From the NCBI GenBank assembly GCA_030706405.1, contig JAUZOO010000003.1, forward strand, positions 1-64,000: DNA of 64,000 bases, given 5' to 3'. Source of the DNA: Bacteroidota bacterium. GTDB lineage: Bacteria; Bacteroidota; Bacteroidia; Bacteroidales; JAAUTT01. Made by a program: the position numbers and the translations under genes. This document shows positions 1-64,000 of the stretch, piece after piece (position 1 is the first letter of the stretch; each line of letters begins with the position of its first letter). Under the pieces are notes generated by a model. That model ran no database searches. It was not told where the DNA came from and saw only the letters and a list, made by a program, of their open reading frames with translations.

Positions 1-1032
1 ACCTAATAATCCTAACTTGGTTTTGATTAATTTTACTTCTGTTTTCATTTCTGACAGTTTTTGTGGATTAAACTTATTTGTCTTTGGTAATTCAAATTTA
101 GTTTTAATCCCTAACTGTCAGATTAAATCGTAGCTAATACAATTTAATTTATAGCAAAACTCGTCTAGATAAGATTGGAGATACTTTCCATTGATTTTGT
201 GGTAAATACCAAGCAAATTGCGCTTTGCATTGCTGATGGCTATATGTACCCAAGGTAAATTCTTTACAGTACTTTCCTTAGTTGATTTTTCCATTATATG
301 GACTTCAACATACTGGGCAATGTCAATATAGCTTGTACTTTTATCGCTAAAGACAATGCATTTTTCATCAAAGTTTTCTTCAACCATGGGATTTATCTCT
401 TTCGATAAATGATTTTTTAAGACCTTCATTTTAAAGTAACGGCAATGCTTACTGGTTTTACCTGTTTCTACATCCTCTAATGGCGTGGATTCTGCCATGA
501 CTGCAACATTGGTTTGCTTTTGACTGCCCCGGCCCCGTTTAAGATTTTGTTTGTCCTTTTCGTTGGTCTCAGTAGAAAAATAACCTTCGTCAAACTCAAC
601 CATGCCCTCAAGTTGGTACAAATTGTCCCGTTTGCCCATTGCAACCCTGATACGGTGCATCATTGGCCATACTGTTCTATAGCGCGCATGCCCTAATTGC
701 TTTTGCAATTCTGTGGCTGATAGACCTTTCTTGCTAAAACTCATAAAGGCCATGGCTAAGTACCATTTCCGCAAGGGCAGGTTGGAATTCTCAAACATCG
801 TTCCACTTCGTAAGGCGGTCCGAAAATTACACGCCGAACATTGCCATTGATATTTGGCTTTCAGTCAATAATGTTTTTCACATCCGCAGTATTTGCACTT
901 TATGCCTTGTTGTTCCCTTATATTTCTAAGGTGATCTTTACAGCTGGTTTCATCTGGAAACTGCTCAATAAATTTGATTATATTCACATCAAAAGTTTTT
1001 CTGTAATATAACCTATTTTCGTTTACTGGCAT
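1..1032 (-). pseudogene. IS1595-family (ISXO2-like) transposase, interrupted by two in-frame TGA codons
   Basis: Reading from an ATG at 1032, the frame encodes a zinc-ribbon N-terminus (CKYCGC about residues 48-53 and CSAC about residues 66-69), then the ISXO2-like DDE core with EFDEGYF and a C-terminal stretch containing AKRNLLGIYHK and YLDEFCYKLN. Codon 56 is TGA at 865-867, at a place where a Trp fits (HY-stop-LKAKYQW). The downstream open part starts at an internal ATG at 798. A second TGA lies at 118-120, and the same frame then stays open for 39 more codons to the window edge, so the element continues beyond it. The zinc ribbon and core cannot be made as one chain without readthrough, so I call it inactive. 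The family match is clear. The element ends were not found. Confidence 0.85.
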
Positions 1033-1456
1033 AATGATGACGAATCAATTAACTTTTCTTTACAAATGTTGGTTGCTTTCTTGTAATAATTCAATACCAA
1101 CTTAACTCAGGTATCTTGAGCGAAATTCTAATTTGCTATTCCTAAGGATTAATTCAATTTTTTTTGGTTTCCTATTAAAACTAACATTACAATAACCTCA
1201 ACCAGTTGTGGTTATTGTAATGTTAGCGCCAAGCCCAAAAACGACTCCGGTGATAATTTATCGGTAAATTGAGAAGATAAAAAAAACGTCCAATGCACAA
1301 AGCAAGAGTGTTGCAGCCCATTCCATTAACCGTCCCTTTGCTGCAACCCTTTTGCTTTCTTGCCTCCTCACCTGCTTAGTTGATAGCTTTCGTGTTAAAT
1401 ATAGAACCTCAATAATAACATTAACGAATGCCTAACTCTTATAAACCAATGCCAGA
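1033..1456. other. Gene-free stretch with a large palindrome
   Basis: This 424-base stretch lies between the transposase remnant and the amidohydrolase stop codon. It holds the 46-bp palindrome at 1181-1226, listed separately. No convincing coding sequence is seen on either strand. A short inverted pair (TTGCAGC near 1312 and GCTGCAA near 1341) is visible and has no assigned role. Confidence 0.6.
1181..1226. repeat. 46-bp near-perfect palindrome
   Basis: The arms are CTAACATTACAATAACC (1181-1197) and GGTTATTGTAATGTTAG (1210-1226), a perfect 17-bp inverted repeat. Inside it a further CAAC/GTTG pair flanks a CA loop, with one T-T mismatch. It has no T-tract, so it is not a typical intrinsic terminator. 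It could be abutted insertion-sequence ends, a REP-like element or a protein-binding palindrome. Confidence 0.8.
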
Positions 1457-2353
1457 TTAGTGCGTAAAGCGTGAAAACAATGCAGAACTGGTTTTGCGGG
1501 CAATATTTTGTTTTTCTTCATCCGTAAAAACAGTCGTGTTATTAAAAAACTCCACACTATCTTGTGTTCCTGTTTGTGGACGAAGGGGGGCATCAGTACC
1601 AAATACAATTTGTGATGTGCCAACTACCGCTTTCAGGGTTTGAAACACTCCTGTGGACGTAGATAATGCCAAATCGTAGTAAAGATTTTTAAACGAATTT
1701 ATTATATCTTCTTTAGACAGGCTAATTGCTTTAGATTCTTCAGCAACAGTACTAAAGCGATACACAAGATAAGGAATCGCACCACCGGCATGAGAAACAA
1801 TCCATTTGATATTAGCGTATTTTTTCATTTTGCCACTATATATCAAATCCATTATTGTTCTTGTAGTGTCAAATGGAAATTCATACACTGAAAAATCGCT
1901 AACCGTTAATTGAGGCGTTTCTCCACTGGGTTTTACCGGATGTAACAACACTACAGCCGAACGTCTGTTGAGTTCTGCAAGTATTTCATCCATTCTGTCG
2001 TCCCCAATGTACATCCCTCCTGTGTTGCTTGGCATGCAAAAGCCATCAGCATGAAGAGTGTCGTATGCATACTCTATTTCTTTTAAAGCAGCATCAACAT
2101 GAGCACTGGGCAGGCAGGCTAATACTCCGTAACGTTTGGTATCGTATGCGGCAAAGCCTGTTAAAAAATCGTTAATAGCTCGGGTTTGCTCAGGAGTAGA
2201 AGATACAGGAAGGGAAAGCAATGCGCCCCCTATACCCAGGCGCGCATTTTCTTCAGCATCTATTTGCATATCCCATTTAGGGAAGTTGGCATAATTTGGA
2301 TTATTCTTCCCTATTACGTGATGATGTACATCTATAATTATTTCAGTATTCAT
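1457..2353 (-). CDS. Metal-dependent amidohydrolase, ACMSD-like (amidohydrolase 2)
   Basis: The 298-residue cytosolic protein has the layout of the amidohydrolase-2 / ACMSD-related TIM-barrel family. An HxH metal motif lies at the N-terminus (DVHHH, His10 and His12), with LLHP near residue 137, SHAGG near residue 187 and FGTDAPL near residue 252. These supply the usual His and Asp metal ligands of C-C or C-N hydrolytic or decarboxylating members. No signal peptide is visible. The next gene upstream ends 29 bp before this start on the same strand, so the two amidohydrolases are probably co-transcribed. The substrate cannot be read from the sequence. The family call is firm, the reaction is not. 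Confidence 0.85.
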   Translation of the reverse strand: MNTEIIIDVHHHVIGKNNPNYANFPKWDMQIDAEENARLGIGGALLSLPVSSTPEQTRAINDFLTGFAAYDTKRYGVLACLPSAHVDAALKEIEYAYDTLHADGFCMPSNTGGMYIGDDRMDEILAELNRRSAVVLLHPVKPSGETPQLTVSDFSVYEFPFDTTRTIMDLIYSGKMKKYANIKWIVSHAGGAIPYLVYRFSTVAEESKAISLSKEDIINSFKNLYYDLALSTSTGVFQTLKAVVGTSQIVFGTDAPLRPQTGTQDSVEFFNNTTVFTDEEKQNIARKTSSALFSRFTH

Positions 2354-2382
2354 TTCTTTGATATTTAGAAATTTGTAAACAA

Positions 2383-3609
2383 TTAGTCAAACTTGAATTC
2401 TACACCTTGCCTCCACACTCTTTTGATGGATAACGTATCAGCAATATTTGTAGTAGGGTCTCCTTCAACCAATAATAAATCGGCACGAGCTCCATTTAAA
2501 ATGCGGCCACGTTCGTGCAATCCAAATCTGCGAGCGGGAATAGATGTAGCGGTTCTTAATGCTTCAATAGGCGTTAATCCTGCTTTTACCAGTAATTGCA
2601 ATTCATGGTGTAAACTGGCACCATGTGCCATGCCGCCAATAGCTGGTTGTGAGGCATCGGCACCTGCTAAAATATCTACACCTGCATCATGCAATGCTTT
2701 TACTGTCTTTAAAAGATATTCAGTTTTGCCTTGCGGATAAGTAGCAATGTGCTTGCTCAGCGAATCAATCCAATCTTGGTTTAATTTGGAACTCACTCTG
2801 GGGTCTTTTACAAAATCTGAAGCGTCGCTATCGCCAATAATAGAAGCTCCTGCTATAATAGTTGGACAAACAAATGCACCCGATTTAGCAATGGTAGCAA
2901 TTATTTCAGGTGTATGTGGTTTATCAATAAAAAGGTGCATTAATCCATCTATTCCGCCAGTAATAGCTCTTTCATAAGCCTCAATGGTCATGGCATGGGC
3001 TACTGTCATTTTACCCAAACGATGAGATTCTGCGCAAGTCGCTTCAATTACTTCGTCTGAGACATCCGGTGTGCCGGGATAACCAAAAATAGTACCGTCT
3101 TCTACCATTATTTTAATATAATCGGCACCTTGTTGCACTCTTTCGTTTACCACTTTAACGGCTTCTTCGGGAGTAGATACATCCTTATTCACTTTTATTC
3201 CTGTTTTAGCCATCATCTCCTTTTGTTTTGCTAAAACCGCCGGAGGCAACAATTCGCTGGGATGTCCGTTGGGCGCTGTTATTGCGAAAAAGCATTTTAA
3301 ACTTTCAGCAATACCTGTATTTTCTTTTAGTTCTAACATTTGTGCCTCGCTGAAATAACCTTGCATTTGAAAGGTAGTGGTTATACCAAAATGCATATTC
3401 TGCTTTAGAGTTTCCATATTAGGATGCGAATGCGCATCTATTAAAGCAGGCATCAGTGTGCAGCCTTTTGCATTAATAATTTCGGCTCCTTCCGGAATAG
3501 GGCCACCCACGTTTAGAATTTTACCGTCTTTGACAGTCACATTTTTTGCATCAATTACGTTTTCTCCGTCAAAAACTTTTGCATTGATGATTGCTACAAT
3601 TTTACTCAT
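2383..3609 (-). CDS. Amidohydrolase, imidazolonepropionase / Xaa-Pro dipeptidase-like
   Basis: A composite-domain amidohydrolase of about 408 residues. The N-terminal beta-strand unit (KVFDGENVIDAKN) is typical of dihydroorotase/imidazolonepropionase relatives. It continues through the HSHP motif after PALIDA, a Lys-containing strand (DYIKIMVEDG), the HAMT and HLF histidines, and GADAS carrying the catalytic Asp. The C-terminal strand (GARADLLLVEGDP) is standard for the family. I place the start at the ATG at 3609 (MSKIVAIINAK), because an upstream in-frame ATG at 3672 would add 21 non-conserved residues. The gene is followed closely by a second amidohydrolase and preceded by an AraC-type regulator on the same strand. 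The substrate is unknown. Confidence 0.85.
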   Translation of the reverse strand: MSKIVAIINAKVFDGENVIDAKNVTVKDGKILNVGGPIPEGAEIINAKGCTLMPALIDAHSHPNMETLKQNMHFGITTTFQMQGYFSEAQMLELKENTGIAESLKCFFAITAPNGHPSELLPPAVLAKQKEMMAKTGIKVNKDVSTPEEAVKVVNERVQQGADYIKIMVEDGTIFGYPGTPDVSDEVIEATCAESHRLGKMTVAHAMTIEAYERAITGGIDGLMHLFIDKPHTPEIIATIAKSGAFVCPTIIAGASIIGDSDASDFVKDPRVSSKLNQDWIDSLSKHIATYPQGKTEYLLKTVKALHDAGVDILAGADASQPAIGGMAHGASLHHELQLLVKAGLTPIEALRTATSIPARRFGLHERGRILNGARADLLLVEGDPTTNIADTLSIKRVWRQGVEFKFD

Positions 3610-3864
3610 ACTCTCAATTTTTATTGTTAAACTAAATCGTTTCGAATGCTTTTTTAATATCCTTTTTTGCATTCAAATGATAGGTCAAAAGTACTTTGGA
3701 GGTAAGGATGAAAATTGTAAAAAACGGACGTTTTGAAATAGTAGATGCTAATTAGTGATAGCAAGTAGCGTTGTTTTTTTACAGGGCAAACGGAACCATA
3801 TATACAGGAGTGTAATTAACTAAAACTGAAGAGGAGGAAGCGCTCTATTTAATGGTTAGAATTA

Positions 3865-4620
3865 TTAATTGCCTTTATTGCTGGAGCCCACAAGTTGAAT
3901 AAATCTGTCGTTAATATTTTTATACAAATCTTTTGGCAATGCGCCGGATAGCTTTTTTATTTCTTTTATAAAATGTGATTGGTCGGTATAATTACCTTCT
4001 GGAAATAATTTGCCGTTTTTAATATGTTCAAACGATGCTCTGAAACGAACAATACTGCAATAAGTTTTAAGCGGAATGCCTAATTGCTGGTTGAAATAGC
4101 GGTTGATTTGACGGCTGCTCCAAAACACTTTTTCTGATAGTTCTTTGATGGCGATATTTCCTTTGGCAGTATAAATTAAATCAAACAATTTGATTTTTCG
4201 ATTGTCCAGATTTACGGGGATAAGTTCCTTAATTCTTTTGGTAGCGTTTTTGCAAAAAGTGTCAAAATCATCCAAAGCAGTTTCATCAATATGAGAAAAA
4301 GTTTGAGTGACGTTTTTGGCATTATCCAAAATTTCAGATATGGAGCTCTTTAAAATATACTCAATAGCCGGAAGCTTAAAACTAATGGCAAAAGATACTG
4401 AATGAGGCGCTACAACCACTTGTTCCGGCTGTGTCGCTATTCCTAGCAAAGTAATATGATAAGGCTCTGTTGCCGATTTTGAAAAAAGTAAATCAATACG
4501 CCCATCGGGCAGCACAATTAGGTTTTTCCCAACATCGTCGGTGTTATATAATGCCCAAAAACTATCCACAAAATTAGCGATAGATGCCTCAGGTAATTGT
4601 GCTGTTATAGTAACACTCAT
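3865..4620 (-). CDS. AraC-family transcriptional regulator (DUF6597-like N-terminus)
   Basis: A 251-residue regulator. The C-terminal third (about residues 150-245) is an AraC-type double helix-turn-helix, with KELSEKVFWSSRQINRYFNQ as the first HTH and a second around NYTDQSHFIKEI. The N-terminal half resembles the beta-rich sensor domain of AraC members annotated DUF6597 (NFVDSFWALYN, VLPDGRIDLLFS). It is encoded 255 bp upstream of the two amidohydrolase genes on the same strand and may control them. The ligand is unknown. Confidence 0.85.
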   Translation of the reverse strand: MSVTITAQLPEASIANFVDSFWALYNTDDVGKNLIVLPDGRIDLLFSKSATEPYHITLLGIATQPEQVVVAPHSVSFAISFKLPAIEYILKSSISEILDNAKNVTQTFSHIDETALDDFDTFCKNATKRIKELIPVNLDNRKIKLFDLIYTAKGNIAIKELSEKVFWSSRQINRYFNQQLGIPLKTYCSIVRFRASFEHIKNGKLFPEGNYTDQSHFIKEIKKLSGALPKDLYKNINDRFIQLVGSSNKGN

Positions 4621-4896
4621 TTTTGCAATAAATCTTCATTAAAAATACACAATATGTTCCAGAATGACTTTGCGATAAGGATTAAAAAATAAAAGAGGAC
4701 AATTCAGTGGCACGCCAACACTCCCCGTTCCTGCGATGTAAGGCACATTTGCAGCCCCCACGAGCCAACGCTTCAATCCAAAGGGTATCAAAGAGCCTTC
4801 CAGCCCTAACGCACCACGAAACGGCAGTACTTCGATTGAAAAAATTAATTATATTTGACTGATAATAAGACAAAAAATAAAAAAGGCCAGGCGCTT
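4621..4896. other. Intergenic stretch with a GC-rich block next to the group II intron end
   Basis: Between the AraC gene start and the intron 3' end, 4700-4850 is clearly richer in G and C than its surroundings. A 63-codon minus-strand frame crosses it (4682-4873) but shows no domain, and neighbouring frames are also fairly open, so I do not call it a gene. It may be a conserved non-coding repeat or part of the DNA the intron inserted into. It needs database comparison to name. Confidence 0.35.
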
Positions 4897-5385
4897 ATCG
4901 AGTAGATGGCCGGTAGCTCATTAGCTACCGGAGCACCTCTCACACCACTGTACGTACGGGTCTCGTATACAGCGGTTCATTACAATGTGGGGCAACTTTT
5001 TCGTAATACGTTAGCATGGATTGATAGCCTCTTTTTCGTAGCCGTTCCAAGGTTATTGTAGTTACCAATATAGGGCTTTGGGCTACTGCCCAACCTCCCA
5101 TACGGGTTCGGCTCCATTGGTAGGCCATCTGCGGCTCAACCCCTAATCGAATCAGGTTCTTTCGCTTACGTTCTGGTTTCTTCCAATGGTACCAGATGCA
5201 GTATCTTAGGCGGTTGCGTATCCATCCGTCGAGGTCCTTAAGTTTTTCATGAATACTTGCCATACGGAAGTATCCCAGCCAACCTTCGGTTATTTCTTTG
5301 AGTTTTTGGATACGCTCGTCAAAGGTCATTGGCGTTGTCTTTCGCGTGATGGTTTTCAGCTTCTCTTTAACCGATACCTTAATGC
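4897..5385 (-). mobile_element. Group II intron, 3' remnant (maturase C-terminus, domains V and VI)
   Basis: Read on the minus strand, the maturase C-terminus is followed directly by a domain V-like hairpin at about 4944-4978, a domain VI-like hairpin at about 4911-4931 (CCGGTAGCT loop AGCTACCGG), and the typical 3' end ACTCGAT near 4897-4905. The reverse-transcriptase domain and the 5' half of the ribozyme are absent. The upstream break at about 5380 joins directly to a DUF1016 gene fragment. The intron cannot splice or move by itself. The bases of the 3' end are assigned by motif, not by folding. Confidence 0.8.
4940..5380 (-). pseudogene. Group II intron reverse transcriptase/maturase, C-terminal fragment
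   Basis: About 146 residues match the maturase (GIIM / X) domain of bacterial group II intron proteins: VSVKEKLKTITRK, then FDERIQKLKEITEGWLGYF, LDGWIRNRLRYCIWYHWKKP, and the ending NEPLYTRPVRTVV that overlaps domain V. The whole reverse-transcriptase palm with its YADD motif is missing. The frame stays open to 5464, but the first 27 or so codons are antisense to the neighbouring DUF1016 remnant and are not part of the maturase. Confidence 0.85.
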
Positions 5386-5577
5386 CCTTGGCGAATATGT
5401 AAAAGATCCGTCTATCGGTATTATCCTTTGTAAGGGAAAAACGATACGGTAGTAGAATTTGCATTCAAAACGATCGAAAAACCAATGGGCGTGGCAACCT
5501 ATACATTTACGACCGAATTGCCTGAACAATACAAAAAGTATTTACCAAATCCGGATGCTTTGCGTAAGTTGCTATAA
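5381..5577 (+). pseudogene. DUF1016 (YhcG-type PDDEXK nuclease family) C-terminal remnant
   Basis: The frame reads GEYVKDPSIGIILCKGK up to about 5440, then shifts by one base and continues TVVEFAFKTIEKPMGVATY through ELPEQYKKYLPN to a TAA at 5575-5577. This is the C-terminal end of DUF1016 / YhcG-family proteins, where PTIGIILCK and an ELPxxLxxxLP ending are typical. One missing A in the run near 5437-5441 explains the frameshift. The 5' part is replaced by the group II intron remnant. A second, differently decayed copy lies at 35703-36042. Confidence 0.8.
5445..5509 (+). repeat. 65-bp direct repeat, left copy (DUF1016 sequence)
   Basis: Identical to 35972-36036 except for two substitutions (at 5490 and 5493), both synonymous in the DUF1016 frame. 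It is one of two same-direction copies bracketing 30.5 kb. Confidence 0.9.
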
Positions 5578-5943
5578 ATATTACAGTTGAAAAAACACAA
5601 AACCCTCGCTCAATTCACGGCCATTATTACGGAGACTTATAACTGCCCAACGACAACTTTTAACATTCATTAACCTTCATTGTATTTCGTTAACAGTCTT
5701 TTAAACTATGTTTGTATCAACAAAACGCCTCACAGTTGAGGATTCAAAAATGACAATAAAAAAACAAGCATAGTTAGTTAGTAGTTTTTTCATATTTAGG
5801 TTTGATTGGTTAGTAAAAGTTTAAAAGCCGGGCTGTCGCGAGATTCCCCGGTTTTCTGTTTTTTAAAATGTCCCAACAGTCGCATTGTCAAATGTTGGAT
5901 TTTATATAACTAAGGTCTATTTTTGAGGTCTAAAAATGTAAAA
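5578..5943 (+). other. Gene-free stretch upstream of the DUF2293 gene
   Basis: No coding sequence is seen. It holds a terminator-like hairpin at about 5823-5856 (CCGGG and CCCGG arms flanked by A and T runs, followed by CTGTTTTTT) and a second hairpin at 5873-5898 (CCAACA / TGTTGG). Both lie before the downstream start codon, so they could end transcription from upstream or act in the leader of the DUF2293 gene. Confidence 0.5.
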
Positions 5944-6651
5944 ATGGCAAAGGAAGGTCGTATCGTTGGTTTGGATTCGAATGGAAAGCTGATAGGCGAT
6001 TACGGTGACCCTTTAACGCCCCCAAGTCATTGGGCATTTTTACCGGCTGGTGATGCAGGTATCACCCGTAAGGTTACGGCCAATGGTGATTATTGGCGCG
6101 TACAAGTAAAAAAAGGACGTCGCACCATATCCAAAGGTATTTGGGCTTCGGCCGCCATCATTGCCGAAGCTCAACGTACCGTCACCTCCCTGCGCACCTC
6201 CGATGCTTACCAAAAACGTAGTACATACGACAAACAACGCCGCCAGCAAAAGCAAGACCAATACGAAATTGAGTTTACCAATGCCGTGAGGGATTTTCTG
6301 AATTTCGACAAAACACACAAAACCCTTGAGGAAACAATAGCCCGTGCGGTCACAGAACATGCTATCCCCGTTGGTAGCGGAACCGTTGCACGAACGTCGA
6401 TGATTCCTGTCAACGAGAGGGCCGCGCGTGCCGTTATTGCCTGGATGCGCCATAAAACCACAGCCTACGACAATTTAAACATTGCTAGAATAAAAGGAGA
6501 ACGACGGGCTGTCCGGCGGGCATTGGCCGAAGAGTCTAAGGCTATACTTCATAAATACCGCAATAACAGTGAAATACCTATTAACTGTCCGCTCCAAATA
6601 GCCGTAAAAAAGCTGATGCAACAGACGAACCATCAAAACGAATCTCAATAA
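5944..6651 (+). CDS. DUF2293 domain protein
   Basis: About 235 residues from the ATG at 5944. A TTG 21 bp upstream (5923) is in frame but less likely. The C-terminal part (about residues 125-220) carries the DUF2293 signature: an early alpha-helical stretch, SMIPVNERAARAVIAWMRHK, TTAYDNLNIARIKGERR and RRALAEESKAIL. The N-terminal part contains a small beta-rich unit (DYWRVQVKKGRRTISKGIW). DUF2293 has no established function that I can apply. The protein is basic and looks cytosolic. The gene stands alone between mobile fragments, ending just before a hairpin at 6667. Confidence 0.75.
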   Translation: MAKEGRIVGLDSNGKLIGDYGDPLTPPSHWAFLPAGDAGITRKVTANGDYWRVQVKKGRRTISKGIWASAAIIAEAQRTVTSLRTSDAYQKRSTYDKQRRQQKQDQYEIEFTNAVRDFLNFDKTHKTLEETIARAVTEHAIPVGSGTVARTSMIPVNERAARAVIAWMRHKTTAYDNLNIARIKGERRAVRRALAEESKAILHKYRNNSEIPINCPLQIAVKKLMQQTNHQNESQ

Positions 6652-6666
6652 GTTCAGTAAAATGTA

Positions 6667-6702
6667 AAAGAGGCTGAGTGAAAAAAATTACGCAGCCTCT
6701 TT
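6667..6702. terminator. Hairpin with AAAGAGGCTG arms after the DUF2293 gene
   Basis: Arms AAAGAGGCTG (6667-6676) and CAGCCTCTTT (6693-6702) enclose a 16-nt A-rich loop, 16 bp after the DUF2293 stop. It fits a bidirectional intrinsic terminator. Confidence 0.6.
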
Positions 6703-6870
6703 CATATTCTCGTTTTGAGAATAGTAATCTGTTATTTGTAGTTCTTTTTGAAATTGGATTTTTTTGAATTGGATTTTGGTTATTGTGTTTTAATACTGCC
6801 TTTTTCATTTGAACCTGTTTTATGGATTTAAATATAGTAACTAATCATTTTAAATACAGGTAAATAAATT

Positions 6871-6922
6871 TAAAGAGGCTGTATAATTAAGACTTAATAG
6901 TCTTTTTACACAGCCTCCTTTA
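6871..6922. repeat. Nested hairpin with GAGGCTGT ends, MITE-like
   Basis: Outer arms TAAAGAGGCTGT (6871-6882) and ACAGCCTCCTTTA (about 6909-6921) enclose an inner stem AAGACT/AGTCTT. The whole is a 52-bp palindromic unit sharing its GAGGCTG arm with the hairpin at 6667. It may be a miniature inverted-repeat element or a second terminator. Confidence 0.5.
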
Positions 6923-7021
6923 ATTTATCAGGTTACTCAATTATTAGTTTGTTAACAGGGTTGCTTACTTAATAATAAAGTTTATGTACACATATTTTTT
7001 AAAAATCAACTTTAGAAATTG

Positions 7022-7285
7022 TTAATCGATATTAAACACAACAGATGTTGCGTTCGCCGGGATAATTCTTCTCAATAGATTCCCATGTCGGTTTAAATGG
7101 ACCTGCAGCCACAGGGATATTTAGCGTCATTTCCGGAAATGATTTCCAGTCGCCCATTGTAACACTATCTTGCGATAATACGCCAGGGCTCCGTACCCGA
7201 TTTTGACTTCGTTTTTTTTATTTAGGGCATTTAAGCCTAAAAACACTATCGTTATCAAAAGGGTGACATTTATAATTTTTTATGT
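7022..7285 (-). pseudogene. GH29 alpha-L-fucosidase remnant with internal deletion
   Basis: Read on the minus strand, the sequence carries an N-terminal stretch closely matching the intact GH29 protein encoded at 20444-22219: DSVTMGDWKSFPEMTLNIP, then AAGPFKPTWESIEKNYPGE. It then jumps, with a frame change, straight to the last residues of the same family (ATSVVFNID and TAA at 7022-7024). About 500 codons, including the catalytic barrel, are gone. A hydrophobic, signal-like stretch lies upstream in another frame (about 7220-7280). It lies downstream of the last intact gene of the glycan operon, so it looks like a deleted paralogue. Confidence 0.75.
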
Positions 7286-7434
7286 GTTGGTGTTGGTTTT
7301 TATTTTTTAATTAGTTGCCACATGGAACTTACATATTATATTTTTATCTACTTTCTTGTCAAGCTAAGCGGCAAAGCCGAGCAGATGAATACCTTCGTCC
7401 ACGCTCGTTTCACAATGCTTTATATATAAAAGTT

Positions 7435-7465
7435 CAGCCCTGATTGGCAATTCCAATCAGGGCTG
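7435..7465. terminator. Bidirectional intrinsic terminator at the end of the glycan operon
   Basis: A perfect 13-bp stem, CAGCCCTGATTGG (7435-7447) and CCAATCAGGGCTG (7453-7465), with a 5-nt loop. T-rich sequence follows on the plus side and a T-rich run (AACTTTTATATATA) on the minus side. It lies 29 bp past the stop of the last GH43 gene. Confidence 0.85.
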
Positions 7466-7493
7466 TTTTCATTTTAAGATGAATATCGAAACA

Positions 7494-9077
7494 CTAAATT
7501 GATTTCTTTGTAATTTGATCGGTAATGTGGAAGTAATCAAAATCGGCATATCCACCATAATTTTTGGAAGAATAATTATACAACCCAAAACGATAACCCA
7601 TAAAGTGCTCCATCAGTGTGTATTCCATCTTAAGCGGTCCACCTATAATATTCCATGTTTTCCCATCAAGGCTATAGAAAAAGTTAGCTACATCAATTTT
7701 ATCTGTAAAATTACATTCGATTTTCAGATAAACTGAATTTTGAGAAATCGGAATACTTTGTAGTTCAGTTGGTTTGTCGGTTTTATTGCTCACCATATAA
7801 ACATACTTAGTTCCGTTTTGAACTTTTATACCCACTAAACCAAATTTCCGTTGCAAAGCACATAACCCAGCAAAATCACCCTCTTTCAAATTAGAAACAT
7901 CCACCAGTGTTGAGCCGGTACAAACCGGCCCAATAGTTCTTTGAGTGAGTGTATTTCTTGATTTTAAAAAAAGGGTATCGATACGTCCGGTTTTAAGACG
8001 TAAAAAACCTTTGCGCTCGGTAACCGACCACAAGCTGTTATCAGGATTATGATTCCACTGCCAAACCAATGGTAAAGCAGGTTCTCCCTTTTTGCGGGTA
8101 AATTCGTCGTTGTTAACAATGCCCGGTATTAAACCTTTACTTGCAGGGAGATTAAGCATCGCAGGCACTTTTCCATTAACACCAAGAACAGGCCAACCAT
8201 CTTCCCATTTAACCGGAATAAGATAAGGAATACGACCTACCGAACCGTAATCGCGGAAAAGATACGAATACCAGGTTCCATCAGGCATATCAATAAGTCC
8301 GCCCTGAGCTACACCTAAATCCTGAAAACCTACTTTGCCCTCATAAGGCCCCATAATATTGTCGGCACGGTGAATAACCACAGTACGCATTGGGCCGCCA
8401 CTTGGATAAGTGATATTGAACAAATAGTATTTGCCTTTATATTTAGTCAGCTGAGAGCCTTCAGCTCCAAGTCCGGGTTTTCCCGACGGTGCAGTGGCAT
8501 CTTCAATGAGGATTCGATCGGTTTCTTTTTTCGTATCAGTCAAATTTTCATTTAGCTCCACAATATGTAGTTTATGATTTCCGTAAATCAAATAATTATG
8601 TCCATCATCGTCGAAAAACAAATTACAGTCGTGATATGCAGGTTTGAATGAAACAGACTTCCATGCACCTTTTTCAATATCCTTGGTAGTGTAAATGTAT
8701 GTTTTACCGGTTGTTTGGGCAAAAGTGGTTACATAAAACAACCCTTTATGAAAACGAATAGTACTTGCCCATGAACCTCTACCGTAAGTACTTTTACCAT
8801 TCACCAAATTCAGCGCATCGATATTGGCCAAGGTATCATAAGCATAGCTCACAATTTTCCAATTCACCAGGTCTTTTGACTTCATAATCGGCACACCCGG
8901 ACTCATGTGCATGGTGGTGCTGGTCATGTAATACGTGTTGCCAACACGGAGCATAGACATATCGGGTACGTCGGCAAAAATTATGGGATTTTGAGCCTTT
9001 TGAGTTTGTGCTGGCAAAGTCCCCACTAGTGTAGAACCTGTCAACACTAGAAACCCTAAAAAAATCTTCTTAATCAT
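7494..9077 (-). CDS. GH43 glycosidase (subfamily 12-like) with C-terminal beta-sandwich
   Basis: A 527-residue secreted glycosidase, probably an alpha-L-arabinofuranosidase or beta-xylosidase. A Sec signal peptide covers about residues 1-24, ending LPAQ. The five-bladed GH43 propeller follows (about 30-320), with the base Asp in FADVPDM (Asp36), an Asp in YHDCNLFFDDDG and the acid Glu in GLGAEGSQL (Glu206). Residues about 325-520 match the GH43 C-terminal concanavalin-like domain (WQWNHNP, LTQRTIGP). There is no lipobox, so a periplasmic location is likely. It is the last gene of the operon, 7 bp after the GH51 gene and just before the terminator. The exact substrate cannot be fixed from sequence. 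Confidence 0.88.
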   Translation of the reverse strand: MIKKIFLGFLVLTGSTLVGTLPAQTQKAQNPIIFADVPDMSMLRVGNTYYMTSTTMHMSPGVPIMKSKDLVNWKIVSYAYDTLANIDALNLVNGKSTYGRGSWASTIRFHKGLFYVTTFAQTTGKTYIYTTKDIEKGAWKSVSFKPAYHDCNLFFDDDGHNYLIYGNHKLHIVELNENLTDTKKETDRILIEDATAPSGKPGLGAEGSQLTKYKGKYYLFNITYPSGGPMRTVVIHRADNIMGPYEGKVGFQDLGVAQGGLIDMPDGTWYSYLFRDYGSVGRIPYLIPVKWEDGWPVLGVNGKVPAMLNLPASKGLIPGIVNNDEFTRKKGEPALPLVWQWNHNPDNSLWSVTERKGFLRLKTGRIDTLFLKSRNTLTQRTIGPVCTGSTLVDVSNLKEGDFAGLCALQRKFGLVGIKVQNGTKYVYMVSNKTDKPTELQSIPISQNSVYLKIECNFTDKIDVANFFYSLDGKTWNIIGGPLKMEYTLMEHFMGYRFGLYNYSSKNYGGYADFDYFHITDQITKKSI

Positions 9078-9084
9078 CTTTATT

Positions 9085-11505
9085 TTATTTTTTTGTAGAT
9101 AAACGGATAATAGTCAATGAATTTCCAGGCAAAGAATGAGTAAGCGCAGTTCCTGAAAATTTCAGAGCTTCTGTTTTTGGAGCAACTTTAGTAGGTAGCT
9201 CTAATGTATTTTCGTCCAATGCACTGGCAGAAGTCAATACAATTGCTTTCCCAATTCCGGTTAAAGTTCCGGCACCGCTCAAATTAATGGTTGATTTAAC
9301 TGGTTTAGAGGCTGTATTGACAACTTTCACAATAATATCGCCCGTTTTATCGTCGCGCGATGCGCTTGCACAAACACCCTTAGTATTTAGGTTGTTATTC
9401 GAAACTTCCTGTACCAATTTCCCATCCAGATAACCCTTCACAACATTTTCCGAGATATCCAGTTTTACATCATACCAACGTCCTGATTCCAGCGATCCCT
9501 TCATACTTCCGGCATTGAGCCCAATCTGCATCTCATTGGTCGAATTGTTATATCCACCAACATCCCAACGAATTCGCTCGCCATTATTTGTATTATGAAA
9601 AAATATCTGGAAGCCATTTTCTCCCGAAAGTTTGCGCGCTTTCAACGTTATGGTGTAATCTTTCCACGATTTATCTCCCACAAAAGCGGTAACTCCGGCA
9701 GCAATAGCCGATTGCTTTAAAACACCATCGTGTACCGACCATTCCCCCTGACCTGTTTTTGTCCAGTCGTCTATATTCTTGGAGAAATCAGACTGATACA
9801 GTAATTTTCCATCAGGAGACACAACTTTAAGGTCTTTAAATTCGGCTGTATTATTCCATGTTCCTAGTCCAATACGCCCTGATGCATTAGGAGTTTCAAC
9901 CCTAGGACCACCATCAACAGTGACTGGCAGAGAGACTGTTCCCTGATTATTGGAGAACATTTCCTGCACATAATAACTTGGTAGACCGTACCAGCGGTTG
10001 CTATCAAAATTTATCAGGTTAATTGGCCAACGTTTATGATTAGCATTGCAATAAAGTGGTGCATAAGCTCCCATAGCCACAATATCAGAATTACGTTCCA
10101 TACCGGTCATCCAGGCAGCTTCGCCAATAGCACCCCGTAAGTTTCCTTTTCCACTTCCATTTGTAACGGCATATTCACCAATAAAAATCTTAGGTCCCTT
10201 CCGATCGTAATTGTCATACTTGGTTGTATTTAATACAAACCAATCGGGATTATTATAGTAATGTTCATCAATATATTCGGGACCAGGTTCTGAAGGATGT
10301 CCTCCCGACCAATCATTCGCAATAAGCTTCATCGCGGGATATTTAGCCAAAACAGCCTTGGCAATCACCTCATAGTTAGCAAAGTATTCTTTTCCAAAAT
10401 TTTCATTTCCAATTTCGAGATACTTAAGATTAAACGGTTCCGGGTGACCGTTCTTTGCACGAATACTTCCCCACACCGAAGTCACCGGGCCATTGGCATA
10501 TTCAATAGCATCAAGCGCATCTTGTATCCACGGTCCAAGTTTGTCGCCGGTTACGGTTTCCTTGTGCGAGACACCGGCATTGATACAAAACAATGGTTCT
10601 GCCCCCAAATCTTCGGCCATTTGAAGGTATTCATGATAGCCAATTCCGTGAGTGGCATTGTAGCCCCAGATGTTCCAAAGCGGTTCTCGGGTATCAATGT
10701 TTCCAATGGTATTTTTCCAATGATACATGTGTTCAAAGTCTTCGCCCTCTACCCAGCAACCTCCGGGGAAACGCAAAAATTTTGGATGAAGTACGTCAAT
10801 GGCTTCGGCTAAATCGACCCGCAAACCATGATTTTTCCAAGTCTTATCAGGCATCAACGATACCATATCAAGGTATAGCTTGCCGCTTCCCTCACCCGAA
10901 ATATCGAGATGAGCTTTCGCATCGGAAGCTGTAGGAGTAAGGCTTGCCGAAAAATACTTCCACTCATTCGCAAATCCTTGAATTTCGACCGTTGCAAGTT
11001 CATTTCCGTTAGATCCTACAACCTTAATTTTCAACGGAGATTTAAAATTATCAGTTGCTCTGGCAGCCAATTTGAATGTGTATTTATTGCCCTGAACAGC
11101 ATTCATTCCAAAGTACCCTCCATTCTCAATGTTGAATGAGCCATTGGCTTCTACCAAAAGCAACTTGCGATTAAAGGCATTGAGTGGCGAAACGGGCTGA
11201 CGCGACATTACATTAGCTTTAATAACAGAAGCTTTACTTTTGGCATCGGGGCTTTTGAACTTCCAGTATTGAAGTGAATCGGCATCCTCGAAGGAGCGAT
11301 TGCGCACAAGTTCCGGATAAAGCCCTCCATCGGCAGAGAGATTGATGTCTTCAAAAAAGATTCCGAAGAGAGTTGGAGAAATGGCATGGCCGGGTTGTTT
11401 AACATCAATGGTGATGTTTACCTTATCGGTTTTGGAAGTTTGTGCCACAAGTGTTGCAAACAACATTATGCATGCACTAAGTAGAGAATAACGGATTTTG
11501 TTCAT
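9085..11505 (-). CDS. GH51 alpha-L-arabinofuranosidase with carbohydrate-binding insert and LamG-like module
   Basis: An 806-residue secreted enzyme expected to release terminal arabinofuranose from arabinoxylan or arabinan. Signal peptide about 1-21. A CBM4/9-like beta-sandwich (about 70-215) interrupts the start of the fold, as in multi-domain GH51 proteins. The catalytic barrel holds the acid/base Glu in LEIGNEN (near 367) and the nucleophile Glu in FIGEYA (near 443). After about residue 540 there is a concanavalin-like module (LLYQSDFSKNIDDW to LDGKLVQEVS), then the C-terminal beta domain of GH51 (SLTIIRLS). It is longer than simple GH51 enzymes because of the inserted modules. The 7-bp gap to the following GH43 gene implies co-expression. 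Confidence 0.9.
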   Translation of the reverse strand: MNKIRYSLLSACIMLFATLVAQTSKTDKVNITIDVKQPGHAISPTLFGIFFEDINLSADGGLYPELVRNRSFEDADSLQYWKFKSPDAKSKASVIKANVMSRQPVSPLNAFNRKLLLVEANGSFNIENGGYFGMNAVQGNKYTFKLAARATDNFKSPLKIKVVGSNGNELATVEIQGFANEWKYFSASLTPTASDAKAHLDISGEGSGKLYLDMVSLMPDKTWKNHGLRVDLAEAIDVLHPKFLRFPGGCWVEGEDFEHMYHWKNTIGNIDTREPLWNIWGYNATHGIGYHEYLQMAEDLGAEPLFCINAGVSHKETVTGDKLGPWIQDALDAIEYANGPVTSVWGSIRAKNGHPEPFNLKYLEIGNENFGKEYFANYEVIAKAVLAKYPAMKLIANDWSGGHPSEPGPEYIDEHYYNNPDWFVLNTTKYDNYDRKGPKIFIGEYAVTNGSGKGNLRGAIGEAAWMTGMERNSDIVAMGAYAPLYCNANHKRWPINLINFDSNRWYGLPSYYVQEMFSNNQGTVSLPVTVDGGPRVETPNASGRIGLGTWNNTAEFKDLKVVSPDGKLLYQSDFSKNIDDWTKTGQGEWSVHDGVLKQSAIAAGVTAFVGDKSWKDYTITLKARKLSGENGFQIFFHNTNNGERIRWDVGGYNNSTNEMQIGLNAGSMKGSLESGRWYDVKLDISENVVKGYLDGKLVQEVSNNNLNTKGVCASASRDDKTGDIIVKVVNTASKPVKSTINLSGAGTLTGIGKAIVLTSASALDENTLELPTKVAPKTEALKFSGTALTHSLPGNSLTIIRLSTKK

Positions 11506-11530
11506 AGGTTTTTATTTAAAAGTCAATATA

Positions 11531-12505
11531 TCATTTAGCTGGCCTAATAACTCCTTTTTTTGTTTGTTCAACTTTTTTTATTGTGCCATCTTCGTTATAA
11601 TAAAGATTTTCAACGCAAACAGAACGACGATAGCCCCCACCGGTAGGAAGAGCACCATTATGGTAGAAATAGTACGATTTACCTTTGAAATCTATAATTG
11701 CCGGGTGCGTAGTGAAACTATTTTCAGAAGTTGATTGAATTAAACCACGATAAGTCCATGGTCCTTCGGCTTTTTCGGCCGTACAATACTCAATGGTTTC
11801 GGGCATATTAGCAGCATAAACCAAATAGTATAACCCTTTGCGTTTGTAAATCCATGGTGCCTCTGTAAAATTTTTAGGTTTGAACGTATGAATCGGGCCA
11901 TCAAGTTCAATCATGTTTTTCTTTAATTTTGCCCATTTACAACTGCCATTACCCCAGAAAAGGTAAGCCTGACCGTTATCGTCAATGAAAACCGTTGGAT
12001 CCAAATCATCCCAAGAGTGTTTCATATCAGTGGTCATTTCATTGGTGATAAGAGCCTTCCCAATAGCATCTTTGAACGGACCTGTTGGCTTGTCGGCAAC
12101 AGCCACACCTATCGCAACTCCGCCCTTGCTGTCTGCATTATTTTTGTGCATAACTGAGATATACCAGTAGAATTTACCGTTGCGTTCAATACACTGTGCT
12201 GCATTGGCGGCGCGCGATGCCCATAAAAAAGAACCCGGCGTTAAACAGGTTCCATGACTTTTCCAGTTTACCATATCTTTTGACGAATAGATTAACCAGC
12301 CAGGCATCTGGTAAGTATTTACACCCACATGGGCAGTATCCTGTCCAACATAAAGATAAACCGTGTTTTTATAAACCAATGCAGCCGGGTCAGCTGTAAA
12401 AACGTTGGTGATGATTGGGTTTTGTGCTTTGATATTAACCGATGGCAAAATCAAAATTAAAAGCACAAGGGCAATCCCTATTGAAACTGTTCTCCTTAAA
12501 TTCAT
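11531..12505 (-). CDS. GH43 arabinofuranosidase-like, single-domain (subfamily 29-like)
   Basis: 324 residues: signal peptide (about 1-27, ending NIKAQ) and one GH43 propeller. The base Asp is in FTADPAAL (Asp39), the modulating Asp in DDLDPTVFIDDNG and the general acid Glu in NFTEAPW. It is a close paralogue of the next gene upstream (12574-13917), sharing signal-peptide style and blade sequences (KGKFYWY, IGVAVADKPTGPF), but lacks that protein's CBM6. Such pairs usually differ in substrate preference or attachment. Predicted periplasmic. Start at the ATG after a 68-bp spacer. Confidence 0.88.
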   Translation of the reverse strand: MNLRRTVSIGIALVLLILILPSVNIKAQNPIITNVFTADPAALVYKNTVYLYVGQDTAHVGVNTYQMPGWLIYSSKDMVNWKSHGTCLTPGSFLWASRAANAAQCIERNGKFYWYISVMHKNNADSKGGVAIGVAVADKPTGPFKDAIGKALITNEMTTDMKHSWDDLDPTVFIDDNGQAYLFWGNGSCKWAKLKKNMIELDGPIHTFKPKNFTEAPWIYKRKGLYYLVYAANMPETIEYCTAEKAEGPWTYRGLIQSTSENSFTTHPAIIDFKGKSYYFYHNGALPTGGGYRRSVCVENLYYNEDGTIKKVEQTKKGVIRPAK

Positions 12506-12573
12506 ATAATTCCTTTCACTACATTTAATATAAAAGTCAATTTGAAACTCATTCTAAAAACTATTTTGCTCAT

Positions 12574-13917
12574 TTATTGAAATCTCCACCAATCAATGTT
12601 TAGTAATTCGCCTTCGCCTCCTTTAAAAACGAAGTACAGGTCCTGAACACCTTTTATCTTTTTTACTTTGGAATTAATGGTTGACCATTTGTCCAATCCA
12701 CCAGTACTGTTCACCTTGCAAATTCCGATTATCTTGCCATCAACACCTCCAATTCTTATTTCTATATCGCTTTTGGAGGAAGAAGCAACATAGGCTATGA
12801 ACTGTTTTGCACCTTTGCCAAAGTCCACATTTCGAATTTTAATGTAATCGCCATTATTGATACCTGAAACATACACGCCTCCATTTTGATCATCGGCTGC
12901 AGTTAGTCCTTCGGACCAAGCCATCGTTTCGGCTTCAACACGTTCGTAGGGGTTGAGATTGCCAACGCTGGTTTTAACCCCTTCTTTTGTTGTAGATAAT
13001 AGCGGAATTGTCCCATCGGGGTTCAAAGAAAATTCTTCGATACAAACTGATCTGTGGAAGCCGTTTCCGCCTGGCAACGTTCCGTTGTGGTAAACGAAAT
13101 ACCACTTTCCTTTAAAATCAGTTATTGCCTGATGGCTGGTTGGGCAGTTCTCTACAATGTTCAATATCCGCCCCCGATAATCCCATGGGCCAACCGGTGA
13201 ACTACTGGTACAGTATTCAATTGTAGAGGGCGAGCTCGATGAGTATGATAAATAGTACTTCCCGTTAATCTTCTGAAGCCATGGCGCTTCTCCAAACTTA
13301 GGAACATTGGCATATTGTATTTCACCCGAAAAACTGATCATATCTTCGTTCAATTTTACATACTTGCACTTTCCGTTACCCCAGTACATGTAAGCCTGAC
13401 CGTCGTCGTCCACAAAAACGGTTGGGTCAATGTCGTCGAAATCGCCTTGCTTGGGTGTCATATCGGTGGTGATGATTGCCGAACCCTTCGCGTCAACAAA
13501 CGGTCCGGTAGGACTATCACTTACCGCTACGCCTATTGCTTTGCCACCTTTCTCCTTGTGGCTGACGGAAACATACCAATAAAATTTTCCTTTGTGATAA
13601 ATACACTGGCTGGCCCAAGCATCGCCACTGGCCCATTTAAAGTCGGTTACCTTCAGCTTGGGGCCGTGATCAGTCCAGTTCACCATGTCGGTTGACGAAT
13701 AAATTCGCCACTCGCGCATATTAAACCATCTTCCGGTAGGCGAAGCCTGATCCCTGCCGACATAAATATAAAATCTGTTGTTATAGACCAGAGATGCAAC
13801 ATCTGCGGTGTAATTGGTTTGTACGATAGGGTTTTGAGCTTGAGAATTACATAACAACCCAACTAACAATAAAACCAAAAAGACAATCCTTGTTGAAAAT
13901 ATTCTACTTAAATTCAT
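12574..13917 (-). CDS. GH43 (subfamily 29-like) with C-terminal CBM6
   Basis: 447 residues. Signal peptide about 1-28 (NSQAQ). GH43 propeller with base Asp in YTADVASL (Asp39), Asp in DDIDPTVFVDDDG and acid Glu in KFGEAPW. From about 322 on there is a CBM6 beta-sandwich (YERVEAETMAWSEG, SGINNGDYIKIRNVDFG, ending LLNIDWWRFQ). CBM6 modules bind xylan or beta-glucan chain ends, so the combination suggests an arabinoxylan arabinofuranosidase held on its polymer. It lies within the operon beside its CBM-less paralogue. Confidence 0.9.
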   Translation of the reverse strand: MNLSRIFSTRIVFLVLLLVGLLCNSQAQNPIVQTNYTADVASLVYNNRFYIYVGRDQASPTGRWFNMREWRIYSSTDMVNWTDHGPKLKVTDFKWASGDAWASQCIYHKGKFYWYVSVSHKEKGGKAIGVAVSDSPTGPFVDAKGSAIITTDMTPKQGDFDDIDPTVFVDDDGQAYMYWGNGKCKYVKLNEDMISFSGEIQYANVPKFGEAPWLQKINGKYYLSYSSSSPSTIEYCTSSSPVGPWDYRGRILNIVENCPTSHQAITDFKGKWYFVYHNGTLPGGNGFHRSVCIEEFSLNPDGTIPLLSTTKEGVKTSVGNLNPYERVEAETMAWSEGLTAADDQNGGVYVSGINNGDYIKIRNVDFGKGAKQFIAYVASSSKSDIEIRIGGVDGKIIGICKVNSTGGLDKWSTINSKVKKIKGVQDLYFVFKGGEGELLNIDWWRFQ

Positions 13918-13923
13918 ATAAAA

Positions 13924-14040
13924 TTATAGCTGTTTGTTGTTAAAATGTTTTATTCGAACACTATCCTTTCAAATACAGTCCCATTTTTTCTGTAGAGAAG
14001 CGTTCCGGTGAAACCATCTAGCGCCTTCCAAATTCGTGTA
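13924..14040 (-). pseudogene. Short coding-like remnant between GH43 and GH51 genes
   Basis: The 141-bp spacer after the GH51 stop holds an open minus-strand frame without its own start. It reads AHSYQNTRIWKALDG followed by FTGTLLYRKNGTVFERIVFE and a stop. Its composition looks coding and C-terminal in character, but I cannot assign a family. It may be the tail of a deleted glycan enzyme. The evidence is weak. Confidence 0.25.
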
Positions 14041-14058
14041 TTTTGATAGGAGTGAGCA

Positions 14059-16311
14059 TTATTTTGCTTTTACCAGTTTGATCACGCATACCGAATTAAC
14101 CGGAAGAGTAACCTTCAATGATCCGGATACGATACCTAAATCTTTTGTCTGCGGTGTAATGGCTTCGTTGTAGCTAAAGGCTTTCACATCGGGGGCAGAA
14201 GCGTAGAAATTCTGACTGCCCTGATTTTTAACTGAAGTATCTTCCGAAGTGAGATATTCCATTATGGCTTTATATTTTCCGTTTCCGGTACCATTCAATG
14301 CAATCGTTGTTTCTTTGGCCAAAGCCTCAGCATTCACCACTTTTAAGTATATAGTGCCGGTTTGGGTGTCGATAGTTGGCGACGTATATACTTTGGTGTC
14401 TTCCGACTGATCGACTGTTTTGTAGAACGGACTTATCCCGATGGCTTTGTTCCCTATATTGCTGGCGAAGATTGACATGTAATAGTAGTTGGTTGTCCGC
14501 CACAGACCTCGGTTATCGAACCAAATGAGGTTGGAACCCCATTTCGAAAAGCCCTTTTTGCAGAACAAGGGTGCGTATGCGGCCATCACCACCATGTCCG
14601 AATTGCGTTCCAGTCCGGTTGAATAGGCTGCCTCTGCCAATGTTGAAACGTAAGCATTGTTGGTACGGTTGTTGGCAAATTCGCCCACGAAAACCCGCGT
14701 AGGTTTTTCGCGATTGTAGGTATTCCCCTGATTGCCCCGAACTTTTTCTCTGTCATAGCGATGCGTGTTGTTGTAAAACCATTCATCGGTCGAGTAGTAA
14801 TGCTCGTCAACAATGCTAACCGGGTACTTTTGGTCAATAATCGAATAGTTAGCATCGAATTCCTTGCCTGAACCACCAGCCCCGGATGTAGAAATCACAT
14901 TGATATTCGGATATTTTCCCTTCACAGCCTTGTAAATGATATCGAAACGTTCCCAAAAAGCATCGCCACTGTTTTCGTTCCCAATGCCAAGGTGTTCGAG
15001 GTTGAAAGGTTTTGGATGCCCCATGGCCACACGTTTTGCACCCCATTCGGTGGAGGCATCGCCGTTGCAGAATTCAATCAGGTCGAGCGCGTCTTTCACA
15101 TAGATATCGTAAAAGCGTTTTTTTTCCTCGTCGGTGCCCAGCGGCGCAATGTACGAACGCCTCGCAAACTGGCAGGTTACGCCATTATTCAGTACCGGAA
15201 GAGGTTTGGCTCCAAGCGCCTCGGCCATTTTCAAATATTCATAAAAACCAATGTGTTGTGAAGTCCAGTAGCCCCAGTGATTGCGGATTCCGATTCGCTC
15301 TTCAACCGGACCAATCGTGTTTTTCCAGAAATATTGTCCCCAGTAATTCGAACCTTCCGAAGCACAACCGCCAGGAAAGCGCATAAATTTCGGATGCAGT
15401 TTTTCGAGTGCTTCCAGCATGTCTCTCCTGAAATCGCCTGCTTTACCAGCCTGCCACAATTGGGATGCTTCGGGAACCAGTGTCACAAAATCGAGGTAAA
15501 AAGTTCCGGTTGCAGTTCCTACAACAACCAAACGGCTATCTACACTACGTTGTGCTGCCAGTTTTCCGGTGAATTTTTTCCAGTTGTCGTTCAGTTTTTT
15601 AAACGTGAGCGTATTAGAGTTGCGTTTTCCTGAAGTATCTTGGAGATAAACGGTTATTGTACCGTTGTAGCCTTTACCCTGAAGGTAAAGCCCAAGATCG
15701 TATTTCGCACCTGCATTTACCGCAATAGAAGGGGTTTGTGTATTATTGGCGTAGTAAAAACCCTGCCGTTCCTGTCCGTTTGAATTGATTCCAAACCCAT
15801 TGGCTGCCAACCCAAAACCTTCGCCTGCTTTGTCTATCGTTATCTGAGCACAATATTGCTTGTATTTCAAAGCATCGTCGTACTGATCTTTCTCATCGAA
15901 ATTGTATAGTTTTTTGTAAGTAACCAGCGGTTTGTTATCGACCAAAGTAACCGACCCGCCTGCTCCACCGGCTGAAACGACTGTCCAACTGTAAATATCG
16001 GTGGGCGATTTCGAAAATTCAGGAAACTTCTTGTTATCGGGTCCAACTTCTGCTGAACCCGGAACATTGTACATTTGAAACGAATTATTTTGAATAAGCT
16101 GAGCACTAATTCCTCCGTCGTTACCATAATTGAGGTCTTCGAAGAAAATGCCATTCAAGGTCGGACTGATGTCGATACCCAATTTATCTGCATTTAATTC
16201 TAAGCGATACGGAGCTGTGGCCGGTTGCTGGGCCTTCGCCGAAAAGTGGGGATAAGCACACAGCAATACCATAGCCAGTAAAACCGATGCTCTTTTTTGT
16301 TTTTCTTTCAT
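14059..16311 (-). CDS. GH51 alpha-L-arabinofuranosidase with N-terminal carbohydrate-binding insert
   Basis: A 750-residue secreted GH51 enzyme. Signal peptide about 1-28 (FSAKAQ). The fold starts with NGIFFEDLNYGNDGG and is interrupted by a long beta-sandwich insert (about 75-285) of CBM4/9 type. The barrel contains RFPGGCASEG, the acid/base Glu in LGIGNEN (near 444) and the nucleophile Glu in VFVGEFAN (near 541). The C-terminal beta domain ends with a VNSVCVIKL strand. It differs enough from the GH51 at 9085-11505 (no LamG-like module, different insert) that the two probably handle different arabinose linkages. Periplasmic by prediction. Confidence 0.9.
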   Translation of the reverse strand: MKEKQKRASVLLAMVLLCAYPHFSAKAQQPATAPYRLELNADKLGIDISPTLNGIFFEDLNYGNDGGISAQLIQNNSFQMYNVPGSAEVGPDNKKFPEFSKSPTDIYSWTVVSAGGAGGSVTLVDNKPLVTYKKLYNFDEKDQYDDALKYKQYCAQITIDKAGEGFGLAANGFGINSNGQERQGFYYANNTQTPSIAVNAGAKYDLGLYLQGKGYNGTITVYLQDTSGKRNSNTLTFKKLNDNWKKFTGKLAAQRSVDSRLVVVGTATGTFYLDFVTLVPEASQLWQAGKAGDFRRDMLEALEKLHPKFMRFPGGCASEGSNYWGQYFWKNTIGPVEERIGIRNHWGYWTSQHIGFYEYLKMAEALGAKPLPVLNNGVTCQFARRSYIAPLGTDEEKKRFYDIYVKDALDLIEFCNGDASTEWGAKRVAMGHPKPFNLEHLGIGNENSGDAFWERFDIIYKAVKGKYPNINVISTSGAGGSGKEFDANYSIIDQKYPVSIVDEHYYSTDEWFYNNTHRYDREKVRGNQGNTYNREKPTRVFVGEFANNRTNNAYVSTLAEAAYSTGLERNSDMVVMAAYAPLFCKKGFSKWGSNLIWFDNRGLWRTTNYYYMSIFASNIGNKAIGISPFYKTVDQSEDTKVYTSPTIDTQTGTIYLKVVNAEALAKETTIALNGTGNGKYKAIMEYLTSEDTSVKNQGSQNFYASAPDVKAFSYNEAITPQTKDLGIVSGSLKVTLPVNSVCVIKLVKAK

Positions 16312-16362
16312 TGTTAATAGTTTTATTTATAGTTGCACAGGCAAAAAATCTTTTTGGAGGAA

Positions 16363-17253
16363 TTACTTCGCCTCTGTAATGCCCGGAACTGCCGGTCCAT
16401 TGTATTTGAATCCCTGTATTTTGAGCATTTGCACAGCAAATCGTCTGCCCAATTCGCGCATTCCTTCGGTATTGAAGTGAAACTGGTCGGGTGTTCCCTT
16501 AACTCCTTGCGATGAAATGATATAAGAATTGGGAATTGTCTTTTTTAGGTTCGGTAATATTTGGGTATTGAACGGGTAACAAACGCCATTTTCCTCTTTG
16601 GTTTTTAACTCACCTGCAAGCAACGGCACTTTCCTTGGTTTCAGGTTCAAATCCTTCATCAGGTTTTGGTAAATGGTTTTTACCTTGTTGGGCCATTCTG
16701 GATCGGTTGAATTTGACTCTCCCTGATGGATAAGGATACCTTTTATGACCCCGTCCCGTTGGGCAATTTTTGCCATATCGACGAGCCGTTGATATGGGTT
16801 TCCGTCATATTGTTTGCATATATTCTGCATCCAGGTAGCAGCACTGTCAAGGTACTTTTTATAAGAGTCCTTTTCCCACAGTTCAATTTTAGCACCGGCC
16901 ACCGACACGTTAATTACACCGACACGATAATCCTCGGGCATATTGGCCACCATCGTACGCCCAAACCAATCCACCGGTCCCATGTTGTTTTGGGGACGAT
17001 TAATGGGAGGTTCAGCCACATACCAATTTCCCATTTTTCGTTCCATTTTCGGATTATCTACTGTTGCCATCATTTGAAAACGCTCGTCAACCTTACCCGA
17101 ATCCTGCTTTTCGGGACGAGCACCAGCCTCCATATTTGACTGACCAAAGCACAGATAAATGAAAAACTTAGGGTCGGGATTTTGTTTTTGGGCAAAAACA
17201 CCTGAGGTTACAAAAAACAATATAGCTAAAACCAATTTAAAACTGCGTTTCAT
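16363..17253 (-). CDS. CE6-like acetyl (xylan) esterase, SGNH/SASA superfamily
   Basis: 296 residues with a signal peptide (about 1-21, GVFAQ). The sialate O-acetylesterase / CE6 signature is complete: CFGQSNMEAG with the nucleophile Ser39, LIHQGESNSTD as the oxyanion/structural block, and GTPDQFHFNTEGMRELG supplying the Asp and His. CE6 enzymes deacetylate xylan, which fits the surrounding arabinoxylan-debranching genes. Sialate esterase activity is the main alternative but is unlikely in this setting. It is the probable partner that exposes acetylated xylose for the GH43, GH51 and GH115 enzymes. Confidence 0.85.
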   Translation of the reverse strand: MKRSFKLVLAILFFVTSGVFAQKQNPDPKFFIYLCFGQSNMEAGARPEKQDSGKVDERFQMMATVDNPKMERKMGNWYVAEPPINRPQNNMGPVDWFGRTMVANMPEDYRVGVINVSVAGAKIELWEKDSYKKYLDSAATWMQNICKQYDGNPYQRLVDMAKIAQRDGVIKGILIHQGESNSTDPEWPNKVKTIYQNLMKDLNLKPRKVPLLAGELKTKEENGVCYPFNTQILPNLKKTIPNSYIISSQGVKGTPDQFHFNTEGMRELGRRFAVQMLKIQGFKYNGPAVPGITEAK

Positions 17254-17310
17254 ATTTTTCTTATTTTTTTATGGCATTAATTTTTTCATAATAAATATTT
17301 GGAGCTTAGC

Positions 17311-17430
17311 TTACTTTATCTGATGAATAAAAATTTTTAAATTTTCCATTTTTACTCCTTTGGTTGTTTGTCTATAATTCCAAAATGCGTCAGCTGTATC
17401 ACTTATTGAAACCGTTCGATTTAAAATCAT
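17311..17430 (-). other. Possible 39-codon ORF or gene remnant between glycan genes
   Basis: The 201-bp spacer between the GH43 and CE6-like genes holds an ATG-started minus-strand frame of 39 codons, NRTVSISDTADAFWNYRQTT and onward to FIHQIK. Its composition looks coding. It is either a very small protein in the operon or the tail of a deleted gene. I recognise no family. Confidence 0.25.
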
Positions 17431-17454
17431 ATATTTACAGCTGTTTTTATTATT

Positions 17455-19554
17455 TTATTCAATCACCTTCCATACAAGCACGGTTCCGTCTTTCCGTGTA
17501 GGCAAAGTACCTGGTCTATCAGCGGCATAAGGTTCGGTAGTACCCGGTGTCAATCCTATATACCGATTCGTTTTGATCGATAGCAACATGCATTGGTTGT
17601 GTAACATATCCTGCCATTGAAACAAACTGCTTTCGGATTCTTTTTTCATCAGTCGCACGTCGCCCGAAATGCCAATGCCCACCACGGTAAGAAAACCGGT
17701 ACCATTCATGGCTTCAAGAGCTACCCGTCCTTTCTCGCGGTCGTGTACCTTAAATTTCACGCCTGGACCGCTTGCTTCACGCGACCCTTTTCCTTGGGAG
17801 TGCATCATTCCATGTGGGTTTGCCCACACCAATTGATCAGTTCCTAAGTTTGTCAACGTTATAACTTTCCCTAGAGGAATATTCTTTGAGCGGTCTGCTA
17901 AAGGTTCAACAAGTTTGAAATTTTCGAAATCAGCATATCCGCCATCAATACCAGTGGTATTGTAAGCAAACAAAGCATAACGGGAACCCTGAAATGTTTT
18001 AGCCTGATAAGGCAAGCGGACGGAATCGCCAATGTTTGTAAACTCTTTTCCATCAAAACTGTAACTGAATTGGGCAATGTCCTGCTCATAATTTCCCGAA
18101 GCCCGGAGGCTTATTTTCCCTGATGTTATTTTTTGCTCAATGGTTTTATCGGTACATTGATCGTAGAAACGGAGGAAAAAGCCGTCCTTTGCTTTTAAAA
18201 TTCCTAAACTAGCGTAGGGAATGTTTAAATAGGCTAATCCTGCATAATCACCAGTTTTAAGTGCCGATGCATCCAATACGGCAGTAGCATACGATTCAGG
18301 ACCTACTACGCGCTGGGTAAGGGTGTTGCTAGCCCACAGAAAATCTTTAGCAGGCATTGTGTGTAAACGCAGCGAGCCTTTTTTCTTGTTAAGTTCCCAC
18401 TTTGTGGATACAGGATTGTGATTCCATTGCCAAACTGGCTGAAGTGTTTTTCCTGAAAAATCATCACTGCGTTGATAAGGTGCTGTTGGTGAAGCAGAAG
18501 TTGCAACATTCGGTTTAACCCACGTGCGGGGCGAACGTCCCAAATTGCCCTGAAGCCCAAAATAGGGCCAGCCCTCACTCCATGTTACCGGAGATAAACA
18601 TGTGGTTCGGCCTACCGACATGAAATCCATCATTGACCATCCCCACCAGTCACCGTTGGGCAGGTCAACTATACCTCCCTGATGAAGGGGCGCTGCACCA
18701 AACCGGTTTCCTCCCGGAGGGGTAAGCTTAAATTTATAACCTGGTGCGGGTACCTGCGAGCCTCCCATATATACATTGGATGCCCACCAACCTACCTGAA
18801 AACCCATGGTTTCTTCGGCGCTTATTACCGTTGTTTCGTATGGACCGTATGGATTGTCGGCACGTGCACATTGCATGCGACCGCATGGGGCATAATTGGC
18901 ACTTATGATATAATACTTTCCTTTAATTTTGTAAATATGGTGACCTTCTCCCATGTTATTTCCCGCTGGAATGATTACCTTTTCGGTTCCTTCAACAATA
19001 CCACTCATATCGGGTTTAAGCTCAACCATTCTAACTTCATTGTAATTATAAACAGCGTATATTTTTCCATCATCGTCGAAAAGCACGGATAAATCATAAA
19101 TCTTTGAATTCATAGGTTTGTGTGTCCAGGGGCCTCTCGGGTCTTTAGCCGTATAAACCTGCATTCCATGATTGTTGATATTGGTGAAGATGTAAAACAT
19201 GCCTTTGTGGTAACGGATACATGGTGCCCATACGCCTTGACCGTATGCTTCTTTTCCACTTTTAAGGTTAAACTCGGGACCCAACGACAAAGAATCGAGA
19301 GCATAACTCATAAAATTCCAGTTCACCAGGTCTTTTGAATGCAATACGACCAAACCAGGCATAGCATGCATGGTAGTGCCTGCAAGGTAAAAATCCTCGC
19401 CAACCCGGATAATGTCCGGGTCGGAAAATTCATCGTAAAACAAGGGATTTGTATAGGTTCCATTACCATTGTCGGCAGTCCACGATTGACTGTAAGCATG
19501 GAAGTTCATTAAGCAAATGATGGCAAAGTGAATTAGTATAACGATTCTCTTCAT
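17455..19554 (-). CDS. GH43 glycosidase with beta-sandwich and C-terminal beta-trefoil-like extension
   Basis: 699 residues. Signal peptide about 1-22 (HAYSQ). The GH43 propeller starts NPLFYDEFSDPDIIRVG (base Asp), with SVLFDDDGK carrying the modulating Asp and NNMGEGHHI carrying the general acid Glu. A GH43 C-terminal concanavalin-like domain follows (VWQWNHNP, NTLTQRVVGP). The last 130 or so residues (from about 565) form a beta-rich repeat resembling a trefoil (VITLTNLGTDQLVWANPHG, MLLSIKTNRYIGL). It resembles the GH43 at 7494-9077 in its first two domains but carries this extra module, possibly for binding. Probable beta-xylosidase or arabinofuranosidase, periplasmic. Confidence 0.87.
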   Translation of the reverse strand: MKRIVILIHFAIICLMNFHAYSQSWTADNGNGTYTNPLFYDEFSDPDIIRVGEDFYLAGTTMHAMPGLVVLHSKDLVNWNFMSYALDSLSLGPEFNLKSGKEAYGQGVWAPCIRYHKGMFYIFTNINNHGMQVYTAKDPRGPWTHKPMNSKIYDLSVLFDDDGKIYAVYNYNEVRMVELKPDMSGIVEGTEKVIIPAGNNMGEGHHIYKIKGKYYIISANYAPCGRMQCARADNPYGPYETTVISAEETMGFQVGWWASNVYMGGSQVPAPGYKFKLTPPGGNRFGAAPLHQGGIVDLPNGDWWGWSMMDFMSVGRTTCLSPVTWSEGWPYFGLQGNLGRSPRTWVKPNVATSASPTAPYQRSDDFSGKTLQPVWQWNHNPVSTKWELNKKKGSLRLHTMPAKDFLWASNTLTQRVVGPESYATAVLDASALKTGDYAGLAYLNIPYASLGILKAKDGFFLRFYDQCTDKTIEQKITSGKISLRASGNYEQDIAQFSYSFDGKEFTNIGDSVRLPYQAKTFQGSRYALFAYNTTGIDGGYADFENFKLVEPLADRSKNIPLGKVITLTNLGTDQLVWANPHGMMHSQGKGSREASGPGVKFKVHDREKGRVALEAMNGTGFLTVVGIGISGDVRLMKKESESSLFQWQDMLHNQCMLLSIKTNRYIGLTPGTTEPYAADRPGTLPTRKDGTVLVWKVIE

Positions 19555-19631
19555 GTTAATTTGTATGATTATATCTGTTGTTTAAGTTGTAACTTGTTAA
19601 ATGATTTCAATACAATTCCTTTCATTATTTT

Positions 19632-20374
19632 TCATGCTTGCTCCGGAAAGAAACGGCTTAGTAAGATTAAGCGCCGATTACCCGAACCACATATATATTC
19701 TGGTTTTTGACTATTAATGGCTTTTATCATGTGGATAGCAACTTTTTCAGGGGACATTACCTGAGTAGTTTCTATCTGAAAAGAATTCATCATATCTGTA
19801 GATGTTACTCCGGGAATAAAGGTTTTGACAATAATTCCCTTATCTTCCACCTCGCTTCGAAGCGATGAAGAAAAAGCAATTACCGCCGCTTTCGAGGCAC
19901 AATAGTTTGCCTGTGCAGGAGCCGGTACTTTCCCAATGGTTGAAGCAACATTGATAATCATTCCTCTTTTGCGTTCAAGCGTACTGGCAAAAGCGTTTGA
20001 CTTACCAGAAAAGTCCCGAGGTAATTAATCTGAATCTCTTTCTCTGCAGATGAAAAATCGTGCATGTGAACCATTTGCTGAGACGTTATGCCGGCATTAT
20101 TGATTAAAATATCAATTTTCCCAAAGACTTCCAACGCTCTTGAGATTGCAATTTTTACAGAAGCACTGCCGGTAACATCCATAACTGCATAAAAAGCCTT
20201 GTCACCATTTGGGTCGAGTTTTTTACATACTACCGAAAGTTCGTGTTCCGATCTGGAGGTCAAGAAAACTTTTGCCCCGGCATTGATTAACTCACGGCTC
20301 ACAGCTAACCCAATCCCCCTCGATGCACCCGTTATAAAAGCTGTTGAATTATTAATTTGCATATGATTTTTCAA
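19632..20374 (-). pseudogene. Short-chain dehydrogenase/reductase, frameshifted
   Basis: The two frames 20374 to about 19980 and about 19980 to 19632 together make one SDR of about 247 residues. The first has the Rossmann TGASRGIG motif, NNAG and NYLGTFLVSQTLLP; the second has INVASTIGKVP with the catalytic Ser and YCASKAA with the Tyr and Lys. A single missing base near 19975-19985, in the stretch that should read about L-E-R-K-R-G, breaks the frame. All catalytic residues are otherwise intact, so the break is recent or is a sequence error. It is the only gene in the operon that is not an obvious secreted glycan enzyme and has no signal peptide. The substrate is unknown. Confidence 0.8.
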
Positions 20375-20443
20375 TTAACAACCCCTTGGAATTTTAGTCC
20401 AAAGGGGTTGTTAATTGATATAAAGTACTCAAAAAAACCTCGA

Positions 20444-22219
20444 TTAATCAATCTTAAATACTACCGATGTAGCATAAGGCATTTCATTGGGGCAGTTGAT
20501 TATTAGTCCGTCTGCTTCCTGTTTCCAGCTCAATTTGCCTTTGTATCCAAGCAATTGTACCGATTTTACCGGTTTGCCCAAATTAGTTGTTTCTGTAACA
20601 AGTGACTTGATTTTGATAGAGGCTCCAGAGGTAGGAACATTCATGCAAAATGCATACAATGAACCGTTTTTCCCTACCGTGAACCGAATGTCTTGGGCAT
20701 CGAATTTGAATTCGGCATGCTTGCGCGTCAAGGCTCCACCGGGGAGCATTTTCAACTTGCCATTGACAATTTCTCCTTCGCCGGGTATCTTCCAGGCATG
20801 GCTTCCGTAAACGGCTTCCCCGTTGCGTTTCATCCATACGCCAACTTCTTTTAGCATTTTCAGACTGCCTTCATCGAGTGAGCCATCGGGGAGAATAGAA
20901 ATACACAGAGCTGCATTTCCGTCGCGGGCAATAGCTTCGATGATGTAACGAATCATCATCCCTGAATTGTAAGTAAATCCGGGAGCGTAGAACCAATCGC
21001 CTACCGGAGCTTCAGCTATCCAGGGCTCTTTGGCATTGATGTCGGCAGGAATACCAAATTCTTCAGTATTGACAGTTCCATTGGTGTTGTGTCGGAATTT
21101 CACGATACTGAAAGTATTTACTTTTCCACGACGTTGAAGTGCACGGTTATAAAAATCGGCAATTACCCGTTGCATGGCATCGGCTTTTATTCCGGTTCCG
21201 GTTCCGCTACCACTAAACGGTTGATTGGATGTGCCATCTGTATATATAAAGTCGGGATCGTAATGCTCAACAACATCCATCATCCGTAAAGCCCATTGGG
21301 TGGTGAACCATTTTGCATAATCCACGTGGTTGGAAAAAATACCTGCAGGTGGTGGTGACCAGCCCGATGCAGCAGCTTTGGTAACTCCTTTGTATTCGCG
21401 CAGGTCAATTCCATAAAGCATGCGGGGATCATAACCTTCCCACCATTTGCCTTTCCCGTCGGCAAGAGTCAGGTTTCCATCATAAGGCACTCCTTTTTTG
21501 ACACCATCTTTGTCGCTGCCAAAAGCGGTTTGCCACCACCACCAGGTATATTCGTGATGGAAAGTTACACCAAACCTCATTCCGTTGGCACGACAGGCTT
21601 TAGCCCATTCGCCGATAAGGTCGCGTTTCGGACCGATATTCACAGAGTTCCAGGGTTGGTAACGCGAATCCCATAAATCGAAGTTATCGTGATGTACCCC
21701 CTGAATCATTAAAAAGCGTGCGCCGGCTTCTTCATAAATCTTTGTTAGTGCCGCCGGGTCTAATTTGGTTGGATTCCATGTTTTAAGAACATCTTTGTAA
21801 CCCACTTCCGAAGGATGACCATATCTTTTTGTATGGTTATTGTAAGCGATATGACCAGGCTTATAAAGGTTACGGGCATACCAGTCTCCACTTTCGCCGG
21901 CCGACTGAGGACCGAAATGCACCCAAATTCCGAATTTTGCGTCGCGTAACCAAGCAGGTTCGCCCGGATAGTTTTTTTCAATGGATTCCCAGGTCGGCTC
22001 GAAAGGCCCGGTTGTAAGAGGTAAATCCACCAGCTTTATTTCTGAAAAGGATCGAGAGTCACCCAATGATACTGTGTCAATTCCGATCGATTTCCGAACA
22101 GTGGGTATCGGCGGCAGTTTATCAGGTAATGTTGATTTTGTTTTTAGTTTTGCTCTTTGAGCATTAGCTCCGAGTGCTAAGACTCCTAGAAGAATAATGA
22201 CTCCAATTTTTCTTTTCAT
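20444..22219 (-). CDS. GH29 alpha-L-fucosidase
   Basis: 591 residues with a signal peptide (about 1-20, ALGANAQ). The GH29 barrel is recognisable from WLRDAKFGIWVHFGPQS, GARFLMIQGVHHDNFDLWDS and DFIYTDGTS, where the Asp (near residue 324) sits at the nucleophile position. A C-terminal beta-sandwich follows from about 490. The length is normal for GH29. It acts on alpha-L-fucosyl residues, or possibly L-galactose, on hemicellulose side chains. A heavily deleted sister gene remains at 7022-7285. Spacing of 33 bp to the esterase gene upstream supports one transcript. Confidence 0.9.
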   Translation of the reverse strand: MKRKIGVIILLGVLALGANAQRAKLKTKSTLPDKLPPIPTVRKSIGIDTVSLGDSRSFSEIKLVDLPLTTGPFEPTWESIEKNYPGEPAWLRDAKFGIWVHFGPQSAGESGDWYARNLYKPGHIAYNNHTKRYGHPSEVGYKDVLKTWNPTKLDPAALTKIYEEAGARFLMIQGVHHDNFDLWDSRYQPWNSVNIGPKRDLIGEWAKACRANGMRFGVTFHHEYTWWWWQTAFGSDKDGVKKGVPYDGNLTLADGKGKWWEGYDPRMLYGIDLREYKGVTKAAASGWSPPPAGIFSNHVDYAKWFTTQWALRMMDVVEHYDPDFIYTDGTSNQPFSGSGTGTGIKADAMQRVIADFYNRALQRRGKVNTFSIVKFRHNTNGTVNTEEFGIPADINAKEPWIAEAPVGDWFYAPGFTYNSGMMIRYIIEAIARDGNAALCISILPDGSLDEGSLKMLKEVGVWMKRNGEAVYGSHAWKIPGEGEIVNGKLKMLPGGALTRKHAEFKFDAQDIRFTVGKNGSLYAFCMNVPTSGASIKIKSLVTETTNLGKPVKSVQLLGYKGKLSWKQEADGLIINCPNEMPYATSVVFKID

Positions 22220-22252
22220 TTTTATATGTGTAATTAAATATTTAAAATTATC

Positions 22253-23161
22253 TTATTTTGAAACTTTGTCCATAAAATCAAACACATCGGGTAATATAAC
22301 CGGCACCATGCCGGGATGATCAGCATCTACTTCCTTATATTCAATTTTGAATCCATTTCTTTTCAACCAATCGCGTAATGTCCGGCTTCCTTCCAATGAA
22401 GCGGTAGCCTTAATTCCTTCTGAAACAAAAAGGGGCATTCGGCGAATGTTTTCCCACGGATAGCCTGTCTCCTGCAAGAATGGACCGGACATGGGAGCCA
22501 ATGCTTTCCAATATCCGGAGTATTTAGCTCCCAAATACCATGTACCACCGCTTCCCATCGAATGGCCAATGAGAAACATATTTGAACGGTCAACAGGATA
22601 TTCATTTAGCACTAATTCCAGAACATTTATTACATCTTTTTCACTTAGAATTTGTGCACTATCTTTTTTTGAGGTGCGTTGCGATAAAATTTTTGCCGCA
22701 GCGTCGGGCTGCCCAAAAACTGCCGGAAGCAGTAATGAGTTTCCGTAAGCAGCTTTCATGCCCAATGGCGAAACTAAAATATAACCGTGTTTGTTAGCCA
22801 GTTTTACCAATTGTTTGTCGTTTTGGTCGAGGTATGAGCTTTCGTCATTCCATCCGCCATGCAAAAACATAACCAACGGTAATTTTGATTTTCCATCCCA
22901 ATTATCGGGCACACACACCCTGTAAGGAACATCGGCATTTGCCTCTGCAAAATGATAAAATCTTTTTTGGTCACCTTTGGCCTTCCATTGGGGTGAGCCG
23001 GGATTTGACAACGATTTTGCCAGTTTTTGCGATTCTAATATCTGAATTTTAGCATTAAGCGAAGTTCCAAACGATATCTTCTGGTCTTCCAAAGCAGGTG
23101 TTTGGGCAAACGTACTGTTTAGCACAATAGACAATCCTAATAATATACGTATGATTTTCAT
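22253..23161 (-). CDS. CE1-like esterase (feruloyl/acetyl-xylan esterase type), alpha/beta hydrolase
   Basis: 302 residues. Signal peptide about 1-19 (LNSTFAQ). An N-terminal helical lead (about 25-75) precedes an alpha/beta-hydrolase core: VMFLHGGWNDESSYL (oxyanion region), LIGHSMGSGGTWYLG with the nucleophile Ser, and DADHPGM near the C-terminus supplying the His. The pattern matches the PHB-depolymerase / CE1 group, which includes feruloyl and acetyl-xylan esterases. With GH115 and the arabinofuranosidases nearby, ferulate or acetate removal from arabinoxylan is the likely role, by inference. Periplasmic. Confidence 0.75.
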   Translation of the reverse strand: MKIIRILLGLSIVLNSTFAQTPALEDQKISFGTSLNAKIQILESQKLAKSLSNPGSPQWKAKGDQKRFYHFAEANADVPYRVCVPDNWDGKSKLPLVMFLHGGWNDESSYLDQNDKQLVKLANKHGYILVSPLGMKAAYGNSLLLPAVFGQPDAAAKILSQRTSKKDSAQILSEKDVINVLELVLNEYPVDRSNMFLIGHSMGSGGTWYLGAKYSGYWKALAPMSGPFLQETGYPWENIRRMPLFVSEGIKATASLEGSRTLRDWLKRNGFKIEYKEVDADHPGMVPVILPDVFDFMDKVSK

Positions 23162-23247
23162 TGCTTTAAAATTTATAGATTTTTTTAACTTTCAACTTTG
23201 AATTTTTGAACCGAAATTGATTTTTTGTCGTTCAATAATTTAATTTT

Positions 23248-25812
23248 TTAATTCACCGGTTTTCCGTAAACTTCTACTTCGTTTATCGATGCCGGTTTTT
23301 CGGTTCCTGTAAAAGTGATACGAAGGAAACGTCCGGCAGTTTTACTCGTAATGTTGTGTTTACGGTTGCGGTCTTCTCCTTTGCTATCGCTCTGAACAGC
23401 CAGACTTTCCCACTTCTGATCGTCTTTTGACAATTCTATTTTGTAAGAGCCTGACTCGGTTGTCGGGAACAAAATCCGCACTTCGGACACTGTATAAATA
23501 TTTTCCAAATCTATCTGCCACCATTTTTCGGTTTCATTCAGGGATGAAAGCCAGAAAGTTTGAGCGTCCTTATCGTTGGCTCGATTGGCGGTTTTGCCAT
23601 CAGCTTCGCTTCCTGCACGGGTTGGCTTCTGAAAAGCTATATTAACAGCTGTGTTATCAGTGATCAGTTTTGGAGCCGTATAGCGAACATACGGACGGTC
23701 GGCAACTTTGGGCGATACGCCTTCTACATAACGAGGCAATCCTTTCGTTTCAATGGTAATTAAATCGCTTTGCAAACCTACCGAAGTAGCCTTAATAACA
23801 GTCCTTCCTCCAAAATACGAACGAAACTCAATGGAAGCTTTCCCATCACGAATGTAAATGTCGGATGCATTGGAAAAAGTAATTGAACGCCCGGTAGGGA
23901 ACTCGCCCGGACCGGAAACAATTTGCAAGGTTACATCCGGTGAATTGCTCAATTGTTTCCCCTCTTTATCCAAAACCGAAACAATAAGGAATGCATCATC
24001 AGTACCATTGGTTCCCGCGATGTTTTTTTTATCCGACTCCAGTTTCAATCGGGTAGGAGTTCCTTCAACTGCAGCTTCGGGAGGTGCAATGTGTTTATAT
24101 TCATTCCGATACCAATACCACTGATTCTTGGGCATTCTGAAATAATCAACCATTCCCATAAGCCCGAAATCTCCGGCACGTGTTCCATAATCGAACGCAC
24201 ACCAAATGGCTTCACCACTGCGCCACGGATATTTTTCTTTTTGTAAATCGCCCCAACCCGGGATGTATTTTCCGGGACGTTTGGCAATTGTAGAACCGTA
24301 TTCGGTCACTACGTTTGGAATGGATGGATTCATAAATAAACGTGCACCATCGCCATTGTATCCGGCCACATCACCTATTTTGTCAATATCGCCACGCTGA
24401 CAACCGCCTATACCGACTACACGCGACGGGTCGAGTTCGTGCGTCAGTTGGGTCAGTTCTTTCAGGAATGAACGAACCCGCTCAATGGTGCCGCCTCCGG
24501 TAAAGAAAGGTTCGTTGCACATACTCCACACGATAATGGATGGGTGATTGCGGTGAATGCGAATCATTTCTTTCAAGTCCGATTTTACGCTGGCATCAAA
24601 GAAAGGTTGATCCTCTTTGTTCATCGGGTAAGCTCCGGCACCCGAGTACCAGTTGTCGGTTTCACGTTGGTTTCCACCCGAACCCCAGAAATCATTTTCT
24701 TCCCACAGCAAAACGCCTAAACTATCACAAGCATCCGAATATGACGGATCATGTGGATAATGTGAACCACGAATAAAGTCCATGCCACAATCCTTAATCA
24801 TTTGAATATCGCGTTTAAGCGCCGCATTGGTAACCGCGCTGGCCCAGCCGGCATGATCCTGATGGGCATTGGCTCCTTTGAAATAATAATGCTCACCGTT
24901 CAGTAAGAAGCCTTTATCGGCAGTCCATTCCACCCACCTGAATCCAAAAGGTGTTTCAAATTTATCCAAAACAGTTTTACCATCGAATATCGTACTGATG
25001 GCTTTGTACATAAACGGATGCTCGGGATGCCACAGTTTTGGATTCTGAATAACCGGAGTAGTTTGATTAAAATCAAAAGTTGATTTCGGTGCTATGGTTT
25101 GACTGGTTACAACCGAAGTGACAATTTTCCCTGACGGATCAACGATGTCAGTCTTCAGATTGTAACTTTTTGAGACCGTATTTTCATTTCTTACTTCGGT
25201 TTTTATATTTACCGTTCCCGATTCTTTTGATAAATTTGGAGTAGTAACACAAGTACCATACCATGTAACAAAAACAGGGTTAGTCACAACCAAATATACA
25301 TCGCGATAAATACCGCCTGTGAAGTTGTGATCGCCGTTACGTGGTGCTAATCTTGGATTATAATTATTGTTTAAACGAACTGCTAAAACATTACTTCCAG
25401 TTTTAATTAAATCGGTAATGTCGAAGGTAAAGCCGGTGTAGCCACCTTGATGGGTTCCAACCAGCTTGCCGTTTACAAATATCTGTGCATCCCTGAATGC
25501 TCCTTCAAATTCAATGTTCACACGTTTGGATTTCCAAGCCAAAGGAACTTCGAAGTATTTCCGGTACCAACCGTAGCCAGTATACCATTGGGCGGATTGG
25601 AAATATGGAATGCTAAAATTGTGTGGTAAATTAATGTTATTCCAGTCTTTATCACTATAAGCTGTAGATTCAGCACCAGTATAATCGCCCAGTTTGAATT
25701 TCCATTCCCGGTTGATATTGATTTTCTCGCGAGTCTTTGTCTGAGAAAAGACCTTGTTTTGGGAAGAAAGAACCAATACCAGTATAAATAATTGCAGAGT
25801 TGTTTTTTTCAT
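23248..25812 (-). CDS. GH2 beta-glycosidase with C-terminal F5/8 type C domain
   Basis: 854 residues, signal peptide about 1-24 (NKVFSQ). The domain order is that of GH2: sugar-binding jelly roll (INREWKFKLGD, to about 190), Ig-like domain (to about 300), the TIM barrel with GSHYPHDPSYSDACDSLG, the acid/base Glu in WSMCNEPFF (near 432) and the nucleophile Glu in VVTEYGS (near 502). Further Ig-like repeats follow, and a discoidin-type F5/8C module from about 710 to the end (NRANDKDAQTFWLSS, FLRITFTGTEKP, INEVEVYGKP). Members are beta-galactosidases, beta-glucuronidases or others, so the specificity is open. The added F5/8C module points to a sugar-binding role. Confidence 0.88.
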   Translation of the reverse strand: MKKTTLQLFILVLVLSSQNKVFSQTKTREKININREWKFKLGDYTGAESTAYSDKDWNNINLPHNFSIPYFQSAQWYTGYGWYRKYFEVPLAWKSKRVNIEFEGAFRDAQIFVNGKLVGTHQGGYTGFTFDITDLIKTGSNVLAVRLNNNYNPRLAPRNGDHNFTGGIYRDVYLVVTNPVFVTWYGTCVTTPNLSKESGTVNIKTEVRNENTVSKSYNLKTDIVDPSGKIVTSVVTSQTIAPKSTFDFNQTTPVIQNPKLWHPEHPFMYKAISTIFDGKTVLDKFETPFGFRWVEWTADKGFLLNGEHYYFKGANAHQDHAGWASAVTNAALKRDIQMIKDCGMDFIRGSHYPHDPSYSDACDSLGVLLWEENDFWGSGGNQRETDNWYSGAGAYPMNKEDQPFFDASVKSDLKEMIRIHRNHPSIIVWSMCNEPFFTGGGTIERVRSFLKELTQLTHELDPSRVVGIGGCQRGDIDKIGDVAGYNGDGARLFMNPSIPNVVTEYGSTIAKRPGKYIPGWGDLQKEKYPWRSGEAIWCAFDYGTRAGDFGLMGMVDYFRMPKNQWYWYRNEYKHIAPPEAAVEGTPTRLKLESDKKNIAGTNGTDDAFLIVSVLDKEGKQLSNSPDVTLQIVSGPGEFPTGRSITFSNASDIYIRDGKASIEFRSYFGGRTVIKATSVGLQSDLITIETKGLPRYVEGVSPKVADRPYVRYTAPKLITDNTAVNIAFQKPTRAGSEADGKTANRANDKDAQTFWLSSLNETEKWWQIDLENIYTVSEVRILFPTTESGSYKIELSKDDQKWESLAVQSDSKGEDRNRKHNITSKTAGRFLRITFTGTEKPASINEVEVYGKPVN

Positions 25813-25875
25813 TTTTTTGAAACCTACTGATTAAAATAGAGTGAATTGTGTAGCTTTTGTTTTAAAAATGATTAG

Positions 25876-28458
25876 CTATTTCAACAATGATACACTTGGG
25901 CCAACGTACGTTTTCTTCAATCCACCCCAGTCAGTAATAATGCGTTCGATAATCATTCCGGGATCGCCACAAGTAAGGGTTAGGGTATGATTTTGCACGG
26001 ATTTGTTTACTGCAAATTTAGCCGTGGAAAGTACTCCGTTTTGCAATACCCTGTCTTTCCAAGGCTCGGTAAATTCTTTGTGGTCGTTTTGGACTACAAA
26101 AACCGGTTGATGATCGACTGATATGCCGTAGCGTGTACTTTTTCCTTTGTAAATGGCGAAGATTGGCAAACTGTAAACTTGTACGGTAATCGAGTCGGTA
26201 GTTACTTCCGAAAACTCATACTCGTAACGTGATCCATTCAGGTCTTTGGGGTCGGCTGTTGGTTCAGAAGCTTCGCCCAGTTGTATTGCATTCCAGTCAT
26301 AACCAATACCATTAATCGTTCGTAGAGTATGCCCATTGGTTGAGACCTTATTCTTAATCTGTTTTAAATCTATAACGGTACAGCCTTCTAAGTTGCTTTT
26401 TTGAGGCTCAAGATCAACCGGAGTACTCTCAATTCCGGCAGAAAGTTTCACTTTGGGCATATTCTGGTATTTGGCTACCCACCCGGGAGAAAGGGCCATC
26501 ATGCCGTTCCACTTTCCGTTGAGCATGGTGTTGTAGGTCAGGGTCATGTTGTTGATGCTGTCAAAAGCGGCTTTAGCCTGGATTGCAGCCCAGTTGGCAG
26601 CGGTCAATTTGTTTTCGGCAAATAATTCGTTGTTAAGTTGAGCCAGCAAAAACTTACGATTCATTTGATACGAACCCATAACCGGATAAGACAGCAACTC
26701 GTAAAACGCAGCACGGGCACTTTCCGGCAACTCTTTAGAGATTTTATCCGACATTTCGGAAATCCGTTTGTAATCTGCTAAACGTTGTTGAGCATCGTTA
26801 TAATTTTTAAACGAAAAGTCTGTGGGCAGAATATCCTTGTATTTTGGAGCGTCCCATTCGCGTTCCCAGCCCATAAACTCTGGTTTCCGGCTCCATGCGA
26901 GACGATAATAGTTGTCTAAAATATCCTGAAATGTTTTTTCGTATTTTGCCCCGAATGTGCGAGCCAGAAATTTACTTTGATGTTGATTGATGCTGCTGTA
27001 ATCAAATTTGTTCACATCCCATGCAAGGTCGAAGAATGTTTGCATGCCCAGCTCGGAAGGTTTGATATCGCCAACGTTCACTAACCAGTAACGGTTAGCG
27101 CCTGTTTTATAAGCTTTGGTAAGCTCTTCATACATCAAAACCGGAGGAGTGGTATTCAGCCATAAATAATCGTGCGGTCCGCCTAAATAGGAGAAATGAT
27201 AATACACTCCTGCACCTCCGCTCCGCTTTTGTTCAGTCTGATCACTTAGGCGTTTCATATAACCGTAATTATCGTCCACCCAAACCAGCGTAACATCATC
27301 GGGAACTTTCAATCCATCGTTATATACATCCAAAGCTTCTTTGTAAGGGACATAGATTTGAGGAATGCTGTTTAACGGCTTTTGTAAATATTTGTTGAGG
27401 ATGGTACGTTGATCGGCCATCGCTCTGTCCACAATATTTACTTTCTCTTCTCTGGAAAAATTTCCCCTCATACCCTCGTCATGCAATCCCCGCAACCCCA
27501 CGGTATAGATATTTTCGTAAGCAAAGGCTTCGTGTACACGGTTATCCAACTTTTTTAATATCATATCCTTGTTGGTTCCATAGTTCCAGTCGCCATCTAC
27601 TTTTGTATCCCATTCCGATTTGGCTGCATTATTAAATAACAACGGCTCGCAGTGTGAAGTAGTGACGATAATACCATACTCATCGGCAACCACCTTGCTT
27701 TCTGGGTGAGAATAAAATGCTCCGGTACAGCTATGCATCGCCGGAGCAAACATATTGGCTTTGAGGCGAAGTAATAATTCGCATACCTGCGCATACGTTT
27801 TTGGACCGATGTCGCCCAGATTTTTTTCGTAATTGTTCGACGACCAAGGTTTTAAACCCCAATCTTCATCGTTGATAAAAATGCCCCGATACTTAACCGA
27901 AGGGCTTTGAGATATAAAATCGATTGGTTTTATGGTTAATACGGCACTTTTTTGTACCGGAACATCAGCCCACCAGTACCATGGCGAAACTCCGATGGCT
28001 TCGGATATCGAGAATGTTCCGTAGGCTGCTCCCCGGCGATCGCTTCCGGCAATAACCAATGCTTGTTTCACTCCTTTAAAAGGGTTGTCAATGGTTTTAA
28101 TCGTGTAACGTTCCCACTGGTTGCGAAGCTGGTCTACATTCAGTTTCTTCGATCTGACCAGTTCTTTAATCATTCGGCTTTTTTCTACAGTTCCGACAAT
28201 AATAACGTACTCTTTGAACTCAGATTTAGTTGAAATTATCTTGGGCAATTTGTCCGTTACTCTTTCGATATCCTTTGCAAAAAGCTGAGCCGTCTTTTTT
28301 ACAGAAGCATCATCCGATGAATCAAAATAAATGGAAGCTACTTTTTCTCCTGTGGCCAGTGGAAAACCGACTTTTTCATTTTGCAATTGTTTGCTAACCA
28401 CCACCTGCGAAAAAGCAATCTGAGGCACAATAAGCAATAAAAGAAATATTTTTTTCAT
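25876..28458 (-). CDS. GH115 alpha-glucuronidase
   Basis: About 860 residues from MKKIFLLLLIVPQ. An ATG three codons upstream (28467) would abut the next gene exactly. Signal peptide ends IAFSQ. GH115 hallmarks are the N-terminal domain with VIAGSDRRGAAYGTFSISEA and SPWYWWADVP, followed by the barrel blocks KYRGIFINDEDWGL, LKANMFAPAMHSC, YGIIVTTSHCEPL, GLRGLHDEGM and WVDDNYGYMKRL. A C-terminal beta domain ends the protein. GH115 removes (4-O-methyl)glucuronic acid from internal or terminal xylose of glucuronoxylan. This is the strongest single indicator that the operon targets glucuronoarabinoxylan. Periplasmic. Confidence 0.93.
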   Translation of the reverse strand: MKKIFLLLLIVPQIAFSQVVVSKQLQNEKVGFPLATGEKVASIYFDSSDDASVKKTAQLFAKDIERVTDKLPKIISTKSEFKEYVIIVGTVEKSRMIKELVRSKKLNVDQLRNQWERYTIKTIDNPFKGVKQALVIAGSDRRGAAYGTFSISEAIGVSPWYWWADVPVQKSAVLTIKPIDFISQSPSVKYRGIFINDEDWGLKPWSSNNYEKNLGDIGPKTYAQVCELLLRLKANMFAPAMHSCTGAFYSHPESKVVADEYGIIVTTSHCEPLLFNNAAKSEWDTKVDGDWNYGTNKDMILKKLDNRVHEAFAYENIYTVGLRGLHDEGMRGNFSREEKVNIVDRAMADQRTILNKYLQKPLNSIPQIYVPYKEALDVYNDGLKVPDDVTLVWVDDNYGYMKRLSDQTEQKRSGGAGVYYHFSYLGGPHDYLWLNTTPPVLMYEELTKAYKTGANRYWLVNVGDIKPSELGMQTFFDLAWDVNKFDYSSINQHQSKFLARTFGAKYEKTFQDILDNYYRLAWSRKPEFMGWEREWDAPKYKDILPTDFSFKNYNDAQQRLADYKRISEMSDKISKELPESARAAFYELLSYPVMGSYQMNRKFLLAQLNNELFAENKLTAANWAAIQAKAAFDSINNMTLTYNTMLNGKWNGMMALSPGWVAKYQNMPKVKLSAGIESTPVDLEPQKSNLEGCTVIDLKQIKNKVSTNGHTLRTINGIGYDWNAIQLGEASEPTADPKDLNGSRYEYEFSEVTTDSITVQVYSLPIFAIYKGKSTRYGISVDHQPVFVVQNDHKEFTEPWKDRVLQNGVLSTAKFAVNKSVQNHTLTLTCGDPGMIIERIITDWGGLKKTYVGPSVSLLK

Positions 28459-28467
28459 CCTATACAA

Positions 28468-30861
28468 TTAGTTGTTTTGTTTAAATTCAAATTTATCAAT
28501 ACTTAAACCCGGACCGTCGAATACCAGTTTCAAAATATGTTTCCCGGCATCGAGTTTTATTGAGCTTTTGACAATGTTCCAGTTTTGACGTCCATTGGTG
28601 CTTGGGGTAATCACATTCCCCGTTTTATCAACTCCATCGCATTCGAGGTGAAGTCGGCCATTGTCGGATGTGCAGGCAATATTAAAGCTGACTTCGTATA
28701 TTGCCGATTGGGCCACGTTCACCGTATAAGCCAGCCATTCACCGGGATTGGTACGGCAAACGTCGAAACCACCCGCGTTGCATACTTCAATATCAACACC
28801 CTGATCTAACCGATATTGAGAGCCTGTATTTGCTTCGTCTCTATCTACATATGCTTCGCCGGGACAGCCTTTGTCAAAGTCTTCCGCTTCAATAATTCCC
28901 GGAACGGCATTCGGTTTGAAAGCTTCTTGTACCATATCGCATACTTTACTAAGACTCCAACCGATGTTTTTACTGCTTGTTTTGCTGTTGGCTATACCTA
29001 CTGTTTTGCCTACTGCCAAATCACCATTTACAGAAAGTGACATGGTTGGATATTGTTTATTACTTATTTTATATAATCCTCCGAATGAAGTTTCTATTTT
29101 CCAAACCTGATTGTCTTTTCCGTTTGCAGTGGCTACAGTCAGTTTCCCGTCGGACAAAATACCGATAGCCTGCGATGGATTTTTTCGATTCTGAATTACA
29201 TAATACCCTTTGCCCACTGATTTAAACTTCCACTGAGTAGCCTGATTCTTATCTTTTGCCGCCAGTTTCAGATCCATCCCAAGTGCGGTTATCGTTTTGC
29301 TGCTTCCCGGTACAAGGTAATAGTGTGGAGCCGTGTTTATCATTACATAGTTATCAAGTTGGGGTAAGTAGCCGCTAAAGCTTAGTTTAACAACATAGGC
29401 CATGTCATCAAATGTTTTTTCAGGAAGTTGAATGGTCAAACCTTTTTCATTTTGTTTATATTTCAGTGTAATGTAGCTATTTGCTTTCCCATTGATAAAT
29501 TCAACTTTTGTAAGATTTTTAAGGTTGATTCTATCGGCTGACAACGAAGTCAGGACTAATTCATTTTGGTCTTTTTCTCTTGCCATGAAAATGGCATAAA
29601 GCGTTTTATTGTCTTTTGAACGAGTAAACCGGATGTCTTTAATTGTACCTGCTTGAGGCGAAGAAAAAGCACCGCCACCAATCTTGGTTGCTCCCTCGCC
29701 ATATTTATTCCAGGCGCGGGTAGCATAAATGGCTTCGCCGTATTTTTTGAGCCAGTTACCCATCGATAGCAATATTTCTTTTTGTCCTTCGGGTATAGAG
29801 CCATCGGCTTTGGGCGAAATGTTGAGCAAAAGATTCCCGTTTTTACTAACACGGTCTATAAATCCATGCAAAATAGCTTTCGAGGTGTAGTACTTCAGGC
29901 CTTCGGTGTAACACCAGCTCGACGAGCTGATAGCATCATCAGTAAGCCAATAATTCTCGGTAATATCACTTGCTCCGCCACGCTCATAATCAAGTACGCC
30001 GCATTTGTCGTTCAAGCCGTCTTTGTAGGTAGCTACAACCTCTTTGCCCCAGCTTTGGGCGCTGTTATAATAATAGGATAGAAAACCCAACAAGGTTGGT
30101 TGTGCAAGCTTGTGAAGGTTAAAATCCTGCCAAATAATATCTGGGTGATACTTGTCGATAATTTCTTTGTGTTTGGCAAGCCAGAATGCTTCATTTTTTT
30201 CCGTGCCTTGTTGCCCGTATAGCATTTGTAATTTTGGGTCATCTGTTTTTGGTGCGTCGGAATAGAAGCCTGTTATATTGAAAGCATGGTGCATAGCCAT
30301 CAGAAATTTCATATCATGTTTGCGGATAGCCTTTTCAAAAAGTCCGGCTAAATCAAGCTTTGAACCCATATCTTTCGAATTCCATGGATTCACCTTGCTG
30401 TTCCACATCGAATAACCATCGTGATGTTCGGCAACCGGACCTGCAAATTTTGCTCCTGCATCGGCAAAGAGCTGCGCCCATTCTTCGGGGTCAAATTTTC
30501 CGCCTTCCGTTTTTAGTTTAGGTGCAAACTGAACGAAATTACCTTGTTTGTCTTTGGCACCGGTGATGAAATTGCTATACGGCCATTCTTCAGGTGTACC
30601 GTAAACTTCGGTATGATGCTTGCGTTCATTGGTGTTTTTCCCGTACATGTTGCGGGGATACCATTCGTTGGCAAAAGCTGGTACGGCGAAAACTCCCCAA
30701 TGGAAGTATATTCCGAATTTGGCATCTTTAAACCATTCCGGAACCGGGTTTACTTTTTCAAGCGATTCAAATGTAGGCTGAAATGTCTTTGCCTGATTCT
30801 GTGCTAATATGCCGCTTGTTAGGACTGTAAGGAATAGAAAAGATAATTTGAAGCGCTTCAT
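28468..30861 (-). CDS. GH29 alpha-L-fucosidase with ricin-like and CBM6 modules; first gene of the glycan operon
   Basis: 797 residues. Signal peptide about 1-20 (SGILAQ). The GH29 barrel carries WFKDAKFGIYFHWGVFAVP, AEHHDGYSMW and PDIIWQDFNL with the nucleophile-position Asp (near 244). From about 505 a ricin-type beta-trefoil follows (HYYLVPGSSKTITALG, QWKFKSVGKGYYVIQNRK), and from about 650 a CBM6 (IEAEDFDKGCPGEAYVDRD, NPGEWLAYTVNV, SIDKFEFKQ). The two binding modules suggest tethering to polysaccharide. It begins the operon 346 bp downstream of the hybrid sensor gene, with a possible promoter and operator in that gap. Confidence 0.9.
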   Translation of the reverse strand: MKRFKLSFLFLTVLTSGILAQNQAKTFQPTFESLEKVNPVPEWFKDAKFGIYFHWGVFAVPAFANEWYPRNMYGKNTNERKHHTEVYGTPEEWPYSNFITGAKDKQGNFVQFAPKLKTEGGKFDPEEWAQLFADAGAKFAGPVAEHHDGYSMWNSKVNPWNSKDMGSKLDLAGLFEKAIRKHDMKFLMAMHHAFNITGFYSDAPKTDDPKLQMLYGQQGTEKNEAFWLAKHKEIIDKYHPDIIWQDFNLHKLAQPTLLGFLSYYYNSAQSWGKEVVATYKDGLNDKCGVLDYERGGASDITENYWLTDDAISSSSWCYTEGLKYYTSKAILHGFIDRVSKNGNLLLNISPKADGSIPEGQKEILLSMGNWLKKYGEAIYATRAWNKYGEGATKIGGGAFSSPQAGTIKDIRFTRSKDNKTLYAIFMAREKDQNELVLTSLSADRINLKNLTKVEFINGKANSYITLKYKQNEKGLTIQLPEKTFDDMAYVVKLSFSGYLPQLDNYVMINTAPHYYLVPGSSKTITALGMDLKLAAKDKNQATQWKFKSVGKGYYVIQNRKNPSQAIGILSDGKLTVATANGKDNQVWKIETSFGGLYKISNKQYPTMSLSVNGDLAVGKTVGIANSKTSSKNIGWSLSKVCDMVQEAFKPNAVPGIIEAEDFDKGCPGEAYVDRDEANTGSQYRLDQGVDIEVCNAGGFDVCRTNPGEWLAYTVNVAQSAIYEVSFNIACTSDNGRLHLECDGVDKTGNVITPSTNGRQNWNIVKSSIKLDAGKHILKLVFDGPGLSIDKFEFKQNN

Positions 30862-30897
30862 GATATAATTGATTATATTTAAGAATGTTCACGCGTG

Positions 30898-30905
30898 CAA
30901 AAATA
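30898..30905 (-). promoter_or_regulatory. Candidate -7 promoter box of the glycan operon
   Basis: TATTTTTG on the minus strand fits the Bacteroidetes TAnnTTTG box and lies 36 bp before the GH29 start codon. The -33 TTTG element is not clear, so this is tentative. Confidence 0.35.
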
Positions 30906-30908
30906 ACC

Positions 30909-30932
30909 TTAGAGATAGTTAACCGTTTCTAA
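30909..30932. promoter_or_regulatory. Candidate operator palindrome of the glycan operon
   Basis: Outer arms TTAGA and TCTAA are symmetric about a central GTTAAC, with six mismatched positions between. It sits just upstream of the candidate -7 box, where a DNA-binding activator or repressor could act. The assignment to the adjacent hybrid regulator is inference. Confidence 0.35.
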
Positions 30933-31207
30933 GATTTAGGTATTTCATTCTAAGTTTTGGATATAAATGTGTAAGTTGGGAAGTCATTTGTAACCTCAGA
31001 AAGATTCAAATAAAGATCAATCAGCTCCCTAGTAATGTACAAATGATTGTATTAATGCAATGAACTGAAATATCACAGTTCAAAAGACCTCGGATTTAAA
31101 AATAACTATTTTACTATAGTACAAAAGTAGATAATGGCATATTAAGGCCTTATAAAACCATTTACAAAACATACTGAATAGTATGATACTCGTATGAGGA
31201 AAGGATA

Positions 31208-34200
31208 TTATATTTCGGTAGGTAGTTTACCAAAGTGCTTTTTAAAAACAGATCCAAAATAGCTACTGCTAGAAAAACCACAAAGTTCACTTACTTGTGT
31301 AATTGTGTATTTATGGGACTGGAGTAATTCTAATGCGCGATTTAAACGAGTTGTTTTGATCAAATCGACTGGAGATTGTCCTGTTAAAGATTTCAGTTTT
31401 TTGTACAAAAGTGAAGGACTTACATTCATAGCTGATGCAAACTCATTTTTCCCAAAATCAGTATTGTCTAAATTAGCATGCATTACTTCCATTGCTTTTT
31501 TTACAAATTGATCATTAAGTTCATTTGTAAAAATCACTTGCTCATTATCAGACTGATCAATAAATCTCAACGCTTTATCTCTAACAATTTCCCTATTTTT
31601 AATTATTGATTTTATCCTTTGTGATAAAATAGTCATATCAAAAGGCTTAGTGATATAATCATCTGCCCCTAAGCCTAACCCTATTAATTGATCTGCTTTT
31701 TCAGAAAGCGCAGTTAACAAAATTACCGGAATATGTGAAGTCTCAAATGATGATTTAATTAGCTTACAAAGCTCTAATCCATTCATGTCCGGCATCATTA
31801 TATCAGATATTATTAAATCAGGCGATTCTCTCTGAATCAAAGTCCAAGCTTGAGTCCCATTAGTTGCAGTTGAAATTTTATACTGTTCTTGAAAGGAATA
31901 TTTTAAAAAATCTTGTAGTTCATCATTATCTTCAACAATCAATAGATGAGTACTTTTTTTATTGAAGTTATCCTCTTCTGTATAATCAACCTTTTCAATA
32001 TAATTATTGGGAATATCATCAACCATTGGAAGAACTACCGGCACTGTGTTATGCGGGATTACCACTTCAAATAATGAACCTTCATATTCTTTACTGTTAA
32101 AAAAAACATTACCTCTATGCATAGATACATATTTTTCAACTAACAGTAACCCAATGCCTGAACCTATCATTTTTGAATTTGTAGCATTATCTCCTCTGTA
32201 AAATTCTTGAAATAATTTCTTTTGATCATTGCTAGAAATGCCTAATCCATAATCTCTTATACTGAATCTCCACTTAATATCGTTGCACGTTAAACTAATT
32301 TCTACTTTACTATCATTATACGAATATTTAATGGCATTTAAAATAAGATTATCGATAACTCTTTCTATTTTTATTTCATCAACTGCACTAACATAAACCT
32401 CCGCATTTGAAGTGAAAATTAGTTCAATATTTTTTTTGTTTGCGGATGTTTTATGCATTTGTATCCTTTGAAAAACAAGTTTCACTATGTCAACTTCCGT
32501 CAGGATGAGCTGCTCTTTACCTTTATCAACTTTCTGAAATTCAAGTAATTGATTTGCTATCTGTAATAAATTTTTAGATTGTCTGGTTGTTATATCTAAA
32601 TAGTGACGCGATTTCTCTGACAATTCAGGAGCTTTATTTAATTCTTCAATTGGTGCAGTAATTAATGTTAGTGATGTACGAATATCATGTGCAGTATTCG
32701 TAAAAAAATTCATTTTATCTTCAGCATGTTGTTGTTTTAAATAATTAACATAATATCTTAAAGATATATATATTATATAGGTAATTGTACAGAAAATAAC
32801 CAGATAGAACCACCAAGTTGCCCAGAATGGAGGTGAAACATGTATTCTAAGTAAACGTTCATCAACGATGTGAGTAAGCGAATTATCATACATTCTGATT
32901 TTAAGGAGAAACGTACCACTTGGAATATTAGAATAGTTTATAATATGATTCGTAGATGGAAAATTCCAGTTTTTATCTACACCCTCCATTTTCCAGGAAA
33001 TCTTTGCTTCTTGAGAATTAATATCAATAGGAAGTACTTCTATAGTAAAAGTGTTTTGATTATACTTCATTGAAATATTAGATTTCTTGTCCACCGGAAC
33101 ACCATCTAATAGTTTTGGATATTCTCTGATAGATCGACCAGAAATATACATGTCTTGAATATATATCCGCCCATTTAATTGATCTTGATGTAGTGTATTT
33201 GAACTGAACATTAATGCTCCTTTGTTTGTGCCCCATAGCAAATTTCCATTTTTTAATTTTATACATGCATTTGCATTGAACGATATATTTGACAGTGGTG
33301 AAAGAGATATACAACCATAAACTTTATTGTCCGTTGGGTTGATTCTACATAAACCATTTTCAGTGCCTAACCATAAAAAGCCATTGTCAAACATGACACT
33401 ATTTACATAATTAGAAGGAAGTCCTGATTCTGTAGTAATTTTGAGAATAGTGCGCTTTTTATAATTATAACAAATTAATCCGTTTCCATTTGTCCCAATC
33501 CAAATATTATCTCCAATGGCTAAGGCATCTTGTGCAAAATACTCTCCCAAATAGTTAGATTTACCATTGGTTTTATCTAAACAAATTAAACCATATGTGC
33601 AAAATATTAGCATCTTACTTGATGATAATTCCATGAAAAAACGAACTGGCTGAGGTGCGTATGTTCTAAAACGGCCTTCTTTAGACAAGTAACATATTAC
33701 ATCCTGTAACCCTCCAATCCAAATGTCGTTATCCTTATCTTTAAATATATCATAAATAAATTTTCCAGTAGGATTCATATTATTCTTTTGAAAATAATGA
33801 ATTAATTCCTTACCGGTATTTCGATCTAAAACATAATATCCAGAGGAATAAGAACCCGCCCATATACGTCCTTTACTATCTTCACAAAGTGATAAAAAGA
33901 CTTGTGCTTGTTCTTTTTTGTTTTGATAATATGTATCCCATTTATTTGATGTCACTCTCCAACGGCTTATTCCATTATTTGTAGCAAACCAAATGTCGCC
34001 TTTACTGTCTTCCAGAATTTTGTTTACATTGTTATTGATCAGTGAATTCACATTATTTATATTGTGAGTTATATGAACGATTGATGATAAATCTTGTTCG
34101 CAAAAGCATAGTCCACCACTATATGTCGCAACCCATATTCTTTTTTGATTATCACACAAAATGTCATAAACACCATCACCACTAATAGAAAATGGGTTAT

Positions 34201-35056
34201 TATCATCTCCTTTATATACATTTAATATAGTATTCCCATCATTTGATAATTTCCACATCCCTTGTCCGTCAACTCCAATTAATAATGTTGAGTCATAATT
34301 TTTTTTAATTGTTAGTACGGGTTGATTTGGAAAATTTTTAATCGTAGCTTTTGAAAACTGTTTCGTCTTTATATCATAATAAAATAGCCCATTTGAAAAA
34401 GTTCCAATCCACAAACGATCGCTGTTCTTATCGTAAAGAAGGGTTGTTATATGAATGTTATTTCTAATTTGAAAAACAGACTTCCGTTTAAGAGTATTTT
34501 TGTCTATAATGGAAATGCCTTTTGTAGTTGCAATAAATAACTGATTGGCGAATTTTTCTTCAATATAGTTTACAATATTCGACTCCAGATTTAATTGTGT
34601 TATTTTTTCATTTTTGTAAATGTACAAACCGCTATTAGTTGAAATCCAAACGGTTTTTTCACTATCGACTATAATTCTGGTTATGCCTATATAGTTGTTG
34701 TTTAATAGTTTCCGTAAATCAATTAATAATTTGAAACGATCAAATAATTCATCATAAAGAAATATTTGTCCGTTGTTTGTGTAAGCGATTAAAGAAGAAT
34801 TTATATAGGTAAGATTTAATGAAATATAGTTTGCTGTAATTTTAGGAAGCTGATAAATTTTGTAGTTTCCGCCTGCAATTCTTAAAACTCCGGTTTTAGA
34901 TGAAGACCAAATGAATCCATTTTTATCTTGGCATACGGAATATGTTTCCCGCATAGATAAATTATATAGATTATTTATGTTGTAGAATTTTAAATCGGCA
35001 GGATACGCATTAAGGATTGAAACAAATATATATACTAATAAAAGATTGCGTTTCAT
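31208..35056 (-). CDS. Hybrid two-component system regulator (HTCS)
   Basis: 1282 residues joining sensor, kinase and regulator. Signal peptide about 1-20, then a periplasmic double beta-propeller of Reg_prop repeats (recurring units such as GFIWSSSKTGVLR, TVWISTNSGLY, RIWVATYSGGL) to about 660, a Y_Y_Y domain (to about 740) and one membrane helix (about 745-771). HisKA follows with the phospho-accepting His in NTAHDIRTSLTLI (near 785), then HATPase_c (NLILNAIKYS, GIGLLLVEKY). The receiver starts LLIVEDNDE (phospho-acceptor Asp in IISDIMMPD, near 1085), and an AraC HTH occupies about 1180-1282. HTCS proteins bind an oligosaccharide in the periplasm and activate the neighbouring utilization operon, here almost certainly the GH genes downstream. 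Confidence 0.95.
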   Translation of the reverse strand: MKRNLLLVYIFVSILNAYPADLKFYNINNLYNLSMRETYSVCQDKNGFIWSSSKTGVLRIAGGNYKIYQLPKITANYISLNLTYINSSLIAYTNNGQIFLYDELFDRFKLLIDLRKLLNNNYIGITRIIVDSEKTVWISTNSGLYIYKNEKITQLNLESNIVNYIEEKFANQLFIATTKGISIIDKNTLKRKSVFQIRNNIHITTLLYDKNSDRLWIGTFSNGLFYYDIKTKQFSKATIKNFPNQPVLTIKKNYDSTLLIGVDGQGMWKLSNDGNTILNVYKGDDNNPFSISGDGVYDILCDNQKRIWVATYSGGLCFCEQDLSSIVHITHNINNVNSLINNNVNKILEDSKGDIWFATNNGISRWRVTSNKWDTYYQNKKEQAQVFLSLCEDSKGRIWAGSYSSGYYVLDRNTGKELIHYFQKNNMNPTGKFIYDIFKDKDNDIWIGGLQDVICYLSKEGRFRTYAPQPVRFFMELSSSKMLIFCTYGLICLDKTNGKSNYLGEYFAQDALAIGDNIWIGTNGNGLICYNYKKRTILKITTESGLPSNYVNSVMFDNGFLWLGTENGLCRINPTDNKVYGCISLSPLSNISFNANACIKLKNGNLLWGTNKGALMFSSNTLHQDQLNGRIYIQDMYISGRSIREYPKLLDGVPVDKKSNISMKYNQNTFTIEVLPIDINSQEAKISWKMEGVDKNWNFPSTNHIINYSNIPSGTFLLKIRMYDNSLTHIVDERLLRIHVSPPFWATWWFYLVIFCTITYIIYISLRYYVNYLKQQHAEDKMNFFTNTAHDIRTSLTLITAPIEELNKAPELSEKSRHYLDITTRQSKNLLQIANQLLEFQKVDKGKEQLILTEVDIVKLVFQRIQMHKTSANKKNIELIFTSNAEVYVSAVDEIKIERVIDNLILNAIKYSYNDSKVEISLTCNDIKWRFSIRDYGLGISSNDQKKLFQEFYRGDNATNSKMIGSGIGLLLVEKYVSMHRGNVFFNSKEYEGSLFEVVIPHNTVPVVLPMVDDIPNNYIEKVDYTEEDNFNKKSTHLLIVEDNDELQDFLKYSFQEQYKISTATNGTQAWTLIQRESPDLIISDIMMPDMNGLELCKLIKSSFETSHIPVILLTALSEKADQLIGLGLGADDYITKPFDMTILSQRIKSIIKNREIVRDKALRFIDQSDNEQVIFTNELNDQFVKKAMEVMHANLDNTDFGKNEFASAMNVSPSLLYKKLKSLTGQSPVDLIKTTRLNRALELLQSHKYTITQVSELCGFSSSSYFGSVFKKHFGKLPTEI

Positions 35057-35147
35057 TAAATTATATGTTTGCGTTTTTTAAAGCATGTTTTGAAATTTTG
35101 AAATAAGGAATCTGTTCATAATTTTAAAATAACGGCTAACTAAAATT

Positions 35148-35702
35148 ATGTTTACTCGATTTAATGAGCTTAAAGATTTCCTGTGGAAAATTATATCACC
35201 CTTGTTTAATAACCAAAGGAAACGAAAGAATTCGTTGATAAATGTAGGAAACGGAATATTTTATATACTCAGGACAAGTTTTCAATGGCAAAACCGTCCC
35301 AATAAATATCCCCCACGGTAGCAGAGCGTTTATTACTATTTCTATTGATGGACTAAAAATGGGACCTTCGAATCCCTTGCATTTTCCTTAAACTGACACC
35401 TTCGTAAGCAATCTAATTGGGAAGAAATCTCAAGCTTACACTACACTAACAAGCAGTCAATTAATTCAAAACTTGTAATTTATGAAGATAAGGGAATAGA
35501 TGGGAATAAGAAGATAAACGGACGAAAACGTCAGGTATTAGTAGATACGTTGGGGCTTGTCTGGTCTTGTTCTGTTCATGCTGCCCACCTTTCGGATACA
35601 GTGATGGGGTGTAGCTTATTTGACAAAATAAAACACCTGTTAATACGGCTTGAAAAGATATTAGCCGATGGAGGATACAAAAATACCATATCGAATCCGG
35701 AT
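35148..35702 (+). pseudogene. IS5-family transposase remnant, several stop codons, 3' end missing
   Basis: From the ATG at 35148 the frame reads like an IS5-family (IS1031/IS427-type) transposase: FTRFNELKDFLWKIISPLFN, GNGIFYILRTSFQWQNRP, YYYF, then IDGNKKINGRKRQVLVDTLG, SVHAAHLSDTVMGCSLFDKI and LEKILADGGYKNT. In-frame stops occur at 35319-35321 (TAG) and 35346-35348 (TGA), and further stops and shifts occur near 35400-35470. The C-terminal third is absent. Homology stops at about 35702, where DUF1016 sequence begins. It is clearly inactive. Confidence 0.8.
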
Positions 35703-36042
35703 TATTCCACAAACAGGGTAAACTGATTAATAATTTCAACGAGACCCTGTCCGAAAAAAGCATCCTCATGCATTGCAAGCTTTTAAAGATGAATATCTTT
35801 TCGATTTTCTAAATATTCAGGCAGAAGATGAAGCGGACGAGCGGGTGTTCGAATCTGAAATCGTACGGAACATCAAGCAATTTATCCTTTCCATAGGAAA
35901 AGAATTTACGTTAATGGGCAATCAGTAGTGGCTACTTGTCAACGGTGACGAATTTTTTTATTGACTTGCTGTACGGTAGTAGAATTTGCATTCAAAACGA
36001 TCGAAAAACCAATGGGTGTAGCAACCTATACATTTATGTGTA
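35703..36042 (+). pseudogene. DUF1016 (YhcG-type nuclease family) remnant, middle and C-terminal pieces
   Basis: Pieces of one DUF1016 gene in order: LFHKQGKLINNFNETL; then, after a frameshift near 35775, AFKDEYLFDFLNIQ and VRNIKQFILSIGKEFTLMGN; an in-frame TAG (35926-35928); LLVNGDEFF; another shift; and, after loss of about 60 codons at about 35970, VEFAFKTIEKPMGVATY. Blocks such as KDPYxFDFL, FLLELGxGFxFVGxQ and GDEFFxDLL are typical of YhcG relatives. It was broken at least four ways. The 3' end merges with the 3' end of the hipT-like gene on the other strand. Confidence 0.75.
35972..36036 (+). repeat. 65-bp direct repeat, right copy (DUF1016 sequence)
   Basis: Matches 5445-5509 at 63 of 65 positions in the same orientation. 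The two changes are synonymous in the DUF1016 frame. Confidence 0.9.
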
Positions 36043-36970
36043 AAAATTTTTCTTCAATATGCTCTTTATAGTTGATTTTAAGTTCATCCGTCAGAAAACT
36101 GATGTCAATGAATTGTAACCAAAGCGCCTTGGCTTTTTCCATTTTCTTGAAAATATTATCCTGTTGTTTGGAATCTAATCCCAAGGTTTGAAAAGCTACT
36201 GTAAAGTCTTTGCGTTTAATTTTTTTCTTTTTTCCATTGAGGGTCAAAGCCAAATCCTCATCATCGGCAGGATTTACCAATGAAGTTGCAACCAAATCAT
36301 ACCCGGGAGATAAGATGGGGCCAATTCCAGGTTGTTGAATCAACGAAAAATTTTTGAGATGCATATCAGCGTTTCCTGTAAGAAATGAAAATACTACCTG
36401 TTCGAAAAAATTTATCAAATCCAATCCTGGATTTGTAGAGTATTTCAATATGGCTTTGCCCACTTGTTCGTAGGAACCATGATACTTGTCTTCGGTCAAC
36501 CGTTCCGTTAACTGACACATGTCTTCCATGTGAAGTTTTCCCTTTTTAGTTCGATCAATACGTTTAGTGATATAGGCTAAGCCACCTGATTGAAGACGGA
36601 TAAGGCTGTGTGGCACAACATTTATTCTGGCTATTTCAGCCAAATGCATTGTCAGGTCTTCCACCTCTGGTAATTGAGGATAATGCTGTGTTGGAGGTTT
36701 TAAGATGTAGCCTCCCCATAAACCTACAATGGTAAAACGTTTGGGGGCATTCTGACGATTTCCCTTTAAGATATCCAAGGATAGCTTGGGCTGTACGCCC
36801 GTTACAGCCATTTGATTTCGTATTACTTGTAAGGCCAGCTCCTCCATTTGATCTTCTGTGTAAGGAAGCTCCGGTTGAGAAGGCTGTCCAAAAATTTTTT
36901 TACTGCAAAGCGGATGAAAATCTGCCTCGGTACCATTTAAAGGTTGATAACAGTATAAACATATTTTCAT
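36026..36970 (-). CDS. hipT: HipT-like serine/threonine kinase toxin (HipA C-terminal domain)
   Basis: 314 residues. A small Cys/His cluster opens the protein (CLYC, HPLC; residues 4-22, zinc-ribbon-like). The HipA kinase core follows: the Gly-rich stretch AVTGVQPKLSL (55-65), a Lys strand (GGYILKPP), the catalytic block GNADMHLKNFSL and the metal-binding Asp in GYDLVA. In HipA/HipT the loop before GxQxK carries inhibitory phospho-serines; here the positions read Ala55-Val-Thr57, so at most one phosphorylatable residue remains. The start overlaps the stop of the upstream gene by 4 bp (ATGA). The stop codon lies inside the DUF1016-derived repeat, so the last four or so codons may not be original. 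Confidence 0.85.
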   Translation of the reverse strand: MKICLYCYQPLNGTEADFHPLCSKKIFGQPSQPELPYTEDQMEELALQVIRNQMAVTGVQPKLSLDILKGNRQNAPKRFTIVGLWGGYILKPPTQHYPQLPEVEDLTMHLAEIARINVVPHSLIRLQSGGLAYITKRIDRTKKGKLHMEDMCQLTERLTEDKYHGSYEQVGKAILKYSTNPGLDLINFFEQVVFSFLTGNADMHLKNFSLIQQPGIGPILSPGYDLVATSLVNPADDEDLALTLNGKKKKIKRKDFTVAFQTLGLDSKQQDNIFKKMEKAKALWLQFIDISFLTDELKINYKEHIEEKFLHINV

Positions 36971-37299
36971 TTTACAACCTCCTCATTTACGGCAATAACA
37001 CTTACTGCTCCAATGCAATCTTTGCAACACGTCAGCAACAATCCCATTCGATCCCGGGGATTAAGTTTCCAGTTTTTCTCAGCAATATCCAACAACCATC
37101 CCTCCGGTATTAATCCATCAAAAAAGGGAAAAAGAACCTTGTTGTTGTAAGTGGCTATCCTTAAAGGTAAAGTAAGGCTGACAGGTTCAGCATTAGGGTC
37201 TTCCAGATAGTTGTCCTCGTATGTAAAATGATACCCTTCCTCATCTTGCATCAACCATCCGGCTCTTATGTCATGTATTCTAATTTCTGCCTTTCTCAT
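36967..37299 (-). CDS. hipS: HipS-like protein (HipA N-terminal subdomain 1)
   Basis: 110 residues corresponding to the N-terminal lobe that is part of HipA in two-gene systems: AGWLMQDEEGYHFTYEDNYL, SLTLPLR, LFPFFDGLIPEGWLLD and NPRDRMGLLLTCCKDCIGAVSV. In the three-gene hipBST arrangement of E. coli O127, this separate subunit acts as the antitoxin of HipT. Here the order hipB, hipS, hipT is the same, with a 12-bp gap before and a 4-bp overlap after. The assignment rests on family layout and order. The neutralising role is by analogy. Confidence 0.82.
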   Translation of the reverse strand: MRKAEIRIHDIRAGWLMQDEEGYHFTYEDNYLEDPNAEPVSLTLPLRIATYNNKVLFPFFDGLIPEGWLLDIAEKNWKLNPRDRMGLLLTCCKDCIGAVSVIAVNEEVVK

Positions 37300-37311
37300 C
37301 GTTAGTTCCCA

Positions 37312-37536
37312 TTATCTGGTTTCTGCTAATTGATCTGTTTTACGATTTATAGGTACTGCACCTACCTGATGACCGAAAAGTTGAAGCACCTGGTTTACCT
37401 TATCCAATCGTAACGTTTCTTTGCCTTGTTCCAATTCCCGCACAAAGCGAAGTCCAACGCCGGCCTTTTCAGCTAGTTCTGGTTGTGTAAGTCCGGCACT
37501 CTTTCTTCGCTGTTTTACAAATTCACTTAAATTCAT
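37312..37536 (-). CDS. hipB: HipB-like Xre/Cro helix-turn-helix regulator
   Basis: A 74-residue single-domain HTH_XRE protein (LSEFVKQRRKSAGLTQPELA, VGLRFVRELEQGKETLRLDK). It is the first gene of the hip operon. Three palindromic sites of one type lie just upstream, starting 5 bp before its start codon, as expected for autorepression by HipB. A short C-terminal tail follows the HTH. In hipBST systems HipB mainly represses the operon and strengthens HipS. Confidence 0.88.
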   Translation of the reverse strand: MNLSEFVKQRRKSAGLTQPELAEKAGVGLRFVRELEQGKETLRLDKVNQVLQLFGHQVGAVPINRKTDQLAETR

Positions 37537-37540
37537 ATTT

Positions 37541-37558
37541 TATACCTTATTGGGTATA
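37541..37558. promoter_or_regulatory. hip operator 1
   Basis: TATACCTTATTGGGTATA, a TATACC / GGGTATA inverted repeat starting 5 bp upstream of the hipB start codon. Confidence 0.75.
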
Positions 37559-37580
37559 AATATAATAATTATTTTTTAAT

Positions 37581-37598
37581 TACACCCTATCGGGTGCA
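37581..37598. promoter_or_regulatory. hip operator 2
   Basis: TACACCCTATCGGGTGCA, the most diverged of the three sites, beginning exactly 40 bp from operator 1. Confidence 0.7.
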
Positions 37599-37620
37599 AT
37601 TATAGCATTTTGCTAATATT

Positions 37621-37638
37621 TATACCTTATCGGGTATA
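37621..37638. promoter_or_regulatory. hip operator 3
   Basis: TATACCTTATCGGGTATA, one base different from operator 1 and again exactly 40 bp from operator 2. Confidence 0.75.
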
Positions 37639-38096
37639 AATATTAAATTTAATGTTTTAGGATAAACCATTTTTTATGAGTGCAGAATGCTTAATTTATT
37701 AATTATGAATGCATGTTTAATGTAAAGGATGAATGGAAAACATATTTTTTTACACATTCCTTGTTGCATCATATCTTCCCTTCCGATTTTCTTGAAAGAT
37801 TGCATTCTTGTTTTCAAGAAAGCAATCTTTCAGTTCTTCAAGAATTCAAATCAAAATTCATGCACCCCATCAATCCTGAAAGAAATTTTGGTTGAAGGAA
37901 TGCAATTAAGCTTCAAAGTTGATTTTAAGGCAAATAGTCCAACAAGAATATATATCCAAAGATGGCGTTATTTGGCATTTCTATGCACCGTTTGTCATAC
38001 ATATCACTGTAGTACAGCTGTGTAATAGCGCTTAGCTTTGCTCTCGATCGACCCAAAGTCAATCAACTATCCTTTAATATCAATGAAACTAACACG
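37639..38096. other. Stretch between hip operators and mobilization genes
   Basis: Two overlapping plus-strand frames (37713-37895 and 37729-38025) show no family features and I do not call them genes. The stretch contains a strong hairpin at 37794-37831. It may be decayed mobile-element sequence. Confidence 0.4.
37794..37831. repeat. Hairpin, 10+6 bp stem
   Basis: GAAAGATTGC and GCAATCTTTC form the outer stem, TTCTTG and CAAGAA the inner stem after one mismatch, around a TTTT loop. There is no T-tract, so it is not a standard terminator. Confidence 0.6.
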
Positions 38097-38124
38097 AATC
38101 CGTCCATCGGGACGGATTTTATTT
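38097..38124 (+). terminator. Terminator-like hairpin ahead of the mobilization region
   Basis: AATCCGTC (38097-38104) and GACGGATT (38111-38118) around a 6-nt loop, followed by TTATTT. It could end transcription entering the mobilization module. Confidence 0.45.
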
Positions 38125-38146
38125 GCGCCGGCAAATAGCAAGCTGT

Positions 38147-38184
38147 GTTCTGAGCCGCCCGAAATGCTTTCGGCTGCTCAGAAC
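38147..38184. other. Candidate oriT of a Bacteroides-type mobilization module
   Basis: Nested inverted repeats GTTCTGAGC/GCTCAGAAC (38147-38155 and 38176-38184) and CCGAAA/TTTCGG lie 60 bp before the MobC-like start codon. Origins of transfer in Bacteroides mobilizable elements usually lie in this position and contain such repeats. No nic site could be assigned. Confidence 0.45.
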
Positions 38185-38244
38185 GACTTGCCCTTGACAG
38201 GGATAGTTTTACTCCGGAGTCGTAAACCTAAAACAACAACAAGC

Positions 38245-38712
38245 ATGGAAAAGAATGACAAACAACCTCCCCAACGAAAGAAAGGAGGAAGAATTCCTAA
38301 AAATGATCCTGCCCTGTTTCGCTACACAGTGCGTTTCAACGCCGTCGACCACGCCCGCTTTTTGTCGCTATTTGAGCAATCGGGCATGCAAACCAAAGCT
38401 CATTTTATCGTAGCCCGGATTTTTAATGAATCGTTTAAAGTGCTCCAAATTGATAAAACGGCGGTGGATTATTACACGCGATTGACCACTTTTTATGCAC
38501 AGTTCAGGGCTGTCGGGGTGAATTATAACCAGGTTGTAAAAGCTATCAACAGCAATTTTACCGAGAAAAAAGCCCTTGCATTTCTCTATAAACTAGAAAA
38601 ACATACGGTAGAACTGGTGGCCCTGAACAAACAAATAATCGACTTGACCCGTGAATTTGAACAGCGATGGTTGCAAAAATCAATGTGGGAAGTTCTCTTT
38701 TCGGAGCCTTGA
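38245..38712 (+). CDS. MobC-like plasmid/transposon mobilization protein
   Basis: About 155 residues from the ATG at 38245 (MEKNDKQPPQRKKGGRIPKN). The upstream open frame back to 38038 runs through the candidate oriT and is unlikely to be translated. The basic N-terminus and RYTVRFNAVDHARFLSLFEQ suggest a ribbon-helix-helix DNA-binding unit. The helical C-terminus (YYTRLTTFYAQFRAVGVNYNQ, VVKAINSNF) matches the relaxosome accessory proteins of Bacteroides mobilizable elements. It overlaps the relaxase start by 46 bp, the usual arrangement. It appears intact although its partner is not. Confidence 0.8.
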   Translation: MEKNDKQPPQRKKGGRIPKNDPALFRYTVRFNAVDHARFLSLFEQSGMQTKAHFIVARIFNESFKVLQIDKTAVDYYTRLTTFYAQFRAVGVNYNQVVKAINSNFTEKKALAFLYKLEKHTVELVALNKQIIDLTREFEQRWLQKSMWEVLFSEP

Positions 38713-39263
38713 CATATAACCAGCGAAAAATAGACGAAGGGGAAGGCAGGGTTTTATGCGATGATGCTGGAAATAAAGTAGGGAATCCTTTCAAATCTTC
38801 ACTTTTTGAAAAATCGGCAGGTTATAATGCTATCCAGGAGCGCTGCGAAAAGTCTAAAGAAGTCCTCAAAGATAAGCGACTTAAAGAAAGAACAAAACAA
38901 TCGGTAGCAACCGCCATGCGACAAGCCTCCAACCGTTCCGCCTTTGAGAAAGAACTTTTGAAAAATGGGATAGATACTGTTATTCGGCAAAATGATACGG
39001 GGCGAATTTATGGGATAACCTTTATCGATCACCATACAAAATGTGTACTCAACGGCTCCCGATTGAGAAAAGAGTTTTCGGCCAACAACTTTAATGAGCT
39101 GTTCCATGCACCTCTCGATGAGCGTGAGAAGCATCCACTGCAGGAAGATAAGGAAAGTTCCGAAATCTCTTTTGAGTTGCTATCTCGAACTCAACGAGGA
39201 ACCGAAACATTGAACAAAGTATGGATATTTTCTATCACAAGTTTGGCGGGATTCATTTGGTAG
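38667..39263 (+). pseudogene. Relaxase (MobA-like), internally deleted: catalytic HUH segment missing
   Basis: The first 30 or so residues (MVAKINVGSSLFGALTYNQR) are the N-terminus of Bacteroides relaxases. They are joined in frame to what is normally the C-terminal half (DDAGNKVGNPFKSSLFEKSA, ERTKQSVATAMRQAS, RIYGITFIDHHTKCVLNGSR). The central 200 or so residues with the HxHxV metal site are absent, so it cannot nick DNA. After about residue 170 the sequence runs into the neighbouring ATPase remnant and stops. The frame itself is open, so a short non-catalytic protein may be made. Confidence 0.8.
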
Positions 39264-39828
39264 TCATCGACGGGATCGCTGATCTTATCCGTAGCGCTAA
39301 CGATGAAATGGAAAGCATTGCTATTATTGATAACCTTTATCAGCTGGCCGGAATTTACAAGACTTGCATTGTATGTGTTCTACATTTTATTCCGAATGGG
39401 ATTAAGCTTCGTGCCCACATCTGTTCCGAGTTGCAACGCAAAGCGGCAACGATTCTCTCGATCGAAAAAGATGAAGGCCCGACGGTATCCGTTGTAAAAG
39501 CATTAAAGGTGAGAGATGGCAGCCCACTTGTGTGCCCTTAATGCAATTTTCATGGAACAAGGAGTTGGGCATGCATTCCTATTGCGGAGAGAAAACTCGT
39601 GAAGAAAAAAAGAAACGAAAAGAAAAGGTACTGATCCATTTGGCGGAGGATATTTTTTCTCAACAAAATCATGTCACTTACATTGAACTTTGCGATCAGG
39701 TTCAAAATTTATTGGATGTAAAAGAACGGACGGCAAAAAGTTATGTTCGCTTTATGCGGGAGAAGGGCGTAATTATTAAAGACCCTACAAATCAAAACTA
39801 TTTTATCCTTGGACAGCTTAATTCTTAA
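39184..39828 (+). pseudogene. Mobilizable-element AAA ATPase (RepA/DnaB-like), 5'-truncated and frameshifted
   Basis: The frame from about 39221 reads YHKFGGIHLVVIDGIADLIR (Walker B region), TCIVCVLHFIPNG, SELQRKAATILSIEKDEG and VVKALKVRDGSPL. A one-base loss at about 39529 shifts the frame, which resumes VPLMQFSWNKELGM through VKERTAKSYVRFMREKGVI to a TAA at 39828. The Walker A half is missing. This is the typical AAA ATPase of Bacteroides integrative or mobilizable elements, fused by deletion to the relaxase tail. It is not functional. Confidence 0.75.
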
Positions 39829-39833
39829 GCCTT

Positions 39834-40109
39834 ATGAATATTGACAGAGAAGAGTTTATTTCATGGATGGAACGGATTCAAGACAGATTTGATATGCTTG
39901 ATAAAAAGATAGACCGTATGAATAATGTCCGTAACTGTCTGGAAGGCGAGCAACTGTTGGATAATCAGGATTTGTTGATGATTACAAAATTGTCACTACG
40001 GACATTGCAGCGTTTTCGATCAAGTGGAAAATTGCCCTATATTAATAAATCGGGCAAATGCCTTTATCGGGCATCAGATGTTCACCGGTTAATCCGTAAG
40101 ATTTTGTGA
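39834..40109 (+). CDS. Helix-turn-helix (excisionase/MerR-like) protein of a mobile element
   Basis: 91 residues. An N-terminal amphipathic helix is followed by a winged-HTH of the HTH_17 type (LLMITKLSLRTLQRFRSSGK, LPYINKSGKCLYRASDVHRL). Such proteins sit beside the ATPase and primase genes of Bacteroides mobilizable elements and are annotated as DNA-binding or excisionase-like. It starts 5 bp after the ATPase remnant. It appears intact, but no integrase is left in this window. Confidence 0.8.
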   Translation: MNIDREEFISWMERIQDRFDMLDKKIDRMNNVRNCLEGEQLLDNQDLLMITKLSLRTLQRFRSSGKLPYINKSGKCLYRASDVHRLIRKIL

Positions 40110-40255
40110 TTGTATATTTTACTAATAACTAACAACTAGTTTAATAGACACACTTTATAACGGTATTAGGAGGATACATAATTTATCCATTTTAAGTATA
40201 TTACCTAGCATAGCAGCTTTATTATTGAGAAATAAATAAAGAGTTAAATTTAGTT

Positions 40256-41020
40256 CTAGGCTAAATTGTTAAGCCATTTTTTCAACTGAACAGATTTATC
40301 CCTGCTCACCAATATGTTTTCAATAGTAGGCGGTATTAATTCAATTTTGAGTTGACTGTTAAAAGATTGATGAATTTTATGTATAGATTTTAGCGAAACA
40401 ATAAATTGTCGGCTTATCCTGAAAAAGATTTCAGGGTCTAATTCTTTTTCGAGCATTTCCAACGTTTGATCTACCATGAAACGCTGAGAGTTATGTGTAA
40501 TAATAAACGTAGTTTTGTTTTCTGAAGTAAAGTATGCGATATCGTTTACCATAACGATTAAATAAGTGTCCCTGTAAGAAATCAAGAACCGGGTACGATA
40601 TATGGGGCGCTTTGCCTGCATGTTTTTAACAAGCTGCAATATACCTTCATCAATATGCGATCCGATAATGGACTTTACTTTACGAATACTTTTTTCGAGC
40701 TTATCCGCTTCCAAAGGTTTCAGAAGGTAATCTACACCATTTACTTCGAAAGCTTTAAGTGCATATTCGTCGTAAGCGGTGGTGAATATAACCGGGGCTG
40801 TGATCGTTACATAATTGAAGATTTCAAAGCTCAACCCGTCGGTTAACCTGATATCCATGAAAATAATATCCGGCTGATCGTGTTCTTTGAGCCATTTAAT
40901 ACTAGCCTGAACCGTTTGTAGCCTCCCTGTTACAGTGATTTCACTGTCAATAATATTCAGCATTTTTTCGAGCCTTTGAGCATTAGGCAGCTCATCTTCG
41001 ATTATTAAAACACTTAGCAT
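40256..41020 (-). CDS. LytTR-family response regulator
   Basis: 254 residues. The receiver domain (1-120) has acidic residues in IIEDE, the phospho-acceptor Asp56 in IIFMDIRL, a Thr in FTTAYDEYAL and the Lys in YLLKPLE. The C-terminal LytTR DNA-binding domain (about 145-254) is recognised by VNDIAYFTSENKTTFIIT, MLEKELDPEIFFRISRQFIV and LVSRDKSVQLKKWL. It is the last gene of the efflux operon, 18 bp after its cognate kinase. LytTR domains bind paired direct repeats about 21 bp apart; such a pair lies ahead of the first gene of this operon. Confidence 0.93.
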   Translation of the reverse strand: MLSVLIIEDELPNAQRLEKMLNIIDSEITVTGRLQTVQASIKWLKEHDQPDIIFMDIRLTDGLSFEIFNYVTITAPVIFTTAYDEYALKAFEVNGVDYLLKPLEADKLEKSIRKVKSIIGSHIDEGILQLVKNMQAKRPIYRTRFLISYRDTYLIVMVNDIAYFTSENKTTFIITHNSQRFMVDQTLEMLEKELDPEIFFRISRQFIVSLKSIHKIHQSFNSQLKIELIPPTIENILVSRDKSVQLKKWLNNLA

Positions 41021-41038
41021 ATAAATTCTTTTTAAGCA

Positions 41039-42082
41039 CTAATCCAAAGTTATCAATGGAACCATTACTTTAAAAAAGTCATGGTCATCAGTAATGACTA
41101 GGGCTTTCTTATTCATTAAGCGATATCTTTCCCGGATATTTTTAAGCCCCATATTTGTACTGGGTTCGTGAATTGTTTTGGGCATTTTGTTATTCTCTAC
41201 CACCATAAATTTACTCTTGGGAAAATAGATATGGATATTTAACGGTGAATCTGTACTAAACAAATTATGTTTAATAGCATTTTCGATAAGCAGCTGCAAC
41301 GTTAATGGAGGCAGGCCAGACTGAGCTGCTGCCTTATAGTCCTCAATATCGATTTTAATTCCTTCTCCGTACCTGATTTGGTACAAAAATAAATAGGCTT
41401 TAATAAATTCCAGTTCATCTGTTAAGGGTATAACATTCTGCATCCTGTTCGTGAGCATATACCTGTAAATGGAAGAAAGTTTAGCTACATAGGAAACGGC
41501 TGTCGAAGGTTGGTCCTCTATTAATGCCGTTAAAATGCTAAGATTATTAAACAGAAAATGTGGGTCAAGTTGTAATTTAAGAGCATCAAGCTGCGCCTGA
41601 GTGGTATATTGTTCCATCTTTAGAGCCTGCATTTTCGCATCGTTCCACCTGTAAAAAAAATATTCAGCGGTAAAAGCAGCCGTAATCAATAAAGAAAAAA
41701 TGACACCAATGATGATAGTTTGTCTATACAGCAAATCATCATACTTAAAATACGCCGGAAAACTAAAACTAAAGAACAACGTAATTATGACGGAGACGAT
41801 AGTTATATGTAAAGAGAGCTGGATAAAAAACCTGCTTTTGATCCTGTTTTCCCATGGATACCAATTATTTAGTAAGGTAGTAAGCTGTATGCCGGTTTCA
41901 AATAATCCTGTCGCGTAAAACATGATAAACCCGAATTCTAAAATACAATCGGACAGAGAATAATAACGCCAGCTATTATAGATCCGTTCATACGGGTTAA
42001 TTAAAATGATGATCAGGAATAAGACGACTCCCAAGACCGGGTAGCCATACAATCGGAAAAACTTATAGCTATGCTTACTCAT
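41039..42082 (-). CDS. LytS-like sensor histidine kinase
   Basis: 347 residues. The N-terminal part (1-155) has four predicted membrane helices and no large sensor domain. The His_kinase domain has the phospho-accepting His in QLDPHFLFNNL, and the ATPase part carries LLIENAIKHN and MGLKNIRERY. It pairs with the adjacent LytTR regulator. A small extracytoplasmic surface suggests it senses the membrane or a small molecule. Placement inside an RND efflux operon suggests it controls the pump. Confidence 0.9.
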   Translation of the reverse strand: MSKHSYKFFRLYGYPVLGVVLFLIIILINPYERIYNSWRYYSLSDCILEFGFIMFYATGLFETGIQLTTLLNNWYPWENRIKSRFFIQLSLHITIVSVIITLFFSFSFPAYFKYDDLLYRQTIIIGVIFSLLITAAFTAEYFFYRWNDAKMQALKMEQYTTQAQLDALKLQLDPHFLFNNLSILTALIEDQPSTAVSYVAKLSSIYRYMLTNRMQNVIPLTDELEFIKAYLFLYQIRYGEGIKIDIEDYKAAAQSGLPPLTLQLLIENAIKHNLFSTDSPLNIHIYFPKSKFMVVENNKMPKTIHEPSTNMGLKNIRERYRLMNKKALVITDDHDFFKVMVPLITLD

Positions 42083-42134
42083 ACTAAAATAAAGAAAACA
42101 GTGTTAATTTCGGAATATATCAGTTTATCCGTTT

Positions 42135-42494
42135 CTAGGTTTCATTAAAATTTAGGAATCCCCACTTTACTTTTAGCTCAAGCAGTGTTCCTGATTTGTT
42201 GATCGTGAAACGTCCATGGTAGAATTTGTCATTCTTCGGGTCAATCACGGTGCCCTCAAAGACTTTTTCGTTCAATGGCTTCAGGTCTTTAGCAACAATT
42301 TTGTTGTCATATTTTTTATCTTTTACGGTTTCTGTACTGATCTGCCTGGCTGTTATAGTCTGCCCTTCACTGTAAAATTCAATTATATCTTTATCAGGGG
42401 TTAACCATTTACCTGATATAGCCGCCTGCTGAGACCAAGAGGTAAAACTAACCATTATTAGAAAGTGTGCTATAAAAAAAGATTGTTTATACAT
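42135..42494 (-). CDS. DUF2147-like secreted small protein
   Basis: 119 residues with a signal peptide (about 1-21, SFTSWSQ). The body resembles DUF2147: ISGKWLTPDKDIIEFY, a central beta region and VFEGTVIDPKNDKFYHGRFT followed by LLELKVKWGF. The usual Cys pair of many DUF2147 proteins is missing. Function unknown. It lies in the efflux operon between the kinase and the beta-barrel gene. Confidence 0.65.
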   Translation of the reverse strand: MYKQSFFIAHFLIMVSFTSWSQQAAISGKWLTPDKDIIEFYSEGQTITARQISTETVKDKKYDNKIVAKDLKPLNEKVFEGTVIDPKNDKFYHGRFTINKSGTLLELKVKWGFLNFNET

Positions 42495-42515
42495 GTTATT
42501 AAATTTTAAAGTTAT

Positions 42516-43142
42516 TTATAAAGGAGCTTTGAGGCCTATCACTACACTGATGCCACTCAAGTGGGTGTATGAACTTTTAGGAAGATCCGGAATAGTGGAT
42601 GCTTGCGCTTCCAGAAAGATGATATACCCCTTTGATAATTTGAAATTGACGCCTGCGCCTGCATTAATGTACAGGTTTGTTGTCGAAGCTGTCGTATAAC
42701 TAACCGTGTTAGCCTTCGTATCAAAGGCAGTGGTCGGAATATCAATAAAGGAAGCGCCTGCACCTAATAAAATAAAGGGCTGCCATTTGCCAAAGTTTTG
42801 CTGATAACCTGTGCTTAGTCCCAGGTTAGTACTGTTTGCCTTGGAATTAAACTGGGAGGTCACTGTTCCAAATACGCTTTGAGATTTGAAGTTAACTGTT
42901 GTTTGGCCAAACTGCAGTTTGGTAAATAAATGTCGCTGGTAGTTGAGCTGCAGATAGGTCATTGCATTGGAGCCATACAAGGTTTTCGGGTCATTGGTCT
43001 GATCGAACGGGATGAAGACGCCGACGGCTCCTCCAAAATCAAGATAAAATTTTCTTTCTGACGGCTCAACGGCATTTTGCGCGCGCGCCGCGACTGCTGA
43101 AGTACCAATGTAAATTAAAACAATGAAAAAATTAGTTTTCAT
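42516..43142 (-). CDS. Outer-membrane beta-barrel protein
   Basis: 208 residues, signal peptide about 1-21 (AVAARAQ). It has alternating hydrophobic strands with aromatic ends (FYLDFGGAVGVFIPF, MTYLQLNYQRHLF, TNLYINAGAGVNFKLS) and a terminal strand GISVVIGLKAPL. This is the pattern of an OmpA-like or OMP_b-brl porin domain of about eight strands. Role unknown. The operon position suggests envelope adaptation. Confidence 0.75.
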   Translation of the reverse strand: MKTNFFIVLIYIGTSAVAARAQNAVEPSERKFYLDFGGAVGVFIPFDQTNDPKTLYGSNAMTYLQLNYQRHLFTKLQFGQTTVNFKSQSVFGTVTSQFNSKANSTNLGLSTGYQQNFGKWQPFILLGAGASFIDIPTTAFDTKANTVSYTTASTTNLYINAGAGVNFKLSKGYIIFLEAQASTIPDLPKSSYTHLSGISVVIGLKAPL

Positions 43143-43208
43143 AAAAATACATATTGGAAGCTACAGTCTTAACAATGAGGAAAAAACATTTGAGGCAGTC
43201 ATATCCTT

Positions 43209-46200
43209 TTAAAGTATATTTCCTGTTGCCTTGTAATAACCGGCAACTGCTGTGAGATATTCAAAAATACTTTGAGTATAATCATTATCTGACTGTACTA
43301 ATTGAAGCTCAGCATCAGCAACATCGGTATATTTTGCAAAGCCTTTCTGCCATCTGGCCAGTATAAAGTCCAGAGCCTGTTGCCTGGCTGATCTGATATT
43401 TTGCTGACCTTTAATTTTTTCGGCGTTTTCGATGATGGATAAACGGTTATTTCTGACTTGTAGCCCGGCCTGATTTTCTATTAAGCTACGTTCAGTTGTT
43501 GCTTGCTCTAAAGCCAGTTTGCTTTGTTTAACTTTTGCATCTGTACGAAACCCGGTAAAAATGGGGATCGAGAGTTGTACGCCAACATAAAAGCTGTTAG
43601 GAACATTGTAACGGTCGAAGTTAAAGTTATCTGCCTGTGCCTGTAGTGAATACTGGCTGACGAAAGCCAGCGAAGGAAGATATTTTGACTGCTCAATTTT
43701 AATCTGCTGTTTAGCTAATTGAATTTTCCAGTCATTTACCTTTAAATCAGGACGTTTGTTATTTTTAATCTGGGTGGTGTCGCTTAATACATTCGACTGG
43801 TCGCCTAACAATTGAACACCTATGGTGTCCGTCAGCTCGAATTCCTTAGAAGGTGATATATTTAAAAGCGATTTAAGATAATTGCCGGATTGCTTAACTG
43901 CAGTTCCTGCTTTAGTGCAATTTATTTTCATCAGCTCTACGTTACTCCATGCATTTAGGGTATCGCTCCTGTTGGCATAACCTTTACCCAATAATATGCG
44001 ACTATCTTTTAAATTACGCAAAGAGCGGTTAAGGGCAGCAAGGGTTAATACTTGATTTTGACGGGCAATTAAAATGTTAAAATATGCTTTTCGAATTTCG
44101 TCGGCCAGTTCCCAGTGACTCAGTTCGAGATTAGCATTTGTCAGGCCCTCGTTGAGATGGGCAGCCTTTACGTTTCCGGCAATCTCCCTGTTAAAGAGCG
44201 GCATACTGACATTTATGTTTCCATTATAAGTGTTTTTGGCGGAAGCGGGTATAGCCTGTAGTTGTTTGTCATCATATACGATCTGTGAAGCAGAATTGAT
44301 ACCGAAGGTAGGCAGGAAAAAAACGGCAGGTTTAATGTTCCGGATGTATTCCGCATTGATCCCAACCTGCGGATACTGATAAGATTGGGACTCTTTTAAA
44401 CTGTATTTTGCTTTCTGGGCCTCAAGCTCCGCTAATTTAATCTGCTGATTGGCGCTCAAACCGATGGATACCGACTGTTTTAAGGAAAGTGATATTTTTT
44501 CCTGCGCATAGGCAGGACTGATAAAATTAATACCCAGCAATATTGTTACTGTAGCCGTTATTACCTTTATTTTTTTGCCAGATGGCTTCCATACCTTGCC
44601 AAGGCTTGTTCTTAACCTTGTCATGGTATTATAAACGACAGGTACGACTACCAGTGTCAGGAACATACTGCTGCTTAATCCGCCAATCAGCACCCAGGCC
44701 AGACCGCTGCTAAAAGCCGAGGATGCACCATGAGCGAGTGCCAAAGGTAACATACCGATCACCATGGCCAGCGTTGTCATTAATATCGGTCTGAACCTCG
44801 CCTTACCTGCCTCTACCAGGGCATCGTTAACGCTATTGGTTCCCTTATCATCTTTTAGCAGATCGTTAGTTTTATCTACCAATAAAATGCCGTTTTTCAC
44901 TACCAGTCCCATCATCATAATCAGACCAAAAATGGAAAATACATTCATGGACCTGGCTGTCAGTGCAAGTGCCAGCAAAGCGCCGGAAATGGCCAGTGGA
45001 ATTGAAAAAAGGATAACAAATGGGTATAACCAATTGTTATAAAGCGTAACCATAATGAGATATATCAAGGCAAAAGACACGAGCAGGGCCATACCCAGGT
45101 TGGTAAAAGAATCATCCTGTAGCTCAAGGTCTCCTTCATATAAAACCCTGACATTTTTAGTAACGCTTAGCTTTTCCATCTCTTTTTTAATATCCTCACC
45201 GACGTCTCCAACCGGTCTGCCGGAAACCTGTGCCAGCAATGTGATGCTGGGCTGCTTGTTTCTTCGCTCCAGGGCTGAAGGGCCGGATTGCTGGATTACT
45301 TTTGCAAACTGGCTTAAATACACCAGCTGGTTATCCGCATTAATGAAGGTCATCTTCATCAACTGATCCGTTTTTTCACGATCACCGGCGTCCAGTTGTA
45401 TCCTTGTGTCTGTTTCTTTATCCTTGTCACGGAATTTTAGATCGTCATTGCCATAAACAGCCATACGCATTGCATCTCCTACGGTTTCAATGTTTAATCC
45501 CAGCTTAGCCATTTGTTCACGGTCAACTGCCAGTTTCATTTCAGGTTTGCCAAGTTCGGATGACAGTCGCGGGCTAACCACTCCATTGACACGACGAATA
45601 CGATCCAGGATAATTGATGCAGCAGCATTCACGCTGTCCCGGCTGGTTCCTGTGACCAGTAATTGTACCGGGGCCTCATTAGCACCAAACAACCCGATAG
45701 GCGAAACCCGGCTTTTTACGCCAGTAACCTCCATTGACAGCTCCTTAAAGTCCCTTGACAATTGGGCCAAGCTTTTTTTTCGTTCAGTTACCGGTATAAG
45801 CGAGATATTAATCGTTGCAATGTTGGAGCCGAATTTTTCGTTAAAGCCATCGTTCTGATACCCCGTATTGGAAAAAACTTTGGTAATTTCCGGAACAGCT
45901 TTTAATTTATTTTCAATGATTCTGACGGTAGAATCTGTTTCAGCCAGTTTCGTTCCGGGCTGCATATCAAGAAATAAAGAAAGTTCTCCTTTATCAGCCG
46001 CAGGAAGAAATTCGGTACCAACCACGTTTGAGGTAAGCAACAACAGGGAACTGCCAAAAATAGAGGCTGCAATAATCCCTACAACCATCTTATGATTAAG
46101 GCTCCAGTTTAGCAGCTTGCCATAGCCGAGAGTGAGCACGTGCATTCTTGCGCCGAACCAGAGGCCTGTTCTTCCAAAGAATGTTTTGCTGTTTAAGTGT

Positions 46201-47678
46201 TCCAGCCTTGCGAAACGCGAAGCGATCATTGGTGTGAGCGTAAAAGAAACCATCAGGCTGGAAAGCGTTGAAACCACGATGACCAGTGAAAATTCTTTGA
46301 TCAAACTGCCGACAAGACCCGGCACCAGAGCCATTGGCAGAAACACGACAACAATCACTAGAGTGATGGACAAAGCGGCAAAACCGATTTCATTCCGGCC
46401 ATCCAGTGCAGCATCGCGTTTGTCCTTCCCTTTTTCCAGGTGATGATAGATGTTTTCCAGTACCACAATGGAATCATCCACCAATACGCCAATCACCAGG
46501 CTCATTGCCAGCAAGGTCATCAGGTTAAGCGAATAGTCTAACGCATACATCATGATAAAAGCGCTGAAAAGTGAGACTGGTATAGAGATCATAATAATCA
46601 ATGAATTGCGAATACTGTGCAAAAACACCAACATGACCAGTGCCACCAGCAGTATGGCTATACCCAAGTCATCATATACCTGGTGTGCCGCCTCAAGGGT
46701 AAACTCAGAGCTATCCTGGGCTACATTGAATTTGATTTTTTTACCAGCATAATCCTTTTCTATCCGTTGCAGTTCCTCGCGCACTACTTTAGTTACCTCT
46801 GCGGCATTGGCTCCGGATTGTTTATTAATAAAAAGCGCTATGGATGATTGTCCATTAAGGCGGCTGCTTATTTCTTCATCTTTATGGCTAATTTGTATAC
46901 TTGCAACATCTTTCAGGCTCAGGCTGCTACCGTCAGGGTAGTTCCTGATCTTTAAATTTTTTATCTGGGTCGAATCGGCTAGTTTACCACCCAACTTAAC
47001 CCCGAACTGTGCATCGTTGTCTTTGATCGTTCCCACGGGATAATCGGCGTTTGCTTTCCGGATTGTTTCATAAAGCTCGGTTATGGAAATTCCGTAGCTG
47101 ATCAGCTTATCCTGTTTAGGCAATACTTTGATTTCTTTGGGCGTTCCCCCAAGGATCTTTACCCTGCCAACTCCTTTTACCTGGGCTAGACGGGGTTTAA
47201 GCTGGTTGTTAACCAAGTCATATAATTCAGTTGGAGTGATGACGGCTGTGATAGCCAGCTTCAAAACAGGGAGGTCGTTTACGTTAAATTTCTCCAACAC
47301 CGGAGCTTTAACGCCATTGGGGAACTCGGACAAGGTTCCGTTCACCGCTCGCTGAACTTCCTGTTCAGCCTGGTCGGGATTGGCATCTGCAATGAATTCA
47401 ATGGAAACTACCGAAAGATTATCAGCGGATAAAGAATTTACCTTTTTGCTTTTGCTTACGCCGGCAACAGCATCTTCAATTTTTTTGGTTACGCTGTTTT
47501 CAACATCCTCCGGTGAAGCACCCGGGTAAGCCGTAATAACGGTAATAGTTGGTGTTGCCAGATTCGGAAGTAACTCGTATTTCAATTGCTGATAACTGAT
47601 AATGCTAAACCCGCCAAGAATCAAAAAAAATACGATGAATAATATAGGCCTTTTAATAGCCAATCCGGTGATGCTCAT
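43209..47678 (-). CDS. RND efflux transporter fused to TolC-like outer-membrane factor
   Basis: 1489 residues. Residues 1 to about 1025 are a complete HAE/AcrB-like RND pump: LKYELLPNLATPTITVITAY, twelve membrane helices, the proton-relay pair in VIGVLVDDSIVVLENI and two large periplasmic loops. A second secretory signal follows (about 1033-1057: KKIKVITATVTILLG, ending SPAYAQ), then a TolC-family factor (about 1060-1489) with paired helical-hairpin repeats and GVQLSIPIFTGFRTDAKVKQ. Pump and exit duct are therefore one reading frame with an internal signal-peptide-like segment that would let signal peptidase separate them. The adaptor gene lies 39 bp upstream. The substrate is unknown. Confidence 0.93.
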   Translation of the reverse strand: MSITGLAIKRPILFIVFFLILGGFSIISYQQLKYELLPNLATPTITVITAYPGASPEDVENSVTKKIEDAVAGVSKSKKVNSLSADNLSVVSIEFIADANPDQAEQEVQRAVNGTLSEFPNGVKAPVLEKFNVNDLPVLKLAITAVITPTELYDLVNNQLKPRLAQVKGVGRVKILGGTPKEIKVLPKQDKLISYGISITELYETIRKANADYPVGTIKDNDAQFGVKLGGKLADSTQIKNLKIRNYPDGSSLSLKDVASIQISHKDEEISSRLNGQSSIALFINKQSGANAAEVTKVVREELQRIEKDYAGKKIKFNVAQDSSEFTLEAAHQVYDDLGIAILLVALVMLVFLHSIRNSLIIMISIPVSLFSAFIMMYALDYSLNLMTLLAMSLVIGVLVDDSIVVLENIYHHLEKGKDKRDAALDGRNEIGFAALSITLVIVVVFLPMALVPGLVGSLIKEFSLVIVVSTLSSLMVSFTLTPMIASRFARLEHLNSKTFFGRTGLWFGARMHVLTLGYGKLLNWSLNHKMVVGIIAASIFGSSLLLLTSNVVGTEFLPAADKGELSLFLDMQPGTKLAETDSTVRIIENKLKAVPEITKVFSNTGYQNDGFNEKFGSNIATINISLIPVTERKKSLAQLSRDFKELSMEVTGVKSRVSPIGLFGANEAPVQLLVTGTSRDSVNAAASIILDRIRRVNGVVSPRLSSELGKPEMKLAVDREQMAKLGLNIETVGDAMRMAVYGNDDLKFRDKDKETDTRIQLDAGDREKTDQLMKMTFINADNQLVYLSQFAKVIQQSGPSALERRNKQPSITLLAQVSGRPVGDVGEDIKKEMEKLSVTKNVRVLYEGDLELQDDSFTNLGMALLVSFALIYLIMVTLYNNWLYPFVILFSIPLAISGALLALALTARSMNVFSIFGLIMMMGLVVKNGILLVDKTNDLLKDDKGTNSVNDALVEAGKARFRPILMTTLAMVIGMLPLALAHGASSAFSSGLAWVLIGGLSSSMFLTLVVVPVVYNTMTRLRTSLGKVWKPSGKKIKVITATVTILLGINFISPAYAQEKISLSLKQSVSIGLSANQQIKLAELEAQKAKYSLKESQSYQYPQVGINAEYIRNIKPAVFFLPTFGINSASQIVYDDKQLQAIPASAKNTYNGNINVSMPLFNREIAGNVKAAHLNEGLTNANLELSHWELADEIRKAYFNILIARQNQVLTLAALNRSLRNLKDSRILLGKGYANRSDTLNAWSNVELMKINCTKAGTAVKQSGNYLKSLLNISPSKEFELTDTIGVQLLGDQSNVLSDTTQIKNNKRPDLKVNDWKIQLAKQQIKIEQSKYLPSLAFVSQYSLQAQADNFNFDRYNVPNSFYVGVQLSIPIFTGFRTDAKVKQSKLALEQATTERSLIENQAGLQVRNNRLSIIENAEKIKGQQNIRSARQQALDFILARWQKGFAKYTDVADAELQLVQSDNDYTQSIFEYLTAVAGYYKATGNIL

Positions 47679-47717
47679 AAGAATAAATTAAAATGATTTA
47701 TAAACTGAAGAGGCTGC

Positions 47718-48815
47718 TTACTTTTGAATAGTAAGCCATTGTAATTTTTTACCGGGCTCTACATTTAACAGGCCCGATGTCATTACGGTATCGCCCGCTT
47801 TTAGTCCATGAGATACGGCCAGGTAGGTATCGTATTTCTTTCCAGGAACGATGGGTGTCAGCACCGGATGGCGTGACCCGTGAACAATATAAACAGCCGC
47901 TTGTTTTTTATCACCGGTTAAAGCGTTGCGGGGTATAACTAAAGCCTTTGACCATTTGTCTTCCCCAAATACGACAGACACATTCATGCCTGCTAACAGC
48001 TTTTGCAGTTTATTATTGACAATTCTAATTTCGACCGGAAACGTTTTAGCAGCTGAGGCAACCGGAATAATAGCACATACCCTGCCTGTAAATTTTATGC
48101 CAGGATAGGCATCAGCCTTTACTGTTACAGTCATGCCTTTTCTAACCTGAGTAACTTCATTTTCCTGTATAAATACGTTAACGAGCACCTCATTCAGGCA
48201 TGCAATTGAACCCAGCGGGACACCCGGGCCAACATATTCACCCTGGTTTATTTTTTTATCTATTATTACGCCGCTTTCCGGAGCCAGAATCAATGTTTGA
48301 AAAACTTGTTTTTTGCTGATATTTAATTGTGAGGCTGCATTTTGCATCTGTAGTCTGGCATTTGCAACTTCTATTTCGGAGGCATTGCCAGATGCTAAAA
48401 GTTCATTAAGTTTTGTATAATCGCTTTTTGCTTTTTCATAATTATCCTTGCTGATCTGATAGCCCGACTCCCGGGTTGACTTATCGACTTTGACAAGCAC
48501 AGACCCTTTACTAACAGTCTTACCTTTTTCGATAGCAGAGTAAACAACTTTTCCTTCTGTTTCTGAAGTTAGTGTTACAATTTTTTCAGCTTCTACCGTA
48601 CCTCTATAATGGTAAGCATCTGAAAAACTTATTTCTTTGACTATCGCTGCCTGAGCTGCGTAACCAATGGTTTTAAGTTCCTGTTTGATCTCATTTTGAA
48701 CGGCATCGTGATTTTTACTTAACTGGTACCAAATCCAGCCTGATGTAACTAAGAGAACGGATACTCCTATCAGGAGATTTCGTCTTGGGTGTTTTCTTTT
48801 TAAATTCTGATCCAT
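47718..48815 (-). CDS. RND efflux periplasmic adaptor (membrane fusion protein)
   Basis: 365 residues: one N-terminal membrane anchor (LLIGVSVLLVTSGWIWYQL), then the barrel-sandwich hybrid (YRGTVEAEKIVTLTSETEGK, SVLVKVD), a short helical hairpin (about 115-165), the second lipoyl half (APESGVIIDKKINQGEYVGP) and beta-barrel and proximal domains to GLLNVEPGKKL. It has no lipobox, so it is held by its helix. It is the first gene of the operon, with the repeat-bearing regulatory element 56 bp upstream. Confidence 0.92.
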   Translation of the reverse strand: MDQNLKRKHPRRNLLIGVSVLLVTSGWIWYQLSKNHDAVQNEIKQELKTIGYAAQAAIVKEISFSDAYHYRGTVEAEKIVTLTSETEGKVVYSAIEKGKTVSKGSVLVKVDKSTRESGYQISKDNYEKAKSDYTKLNELLASGNASEIEVANARLQMQNAASQLNISKKQVFQTLILAPESGVIIDKKINQGEYVGPGVPLGSIACLNEVLVNVFIQENEVTQVRKGMTVTVKADAYPGIKFTGRVCAIIPVASAAKTFPVEIRIVNNKLQKLLAGMNVSVVFGEDKWSKALVIPRNALTGDKKQAAVYIVHGSRHPVLTPIVPGKKYDTYLAVSHGLKAGDTVMTSGLLNVEPGKKLQWLTIQK

Positions 48816-48870
48816 CTTGCATTTTTTTGATGCAAAAATGTGATGGTACTAGGATGGATTTTTTTTTAAC

Positions 48871-48916
48871 TGACTGAACTAACAAAAATGGAGACTGAAA
48901 ATACAAAAAGGCTAGC
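48871..48916 (-). promoter_or_regulatory. Candidate LytTR-binding element upstream of the efflux operon
   Basis: A 46-bp element containing GACTGAA twice (48872-48878 and 48893-48899), start-to-start distance 21 bp, in direct orientation. That is the spacing used by LytTR-domain regulators. A copy matching at 38 of 46 positions lies at 49825-49870. Confidence 0.5.
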
Positions 48917-48947
48917 TTTATGAAGGTAGTAAGCCGTTGCCAAAAGC

Positions 48948-48990
48948 AAAGCCCCAGATTTCCCATTTAACATGGAGATTTGGGGCTTTT
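48948..48990 (-). terminator. Terminator-like hairpin after the GNAT gene
   Basis: AAAGCCCCA and TGGGGCTTTT pair as outer arms, with a further imperfect stem around TTTAAC. On the minus strand the stem is followed by GCTTTGCTTTTGG. It lies between the acetyltransferase and the efflux operon, 89 bp past the former's stop. Confidence 0.65.
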
Positions 48991-49078
48991 AGACCTATAT
49001 AATAAATTGACAATGTTTATTTTATAGCCTTTATTACATCGCAATGAATAGTTACACTTTTTTAAGTAAAAGTGTGTT

Positions 49079-49645
49079 TTAACGGCGCATACAATGAAGT
49101 GTATTTTTTCCCAGCTGTAATATTTTAATAATTTTAAATCCCTTTTTATTATATAGATTTATATTTTTAGAATTTGCAGTTTCCAAGTGCATTGGGGTGA
49201 AGTTTTTTCTCATATCTTCAATCATAGGATTCATTAATGCACTGGCCAGACCCTTTCCCTGAAATTCGGGCAACACGCCAATTAAATATAGCTGACAATA
49301 TTTAGCGTCCTTTGGATATTGATCATATATTAGTTTATCTGTTTTAAGACACCTTATAGTAGTCTTTATCCCAATTCTAAAAAGGAATGATAAGTTTCTA
49401 TAAATATACTGAAACGAAACTTTTTCTTTCATTTCAGTATTCCATAAAGCTACCGCAGTATTATCGTCATTAAGATAAACTGTTCCTCTTGCTAGCGATT
49501 CTTCAAAAACGTATCCCATTATAATTTTAAGCTTGTTTTTATTTTTACTTTTTTCTAACAACCAATTTATATGAGGATCATTCATAAATGATTTAGAAAG
49601 AATATTAACAACAATATTCTTGTTTTCAAGACATGCTTTTCTCAT
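49079..49645 (-). CDS. GNAT-family N-acetyltransferase
   Basis: 188 residues, cytosolic. The acetyl-CoA binding motif A is seen as CQLYLIGVLPEFQGKGLASA (about 122-141), followed by MIEDMRKN and the strand HLETANSKNINLYNKKGFK typical of GNAT motif B. The first 110 residues are family-variable. The acceptor substrate is unknown. It precedes the efflux operon on the same strand but is separated from it by a terminator-like hairpin, so it is probably a separate transcript. Confidence 0.85.
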   Translation of the reverse strand: MRKACLENKNIVVNILSKSFMNDPHINWLLEKSKNKNKLKIIMGYVFEESLARGTVYLNDDNTAVALWNTEMKEKVSFQYIYRNLSFLFRIGIKTTIRCLKTDKLIYDQYPKDAKYCQLYLIGVLPEFQGKGLASALMNPMIEDMRKNFTPMHLETANSKNINLYNKKGFKIIKILQLGKNTLHCMRR

Positions 49646-49824
49646 TGTATGTACTTTTAGATGAAAAATGATGTTCTCAATATTTCATACCTACGGTGCT
49701 TTCGTAAAATTCAATATTAAAGACAGACTCACTTTAATTAAAAATTGCTTTTTATTTAGAATACATTGCGTAATATTCTTTTAACACAAAGGTGGGATTG
49801 CATTCAACTGATTTTTAAAAAAAG

Positions 49825-49870
49825 TGACTGAATTAACAGAAATGGGCTCTAAAAATACAAAAAGACTAAC
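49825..49870 (-). promoter_or_regulatory. Second, diverged copy of the 46-bp LytTR-like element
   Basis: It matches 48871-48916 at 38 of 46 positions (TGACTGAA-TAACA-AAATGG, then AAAATACAAAAAG). The second GACTGAA unit is degenerate here. It lies 180 bp before the acetyltransferase start codon. Confidence 0.45.
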
Positions 49871-50050
49871 CCGGCGAAAAGTGCTAACTATTTTGGTTAA
49901 ATTGTTATTTGTTAGACTTATTTTTTAATGGAGGAAACAAAATCATTTTAAAGATTCTTACTTAAATTTTATTGAATCAAGCTATTCATTATTAATGCTC
50001 CTGTTCTATAAAACTGATAGAATTCAAGTCGGTTTTCGACTAATAAAAAA

Positions 50051-50086
50051 TAAGAGGGAGTCTCAGGTACCAAAAACTCCCTCTTA
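50051..50086 (-). terminator. Orphan intrinsic terminator on the minus strand
   Basis: A perfect 11-bp stem TAAGAGGGAGT (50051-50061) / ACTCCCTCTTA (50076-50086). On the minus strand it is followed by TTTTTTATTAG, giving an intrinsic terminator. No minus-strand gene precedes it within 600 bp. Confidence 0.6.
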
Positions 50087-50737
50087 AGAAAGTAAGCCGG
50101 CCCATCACGGATAAAGCTTACTTTAAACAACTACTGCTACTAACTACTTTCTGAAGCAAATGAGACTTAACTAGGAGCTGCTGAAAAAGCATTTACGGAT
50201 TACAACTAAACATAGTTAGCAGACATTATGAATATTTAAAGATCCCTTGATTTCAATTGAAGTTTACCGTAACTTTAATAAAAAGATTTTAAAGCGTAAG
50301 TTGAAAGTAGAATTAGTGATTTCCAATTAAAATATTGCAGCCTTCCGTCAATATTATAAGAAAGCATCCGAAAAACAGCCAATAACAATTAAAATTACAA
50401 AGCTGACAACAAGCGTATTAACACCAGTCTTTATCATTAGTTGTACGGCAACAACGAATATCATCTAAGGCCTGTCGAAAATCCCCTATTTACCGGACAC
50501 TTACCAAACGGATATGATTTAGAAAATATACCATTATGCAGGAACGTAAGAATTTTTAAAGTAGTTGAAAAGCCGAATCTACCCCACCATTGGAAGCATT
50601 TTGTCAATTTACAAATCCGATTCTAAAAAAATAATATGCCGATGAAAGAGCTTAACTATGAAAAATATGTTCTATAAAAAAGTCAATTATCAAACAAGAC
50701 ATGAGGCTGTAATTAACTTATTTTAAATTACTTATTT

Positions 50738-51880
50738 ATGAAAGTACTAGTATTGTATGATTACCCACCCTCTCCGGGCGGGCTTGCAACCCAAGGAGAT
50801 TTGTTATACAAGGGACTTCTTGAAATGGGCGTTGATGCCCACGCTGTTCATTTTGAATCGGCACAAGAGAAGGAATGGTACTATCGCTGGTTTGAGCCGG
50901 ATGTAGTGGTTGGCATAGGTTATTGGGGGCATACACCACAATTAGTGCTCCATCCGCAACGATACGGCGTGCAGCCAATACCCTGGCTGGTTGCCGATGG
51001 TTATATTGCAAATTATCAGGAGACATTGAATGCCCTTCCATTTATGCTGGTAACTTCAAATTGGGTAAAAAAAATGTATATCCGCGACGGGATCGATGGC
51101 GATAAAATTGAAGTATTACCTGTGGGATGCGATACAGATGCTTTTATCCCTTATAATAAGGATGACCAAAAAATTTTAGCCGTTCGCGAAGCACTGGGCA
51201 TTTCACCCGATCAGTTAATGATACTCACTGTTGGTGGCGATGCTGCATCAAAAGGGGCACAAGAGGTCATGCAGGCGCTTGCAATTATTGATACTAAGGC
51301 ACCCGATTGGAAATATGTCTGCAAAGTGTGGCCTCAACCGCGAACCAAGCTTCAAAACCTGGCCGATCTGGAGATGGCTACACAACTGGGTATTGAAAAA
51401 AATGTAACGTATGCAACCAACACCATTTCACGAAATTTTATGCCTTACCTAATTGGAGCATGCGACATATATGCAGCCCCTTCCCGGCTTGAAGGGTTTG
51501 GAATGCCGCAAGTGGAAGCAGGAGCATGCGGAAAACCGGTTATAGGCATTAAGGCTATGGGAATGCTTGATACGTTAATTCATGGCGAAACTGCATTTAT
51601 GGCAGATGTAGCGCAAAAAATTGTTGTAGACCAAGTAATGATTGGAGAAGAATCGGGGTATGAAGATAAACACAGGGTGGTATTTAAAGAGCCTCGGACA
51701 GTGGATTACCGTGCAAATGTCCACGATATTGCCAACTATTTGATGGATCTTATGACCGATGGTGCATTGCGGGAAAAAATGGGCAAAGCTGCCAGAAAAC
51801 ACGTAGTTGCAAATTTTGACTATCGTGTTGTGGCCAAACGGTTTGTCCAGATAATGAACGATAAGTTGGGAATTAGATAA
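50738..51880 (+). CDS. GT4-type glycosyltransferase (GT-B fold)
   Basis: 380 residues, no signal peptide. The N-terminal half starts KVLVLYDYPPSPGGLATQGD, with a Gly-rich loop for the acceptor side. The C-terminal half has the nucleotide-sugar site: LMILTVGGDAASKGAQEVM and RLEGFGMPQVEAGACGKPVI, the EGFGxPxxE motif of GT4 enzymes. It is followed after 59 bp by a GH100-like gene. The sugar donor and acceptor are unknown. The usual GT4 products are disaccharides, compatible solutes or cell-surface glycans. Confidence 0.85.
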   Translation: MKVLVLYDYPPSPGGLATQGDLLYKGLLEMGVDAHAVHFESAQEKEWYYRWFEPDVVVGIGYWGHTPQLVLHPQRYGVQPIPWLVADGYIANYQETLNALPFMLVTSNWVKKMYIRDGIDGDKIEVLPVGCDTDAFIPYNKDDQKILAVREALGISPDQLMILTVGGDAASKGAQEVMQALAIIDTKAPDWKYVCKVWPQPRTKLQNLADLEMATQLGIEKNVTYATNTISRNFMPYLIGACDIYAAPSRLEGFGMPQVEAGACGKPVIGIKAMGMLDTLIHGETAFMADVAQKIVVDQVMIGEESGYEDKHRVVFKEPRTVDYRANVHDIANYLMDLMTDGALREKMGKAARKHVVANFDYRVVAKRFVQIMNDKLGIR

Positions 51881-51939
51881 TGTCCCAATGAGATAATGTA
51901 AAAACAGGAATACAACTATCCTATTAATAAATTAACACC

Positions 51940-53127
51940 ATGCAAACAGCAAACTGGCAGGAGATAGAAGAGGCTAAGAAGGCAGCCATTGAAGTGCTAC
52001 TTCATAATTTACACGGACCGTATCATGGGCTTCCACGGACAGCTGGTTGGGGGTATCCGGAACCATATACAAGAGATTTGATGTTTTCCATCCTGGGGAT
52101 TGCTGTTATTGGGAACCATAAACTACTAGATAGCATCAGGAAAGTACTGGAAACACTGGCCAAAAATCAAACAGAACGGGGGCATATTCCTTCGCTGGTA
52201 CACGAAAAAGACGATCGTGGATCGAGTGACACCACTCCATTGTTTTTACTGGGTGTTGCCATTTTCAGAAAAGTGTCAGGTGAATCGGATTTTCTTACAA
52301 AAGCAGTTGAAAAAGCATTGATATGGATGGAGTATCAAAGCCCTTCGGACCGTTACCTGGTTGCCCAGCAACCCACAAGTGACTGGCGCGACGAGCAATG
52401 GGTTACCGGATATGGTTTATTTGTGAATACCCTGGTATATAGTTATCTGCGGCTACTGGGCCAACACGAAAGGGCTGACAATGTACATCGTGATATGAGC
52501 CGGTTTACCATTACCGGAGGAACGATGCACCTTCATGTCCACGAAGGCCTTGTGGTAAAACATAAGCCTTACTATGCTTTATGGTCGTATAAAATTCATA
52601 GCAGCGAACGGTTTGACCTGCTTGGTAACAGTCTTGCCATTCTTTCTGGAATAGCATCACCGTCGAGGGCTGGGGAAATGATTTCCTGGATCGAAGAGGA
52701 ATGTGCAGCCATGAGGGAAAGAGGTGAATTGGCCATCGATCTTCCGCCTAATTTCTTTCCATTTATTAAGTCTGAAGATCCGGACTGGCTACCGCGATAT
52801 GAATTATTTAACAAACCTGGAGACTATCATAATGGAGGTATATGGCCTTTTATATGCGGAATTTATATAGCGGCGTTAGTTGCTGCTAAAAAACACGAGC
52901 TTGCCTTGAAAAAGCTTGTAGCGCTTACCCATTGTATAAAAAAATCGAATATTGGAAGCCTCGGTTTTGGATTTAACGAGTGGATAAAGGCCCAGGATGG
53001 TAAGCCCATGGGGCAAGACTGGCAAACCTGGAGCGCCGCGCTTTACCTGTATGCTGTTAAATGTGTTGAAGAAAAAAGGACACCTTTCTTTGATGAGATA
53101 CAAAATATTCATCCCAAACAATCGTAA
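51940..53127 (+). CDS. (alpha/alpha)6-barrel glycosidase, GH100/neutral invertase-like
   Basis: 395 residues, cytosolic. The blocks RDLMFSILGIAVIG, SGDWRDEQW-like TSDWRDEQWVTGYGLFVNT, ALWSYKIHSSERFDLLGNSL, KPGDYHNGGIWPFICG and MGQDWQTWSAALYLYA match the helical barrel of neutral invertase (GH100) and amylo-1,6-glucosidase relatives. It is shorter than plant neutral invertases. Together with the upstream GT4 enzyme it could form a synthesis and breakdown pair for a disaccharide or glycoside. The pairing is seen directly; the substrate is inference. Confidence 0.7.
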   Translation: MQTANWQEIEEAKKAAIEVLLHNLHGPYHGLPRTAGWGYPEPYTRDLMFSILGIAVIGNHKLLDSIRKVLETLAKNQTERGHIPSLVHEKDDRGSSDTTPLFLLGVAIFRKVSGESDFLTKAVEKALIWMEYQSPSDRYLVAQQPTSDWRDEQWVTGYGLFVNTLVYSYLRLLGQHERADNVHRDMSRFTITGGTMHLHVHEGLVVKHKPYYALWSYKIHSSERFDLLGNSLAILSGIASPSRAGEMISWIEEECAAMRERGELAIDLPPNFFPFIKSEDPDWLPRYELFNKPGDYHNGGIWPFICGIYIAALVAAKKHELALKKLVALTHCIKKSNIGSLGFGFNEWIKAQDGKPMGQDWQTWSAALYLYAVKCVEEKRTPFFDEIQNIHPKQS

Positions 53128-53160
53128 TGGCTTAATGGAAACATGTATTGGTTCATCAAA

Positions 53161-53200
53161 ATGTGTGAATAATGTAATCTATTTTCAAAATTATGTAAAA
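53161..53200 (+). promoter_or_regulatory. Shared stress-type upstream motif, copy A (sigma factor)
   Basis: Begins ATGTGTGAATAATGTAAT, with AATTATGTAA at positions 29-38 of the motif. It lies 70-110 bp before the ECF sigma start codon and matches copies at 55252 and 63452 with identical internal spacing. Confidence 0.6.
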
Positions 53201-53270
53201 GTTGTAATCGTAAAATTAAACAAATTAGTACTCTGTTAATTAATTGAAATGTACCCTTTAGTTTATTTAT

Positions 53271-53756
53271 ATGACTGCAATAGAATTTGAATATAAACTT
53301 ATCGATCTACAGGGAACTATGATGAGGTTTGCTTATCGCTTAACTGCTAATAAGGAAGACGCTCAAGATCTGGTGCAGGAAACCTTTCTGAAAGCTTTGA
53401 GATGTTACAAACAATTCATCTATCAGTCTAATCTTAAAGCCTGGGTATTCACAATTATGAAAAATACTTTTATTAATAATTACAGGCATGGTATCCGTCT
53501 GAATATATACCGTGATCAGACTAAAATTAATCAACTAAAATCTACAAGTCTGGACGATCCGGATTCAGCTTATTCAGCTTTGGAAATAACTCAAAATATT
53601 GAACAATTAAAAGATATTTTACGAATACCTTTTAAAATGCATATTAATGGATATAAATACAAAGAAATTGCCGAAGAACTTCACCTAAACATTGGAACTG
53701 TAAAAAGTAGAATTTTTCTATCACGAAAACGGTTGATGGATCAACTGAGCGTTTAA
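53271..53756 (+). CDS. ECF RNA polymerase sigma factor
   Basis: 161 residues with region 2 (MMRFAYRLTANKEDAQDLVQ, ETFLKALRCYKQF, LKAWVFTIMKNTFINNYR) and region 4 (YKYKEIAEELHLNIGTVKSR, FLSRKRLMDQL). There is no adjacent membrane anti-sigma gene. Region 4 starts with a shortened linker (DILRIPFKMHI). It is preceded by the shared motif at 53161, so it could be part of, or the head of, that regulon. It lies at the start of a run of general-stress-type genes. Confidence 0.9.
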   Translation: MTAIEFEYKLIDLQGTMMRFAYRLTANKEDAQDLVQETFLKALRCYKQFIYQSNLKAWVFTIMKNTFINNYRHGIRLNIYRDQTKINQLKSTSLDDPDSAYSALEITQNIEQLKDILRIPFKMHINGYKYKEIAEELHLNIGTVKSRIFLSRKRLMDQLSV

Positions 53757-54036
53757 AATATAGCTTGTGCAGGACGATCCAATATAGCAATGTTTGGATA
53801 ATGTAATATCAACGACATAACCACATGCAGTTGCAACCGGCTATTAATTCTAACATTAATAACAATTACTTATCCTAGGAACTGTAATTATGGATGCAAA
53901 CGTATTCGACTTCAATTGTTTTCTTATCAAAAAAATGAACTCATTATGCAAATTTTAAAAAAGAGGAACCTTTTTTGGGGAAAATATCAAGTATATTTTC
54001 ACTAGCAAAATTTTGTCTCATCTTAAAAAAGACATC
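53757..54036. other. Intergenic region between sigma factor and CsbD-like gene
   Basis: 280 bp without a convincing gene. The shared motif found ahead of the sigma factor is not repeated here. Confidence 0.5.
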
Positions 54037-54219
54037 ATGAATACTAATGTAACAGGATATTGGAACGAGAAAAAAGAAAAACTCAAACAAAAATTTCCAA
54101 TCATTATTGATGAAGATTTACACTTTCGTGAAGGCAAAGAAAAAGAAATGATGGAAATGCTGGGCTATAAACTGGGGAAAACAAAAGAAGAATTACGCAA
54201 TATTATTACAACATTATAA
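54037..54219 (+). CDS. CsbD-like general stress protein
   Basis: 60 residues from the ATG at 54037 (MNTNVTGYWNEKKEKLKQKF); a TTG 24 bp upstream (54013) is in frame but less likely. It is hydrophilic and charged, with DLHFREGKEKEMMEMLGYKL and GKTKEELRNII, the Bacteroidetes CsbD-like pattern in which the repeat KLKQKFP...L is followed by a REGKEEE stretch. CsbD proteins accumulate in general stress, with unknown molecular role. Confidence 0.75.
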   Translation: MNTNVTGYWNEKKEKLKQKFPIIIDEDLHFREGKEKEMMEMLGYKLGKTKEELRNIITTL

Positions 54220-54330
54220 TTGAGGTAATACATACCAAAGTATTTACTTCAATTAATTTCTTTTTAGAAACAATTAATTAGAACCCCTATATACTATTCC
54301 TTTACGCCACTACAAACACTCCATTTTCAG

Positions 54331-54429
54331 TTACTTGATAAAAAACTAAAAGAATCGGAGATGCGTTATCGGCGATTGCTTGAAACAGCAAAAGGCGGGA
54401 TAATGATCGTGGATAATGAATATTCGTAA
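54331..54429 (+). pseudogene. PAS-domain fragment of a lost sensor protein
   Basis: A 33-codon open stretch reads LDKKLKESEMRYRRLLETAK then GGIMIVDNEYS and a TAA. This is the helix-linker and first strand of a PAS domain in histidine kinases (xESExRYRxLLETAxDGI). The rest of the domain is gone. It lies between the CsbD-like and methyltransferase-like genes. Confidence 0.6.
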
Positions 54430-54443
54430 TTTCGACTTGAATA

Positions 54444-55193
54444 ATGACTAATATTTCGTACAATAATCTCCTTAAAAGAATTTATCATTTTCTTATACTC
54501 TTGGTGTCAATGGCTGGATATGTGCCCAAAAATGCGACAATACTCCGGACAATAGCATTATTTTTTTCCATTGCTTTTACAATATATTTAGTCAATTACC
54601 AGCCTGATAATTTTCATTTAGCTGTTTGGTATTTCATTCTTAACGAAGTTTTTTATTTAAGTTTTATAACGATTGTCCTTTCAGAAAATGGTCTCCGTCA
54701 TTGGTTTATTAGAAAATGGGGTAATGAAACTGAAGGATATTTAGCTTATGAAGCAATACTTGGGTTTCTTTTTTACCATAACCAACTCAGCATTGGATAT
54801 ATTACGTCGTCCAGCCCCGAAAGCTTATTTCTCGTTATTTATGAGGAATATTTACTGATTATACTTGCAATACCGTTTATATGTGGTTTTGTAATAAAAA
54901 TATGGGCAGCCAAAGTAGTAACTATCGAAATTTATTATTGGAAAGACATGTTTTTGGGAAAAAAGATTTCTGACTTTGTTGTTGCCGGCCCTTACAAATA
55001 TTTTAGTAATCCTATGTATGGGCTTGGACAGCTTCAAGCTTATGCTACAGCACTTTGGTTTGGATCAAAATATGGTCTGATAGCGGCCTTTTTAAATCAA
55101 TTTTCTATTTTTCTATTTTTTTATCTGGTAGAGAAAAAGTTTATTCAAAGGGTTTATCAGAAAAAAGGTTTACAACCTATCCCGATTCAATAA
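54444..55193 (+). CDS. PEMT/ICMT-like membrane methyltransferase
   Basis: 249 residues with about seven hydrophobic helices. The SAM-binding signature of the isoprenylcysteine / phospholipid methyltransferase group is near the C-terminus: DFVVAGPYKYFSNPMYGLGQ followed by a helix and the pair VEKKFIQRVY. The N-terminal helices are unrelated to characterised members. Possible substrates are lipids or prenylated compounds, not determinable here. Confidence 0.75.
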   Translation: MTNISYNNLLKRIYHFLILLVSMAGYVPKNATILRTIALFFSIAFTIYLVNYQPDNFHLAVWYFILNEVFYLSFITIVLSENGLRHWFIRKWGNETEGYLAYEAILGFLFYHNQLSIGYITSSSPESLFLVIYEEYLLIILAIPFICGFVIKIWAAKVVTIEIYYWKDMFLGKKISDFVVAGPYKYFSNPMYGLGQLQAYATALWFGSKYGLIAAFLNQFSIFLFFYLVEKKFIQRVYQKKGLQPIPIQ

Positions 55194-55251
55194 ACAACAA
55201 TAAACAATCCCTCGTAGGTTATCTTCGCCATAGCCGCAACCCCAATACCAA

Positions 55252-55289
55252 AATGTATGAATCATATAAATCTGTTACGGAATTGTATA
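55252..55289 (+). promoter_or_regulatory. Shared stress-type upstream motif, copy C (lmo0937-like gene)
   Basis: Starts ATGTATGAATCATATAAA with AATTGTATAA at motif positions 29-38, 54 bp before the small membrane protein start. Confidence 0.55.
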
Positions 55290-55342
55290 ACGGTTCTGCA
55301 GGAACAATAGTATACCTTTATCCTAAAATCTATAATTATAAA

Positions 55343-55504
55343 ATGACATCAAAAATATTGTTTATTGTCGGTTTACTTATGATTATTGCTTGGGCTATAG
55401 GTTTCTTGGGGTTTCATACAAATGAAACTATACACATACTGGGTATAATCACAGTTATTCTTTTCTTGATAAGCCTTCTCTACAATAAACCATTTATGCG
55501 ATAA
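55343..55504 (+). CDS. lmo0937-family small membrane protein
   Basis: 53 residues from ATG 55343 to TAA 55504, with two hydrophobic helices: KILFIVGLLMIIAWAIGFLG and HILGIITVILFLISLLY, then a basic tail NKPFMR. The central WAIGFLGFHTNETIHIL fits the lmo0937 / DUF5670 family. These short membrane proteins are common in Bacteroidetes and Firmicutes and have no known role. The longer frame from 55055 through the upstream region overlaps the methyltransferase gene and is not real. Confidence 0.8.
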   Translation: MTSKILFIVGLLMIIAWAIGFLGFHTNETIHILGIITVILFLISLLYNKPFMR

Positions 55505-55585
55505 TTTCCTCTTTACTTCAATAGTCACATACTTGTTTACTAGTTGAGTTGGAGTGTTTCTTTCGTAATGGTTAAAAATAAAAAA

Positions 55586-56164
55586 ATGAAGCTCTATATT
55601 AAAAACATGGTATGTAGTCGTTGCAAAACGACCGTAAAATCCGAATTGGAAAAGATAGGTATTCAATATGTTACTGTAGAATTAGGAGAAGTAAATACAA
55701 CGAAAAAAATAACATCGTTACAACGTTCGCGATTATATGATGCATTGCAAAAACACGGATTTGAATTGATCGACGAACAAAAAAATGATCTTATTGAAAA
55801 ATTAAAAAGTACTATTGTTGATTTGGTGCATCATTCGGATGAAGATTTGAAAACAAACTTTTCGGATTACATTAGTCTGAGTGTAAACGACAACTTCATT
55901 TCCTTAAACACACTGTTTGCTGAAATAGAAGGCATGACTATTGAAAAATACATTATTAAACATAAAATTGAACGGGTAAAGGAATTACTCGTGTACGATG
56001 ATCTCAACCTTGCCGAAATTGCGCTTAAAATGCATTACCGCAACGTAGCACAATTATTCAGCCAGTTTAAAAGTATAACCGGCCTGACGCCTTTGCATTT
56101 CAAGCAACTCCGGCACGTCAGGAACAGCGGTTCGGTTATGTCTACAGATAATCTCCAGCGATGA
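55586..56164 (+). CDS. HMA-like / AraC-type HTH fusion regulator (CxxC-containing)
   Basis: About 192 residues from ATG 55586. In-frame upstream codons back to 55544 are less likely, since the paralogue at 62791 starts at the same MKLYIKNM. Residues 1-75 look like a heavy-metal-associated (HMA) ferredoxin-like unit: KLYIKNMVCSRCKTTVKSEL with a CxxC pair, then VELGEV and FELIDEQ. Residues about 90-190 carry an AraC-type HTH (IKHKIERVKELLVYDDLNLA, EIALKMHYRNVAQLFSQFKS, TGLTPLHFKQL). Metal or redox sensing through the CxxC is inference. The stop overlaps the next gene, a histidine kinase, by 4 bp. Confidence 0.8.
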   Translation: MKLYIKNMVCSRCKTTVKSELEKIGIQYVTVELGEVNTTKKITSLQRSRLYDALQKHGFELIDEQKNDLIEKLKSTIVDLVHHSDEDLKTNFSDYISLSVNDNFISLNTLFAEIEGMTIEKYIIKHKIERVKELLVYDDLNLAEIALKMHYRNVAQLFSQFKSITGLTPLHFKQLRHVRNSGSVMSTDNLQR

Positions 56165-57066
56165 ATTCTAAACAACATCATATTTTGAATAGGTCAAAAT
56201 TTCTTAAAGATAATGCTGACAGTAAAACCAGAAGTTCAAAATTGGACTTATCTGCCGTTATTGCCAATAACAACAATGCGTTGAAAAATCATTTTATGCT
56301 ACGATTACAGGAAATGGAAGAACTCAATGTCCATTTGGAAAATCTTGTCGAACAGCGTACCCAAAAACTAATCGACGTTGTGGCAACAAATTCTAAATTT
56401 ATGTCTATCCTGGCGCATGACTTAAGAAGCCCATTCTGCTCTATTTTAGGTGTCTTGGAAATATTAAATGAAACATTGGACGATTATGACATCAATGAAA
56501 TAAAAAAGTATATCGACACGGCTACTAATTCAGTAAATAATACCTTAAACCTTCTTGACGATCTTTTAGCGTGGACTATGTCGCAAAATAAAGAGAAGAG
56601 CTTCAATCCGGTCAAAATTAATTTATACGAATTATTAAGAGACGAGGTGGGAAGTATAAATACCTCAGCCACACAAAAGCAAATAGCCCTAAATTATTTT
56701 ATTGCCCCAAACTTAAATATTAGTGCAGATATTCAGATGGTTAGAACAATACTTCGCAATTTAATCAGCAACGCTATAAAATACACAAACACTGGCGGCG
56801 AAATAACTGTAACTGCATCCGAAAACAATCAATTTATTGAAATAGCTGTAAAAGATAATGGTATTGGAATTCCATTCGAGGCACAAAGAAAAATTTTCAA
56901 ACGAGATGAGATTAATTCAACTCCAGGTACCAACAATGAAAAAGGTACCGGCTTAGGACTATTACTTTGCAAAGAATTTGTTGAAATGCACGGCGGAGAT
57001 ATCTGGATAGAAAGTGAACCGGGAAAGGGAAGCGAATTTAAATTTACATTACCACATTATTTATAA
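56161..57066 (+). CDS. Cytosolic sensor histidine kinase
   Basis: 301 residues, no membrane helix. A coiled-coil stretch (about 45-75) leads into HisKA with the phospho-accepting His86 in SILAHDLRSPFCSILG, then HATPase_c with NLISNAIKYT, KDNGIGIP and EKGTGLGLLLCKEFV. No receiver-domain protein is encoded nearby; the gene is translationally coupled (ATGA overlap) to the HMA-AraC regulator instead. It may act with a distant regulator, or on the regulator beside it. The usual stimulus domain is absent. Confidence 0.9.
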   Translation: MNSKQHHILNRSKFLKDNADSKTRSSKLDLSAVIANNNNALKNHFMLRLQEMEELNVHLENLVEQRTQKLIDVVATNSKFMSILAHDLRSPFCSILGVLEILNETLDDYDINEIKKYIDTATNSVNNTLNLLDDLLAWTMSQNKEKSFNPVKINLYELLRDEVGSINTSATQKQIALNYFIAPNLNISADIQMVRTILRNLISNAIKYTNTGGEITVTASENNQFIEIAVKDNGIGIPFEAQRKIFKRDEINSTPGTNNEKGTGLGLLLCKEFVEMHGGDIWIESEPGKGSEFKFTLPHYL

Positions 57067-57133
57067 TAAGCTGAAAAATAATACTTTACATACAATCCAT
57101 TCAACTTAGTACCCTCAAAACACATTAACACAC

Positions 57134-57487
57134 ATGAAAACAACGGATGATAAAACGAACCAGCGTCACCTTCAGAAAGGTAATGAGGAGAAAAATAATT
57201 TTTCAGGATACCCGCTATATCCCGAAAGTGAAGATATTTATCGTAAATTACAGGAAGATAAAAGTGTAGACCCGGAGGATACCTCTAAAGTTAAAATTTC
57301 AAATGAAAGCGATGGAACAAATAACGAAAAAGATTTTAATGATGATGTATCCGGAGGCGATTTAGATATTCCAGGCTCAGAACTGGATGACAATCAGGAA
57401 ACTGTTGGAAGTGAAGATGAAGAGAATAACTATTACAGTTTAGGAGGAGACAACCATAACGATCTGGAAGAAAACCATGAAAAATAA
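57134..57487 (+). CDS. Acidic low-complexity protein, unknown function
   Basis: 117 residues, strongly acidic and Asn/Asp/Glu-rich (DGTNNEKDFNDDVSGGDLDI, SELDDNQETVGSEDEENNYY), with a small conserved-looking YSLGGDNHNDLEEN tail. Probably disordered. No domain is recognised. Its 3' end overlaps the start of a 30-residue membrane protein by 11 bp, so the two are likely translated together. Such genes near UspA/PPK2-type stress genes are seen in Bacteroidetes. The role is unknown. Confidence 0.7.
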   Translation: MKTTDDKTNQRHLQKGNEEKNNFSGYPLYPESEDIYRKLQEDKSVDPEDTSKVKISNESDGTNNEKDFNDDVSGGDLDIPGSELDDNQETVGSEDEENNYYSLGGDNHNDLEENHEK

Positions 57488-57569
57488 CACCACCGGATAT
57501 TGGCTGCTGCTGGTTTTGGGACTGGGAATGTTGGCTGCCGGTTGCTGGCTTTTGGTGATTAGCTTTTAG
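57477..57569 (+). CDS. 30-residue single-helix membrane protein
   Basis: ATG 57477 to TAG 57567-57569, reading MKNNTTGYWLLLVLGLGMLA then AGCWLLVISF. It is one hydrophobic helix with a short polar N-terminus. It overlaps the upstream acidic gene by 11 bp in another frame and is followed by the UspA gene. The hydrophobic run and gene overlap support it; homologue data are needed. Confidence 0.5.
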   Translation: MKNNTTGYWLLLVLGLGMLAAGCWLLVISF

Positions 57570-57609
57570 CTCTTCACCTTTGGGTATTGGGCATTAATTT
57601 TAACACACA

Positions 57610-58101
57610 ATGACCATGAAAACAACGAAGATGAAAAAAGTACTGATAGCGCTGGATTATGATCCAACCGCACAAAAAGTTGCTGAAGTAGGGTTTTCAT
57701 TAGCTAAAACTATGGATGCTGAAGTTGTATTGCTGCATGTAATATCCGACCTCGTGTATTATTCTTCAACCGAATATTCTCCGATAATGGGGTTCTCCGA
57801 TTACATGGGCGTGAGTCCATTGCAATTAAATAGTGTTGATGGACTGAAAGAAGCAGCTCATCATTTTCTTGATAAATCAAAACGCCACCTTGGCGATAAA
57901 ACCATTCAAACCGTGGTAGAAGAAGGCGATTTTGCTGAATCGATATTAAAAGCTGCCAAAGACTTGCATGCCGATATTATTGTTATCGGTTCTCACAGCC
58001 ATAAATGGTTGGAAAATATAGTCATGGGAAGTGTAACCGAAAATGTATTAAGTCACACTACGATACCGCTTTTTATTATTCCAACCAAGAAGCACAACTA
58101 A
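57610..58101 (+). CDS. Universal stress protein (UspA family)
   Basis: 163 residues, single Usp domain: KKVLIALDYDPTAQKVAEVG, the strand AEVVLLHVISD, and the C-terminal ADIIVIGSHSHKWLENIVMG followed by SVTENVLSHTTIPLFII. The nucleotide-binding Gly pattern is only partly kept (GSHS in place of GxxG), so ATP binding is uncertain. An ATG pair begins the gene (57610 or 57616). Followed by PPK2 28 bp on, a pairing typical of energy or starvation stress. Confidence 0.92.
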   Translation: MTMKTTKMKKVLIALDYDPTAQKVAEVGFSLAKTMDAEVVLLHVISDLVYYSSTEYSPIMGFSDYMGVSPLQLNSVDGLKEAAHHFLDKSKRHLGDKTIQTVVEEGDFAESILKAAKDLHADIIVIGSHSHKWLENIVMGSVTENVLSHTTIPLFIIPTKKHN

Positions 58102-58129
58102 CTAATAATTAAGAAATAAAACCGAAACG

Positions 58130-58993
58130 ATGGACATTAGCAAATATAAAATCGAGCACAATTCGAATTTTAAGCTTTCTGACATTGAGACCGATCAAAC
58201 CGGAAAGTTTGATTCAAAGGATGAAGCCGAAAGGCAACTTGCCCAAAACGTGCAACGAATGGAAGAGCTTCAAAGTAAGCTTTATGCCCAGGATAAATAT
58301 GCGCTGTTAATCATATTTCAGGCCATGGATACAGCCGGGAAAGACGGGGCTATCAAACATGTGATGTCGGGATTAAACCCGCAAGGCACGCACGTACACA
58401 GTTTTAAGCAGCCATCCGCGGAGGAATTGGATCACGATTATTTGTGGCGTGCTGTCAAAAATCTTCCGGAACGTGGAACCATCGGTATTTTCAACCGTTC
58501 GTACTACGAAGATGTTCTGGTTGTCCGTGTTCACGATCTGGTAAAAACCCAACAAATTCCGAAAGAATTTATTACCGATGATATCTGGAAAGACCGTTTC
58601 CGCCAGATCCGTGATTTTGAACGGTATCTTTATGAAAATGGAATCATCACCCTGAAATTTTTCCTGCACATCTCAAAGGACGAACAGAAGAAACGGCTGC
58701 TTGAACGCATTGACGACAGAATCAAAAACTGGAAGTTTTCTACTGCCGACATCCACGAACGAGAATATTGGAATGACTACCAACGCTGTTATCAGGAAAC
58801 AATTGCCGAAACAAGCACCAAGCAAGCCCCTTGGTATGTTATTCCTTCTGATAAAAAGTGGTTTGCCCGTTTAATGGTTTCGGAAGTAATTGTTAAAACG
58901 CTGGAATTGTTAAGACTGGAATATCCATTCGTTAGCAAGGAACAGGAAAAAATATTAAACGAATGCAGGCAAAACCTTTTAAATGAGGAGTAA
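58130..58993 (+). CDS. ppk2: Polyphosphate kinase 2 (PPK2) family
   Basis: 287 residues with the single-domain PPK2 fold. Walker A is IIFQAMDTAGKDGAIKHVMS, the substrate region is NPQGTHVHSFKQPSAEELDH, and Walker B is GTIGIFNRSYYEDVLVVRVH. It ends with LRLEYPFVSKEQEKI. PPK2 enzymes transfer phosphate between polyphosphate and nucleotides; whether ADP/GDP or AMP is preferred cannot be read. Polyphosphate would supply energy or buffer phosphate in stress, consistent with the UspA neighbour. Confidence 0.92.
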   Translation: MDISKYKIEHNSNFKLSDIETDQTGKFDSKDEAERQLAQNVQRMEELQSKLYAQDKYALLIIFQAMDTAGKDGAIKHVMSGLNPQGTHVHSFKQPSAEELDHDYLWRAVKNLPERGTIGIFNRSYYEDVLVVRVHDLVKTQQIPKEFITDDIWKDRFRQIRDFERYLYENGIITLKFFLHISKDEQKKRLLERIDDRIKNWKFSTADIHEREYWNDYQRCYQETIAETSTKQAPWYVIPSDKKWFARLMVSEVIVKTLELLRLEYPFVSKEQEKILNECRQNLLNEE

Positions 58994-59177
58994 TATGAAG
59001 GGAGCTTTGTTATTATTTATTTCATTTTAATTGTGTTTAACATATAGTTGCATACTATCTTATTGATATATTTACAGACAATAAACCCGTAGCTATTAAA
59101 AAATCCATAATACTACGAACTAAAAAGTATGTTTTGGATATAATTATAAGGCTGGTAATCTATATAAACCTGTTAAA

Positions 59178-62111
59178 TTGAACACCCAAAAGCTGAAATC
59201 GGCTGTATCGTCAAAAGAAAAACCATCGGATCTCACTACCGATCAGTTTCCCATAGTTTGCATTGGCGCATCGGCCGGCGGACTGGAAGCATTGGAACAA
59301 TTTTTAGGCAATGTGCCTGAAAACAGTGGCATGGCATATATTGTCATCCAACACCTGGATCCTACCCAAAAAGGAATGTTACCCGAATTGCTTCAGCGGA
59401 TTTCCAAAATGACCGTTTATCAGGTAACAAACCGCATGGCGGTAAAACCCAACTGTGTGTATGTAATTCCGCCCAACAAGAGCATGACTATAATGAAAGG
59501 GGCGCTTTATTTGCATGAACCCATAGAAATAAGAGGACTACGCCTTCCGATAGATTTATTTTTACGCTCACTAGCCGACGACCGTCGCGAACTTGGTGTT
59601 GGTGTCATACTTTCGGGCATGGGCTCCGATGGTAGTGCCGGCGTACGAGAATTGAAAGATAAAAACGGCATAGTGATGGTTCAGGAACCCGGCACAGCAA
59701 GATTTGACAGCATGCCCCGCAATGCCATCGATTCGGTGCCCGTGGACATCGTAGCTCCAGCCAATGAGTTGCCAGCAAAACTCATCGACTTTCTTAAATA
59801 TATTTCCTCTGTCAAATCAGATGTGAATATAGAGTATAAGGACAATAGCACTCTGGGAAAAATTGTTAACCTCTTGCGAACCCATACCGGTAATGATTTT
59901 TCGTTATATAAAAAAAACACCCTGTATCGCCGAATCGAAAGGCGCATGGGCATCCACAAAATAGATAAGATATCTTCGTACGTCAGTTTTTTGCAGGATA
60001 ATCCCAAGGAAGTGGATATTCTCTTTAAAGAACTATTGATTGGCGTAACTAATTTTTTTCGTGATGCCAACGTATGGGAAAAGTTGAAAGACTCGGTTAT
60101 CCCATCAATTATTGCCAGCCATCCAGAGGGTTCAATATTAAGGGCTTGGGTATCGGGTTGCTCTACCGGCGAAGAGGCTTATTCCTTAGCTATGGTATAT
60201 AAGGAAGTGCTTGAAAAATTTAACCCGCACAGAAGTATATCCTTACAAATATTTGCTACAGACCTCGACAATGAAGCCATTGAGACAGCCAGAAAAGGCA
60301 TATTTCCAGCCAATATTGTTGCCGATGTGTCTCCCAATCGACTGAGCCGGTTTTTTAATGTTATCGAAGGTGGCTATCGCATCAATTCTGAAATCAGGGA
60401 GATGATTGTGTTTGCCCCACATAACCTTATCGCGCATCCGCCTTTTACCAAAATCGACATTCTTACGTGCCGCAATTTGCTAATCTATATGGATACCGAA
60501 TTGCAAAAGAAAATACTGGGACTATTTTGTTATAGTCTGAATCCTGAAGGAATTATCGTGCTTGGAAGTGCCGAAACACTTGGAAAACAGAGTAACCTTT
60601 TCACGCCGATAGATACCAAATTGAAAATATACAAACGCTCTGGCACTACCTTGACACCTGAATTATTTGATTTCCCATCTTCATTTTCCCGAAGCAAACC
60701 TACCAATATTGAAAAAAAAATACCAGTTCAATCAATTATGAATATTCAAACACTTGCCGATCAACTTTTGTTACAGCATTTTTCACCTCCCGGTGTTTTA
60801 GTCAATGAAAATGGCGATATCATTTATATCAGCGGACGCACGGGGAAATATTTGGAACCGGCAGTGGGTAAAGCAAATATGAATATTTTTGCCATGTTAC
60901 GCGAAGGTTTGCGCAATGAATTCCCGGTAGCTTTCCGCAAGGCCATCATGAAAAAAGAAGCCGTAGTTTTGCACAATATTAAAGTGGGAACAAACGATGC
61001 TTTTCAAACCGTAAACGTTAATATTCAATGGATTGAAAAACCGGAACCATTAAGAGGCATGGTCATGGTTATTTTTTCGGATGTGCAGGAAAATCCGGAA
61101 ATAAAGCTTCGGGCAAAATATGGAAAGAAAACGCTCAACAACATCAAGCAATCGGAGTTGGAATTAGAGTTGCAACGCACACGTGAAGAGGTACAAAACA
61201 CGCTCGAAAAAATGCAAACTTCGCAAGAAGAACTAAAATCGACGAACGAGGAATTACAATCTGCCAATGAAGAGCTTCAGTCAACCAATGAAGAACTTAC
61301 AACTTCAAAAGAAGAAATGCAAAGCCTTAACGAAGAGCTTCAAACCGTAAACGCTGAATTGCAATCAAAGGTGGATGAGTTTTCGCGGGTGAACAATGAT
61401 ATGAAAAACCTGCTCAACAGCACCGATATTGCTACGTTGTTTCTCGACAAGGAATTGAATATCCGTCGCTATACCAATCAGGCAACCAAGATTTTCAAAC
61501 TCATAAAAAGCGATATAGGCCGGCCCTTTACCGACCTTGTTACCGACCTTATTTACCCCGAATTAGCTGCCGATGCTCTCGAAGTATTACGCACGCTCAT
61601 ATTTATTCAAAAACAGATCCCGGCCAAAGACGGACGGTGGTTTTCCATTCGCATTATGCCCTACCGCACTTTTGACGACAGAATAGACGGTTTGGTTATC
61701 ACATTTATCAACACCTCCGATATTAAACAGTTGGAAGTAAAATTAAACGAAACAGAACAAATGCATCGTTTGCTTTTAAATTCAACTCCCAATATAATTG
61801 TCAAATTATCGTCCGATTGGAAGATACAAGAGTTTAATCCCGAAGCTGAAAAGTTTTTCGGCAAAGAGCATAAAGACGTTGTCAATCAGAATTATATTAA
61901 GTTATTCATTCCTGAGCCGGTACAAAAAAAGACGGAAAAAGAAATGGATAAGCTACTGAACGAAGCTACGGATGGTAAGCTCAAAATGCAGGTGTTAACA
62001 GCCGAAGGTAATGCACCGGTTATTGAATGGTCTGTACATCTGCTGCAAAACAATTTAAAAATACCAACAGGAATGATCATTATCACTAAAAACAGCCTCA
62101 GCCATGAGTAA
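59178..62111 (+). CDS. CheB-CheR-PAS fusion signalling protein
   Basis: 977 residues. The start is a TTG at 59178; no ATG lies nearby. CheB methylesterase (about 25-210) has its catalytic set: IGASAGGLEALE with Ser32, VIQHLDP with His, and SGMGSDGSAG with Asp. CheR methyltransferase follows (about 225-495): LRAWVSGCSTGEEAYSLAM for SAM binding, IFATDLDNEAIE and CRNLLIYMD. A long coiled coil of EEL-Q-S repeats (about 657-735) and two PAS-type domains (about 745-860 and 865-970) end the protein. There is no receiver and no kinase domain, and no methyl-accepting chemoreceptor is present in this window. Confidence 0.93.
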   Translation: MNTQKLKSAVSSKEKPSDLTTDQFPIVCIGASAGGLEALEQFLGNVPENSGMAYIVIQHLDPTQKGMLPELLQRISKMTVYQVTNRMAVKPNCVYVIPPNKSMTIMKGALYLHEPIEIRGLRLPIDLFLRSLADDRRELGVGVILSGMGSDGSAGVRELKDKNGIVMVQEPGTARFDSMPRNAIDSVPVDIVAPANELPAKLIDFLKYISSVKSDVNIEYKDNSTLGKIVNLLRTHTGNDFSLYKKNTLYRRIERRMGIHKIDKISSYVSFLQDNPKEVDILFKELLIGVTNFFRDANVWEKLKDSVIPSIIASHPEGSILRAWVSGCSTGEEAYSLAMVYKEVLEKFNPHRSISLQIFATDLDNEAIETARKGIFPANIVADVSPNRLSRFFNVIEGGYRINSEIREMIVFAPHNLIAHPPFTKIDILTCRNLLIYMDTELQKKILGLFCYSLNPEGIIVLGSAETLGKQSNLFTPIDTKLKIYKRSGTTLTPELFDFPSSFSRSKPTNIEKKIPVQSIMNIQTLADQLLLQHFSPPGVLVNENGDIIYISGRTGKYLEPAVGKANMNIFAMLREGLRNEFPVAFRKAIMKKEAVVLHNIKVGTNDAFQTVNVNIQWIEKPEPLRGMVMVIFSDVQENPEIKLRAKYGKKTLNNIKQSELELELQRTREEVQNTLEKMQTSQEELKSTNEELQSANEELQSTNEELTTSKEEMQSLNEELQTVNAELQSKVDEFSRVNNDMKNLLNSTDIATLFLDKELNIRRYTNQATKIFKLIKSDIGRPFTDLVTDLIYPELAADALEVLRTLIFIQKQIPAKDGRWFSIRIMPYRTFDDRIDGLVITFINTSDIKQLEVKLNETEQMHRLLLNSTPNIIVKLSSDWKIQEFNPEAEKFFGKEHKDVVNQNYIKLFIPEPVQKKTEKEMDKLLNEATDGKLKMQVLTAEGNAPVIEWSVHLLQNNLKIPTGMIIITKNSLSHE

Positions 62112-62667
62112 CGAAAATCAAAATTTTACAGATGCTCAGATACTGCGCATGAATGCCGAAAAAAAACTCGCCGAGAAGAAAAGGAAAACGGCTGCTCCGG
62201 TAACGGAAACTGATGTAAAAAAACTCCTGCACGAATTACAAGTGCATCAAATAGAGCTAGAAATGCAAAATGAAGAGTTGCGACAAGCAAATGAAACAGC
62301 CGAAGCTGCTCTTAAAAAGTACACGATGTTGTACGATTTTTCGCCAATGGGCTATTTTACCCTCGATTCAGAAGGCAATATCTGCGACCTTAATTTCACC
62401 GGTGCCGAGATGCTGGGTGACAGACGACTTAGTTTGATTAACAGCAACTTTAAACTATTCGTCTCCGAAGATTCACTGCCCGTATTTAATCAGTTTTTAA
62501 ATGAAGTTTATAAGGGTAATTCAAAGGAATCATGCGAAGTGAAGCTTGCTTATGATATTAATTTTTTCCGCTTGGTTTATATGGAAGGCATCGTTACCGG
62601 CGATGACCGGAAATGTCTTATGTCAGTAGTTGATATTTCAAACTTTCAAAAGCAACACAATCCTTAA
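62104..62667 (+). CDS. PAS-domain protein, coupled to the CheB-CheR-PAS gene
   Basis: 187 residues. It starts 8 bp inside the end of the fusion gene (ATGAGTAA overlap). An N-terminal coiled coil (about 10-75: AEKKLAEKKRK, LHELQVHQIELEMQNEEL) leads to one PAS domain (about 75-185: FSPMGYFTLDSEGNICDLNF, LSLINSNFKLFVSEDSLPVF). It has no output domain. The coiled coil may join it to the coiled coil of the upstream protein. Confidence 0.88.
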   Translation: MSNENQNFTDAQILRMNAEKKLAEKKRKTAAPVTETDVKKLLHELQVHQIELEMQNEELRQANETAEAALKKYTMLYDFSPMGYFTLDSEGNICDLNFTGAEMLGDRRLSLINSNFKLFVSEDSLPVFNQFLNEVYKGNSKESCEVKLAYDINFFRLVYMEGIVTGDDRKCLMSVVDISNFQKQHNP

Positions 62668-62790
62668 ATATCAGTTCATTATCATTTCTAAACTATATTA
62701 AGTCATAATATAATCGGGGTTAATTATAAAAATTGTAAATTGCATAGATAGCTTAAAAACGAATGTTATAGGGTTTACTAAAAAAACAGC

Positions 62791-63360
62791 ATGAAGCTCT
62801 ATATCAAAAATATGATAAGTAATCGCTGCAAAATAGTTGTTAAATCGGAGCTTGAAAAACTTGGATTACATTATACAACAATGGAGTCGGGCGAAGTTGA
62901 ACTTTTGGAAAACGTTTCCGCTGAGCTACAGGACCGGTTAAATTTCAGACTAAAAAAACTGGGGTTCTCTCTTCTAAACGATAAGAAGAGCATACTAATT
63001 GAAAAAATTAAAATAATCATTATTGAGCTAGTCTTTTCACAAATAAAACTTAAAACAAACTTTTCCGATTATTTAAGTGCTAAGCTAGATTACGATTATA
63101 CCTATTTAGCCAATCTTTTTTCAGAGAATCAGCACACTACTATTGAACAGTTTTATCTCAACATCAAAATTGAAAGGGTTAAGGAACTACTCATTTTTGA
63201 CGAGCTCAATCTCACCGAAATAGCTTACAAACTACATTACAGCAGTGTGGCACACCTGTCTACCCAATTTAAAAAAATGACCGGCTTAACGCCAACTCAG
63301 TATAAGTTGCTCATACATAAACGGCGCAATCCAAATGAAAAAATAAGTGAATCTTATTAG
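62791..63360 (+). CDS. HMA-like / AraC-type HTH fusion regulator, paralogue without CxxC
   Basis: 189 residues, closely similar to the protein at 55586: KLYIKNMISNRCKIVVKSEL, then IKIERVKELLIFDELNLTEI, YKLHYSSVAHLSTQFKKMTG, LTPTQY. The first Cys of the CxxC is replaced (SNRC), so only one Cys is left in the HMA-like unit. It follows the PAS protein by 123 bp. The pair suggests duplication and loss of the metal/redox site in one copy. Confidence 0.8.
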   Translation: MKLYIKNMISNRCKIVVKSELEKLGLHYTTMESGEVELLENVSAELQDRLNFRLKKLGFSLLNDKKSILIEKIKIIIIELVFSQIKLKTNFSDYLSAKLDYDYTYLANLFSENQHTTIEQFYLNIKIERVKELLIFDELNLTEIAYKLHYSSVAHLSTQFKKMTGLTPTQYKLLIHKRRNPNEKISESY

Positions 63361-63451
63361 GTTCATATTTTGGTGTAGTAAAGTGTCCATAAATTTTTCA
63401 AAGTCGAAAGGTATTCTGAACGAATGACAGCAATCCTAATGCTGCACAAAA

Positions 63452-63491
63452 ATGTATGAATGATGTAATTCTTTTCAAAAATTCTGTAACA
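63452..63491 (+). promoter_or_regulatory. Shared stress-type upstream motif, copy B (superoxide dismutase)
   Basis: Starts ATGTATGAATGATGTAAT, with AATTCTGTAA at motif positions 29-38. It lies about 110-150 bp before the dismutase start codon. Confidence 0.6.
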
Positions 63492-63585
63492 CGAATGCGG
63501 TTACAGGTGCTTAACTTAACTTACTTTTTTCGGCTTATTGATAAAGCCTGCATAGTTTGATATATCCGAAAACTTACAAAAAAAC

Positions 63586-63592
63586 AAGGAGG
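63586..63592 (+). promoter_or_regulatory. Strong Shine-Dalgarno of the superoxide dismutase gene
   Basis: AAGGAGG, 7 nt before the ATG at 63600. Most starts in this window lack such a site. Confidence 0.65.
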
Positions 63593-63599
63593 ACAAACA

Positions 63600-64000
63600 A
63601 TGAGAAACTTTAAATTAGTTAAGACGTTAATTATCATTTGCTTTTATGGTTTACAATGCACTTTTACCGGACAGGCTCAAGAACCTTTAAAAGATCAAAT
63701 GAAAAGGATTCCAACAAACAAATTTGAATTTAAGCCATTGCCCTATTCTTACGATGCCCTTGAACCTTACGTCGATAAGCTTACCGTAGAAATCCATTAC
63801 AGCAAACACCATAAAGCAGCTTATGACAATTTCATGAATGCTATTAAAGGTACCGAGATGGAATCATTGGATATCATTGATATTTTCCGGAATATAAGCA
63901 AATATCCTATGGCTGTCAGAAACAATGGTGGAGGTTATTTCAATCATGCATTTTATTGGGAAAACATGAAGGCCAATGGAGGAGGGCTTCCAACTGGCAA
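63600..64000 (+). CDS. Secreted Fe/Mn superoxide dismutase, N-terminal part (cut by window end)
   Basis: 133 codons, still open at the window end. An N-terminal signal peptide (about 1-26: KLVKTLIIICFYGLQCTFTG, ending GQAQ) precedes the Fe/Mn SOD fold: LPYSYDALEPYVDKLTVEIH, YSKHHKAAYDNFMNAI with the first metal His and its partner, and GGGYFNHAFYWENM with the second metal His. The last two ligands lie outside the window. It is unusual in being exported, so it would remove superoxide in the periplasm. It lies downstream of the HMA-AraC paralogue and shares its upstream motif with the sigma factor gene. Confidence 0.92.
   Translation, partial: MRNFKLVKTLIIICFYGLQCTFTGQAQEPLKDQMKRIPTNKFEFKPLPYSYDALEPYVDKLTVEIHYSKHHKAAYDNFMNAIKGTEMESLDIIDIFRNISKYPMAVRNNGGGYFNHAFYWENMKANGGGLPTG

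Follow-up and report, generated by a model that had tools for sequence, protein, structure and literature searches.

A widespread, unnamed family of Bacteroidota regulators joining an HMA-like domain to an AraC-type DNA-binding unit, with Cys10 and Ser10 forms

Two genes in the stretch of Bacteroidota DNA analyzed here (64,000 nucleotides, hereafter the window) belong to a widespread, unnamed family of Bacteroidota regulators in which an HMA-like domain is followed by an AraC-type HTH. Judged by sequence, the window holds one protein of each of the two main types found in this family, Cys10 and Ser10. We consider it probable that these proteins are one-component regulators with an HMA sensor and an AraC output, that the core of the family responds to copper, and that protein 1 of the window is a divergent member and protein 2 a re-purposed one. 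The wider proposition, that most of the class relies on HMA-AraC proteins as its main sensor of cytosolic copper and that a Ser10 daughter branch has been rewired, we advance tentatively, as a nearly even call.

Two Paralogous Regulators with a Predicted HMA-Like Fold

Protein 1 (192 aa; 55586..56164, + strand) and protein 2 (189 aa; 62791..63360, +) are paralogues that both begin with MKLYIKNM and are 49% identical, far beyond chance. A preliminary description of this DNA had placed two paralogous regulators here, and both open reading frames are present; the pair is real, but the genome holds five family members rather than two, and three of these share a stretch of about 14 kb on the window's own contig (C15). 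The open reading frame listing puts the start of protein 1 at TTG 55544, and we prefer ATG 55586 because it fits the family. Residues 10–13 read as had been described, CSRC in protein 1 (a candidate metal site; codons at 55613..55624, +) and SNRC in protein 2 (an altered site; 62818..62829, +). The AraC-type HTH claimed for both proteins is likewise borne out, with HTH_18 (PF12833) scoring 45.8 bits in protein 1 (55901..56104, +) and 60.4 bits in protein 2 (63073..63306, +) against a curated Pfam cut-off of 33.6 bits, which places both in the AraC/XylS family. Among known structures the HTH region has its highest Z to AraT 6swi and 3oio, and no MerR or CueR model is among the matches listed at E ≤ 5 (25 of 26 for protein 1).

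The N termini are predicted to adopt the ferredoxin-like fold that an HMA-like reading would lead one to expect. AlphaFold2 models of both proteins (mean pLDDT 84.7 for protein 1 and 91.5 for protein 2) show a β-α-β-β-α-β layout in residues 2–62, then a long helix that ends at residue 83, and after it the HTH; in protein 1 the putative domain (residues 1–62) is encoded at 55586..55771 (+). The best HMA fold match is GolB 4y2i for both protein 1 (Z 8.0 over 60 residues, 2.0 Å) and protein 2 (Z 8.1 over 59 residues, 2.0 Å), followed among HMA folds by copper chaperones and ATPase domains. Other ferredoxin-like chains, which we take to be ACT-type, score alike (Z 7.0–8.2, with 2qmw at 8.2 just ahead of GolB for protein 1), so that fold alone does not decide HMA identity. 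Pfam HMA (PF00403) matches protein 1 below its cut-off (E = 0.0022, 18.8 vs. 24.8 bits), as does NCBIfam CopZ over residues 2–60 (E = 8.1e-5), and no HMA match is listed for protein 2 in the Pfam and NCBIfam scans. At the level of the family, Pfam HMA is found at E ≤ 0.01 in just 10/66 members; a family profile matches a set of seven HMA domains (E = 2.5e-5, probability 75%) and a single CopA HMA domain weakly (probability 9.4%), and an N-terminal profile built from Ser-type members gives no match to HMA domains (1.6%). By sequence, the CopZ match and the seven-domain comparison support an HMA identity for the CxRC form, and the other comparisons are weaker or negative.

The architecture combines features of two known groups. 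Copper chaperones such as CopZ, Atx1 and GolB and the HMA domains of ATPases (PF00403) share the β-α-β-β-α-β layout and, as in protein 1, a Met-x-Cys-x-x-Cys motif after the first strand; unlike them, the window proteins add a DNA-binding domain and miss the curated cut-offs, and protein 2 has SxxC. AraC/XylS proteins (PF12833) share the C-terminal AraC-type HTH; their usual N-terminal sensor is cupin-like, whereas the window proteins carry a ferredoxin-like, putatively HMA, N terminus and are just about 190 aa long.

Gene Neighborhoods in the Window

Protein 1 overlaps by 4 bp the start of a histidine kinase with HisKA and HATPase_c domains by Pfam (56161..57066, +), so the translational coupling that had been proposed corresponds to a real stop/start overlap at 56161. 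A Pfam scan at E ≤ 1e-5 finds no sensor domain in this kinase. The nearest relative of protein 1 (L005, 66% identity) also lies next to such a kinase. Obligate pairing of protein 1 and the kinase was considered and set aside, as a 64%-identical kinase of the same genus (L208) has no family member beside it within the 3.8 kb examined. The second HTH of protein 1 reads YRNVAQLFSQFKS where the family consensus has YSSVAHLSNQFKK, a departure partly common to L005, and this suggests that protein 1 has different targets.

Protein 2 follows a CheB-CheR-PAS protein (59178..62111, +) and a 187-aa protein (62104..62667, +) and precedes an Fe/Mn superoxide dismutase (SOD) that continues beyond the window end (63601..64000, +; positions 1601–2344 of L001). 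Pfam confirms the CheB-CheR-PAS protein and the dismutase named in the preliminary description, but not the "PAS" assigned to the 187-aa protein, a label that rests on that first reading since Pfam gives no match at E ≤ 1e-5.

The Family Is Widespread in the Phylum and Patchy among Close Relatives

The preliminary description had called the fusion unusual. It does lack a model of its own, with none for the HMA-AraC architecture in the Pfam and NCBIfam scans run, but it is not rare. A search of genome contigs found at least 571 stretches that encode relatives, and among the 80 listed of these, 78 carry Bacteroidota titles and two do not, L009 (Myxococcales) and L081 (Ignavibacteria). The family is present in 183/394 genomes of the phylum, a count that scored at most eight candidates per genome, and in 90/99 sampled genomes of the window's class, a set presumed, from the kinship order of the 394-genome list, to be all of the class in the sample and rescored with nearly all candidates. 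Outside the class, 93/295 phylum genomes have a member. Closer to home the distribution is patchy: 15/31 genomes of close relatives have a member at E ≤ 1e-20 (5/5 in the genus, 10/26 in other families of the order), as do 3/6 genomes of the order in a second sample that includes the window's own genome. This patchiness counts somewhat against the reading of the family as the main copper sensor of the class. No HMA-AraC regulator is described in the titles and abstract openings of the papers listed by searches of an open-access collection, and passages of PMC10710014 have no bearing on such regulators.

Linkage to Copper Export

The CxRC form is repeatedly linked to copper genes. In the window's own genome, a single protein matches the Cu-ATPase model at E ≤ 1e-100, a P-type ATPase that carries CPC, YN and MxxSS motifs, and the family paralogue on contig C16 is encoded immediately upstream of it. 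Cu-ATPases score over the cut-off in 89/99 class genomes; our linkage test drew on 115 high-scoring matches from 83 genomes, leaving out a group at ~480–540 bits (presumably CcoI-like), G075, the second match of G094 and matches below the cut-off. In 50/83 of these genomes a family member is encoded on the strand of the ATPase and <3.5 kb upstream of it, and in 58/83 a member lies within 10 kb; counted by ATPase, 53/115 have an upstream same-strand member vs. about 0.1 expected by a crude chance estimate. The immediate link is absent from the remaining 33/83, and some genomes with a Cu-ATPase match (e.g., G141, G118, G268 and G377) have no family member. Position beside a copper exporter holds for the C16 paralogue and for 50/83 class genomes but not for the window proteins, neither of which has a copper gene among its recognized neighbors.

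Gene neighborhoods across family members point the same way. We compared 222 distinct proteins (227 hits, 226 of them near full length), a biased sample made up mainly of the top-scoring matches to this genome's five copies; two had no gene index, and neighbor counts refer to the other 220 (147 CxRC, 67 Ser, 6 other). A CopA-like gene lies within three genes downstream of 62/147 CxRC members vs. 1/67 Ser members, and this difference persists after 60% redundancy reduction (19/41 vs. 0/13). A multicopper oxidase occupies the same interval in 27/147 CxRC members. On a Mucilaginibacter plasmid, a family copy sits amid genes annotated as a heavy-metal ATPase, a multicopper oxidase and a copper-binding protein; its own annotation is merely "AraC family transcriptional regulator." We also searched for a shared operator upstream of nonredundant genes (49 copper-linked, 26 other CxRC and 23 Ser-type), and dyad counts were no higher than in shuffled background.

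CueR and CsoR are scarce in the class. CueR exceeds its cut-off in 0/394 genomes, with weaker matches (E ≤ 1e-30) in 33 genomes, all outside the class, and CsoR is found in 100/394 phylum genomes but 1/99 class genomes. That one genome (G075) has no HMA-AraC member, and by comparison of genome lists CsoR occurs in 5/183 family-positive genomes, an apparent exclusion that is confounded by descent because CsoR clusters in one family. The rarity of CsoR and absence of CueR, in a comparison confined to these two models, make HMA-AraC proteins candidate cytosolic copper sensors. What HMA-AraC proteins would share with CueR and CsoR is a presumed role as sensors of cytosolic Cu(I) encoded next to copA. 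Both differ from HMA-AraC in fold and DNA-binding unit: CueR has a MerR-type HTH with a C-terminal metal loop, whereas the DNA-binding unit of the window proteins is HTH_18.

Cys10 and Ser10 Forms

Of the 222 proteins, 149 have Cys at both residue 10 and residue 13, 67 have Ser10 with Cys13, and 6 have other pairs. Conservation of the cysteines, on which the metal-site reading had been staked, is mixed, with Cys13 in 219/222 but Cys10 in 151/222. All 86 members in copper neighborhoods have C10, C13 and Phe59, the last in a loop that we take to neighbor the metal site in HMA domains. Among the other 63 CxRC members residue 59 is Phe in 20 and Leu in 42, and among Ser members it is Leu in 58/67 and Phe in 5/67. 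Protein 1 keeps all three residues, and protein 2 also carries F59. Copper neighborhood and F59 track the same clades, and a tree-aware test found no separate association. The earlier proposal that the Cys-keeping form senses metal is plausible. Its counterpart, that the site of protein 2 was lost and the protein perhaps became constitutive, now looks doubtful and too simple: the second Cys is kept in 67/67 Ser-type proteins and preceded by Arg in 64/67, so the Ser-type site looks more like one changed under selection than one in decay.

Placement of protein 1 depends in part on the tree. In a 42-row tree (two further named rows, of 44, could not be located), protein 1 and L005 join seven copper-linked rows (support 94/95), and protein 2 groups with L086 and L092 from the same genus (99/92). 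A larger tree of 207 rows, built after 15 mostly long-branched rows had been dropped, places two Ser rows next to the pair of protein 1 and L005, at a support of just 35. Repeated independent loss of Cys10 was also considered. The 222- and 207-row trees imply seven changes; a single origin of Ser10 is not rejected by the AU test (P = 0.381 for 42 rows, 0.188 without two rows), so repeated loss is not part of our claim. With three supported pairs, tree-aware tests for an association of Ser10 with kinase or copper neighbors had no power, and Fisher values were set aside since they take no account of relatedness.

Proposed Mechanism and Alternatives

In the reading that we favor, the HMA domain of the core branch probably binds Cu(I) through CxRC, binding would change the arrangement of HMA domain, helix and HTH, and the rearranged HTH would switch on adjacent copper export genes (copA, multicopper oxidase). 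The metal, its affinity, the operator, the direction of regulation and the targets are here what we infer, and the folds are predicted ones, whereas sequences, family membership, distribution and gene order are observed. Protein 1 has most likely kept the ability to bind Cu(I) or a similar soft metal, and its targets may have shifted, given its divergent second HTH and the kinase in the same operon. Protein 2, as a Ser10 type, would have lost the two-Cys chelate and kept Cys13, and in its signaling and oxidative-stress operon probably reads a cue other than copper, such as the redox state of Cys13 or a partner protein. On the wider proposition, a chaperone fold would have turned sensor, one that could accept Cu(I) directly from other chaperones, and a large daughter branch would have changed Cys10 to Ser, kept Cys13 and moved into operons for two-component signaling and stress. 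Should the copper branch prove to be as proposed, it would explain cytosolic copper sensing in much of a large class without CueR or CsoR, by a sensor built from a chaperone fold, and the Ser10 branch would be a natural experiment in which a metal sensor became something else.

We weighed three rivals to this reading. The HMA-like domain could be a structural module for dimerization or protein interaction that responds to kinases or chaperones, with copper confined to one branch. A hybrid histidine kinase lies within three genes downstream of 29/67 Ser-type members and 0/147 CxRC members, and a response regulator of 28/67 Ser-type members; furthermore, 47/149 CxRC members have no marker gene nearby and 13 have a cupin or glycosyltransferase. 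The kinase link, however, shrinks to 2/13 after 60% reduction and is thus largely that of one clade, and a structural role hardly explains Cys13 in 219/222 members or the invariant C10, C13 and F59 of the 86 copper-linked ones. We consider this module reading unlikely. Sensing of thiol oxidation or reactive oxygen, by a disulfide switch in CxRC and a mixed disulfide at Cys13 in Ser-type proteins, would suit the persistence of Cys13 where Cys10 is gone and the surroundings of the window genes, which include SOD, a universal stress protein (USP), DnaJ with a MerR_2 partner and a sigma-70-family factor. Yet stress neighbors, scored with few markers (SOD, USP), occur in few loci beyond the own genome, and the linkage of the family to Cu-ATPases and multicopper oxidases is strong and repeated, which leaves oxidation sensing quite improbable.

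For protein 2 by itself, decay into a paralogue without regulated activity might be read from three positions (residues 9, 33 and 82) at which it differs from the family consensus, together with the loss of C10. Its open frame, an HTH over the cut-off and confident predicted structure argue the other way and make decay very unlikely, as does its setting. L086 and L092, both of the Ser type, are each preceded by a homologue of the 187-aa gene, and L086 in addition by CheB-CheR, an arrangement that matches that of protein 2, so gene order has been conserved among these relatives.

Genomic neighborhoods of HMA-AraC regulators

On the window's own contig, window positions 53271–63360 together with positions 1601–7600 of locus L001 form a cluster of stress-related genes, comprising a sigma-70-family (ECF-like) factor, a universal stress protein, PPK2, SOD, and DnaJ with a MerR_2 partner. 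Three HMA-AraC copies lie within this cluster. Just 3′ of copper-type members in L079 (6654–7367), L033, L037, and L066 is a gene for a protein of 237–243 aa that carries an HMA motif (GMTCxxC) at its N-terminus and is otherwise hydrophobic. Among non-copper members, a repeated neighbor is a cupin gene of ~118 aa (for example, L030 6648–7004, with similar genes at other loci), accompanied in several loci by a glycosyltransferase. Ser-type genes, which encode Ser for Cys at residue 10, occur in tandem at six loci (L074, L075, L078, L082, L096, and L115), with two copies per locus, except that L074 has three and, past these, another of 127 aa; a hybrid kinase and response regulator are found downstream of the tandem genes. 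Because its neighbor clusters are shared with Mucilaginibacter loci L032 and L083, locus L009, whose record title reads Myxococcales, may be a misbinned contig.

Within the linker helix, His82 (family column 82) is near-invariant, being present in 193/222 distinct family proteins, and has a possible role in switching. Protein 2 (window 62791–63360) lacks this residue.
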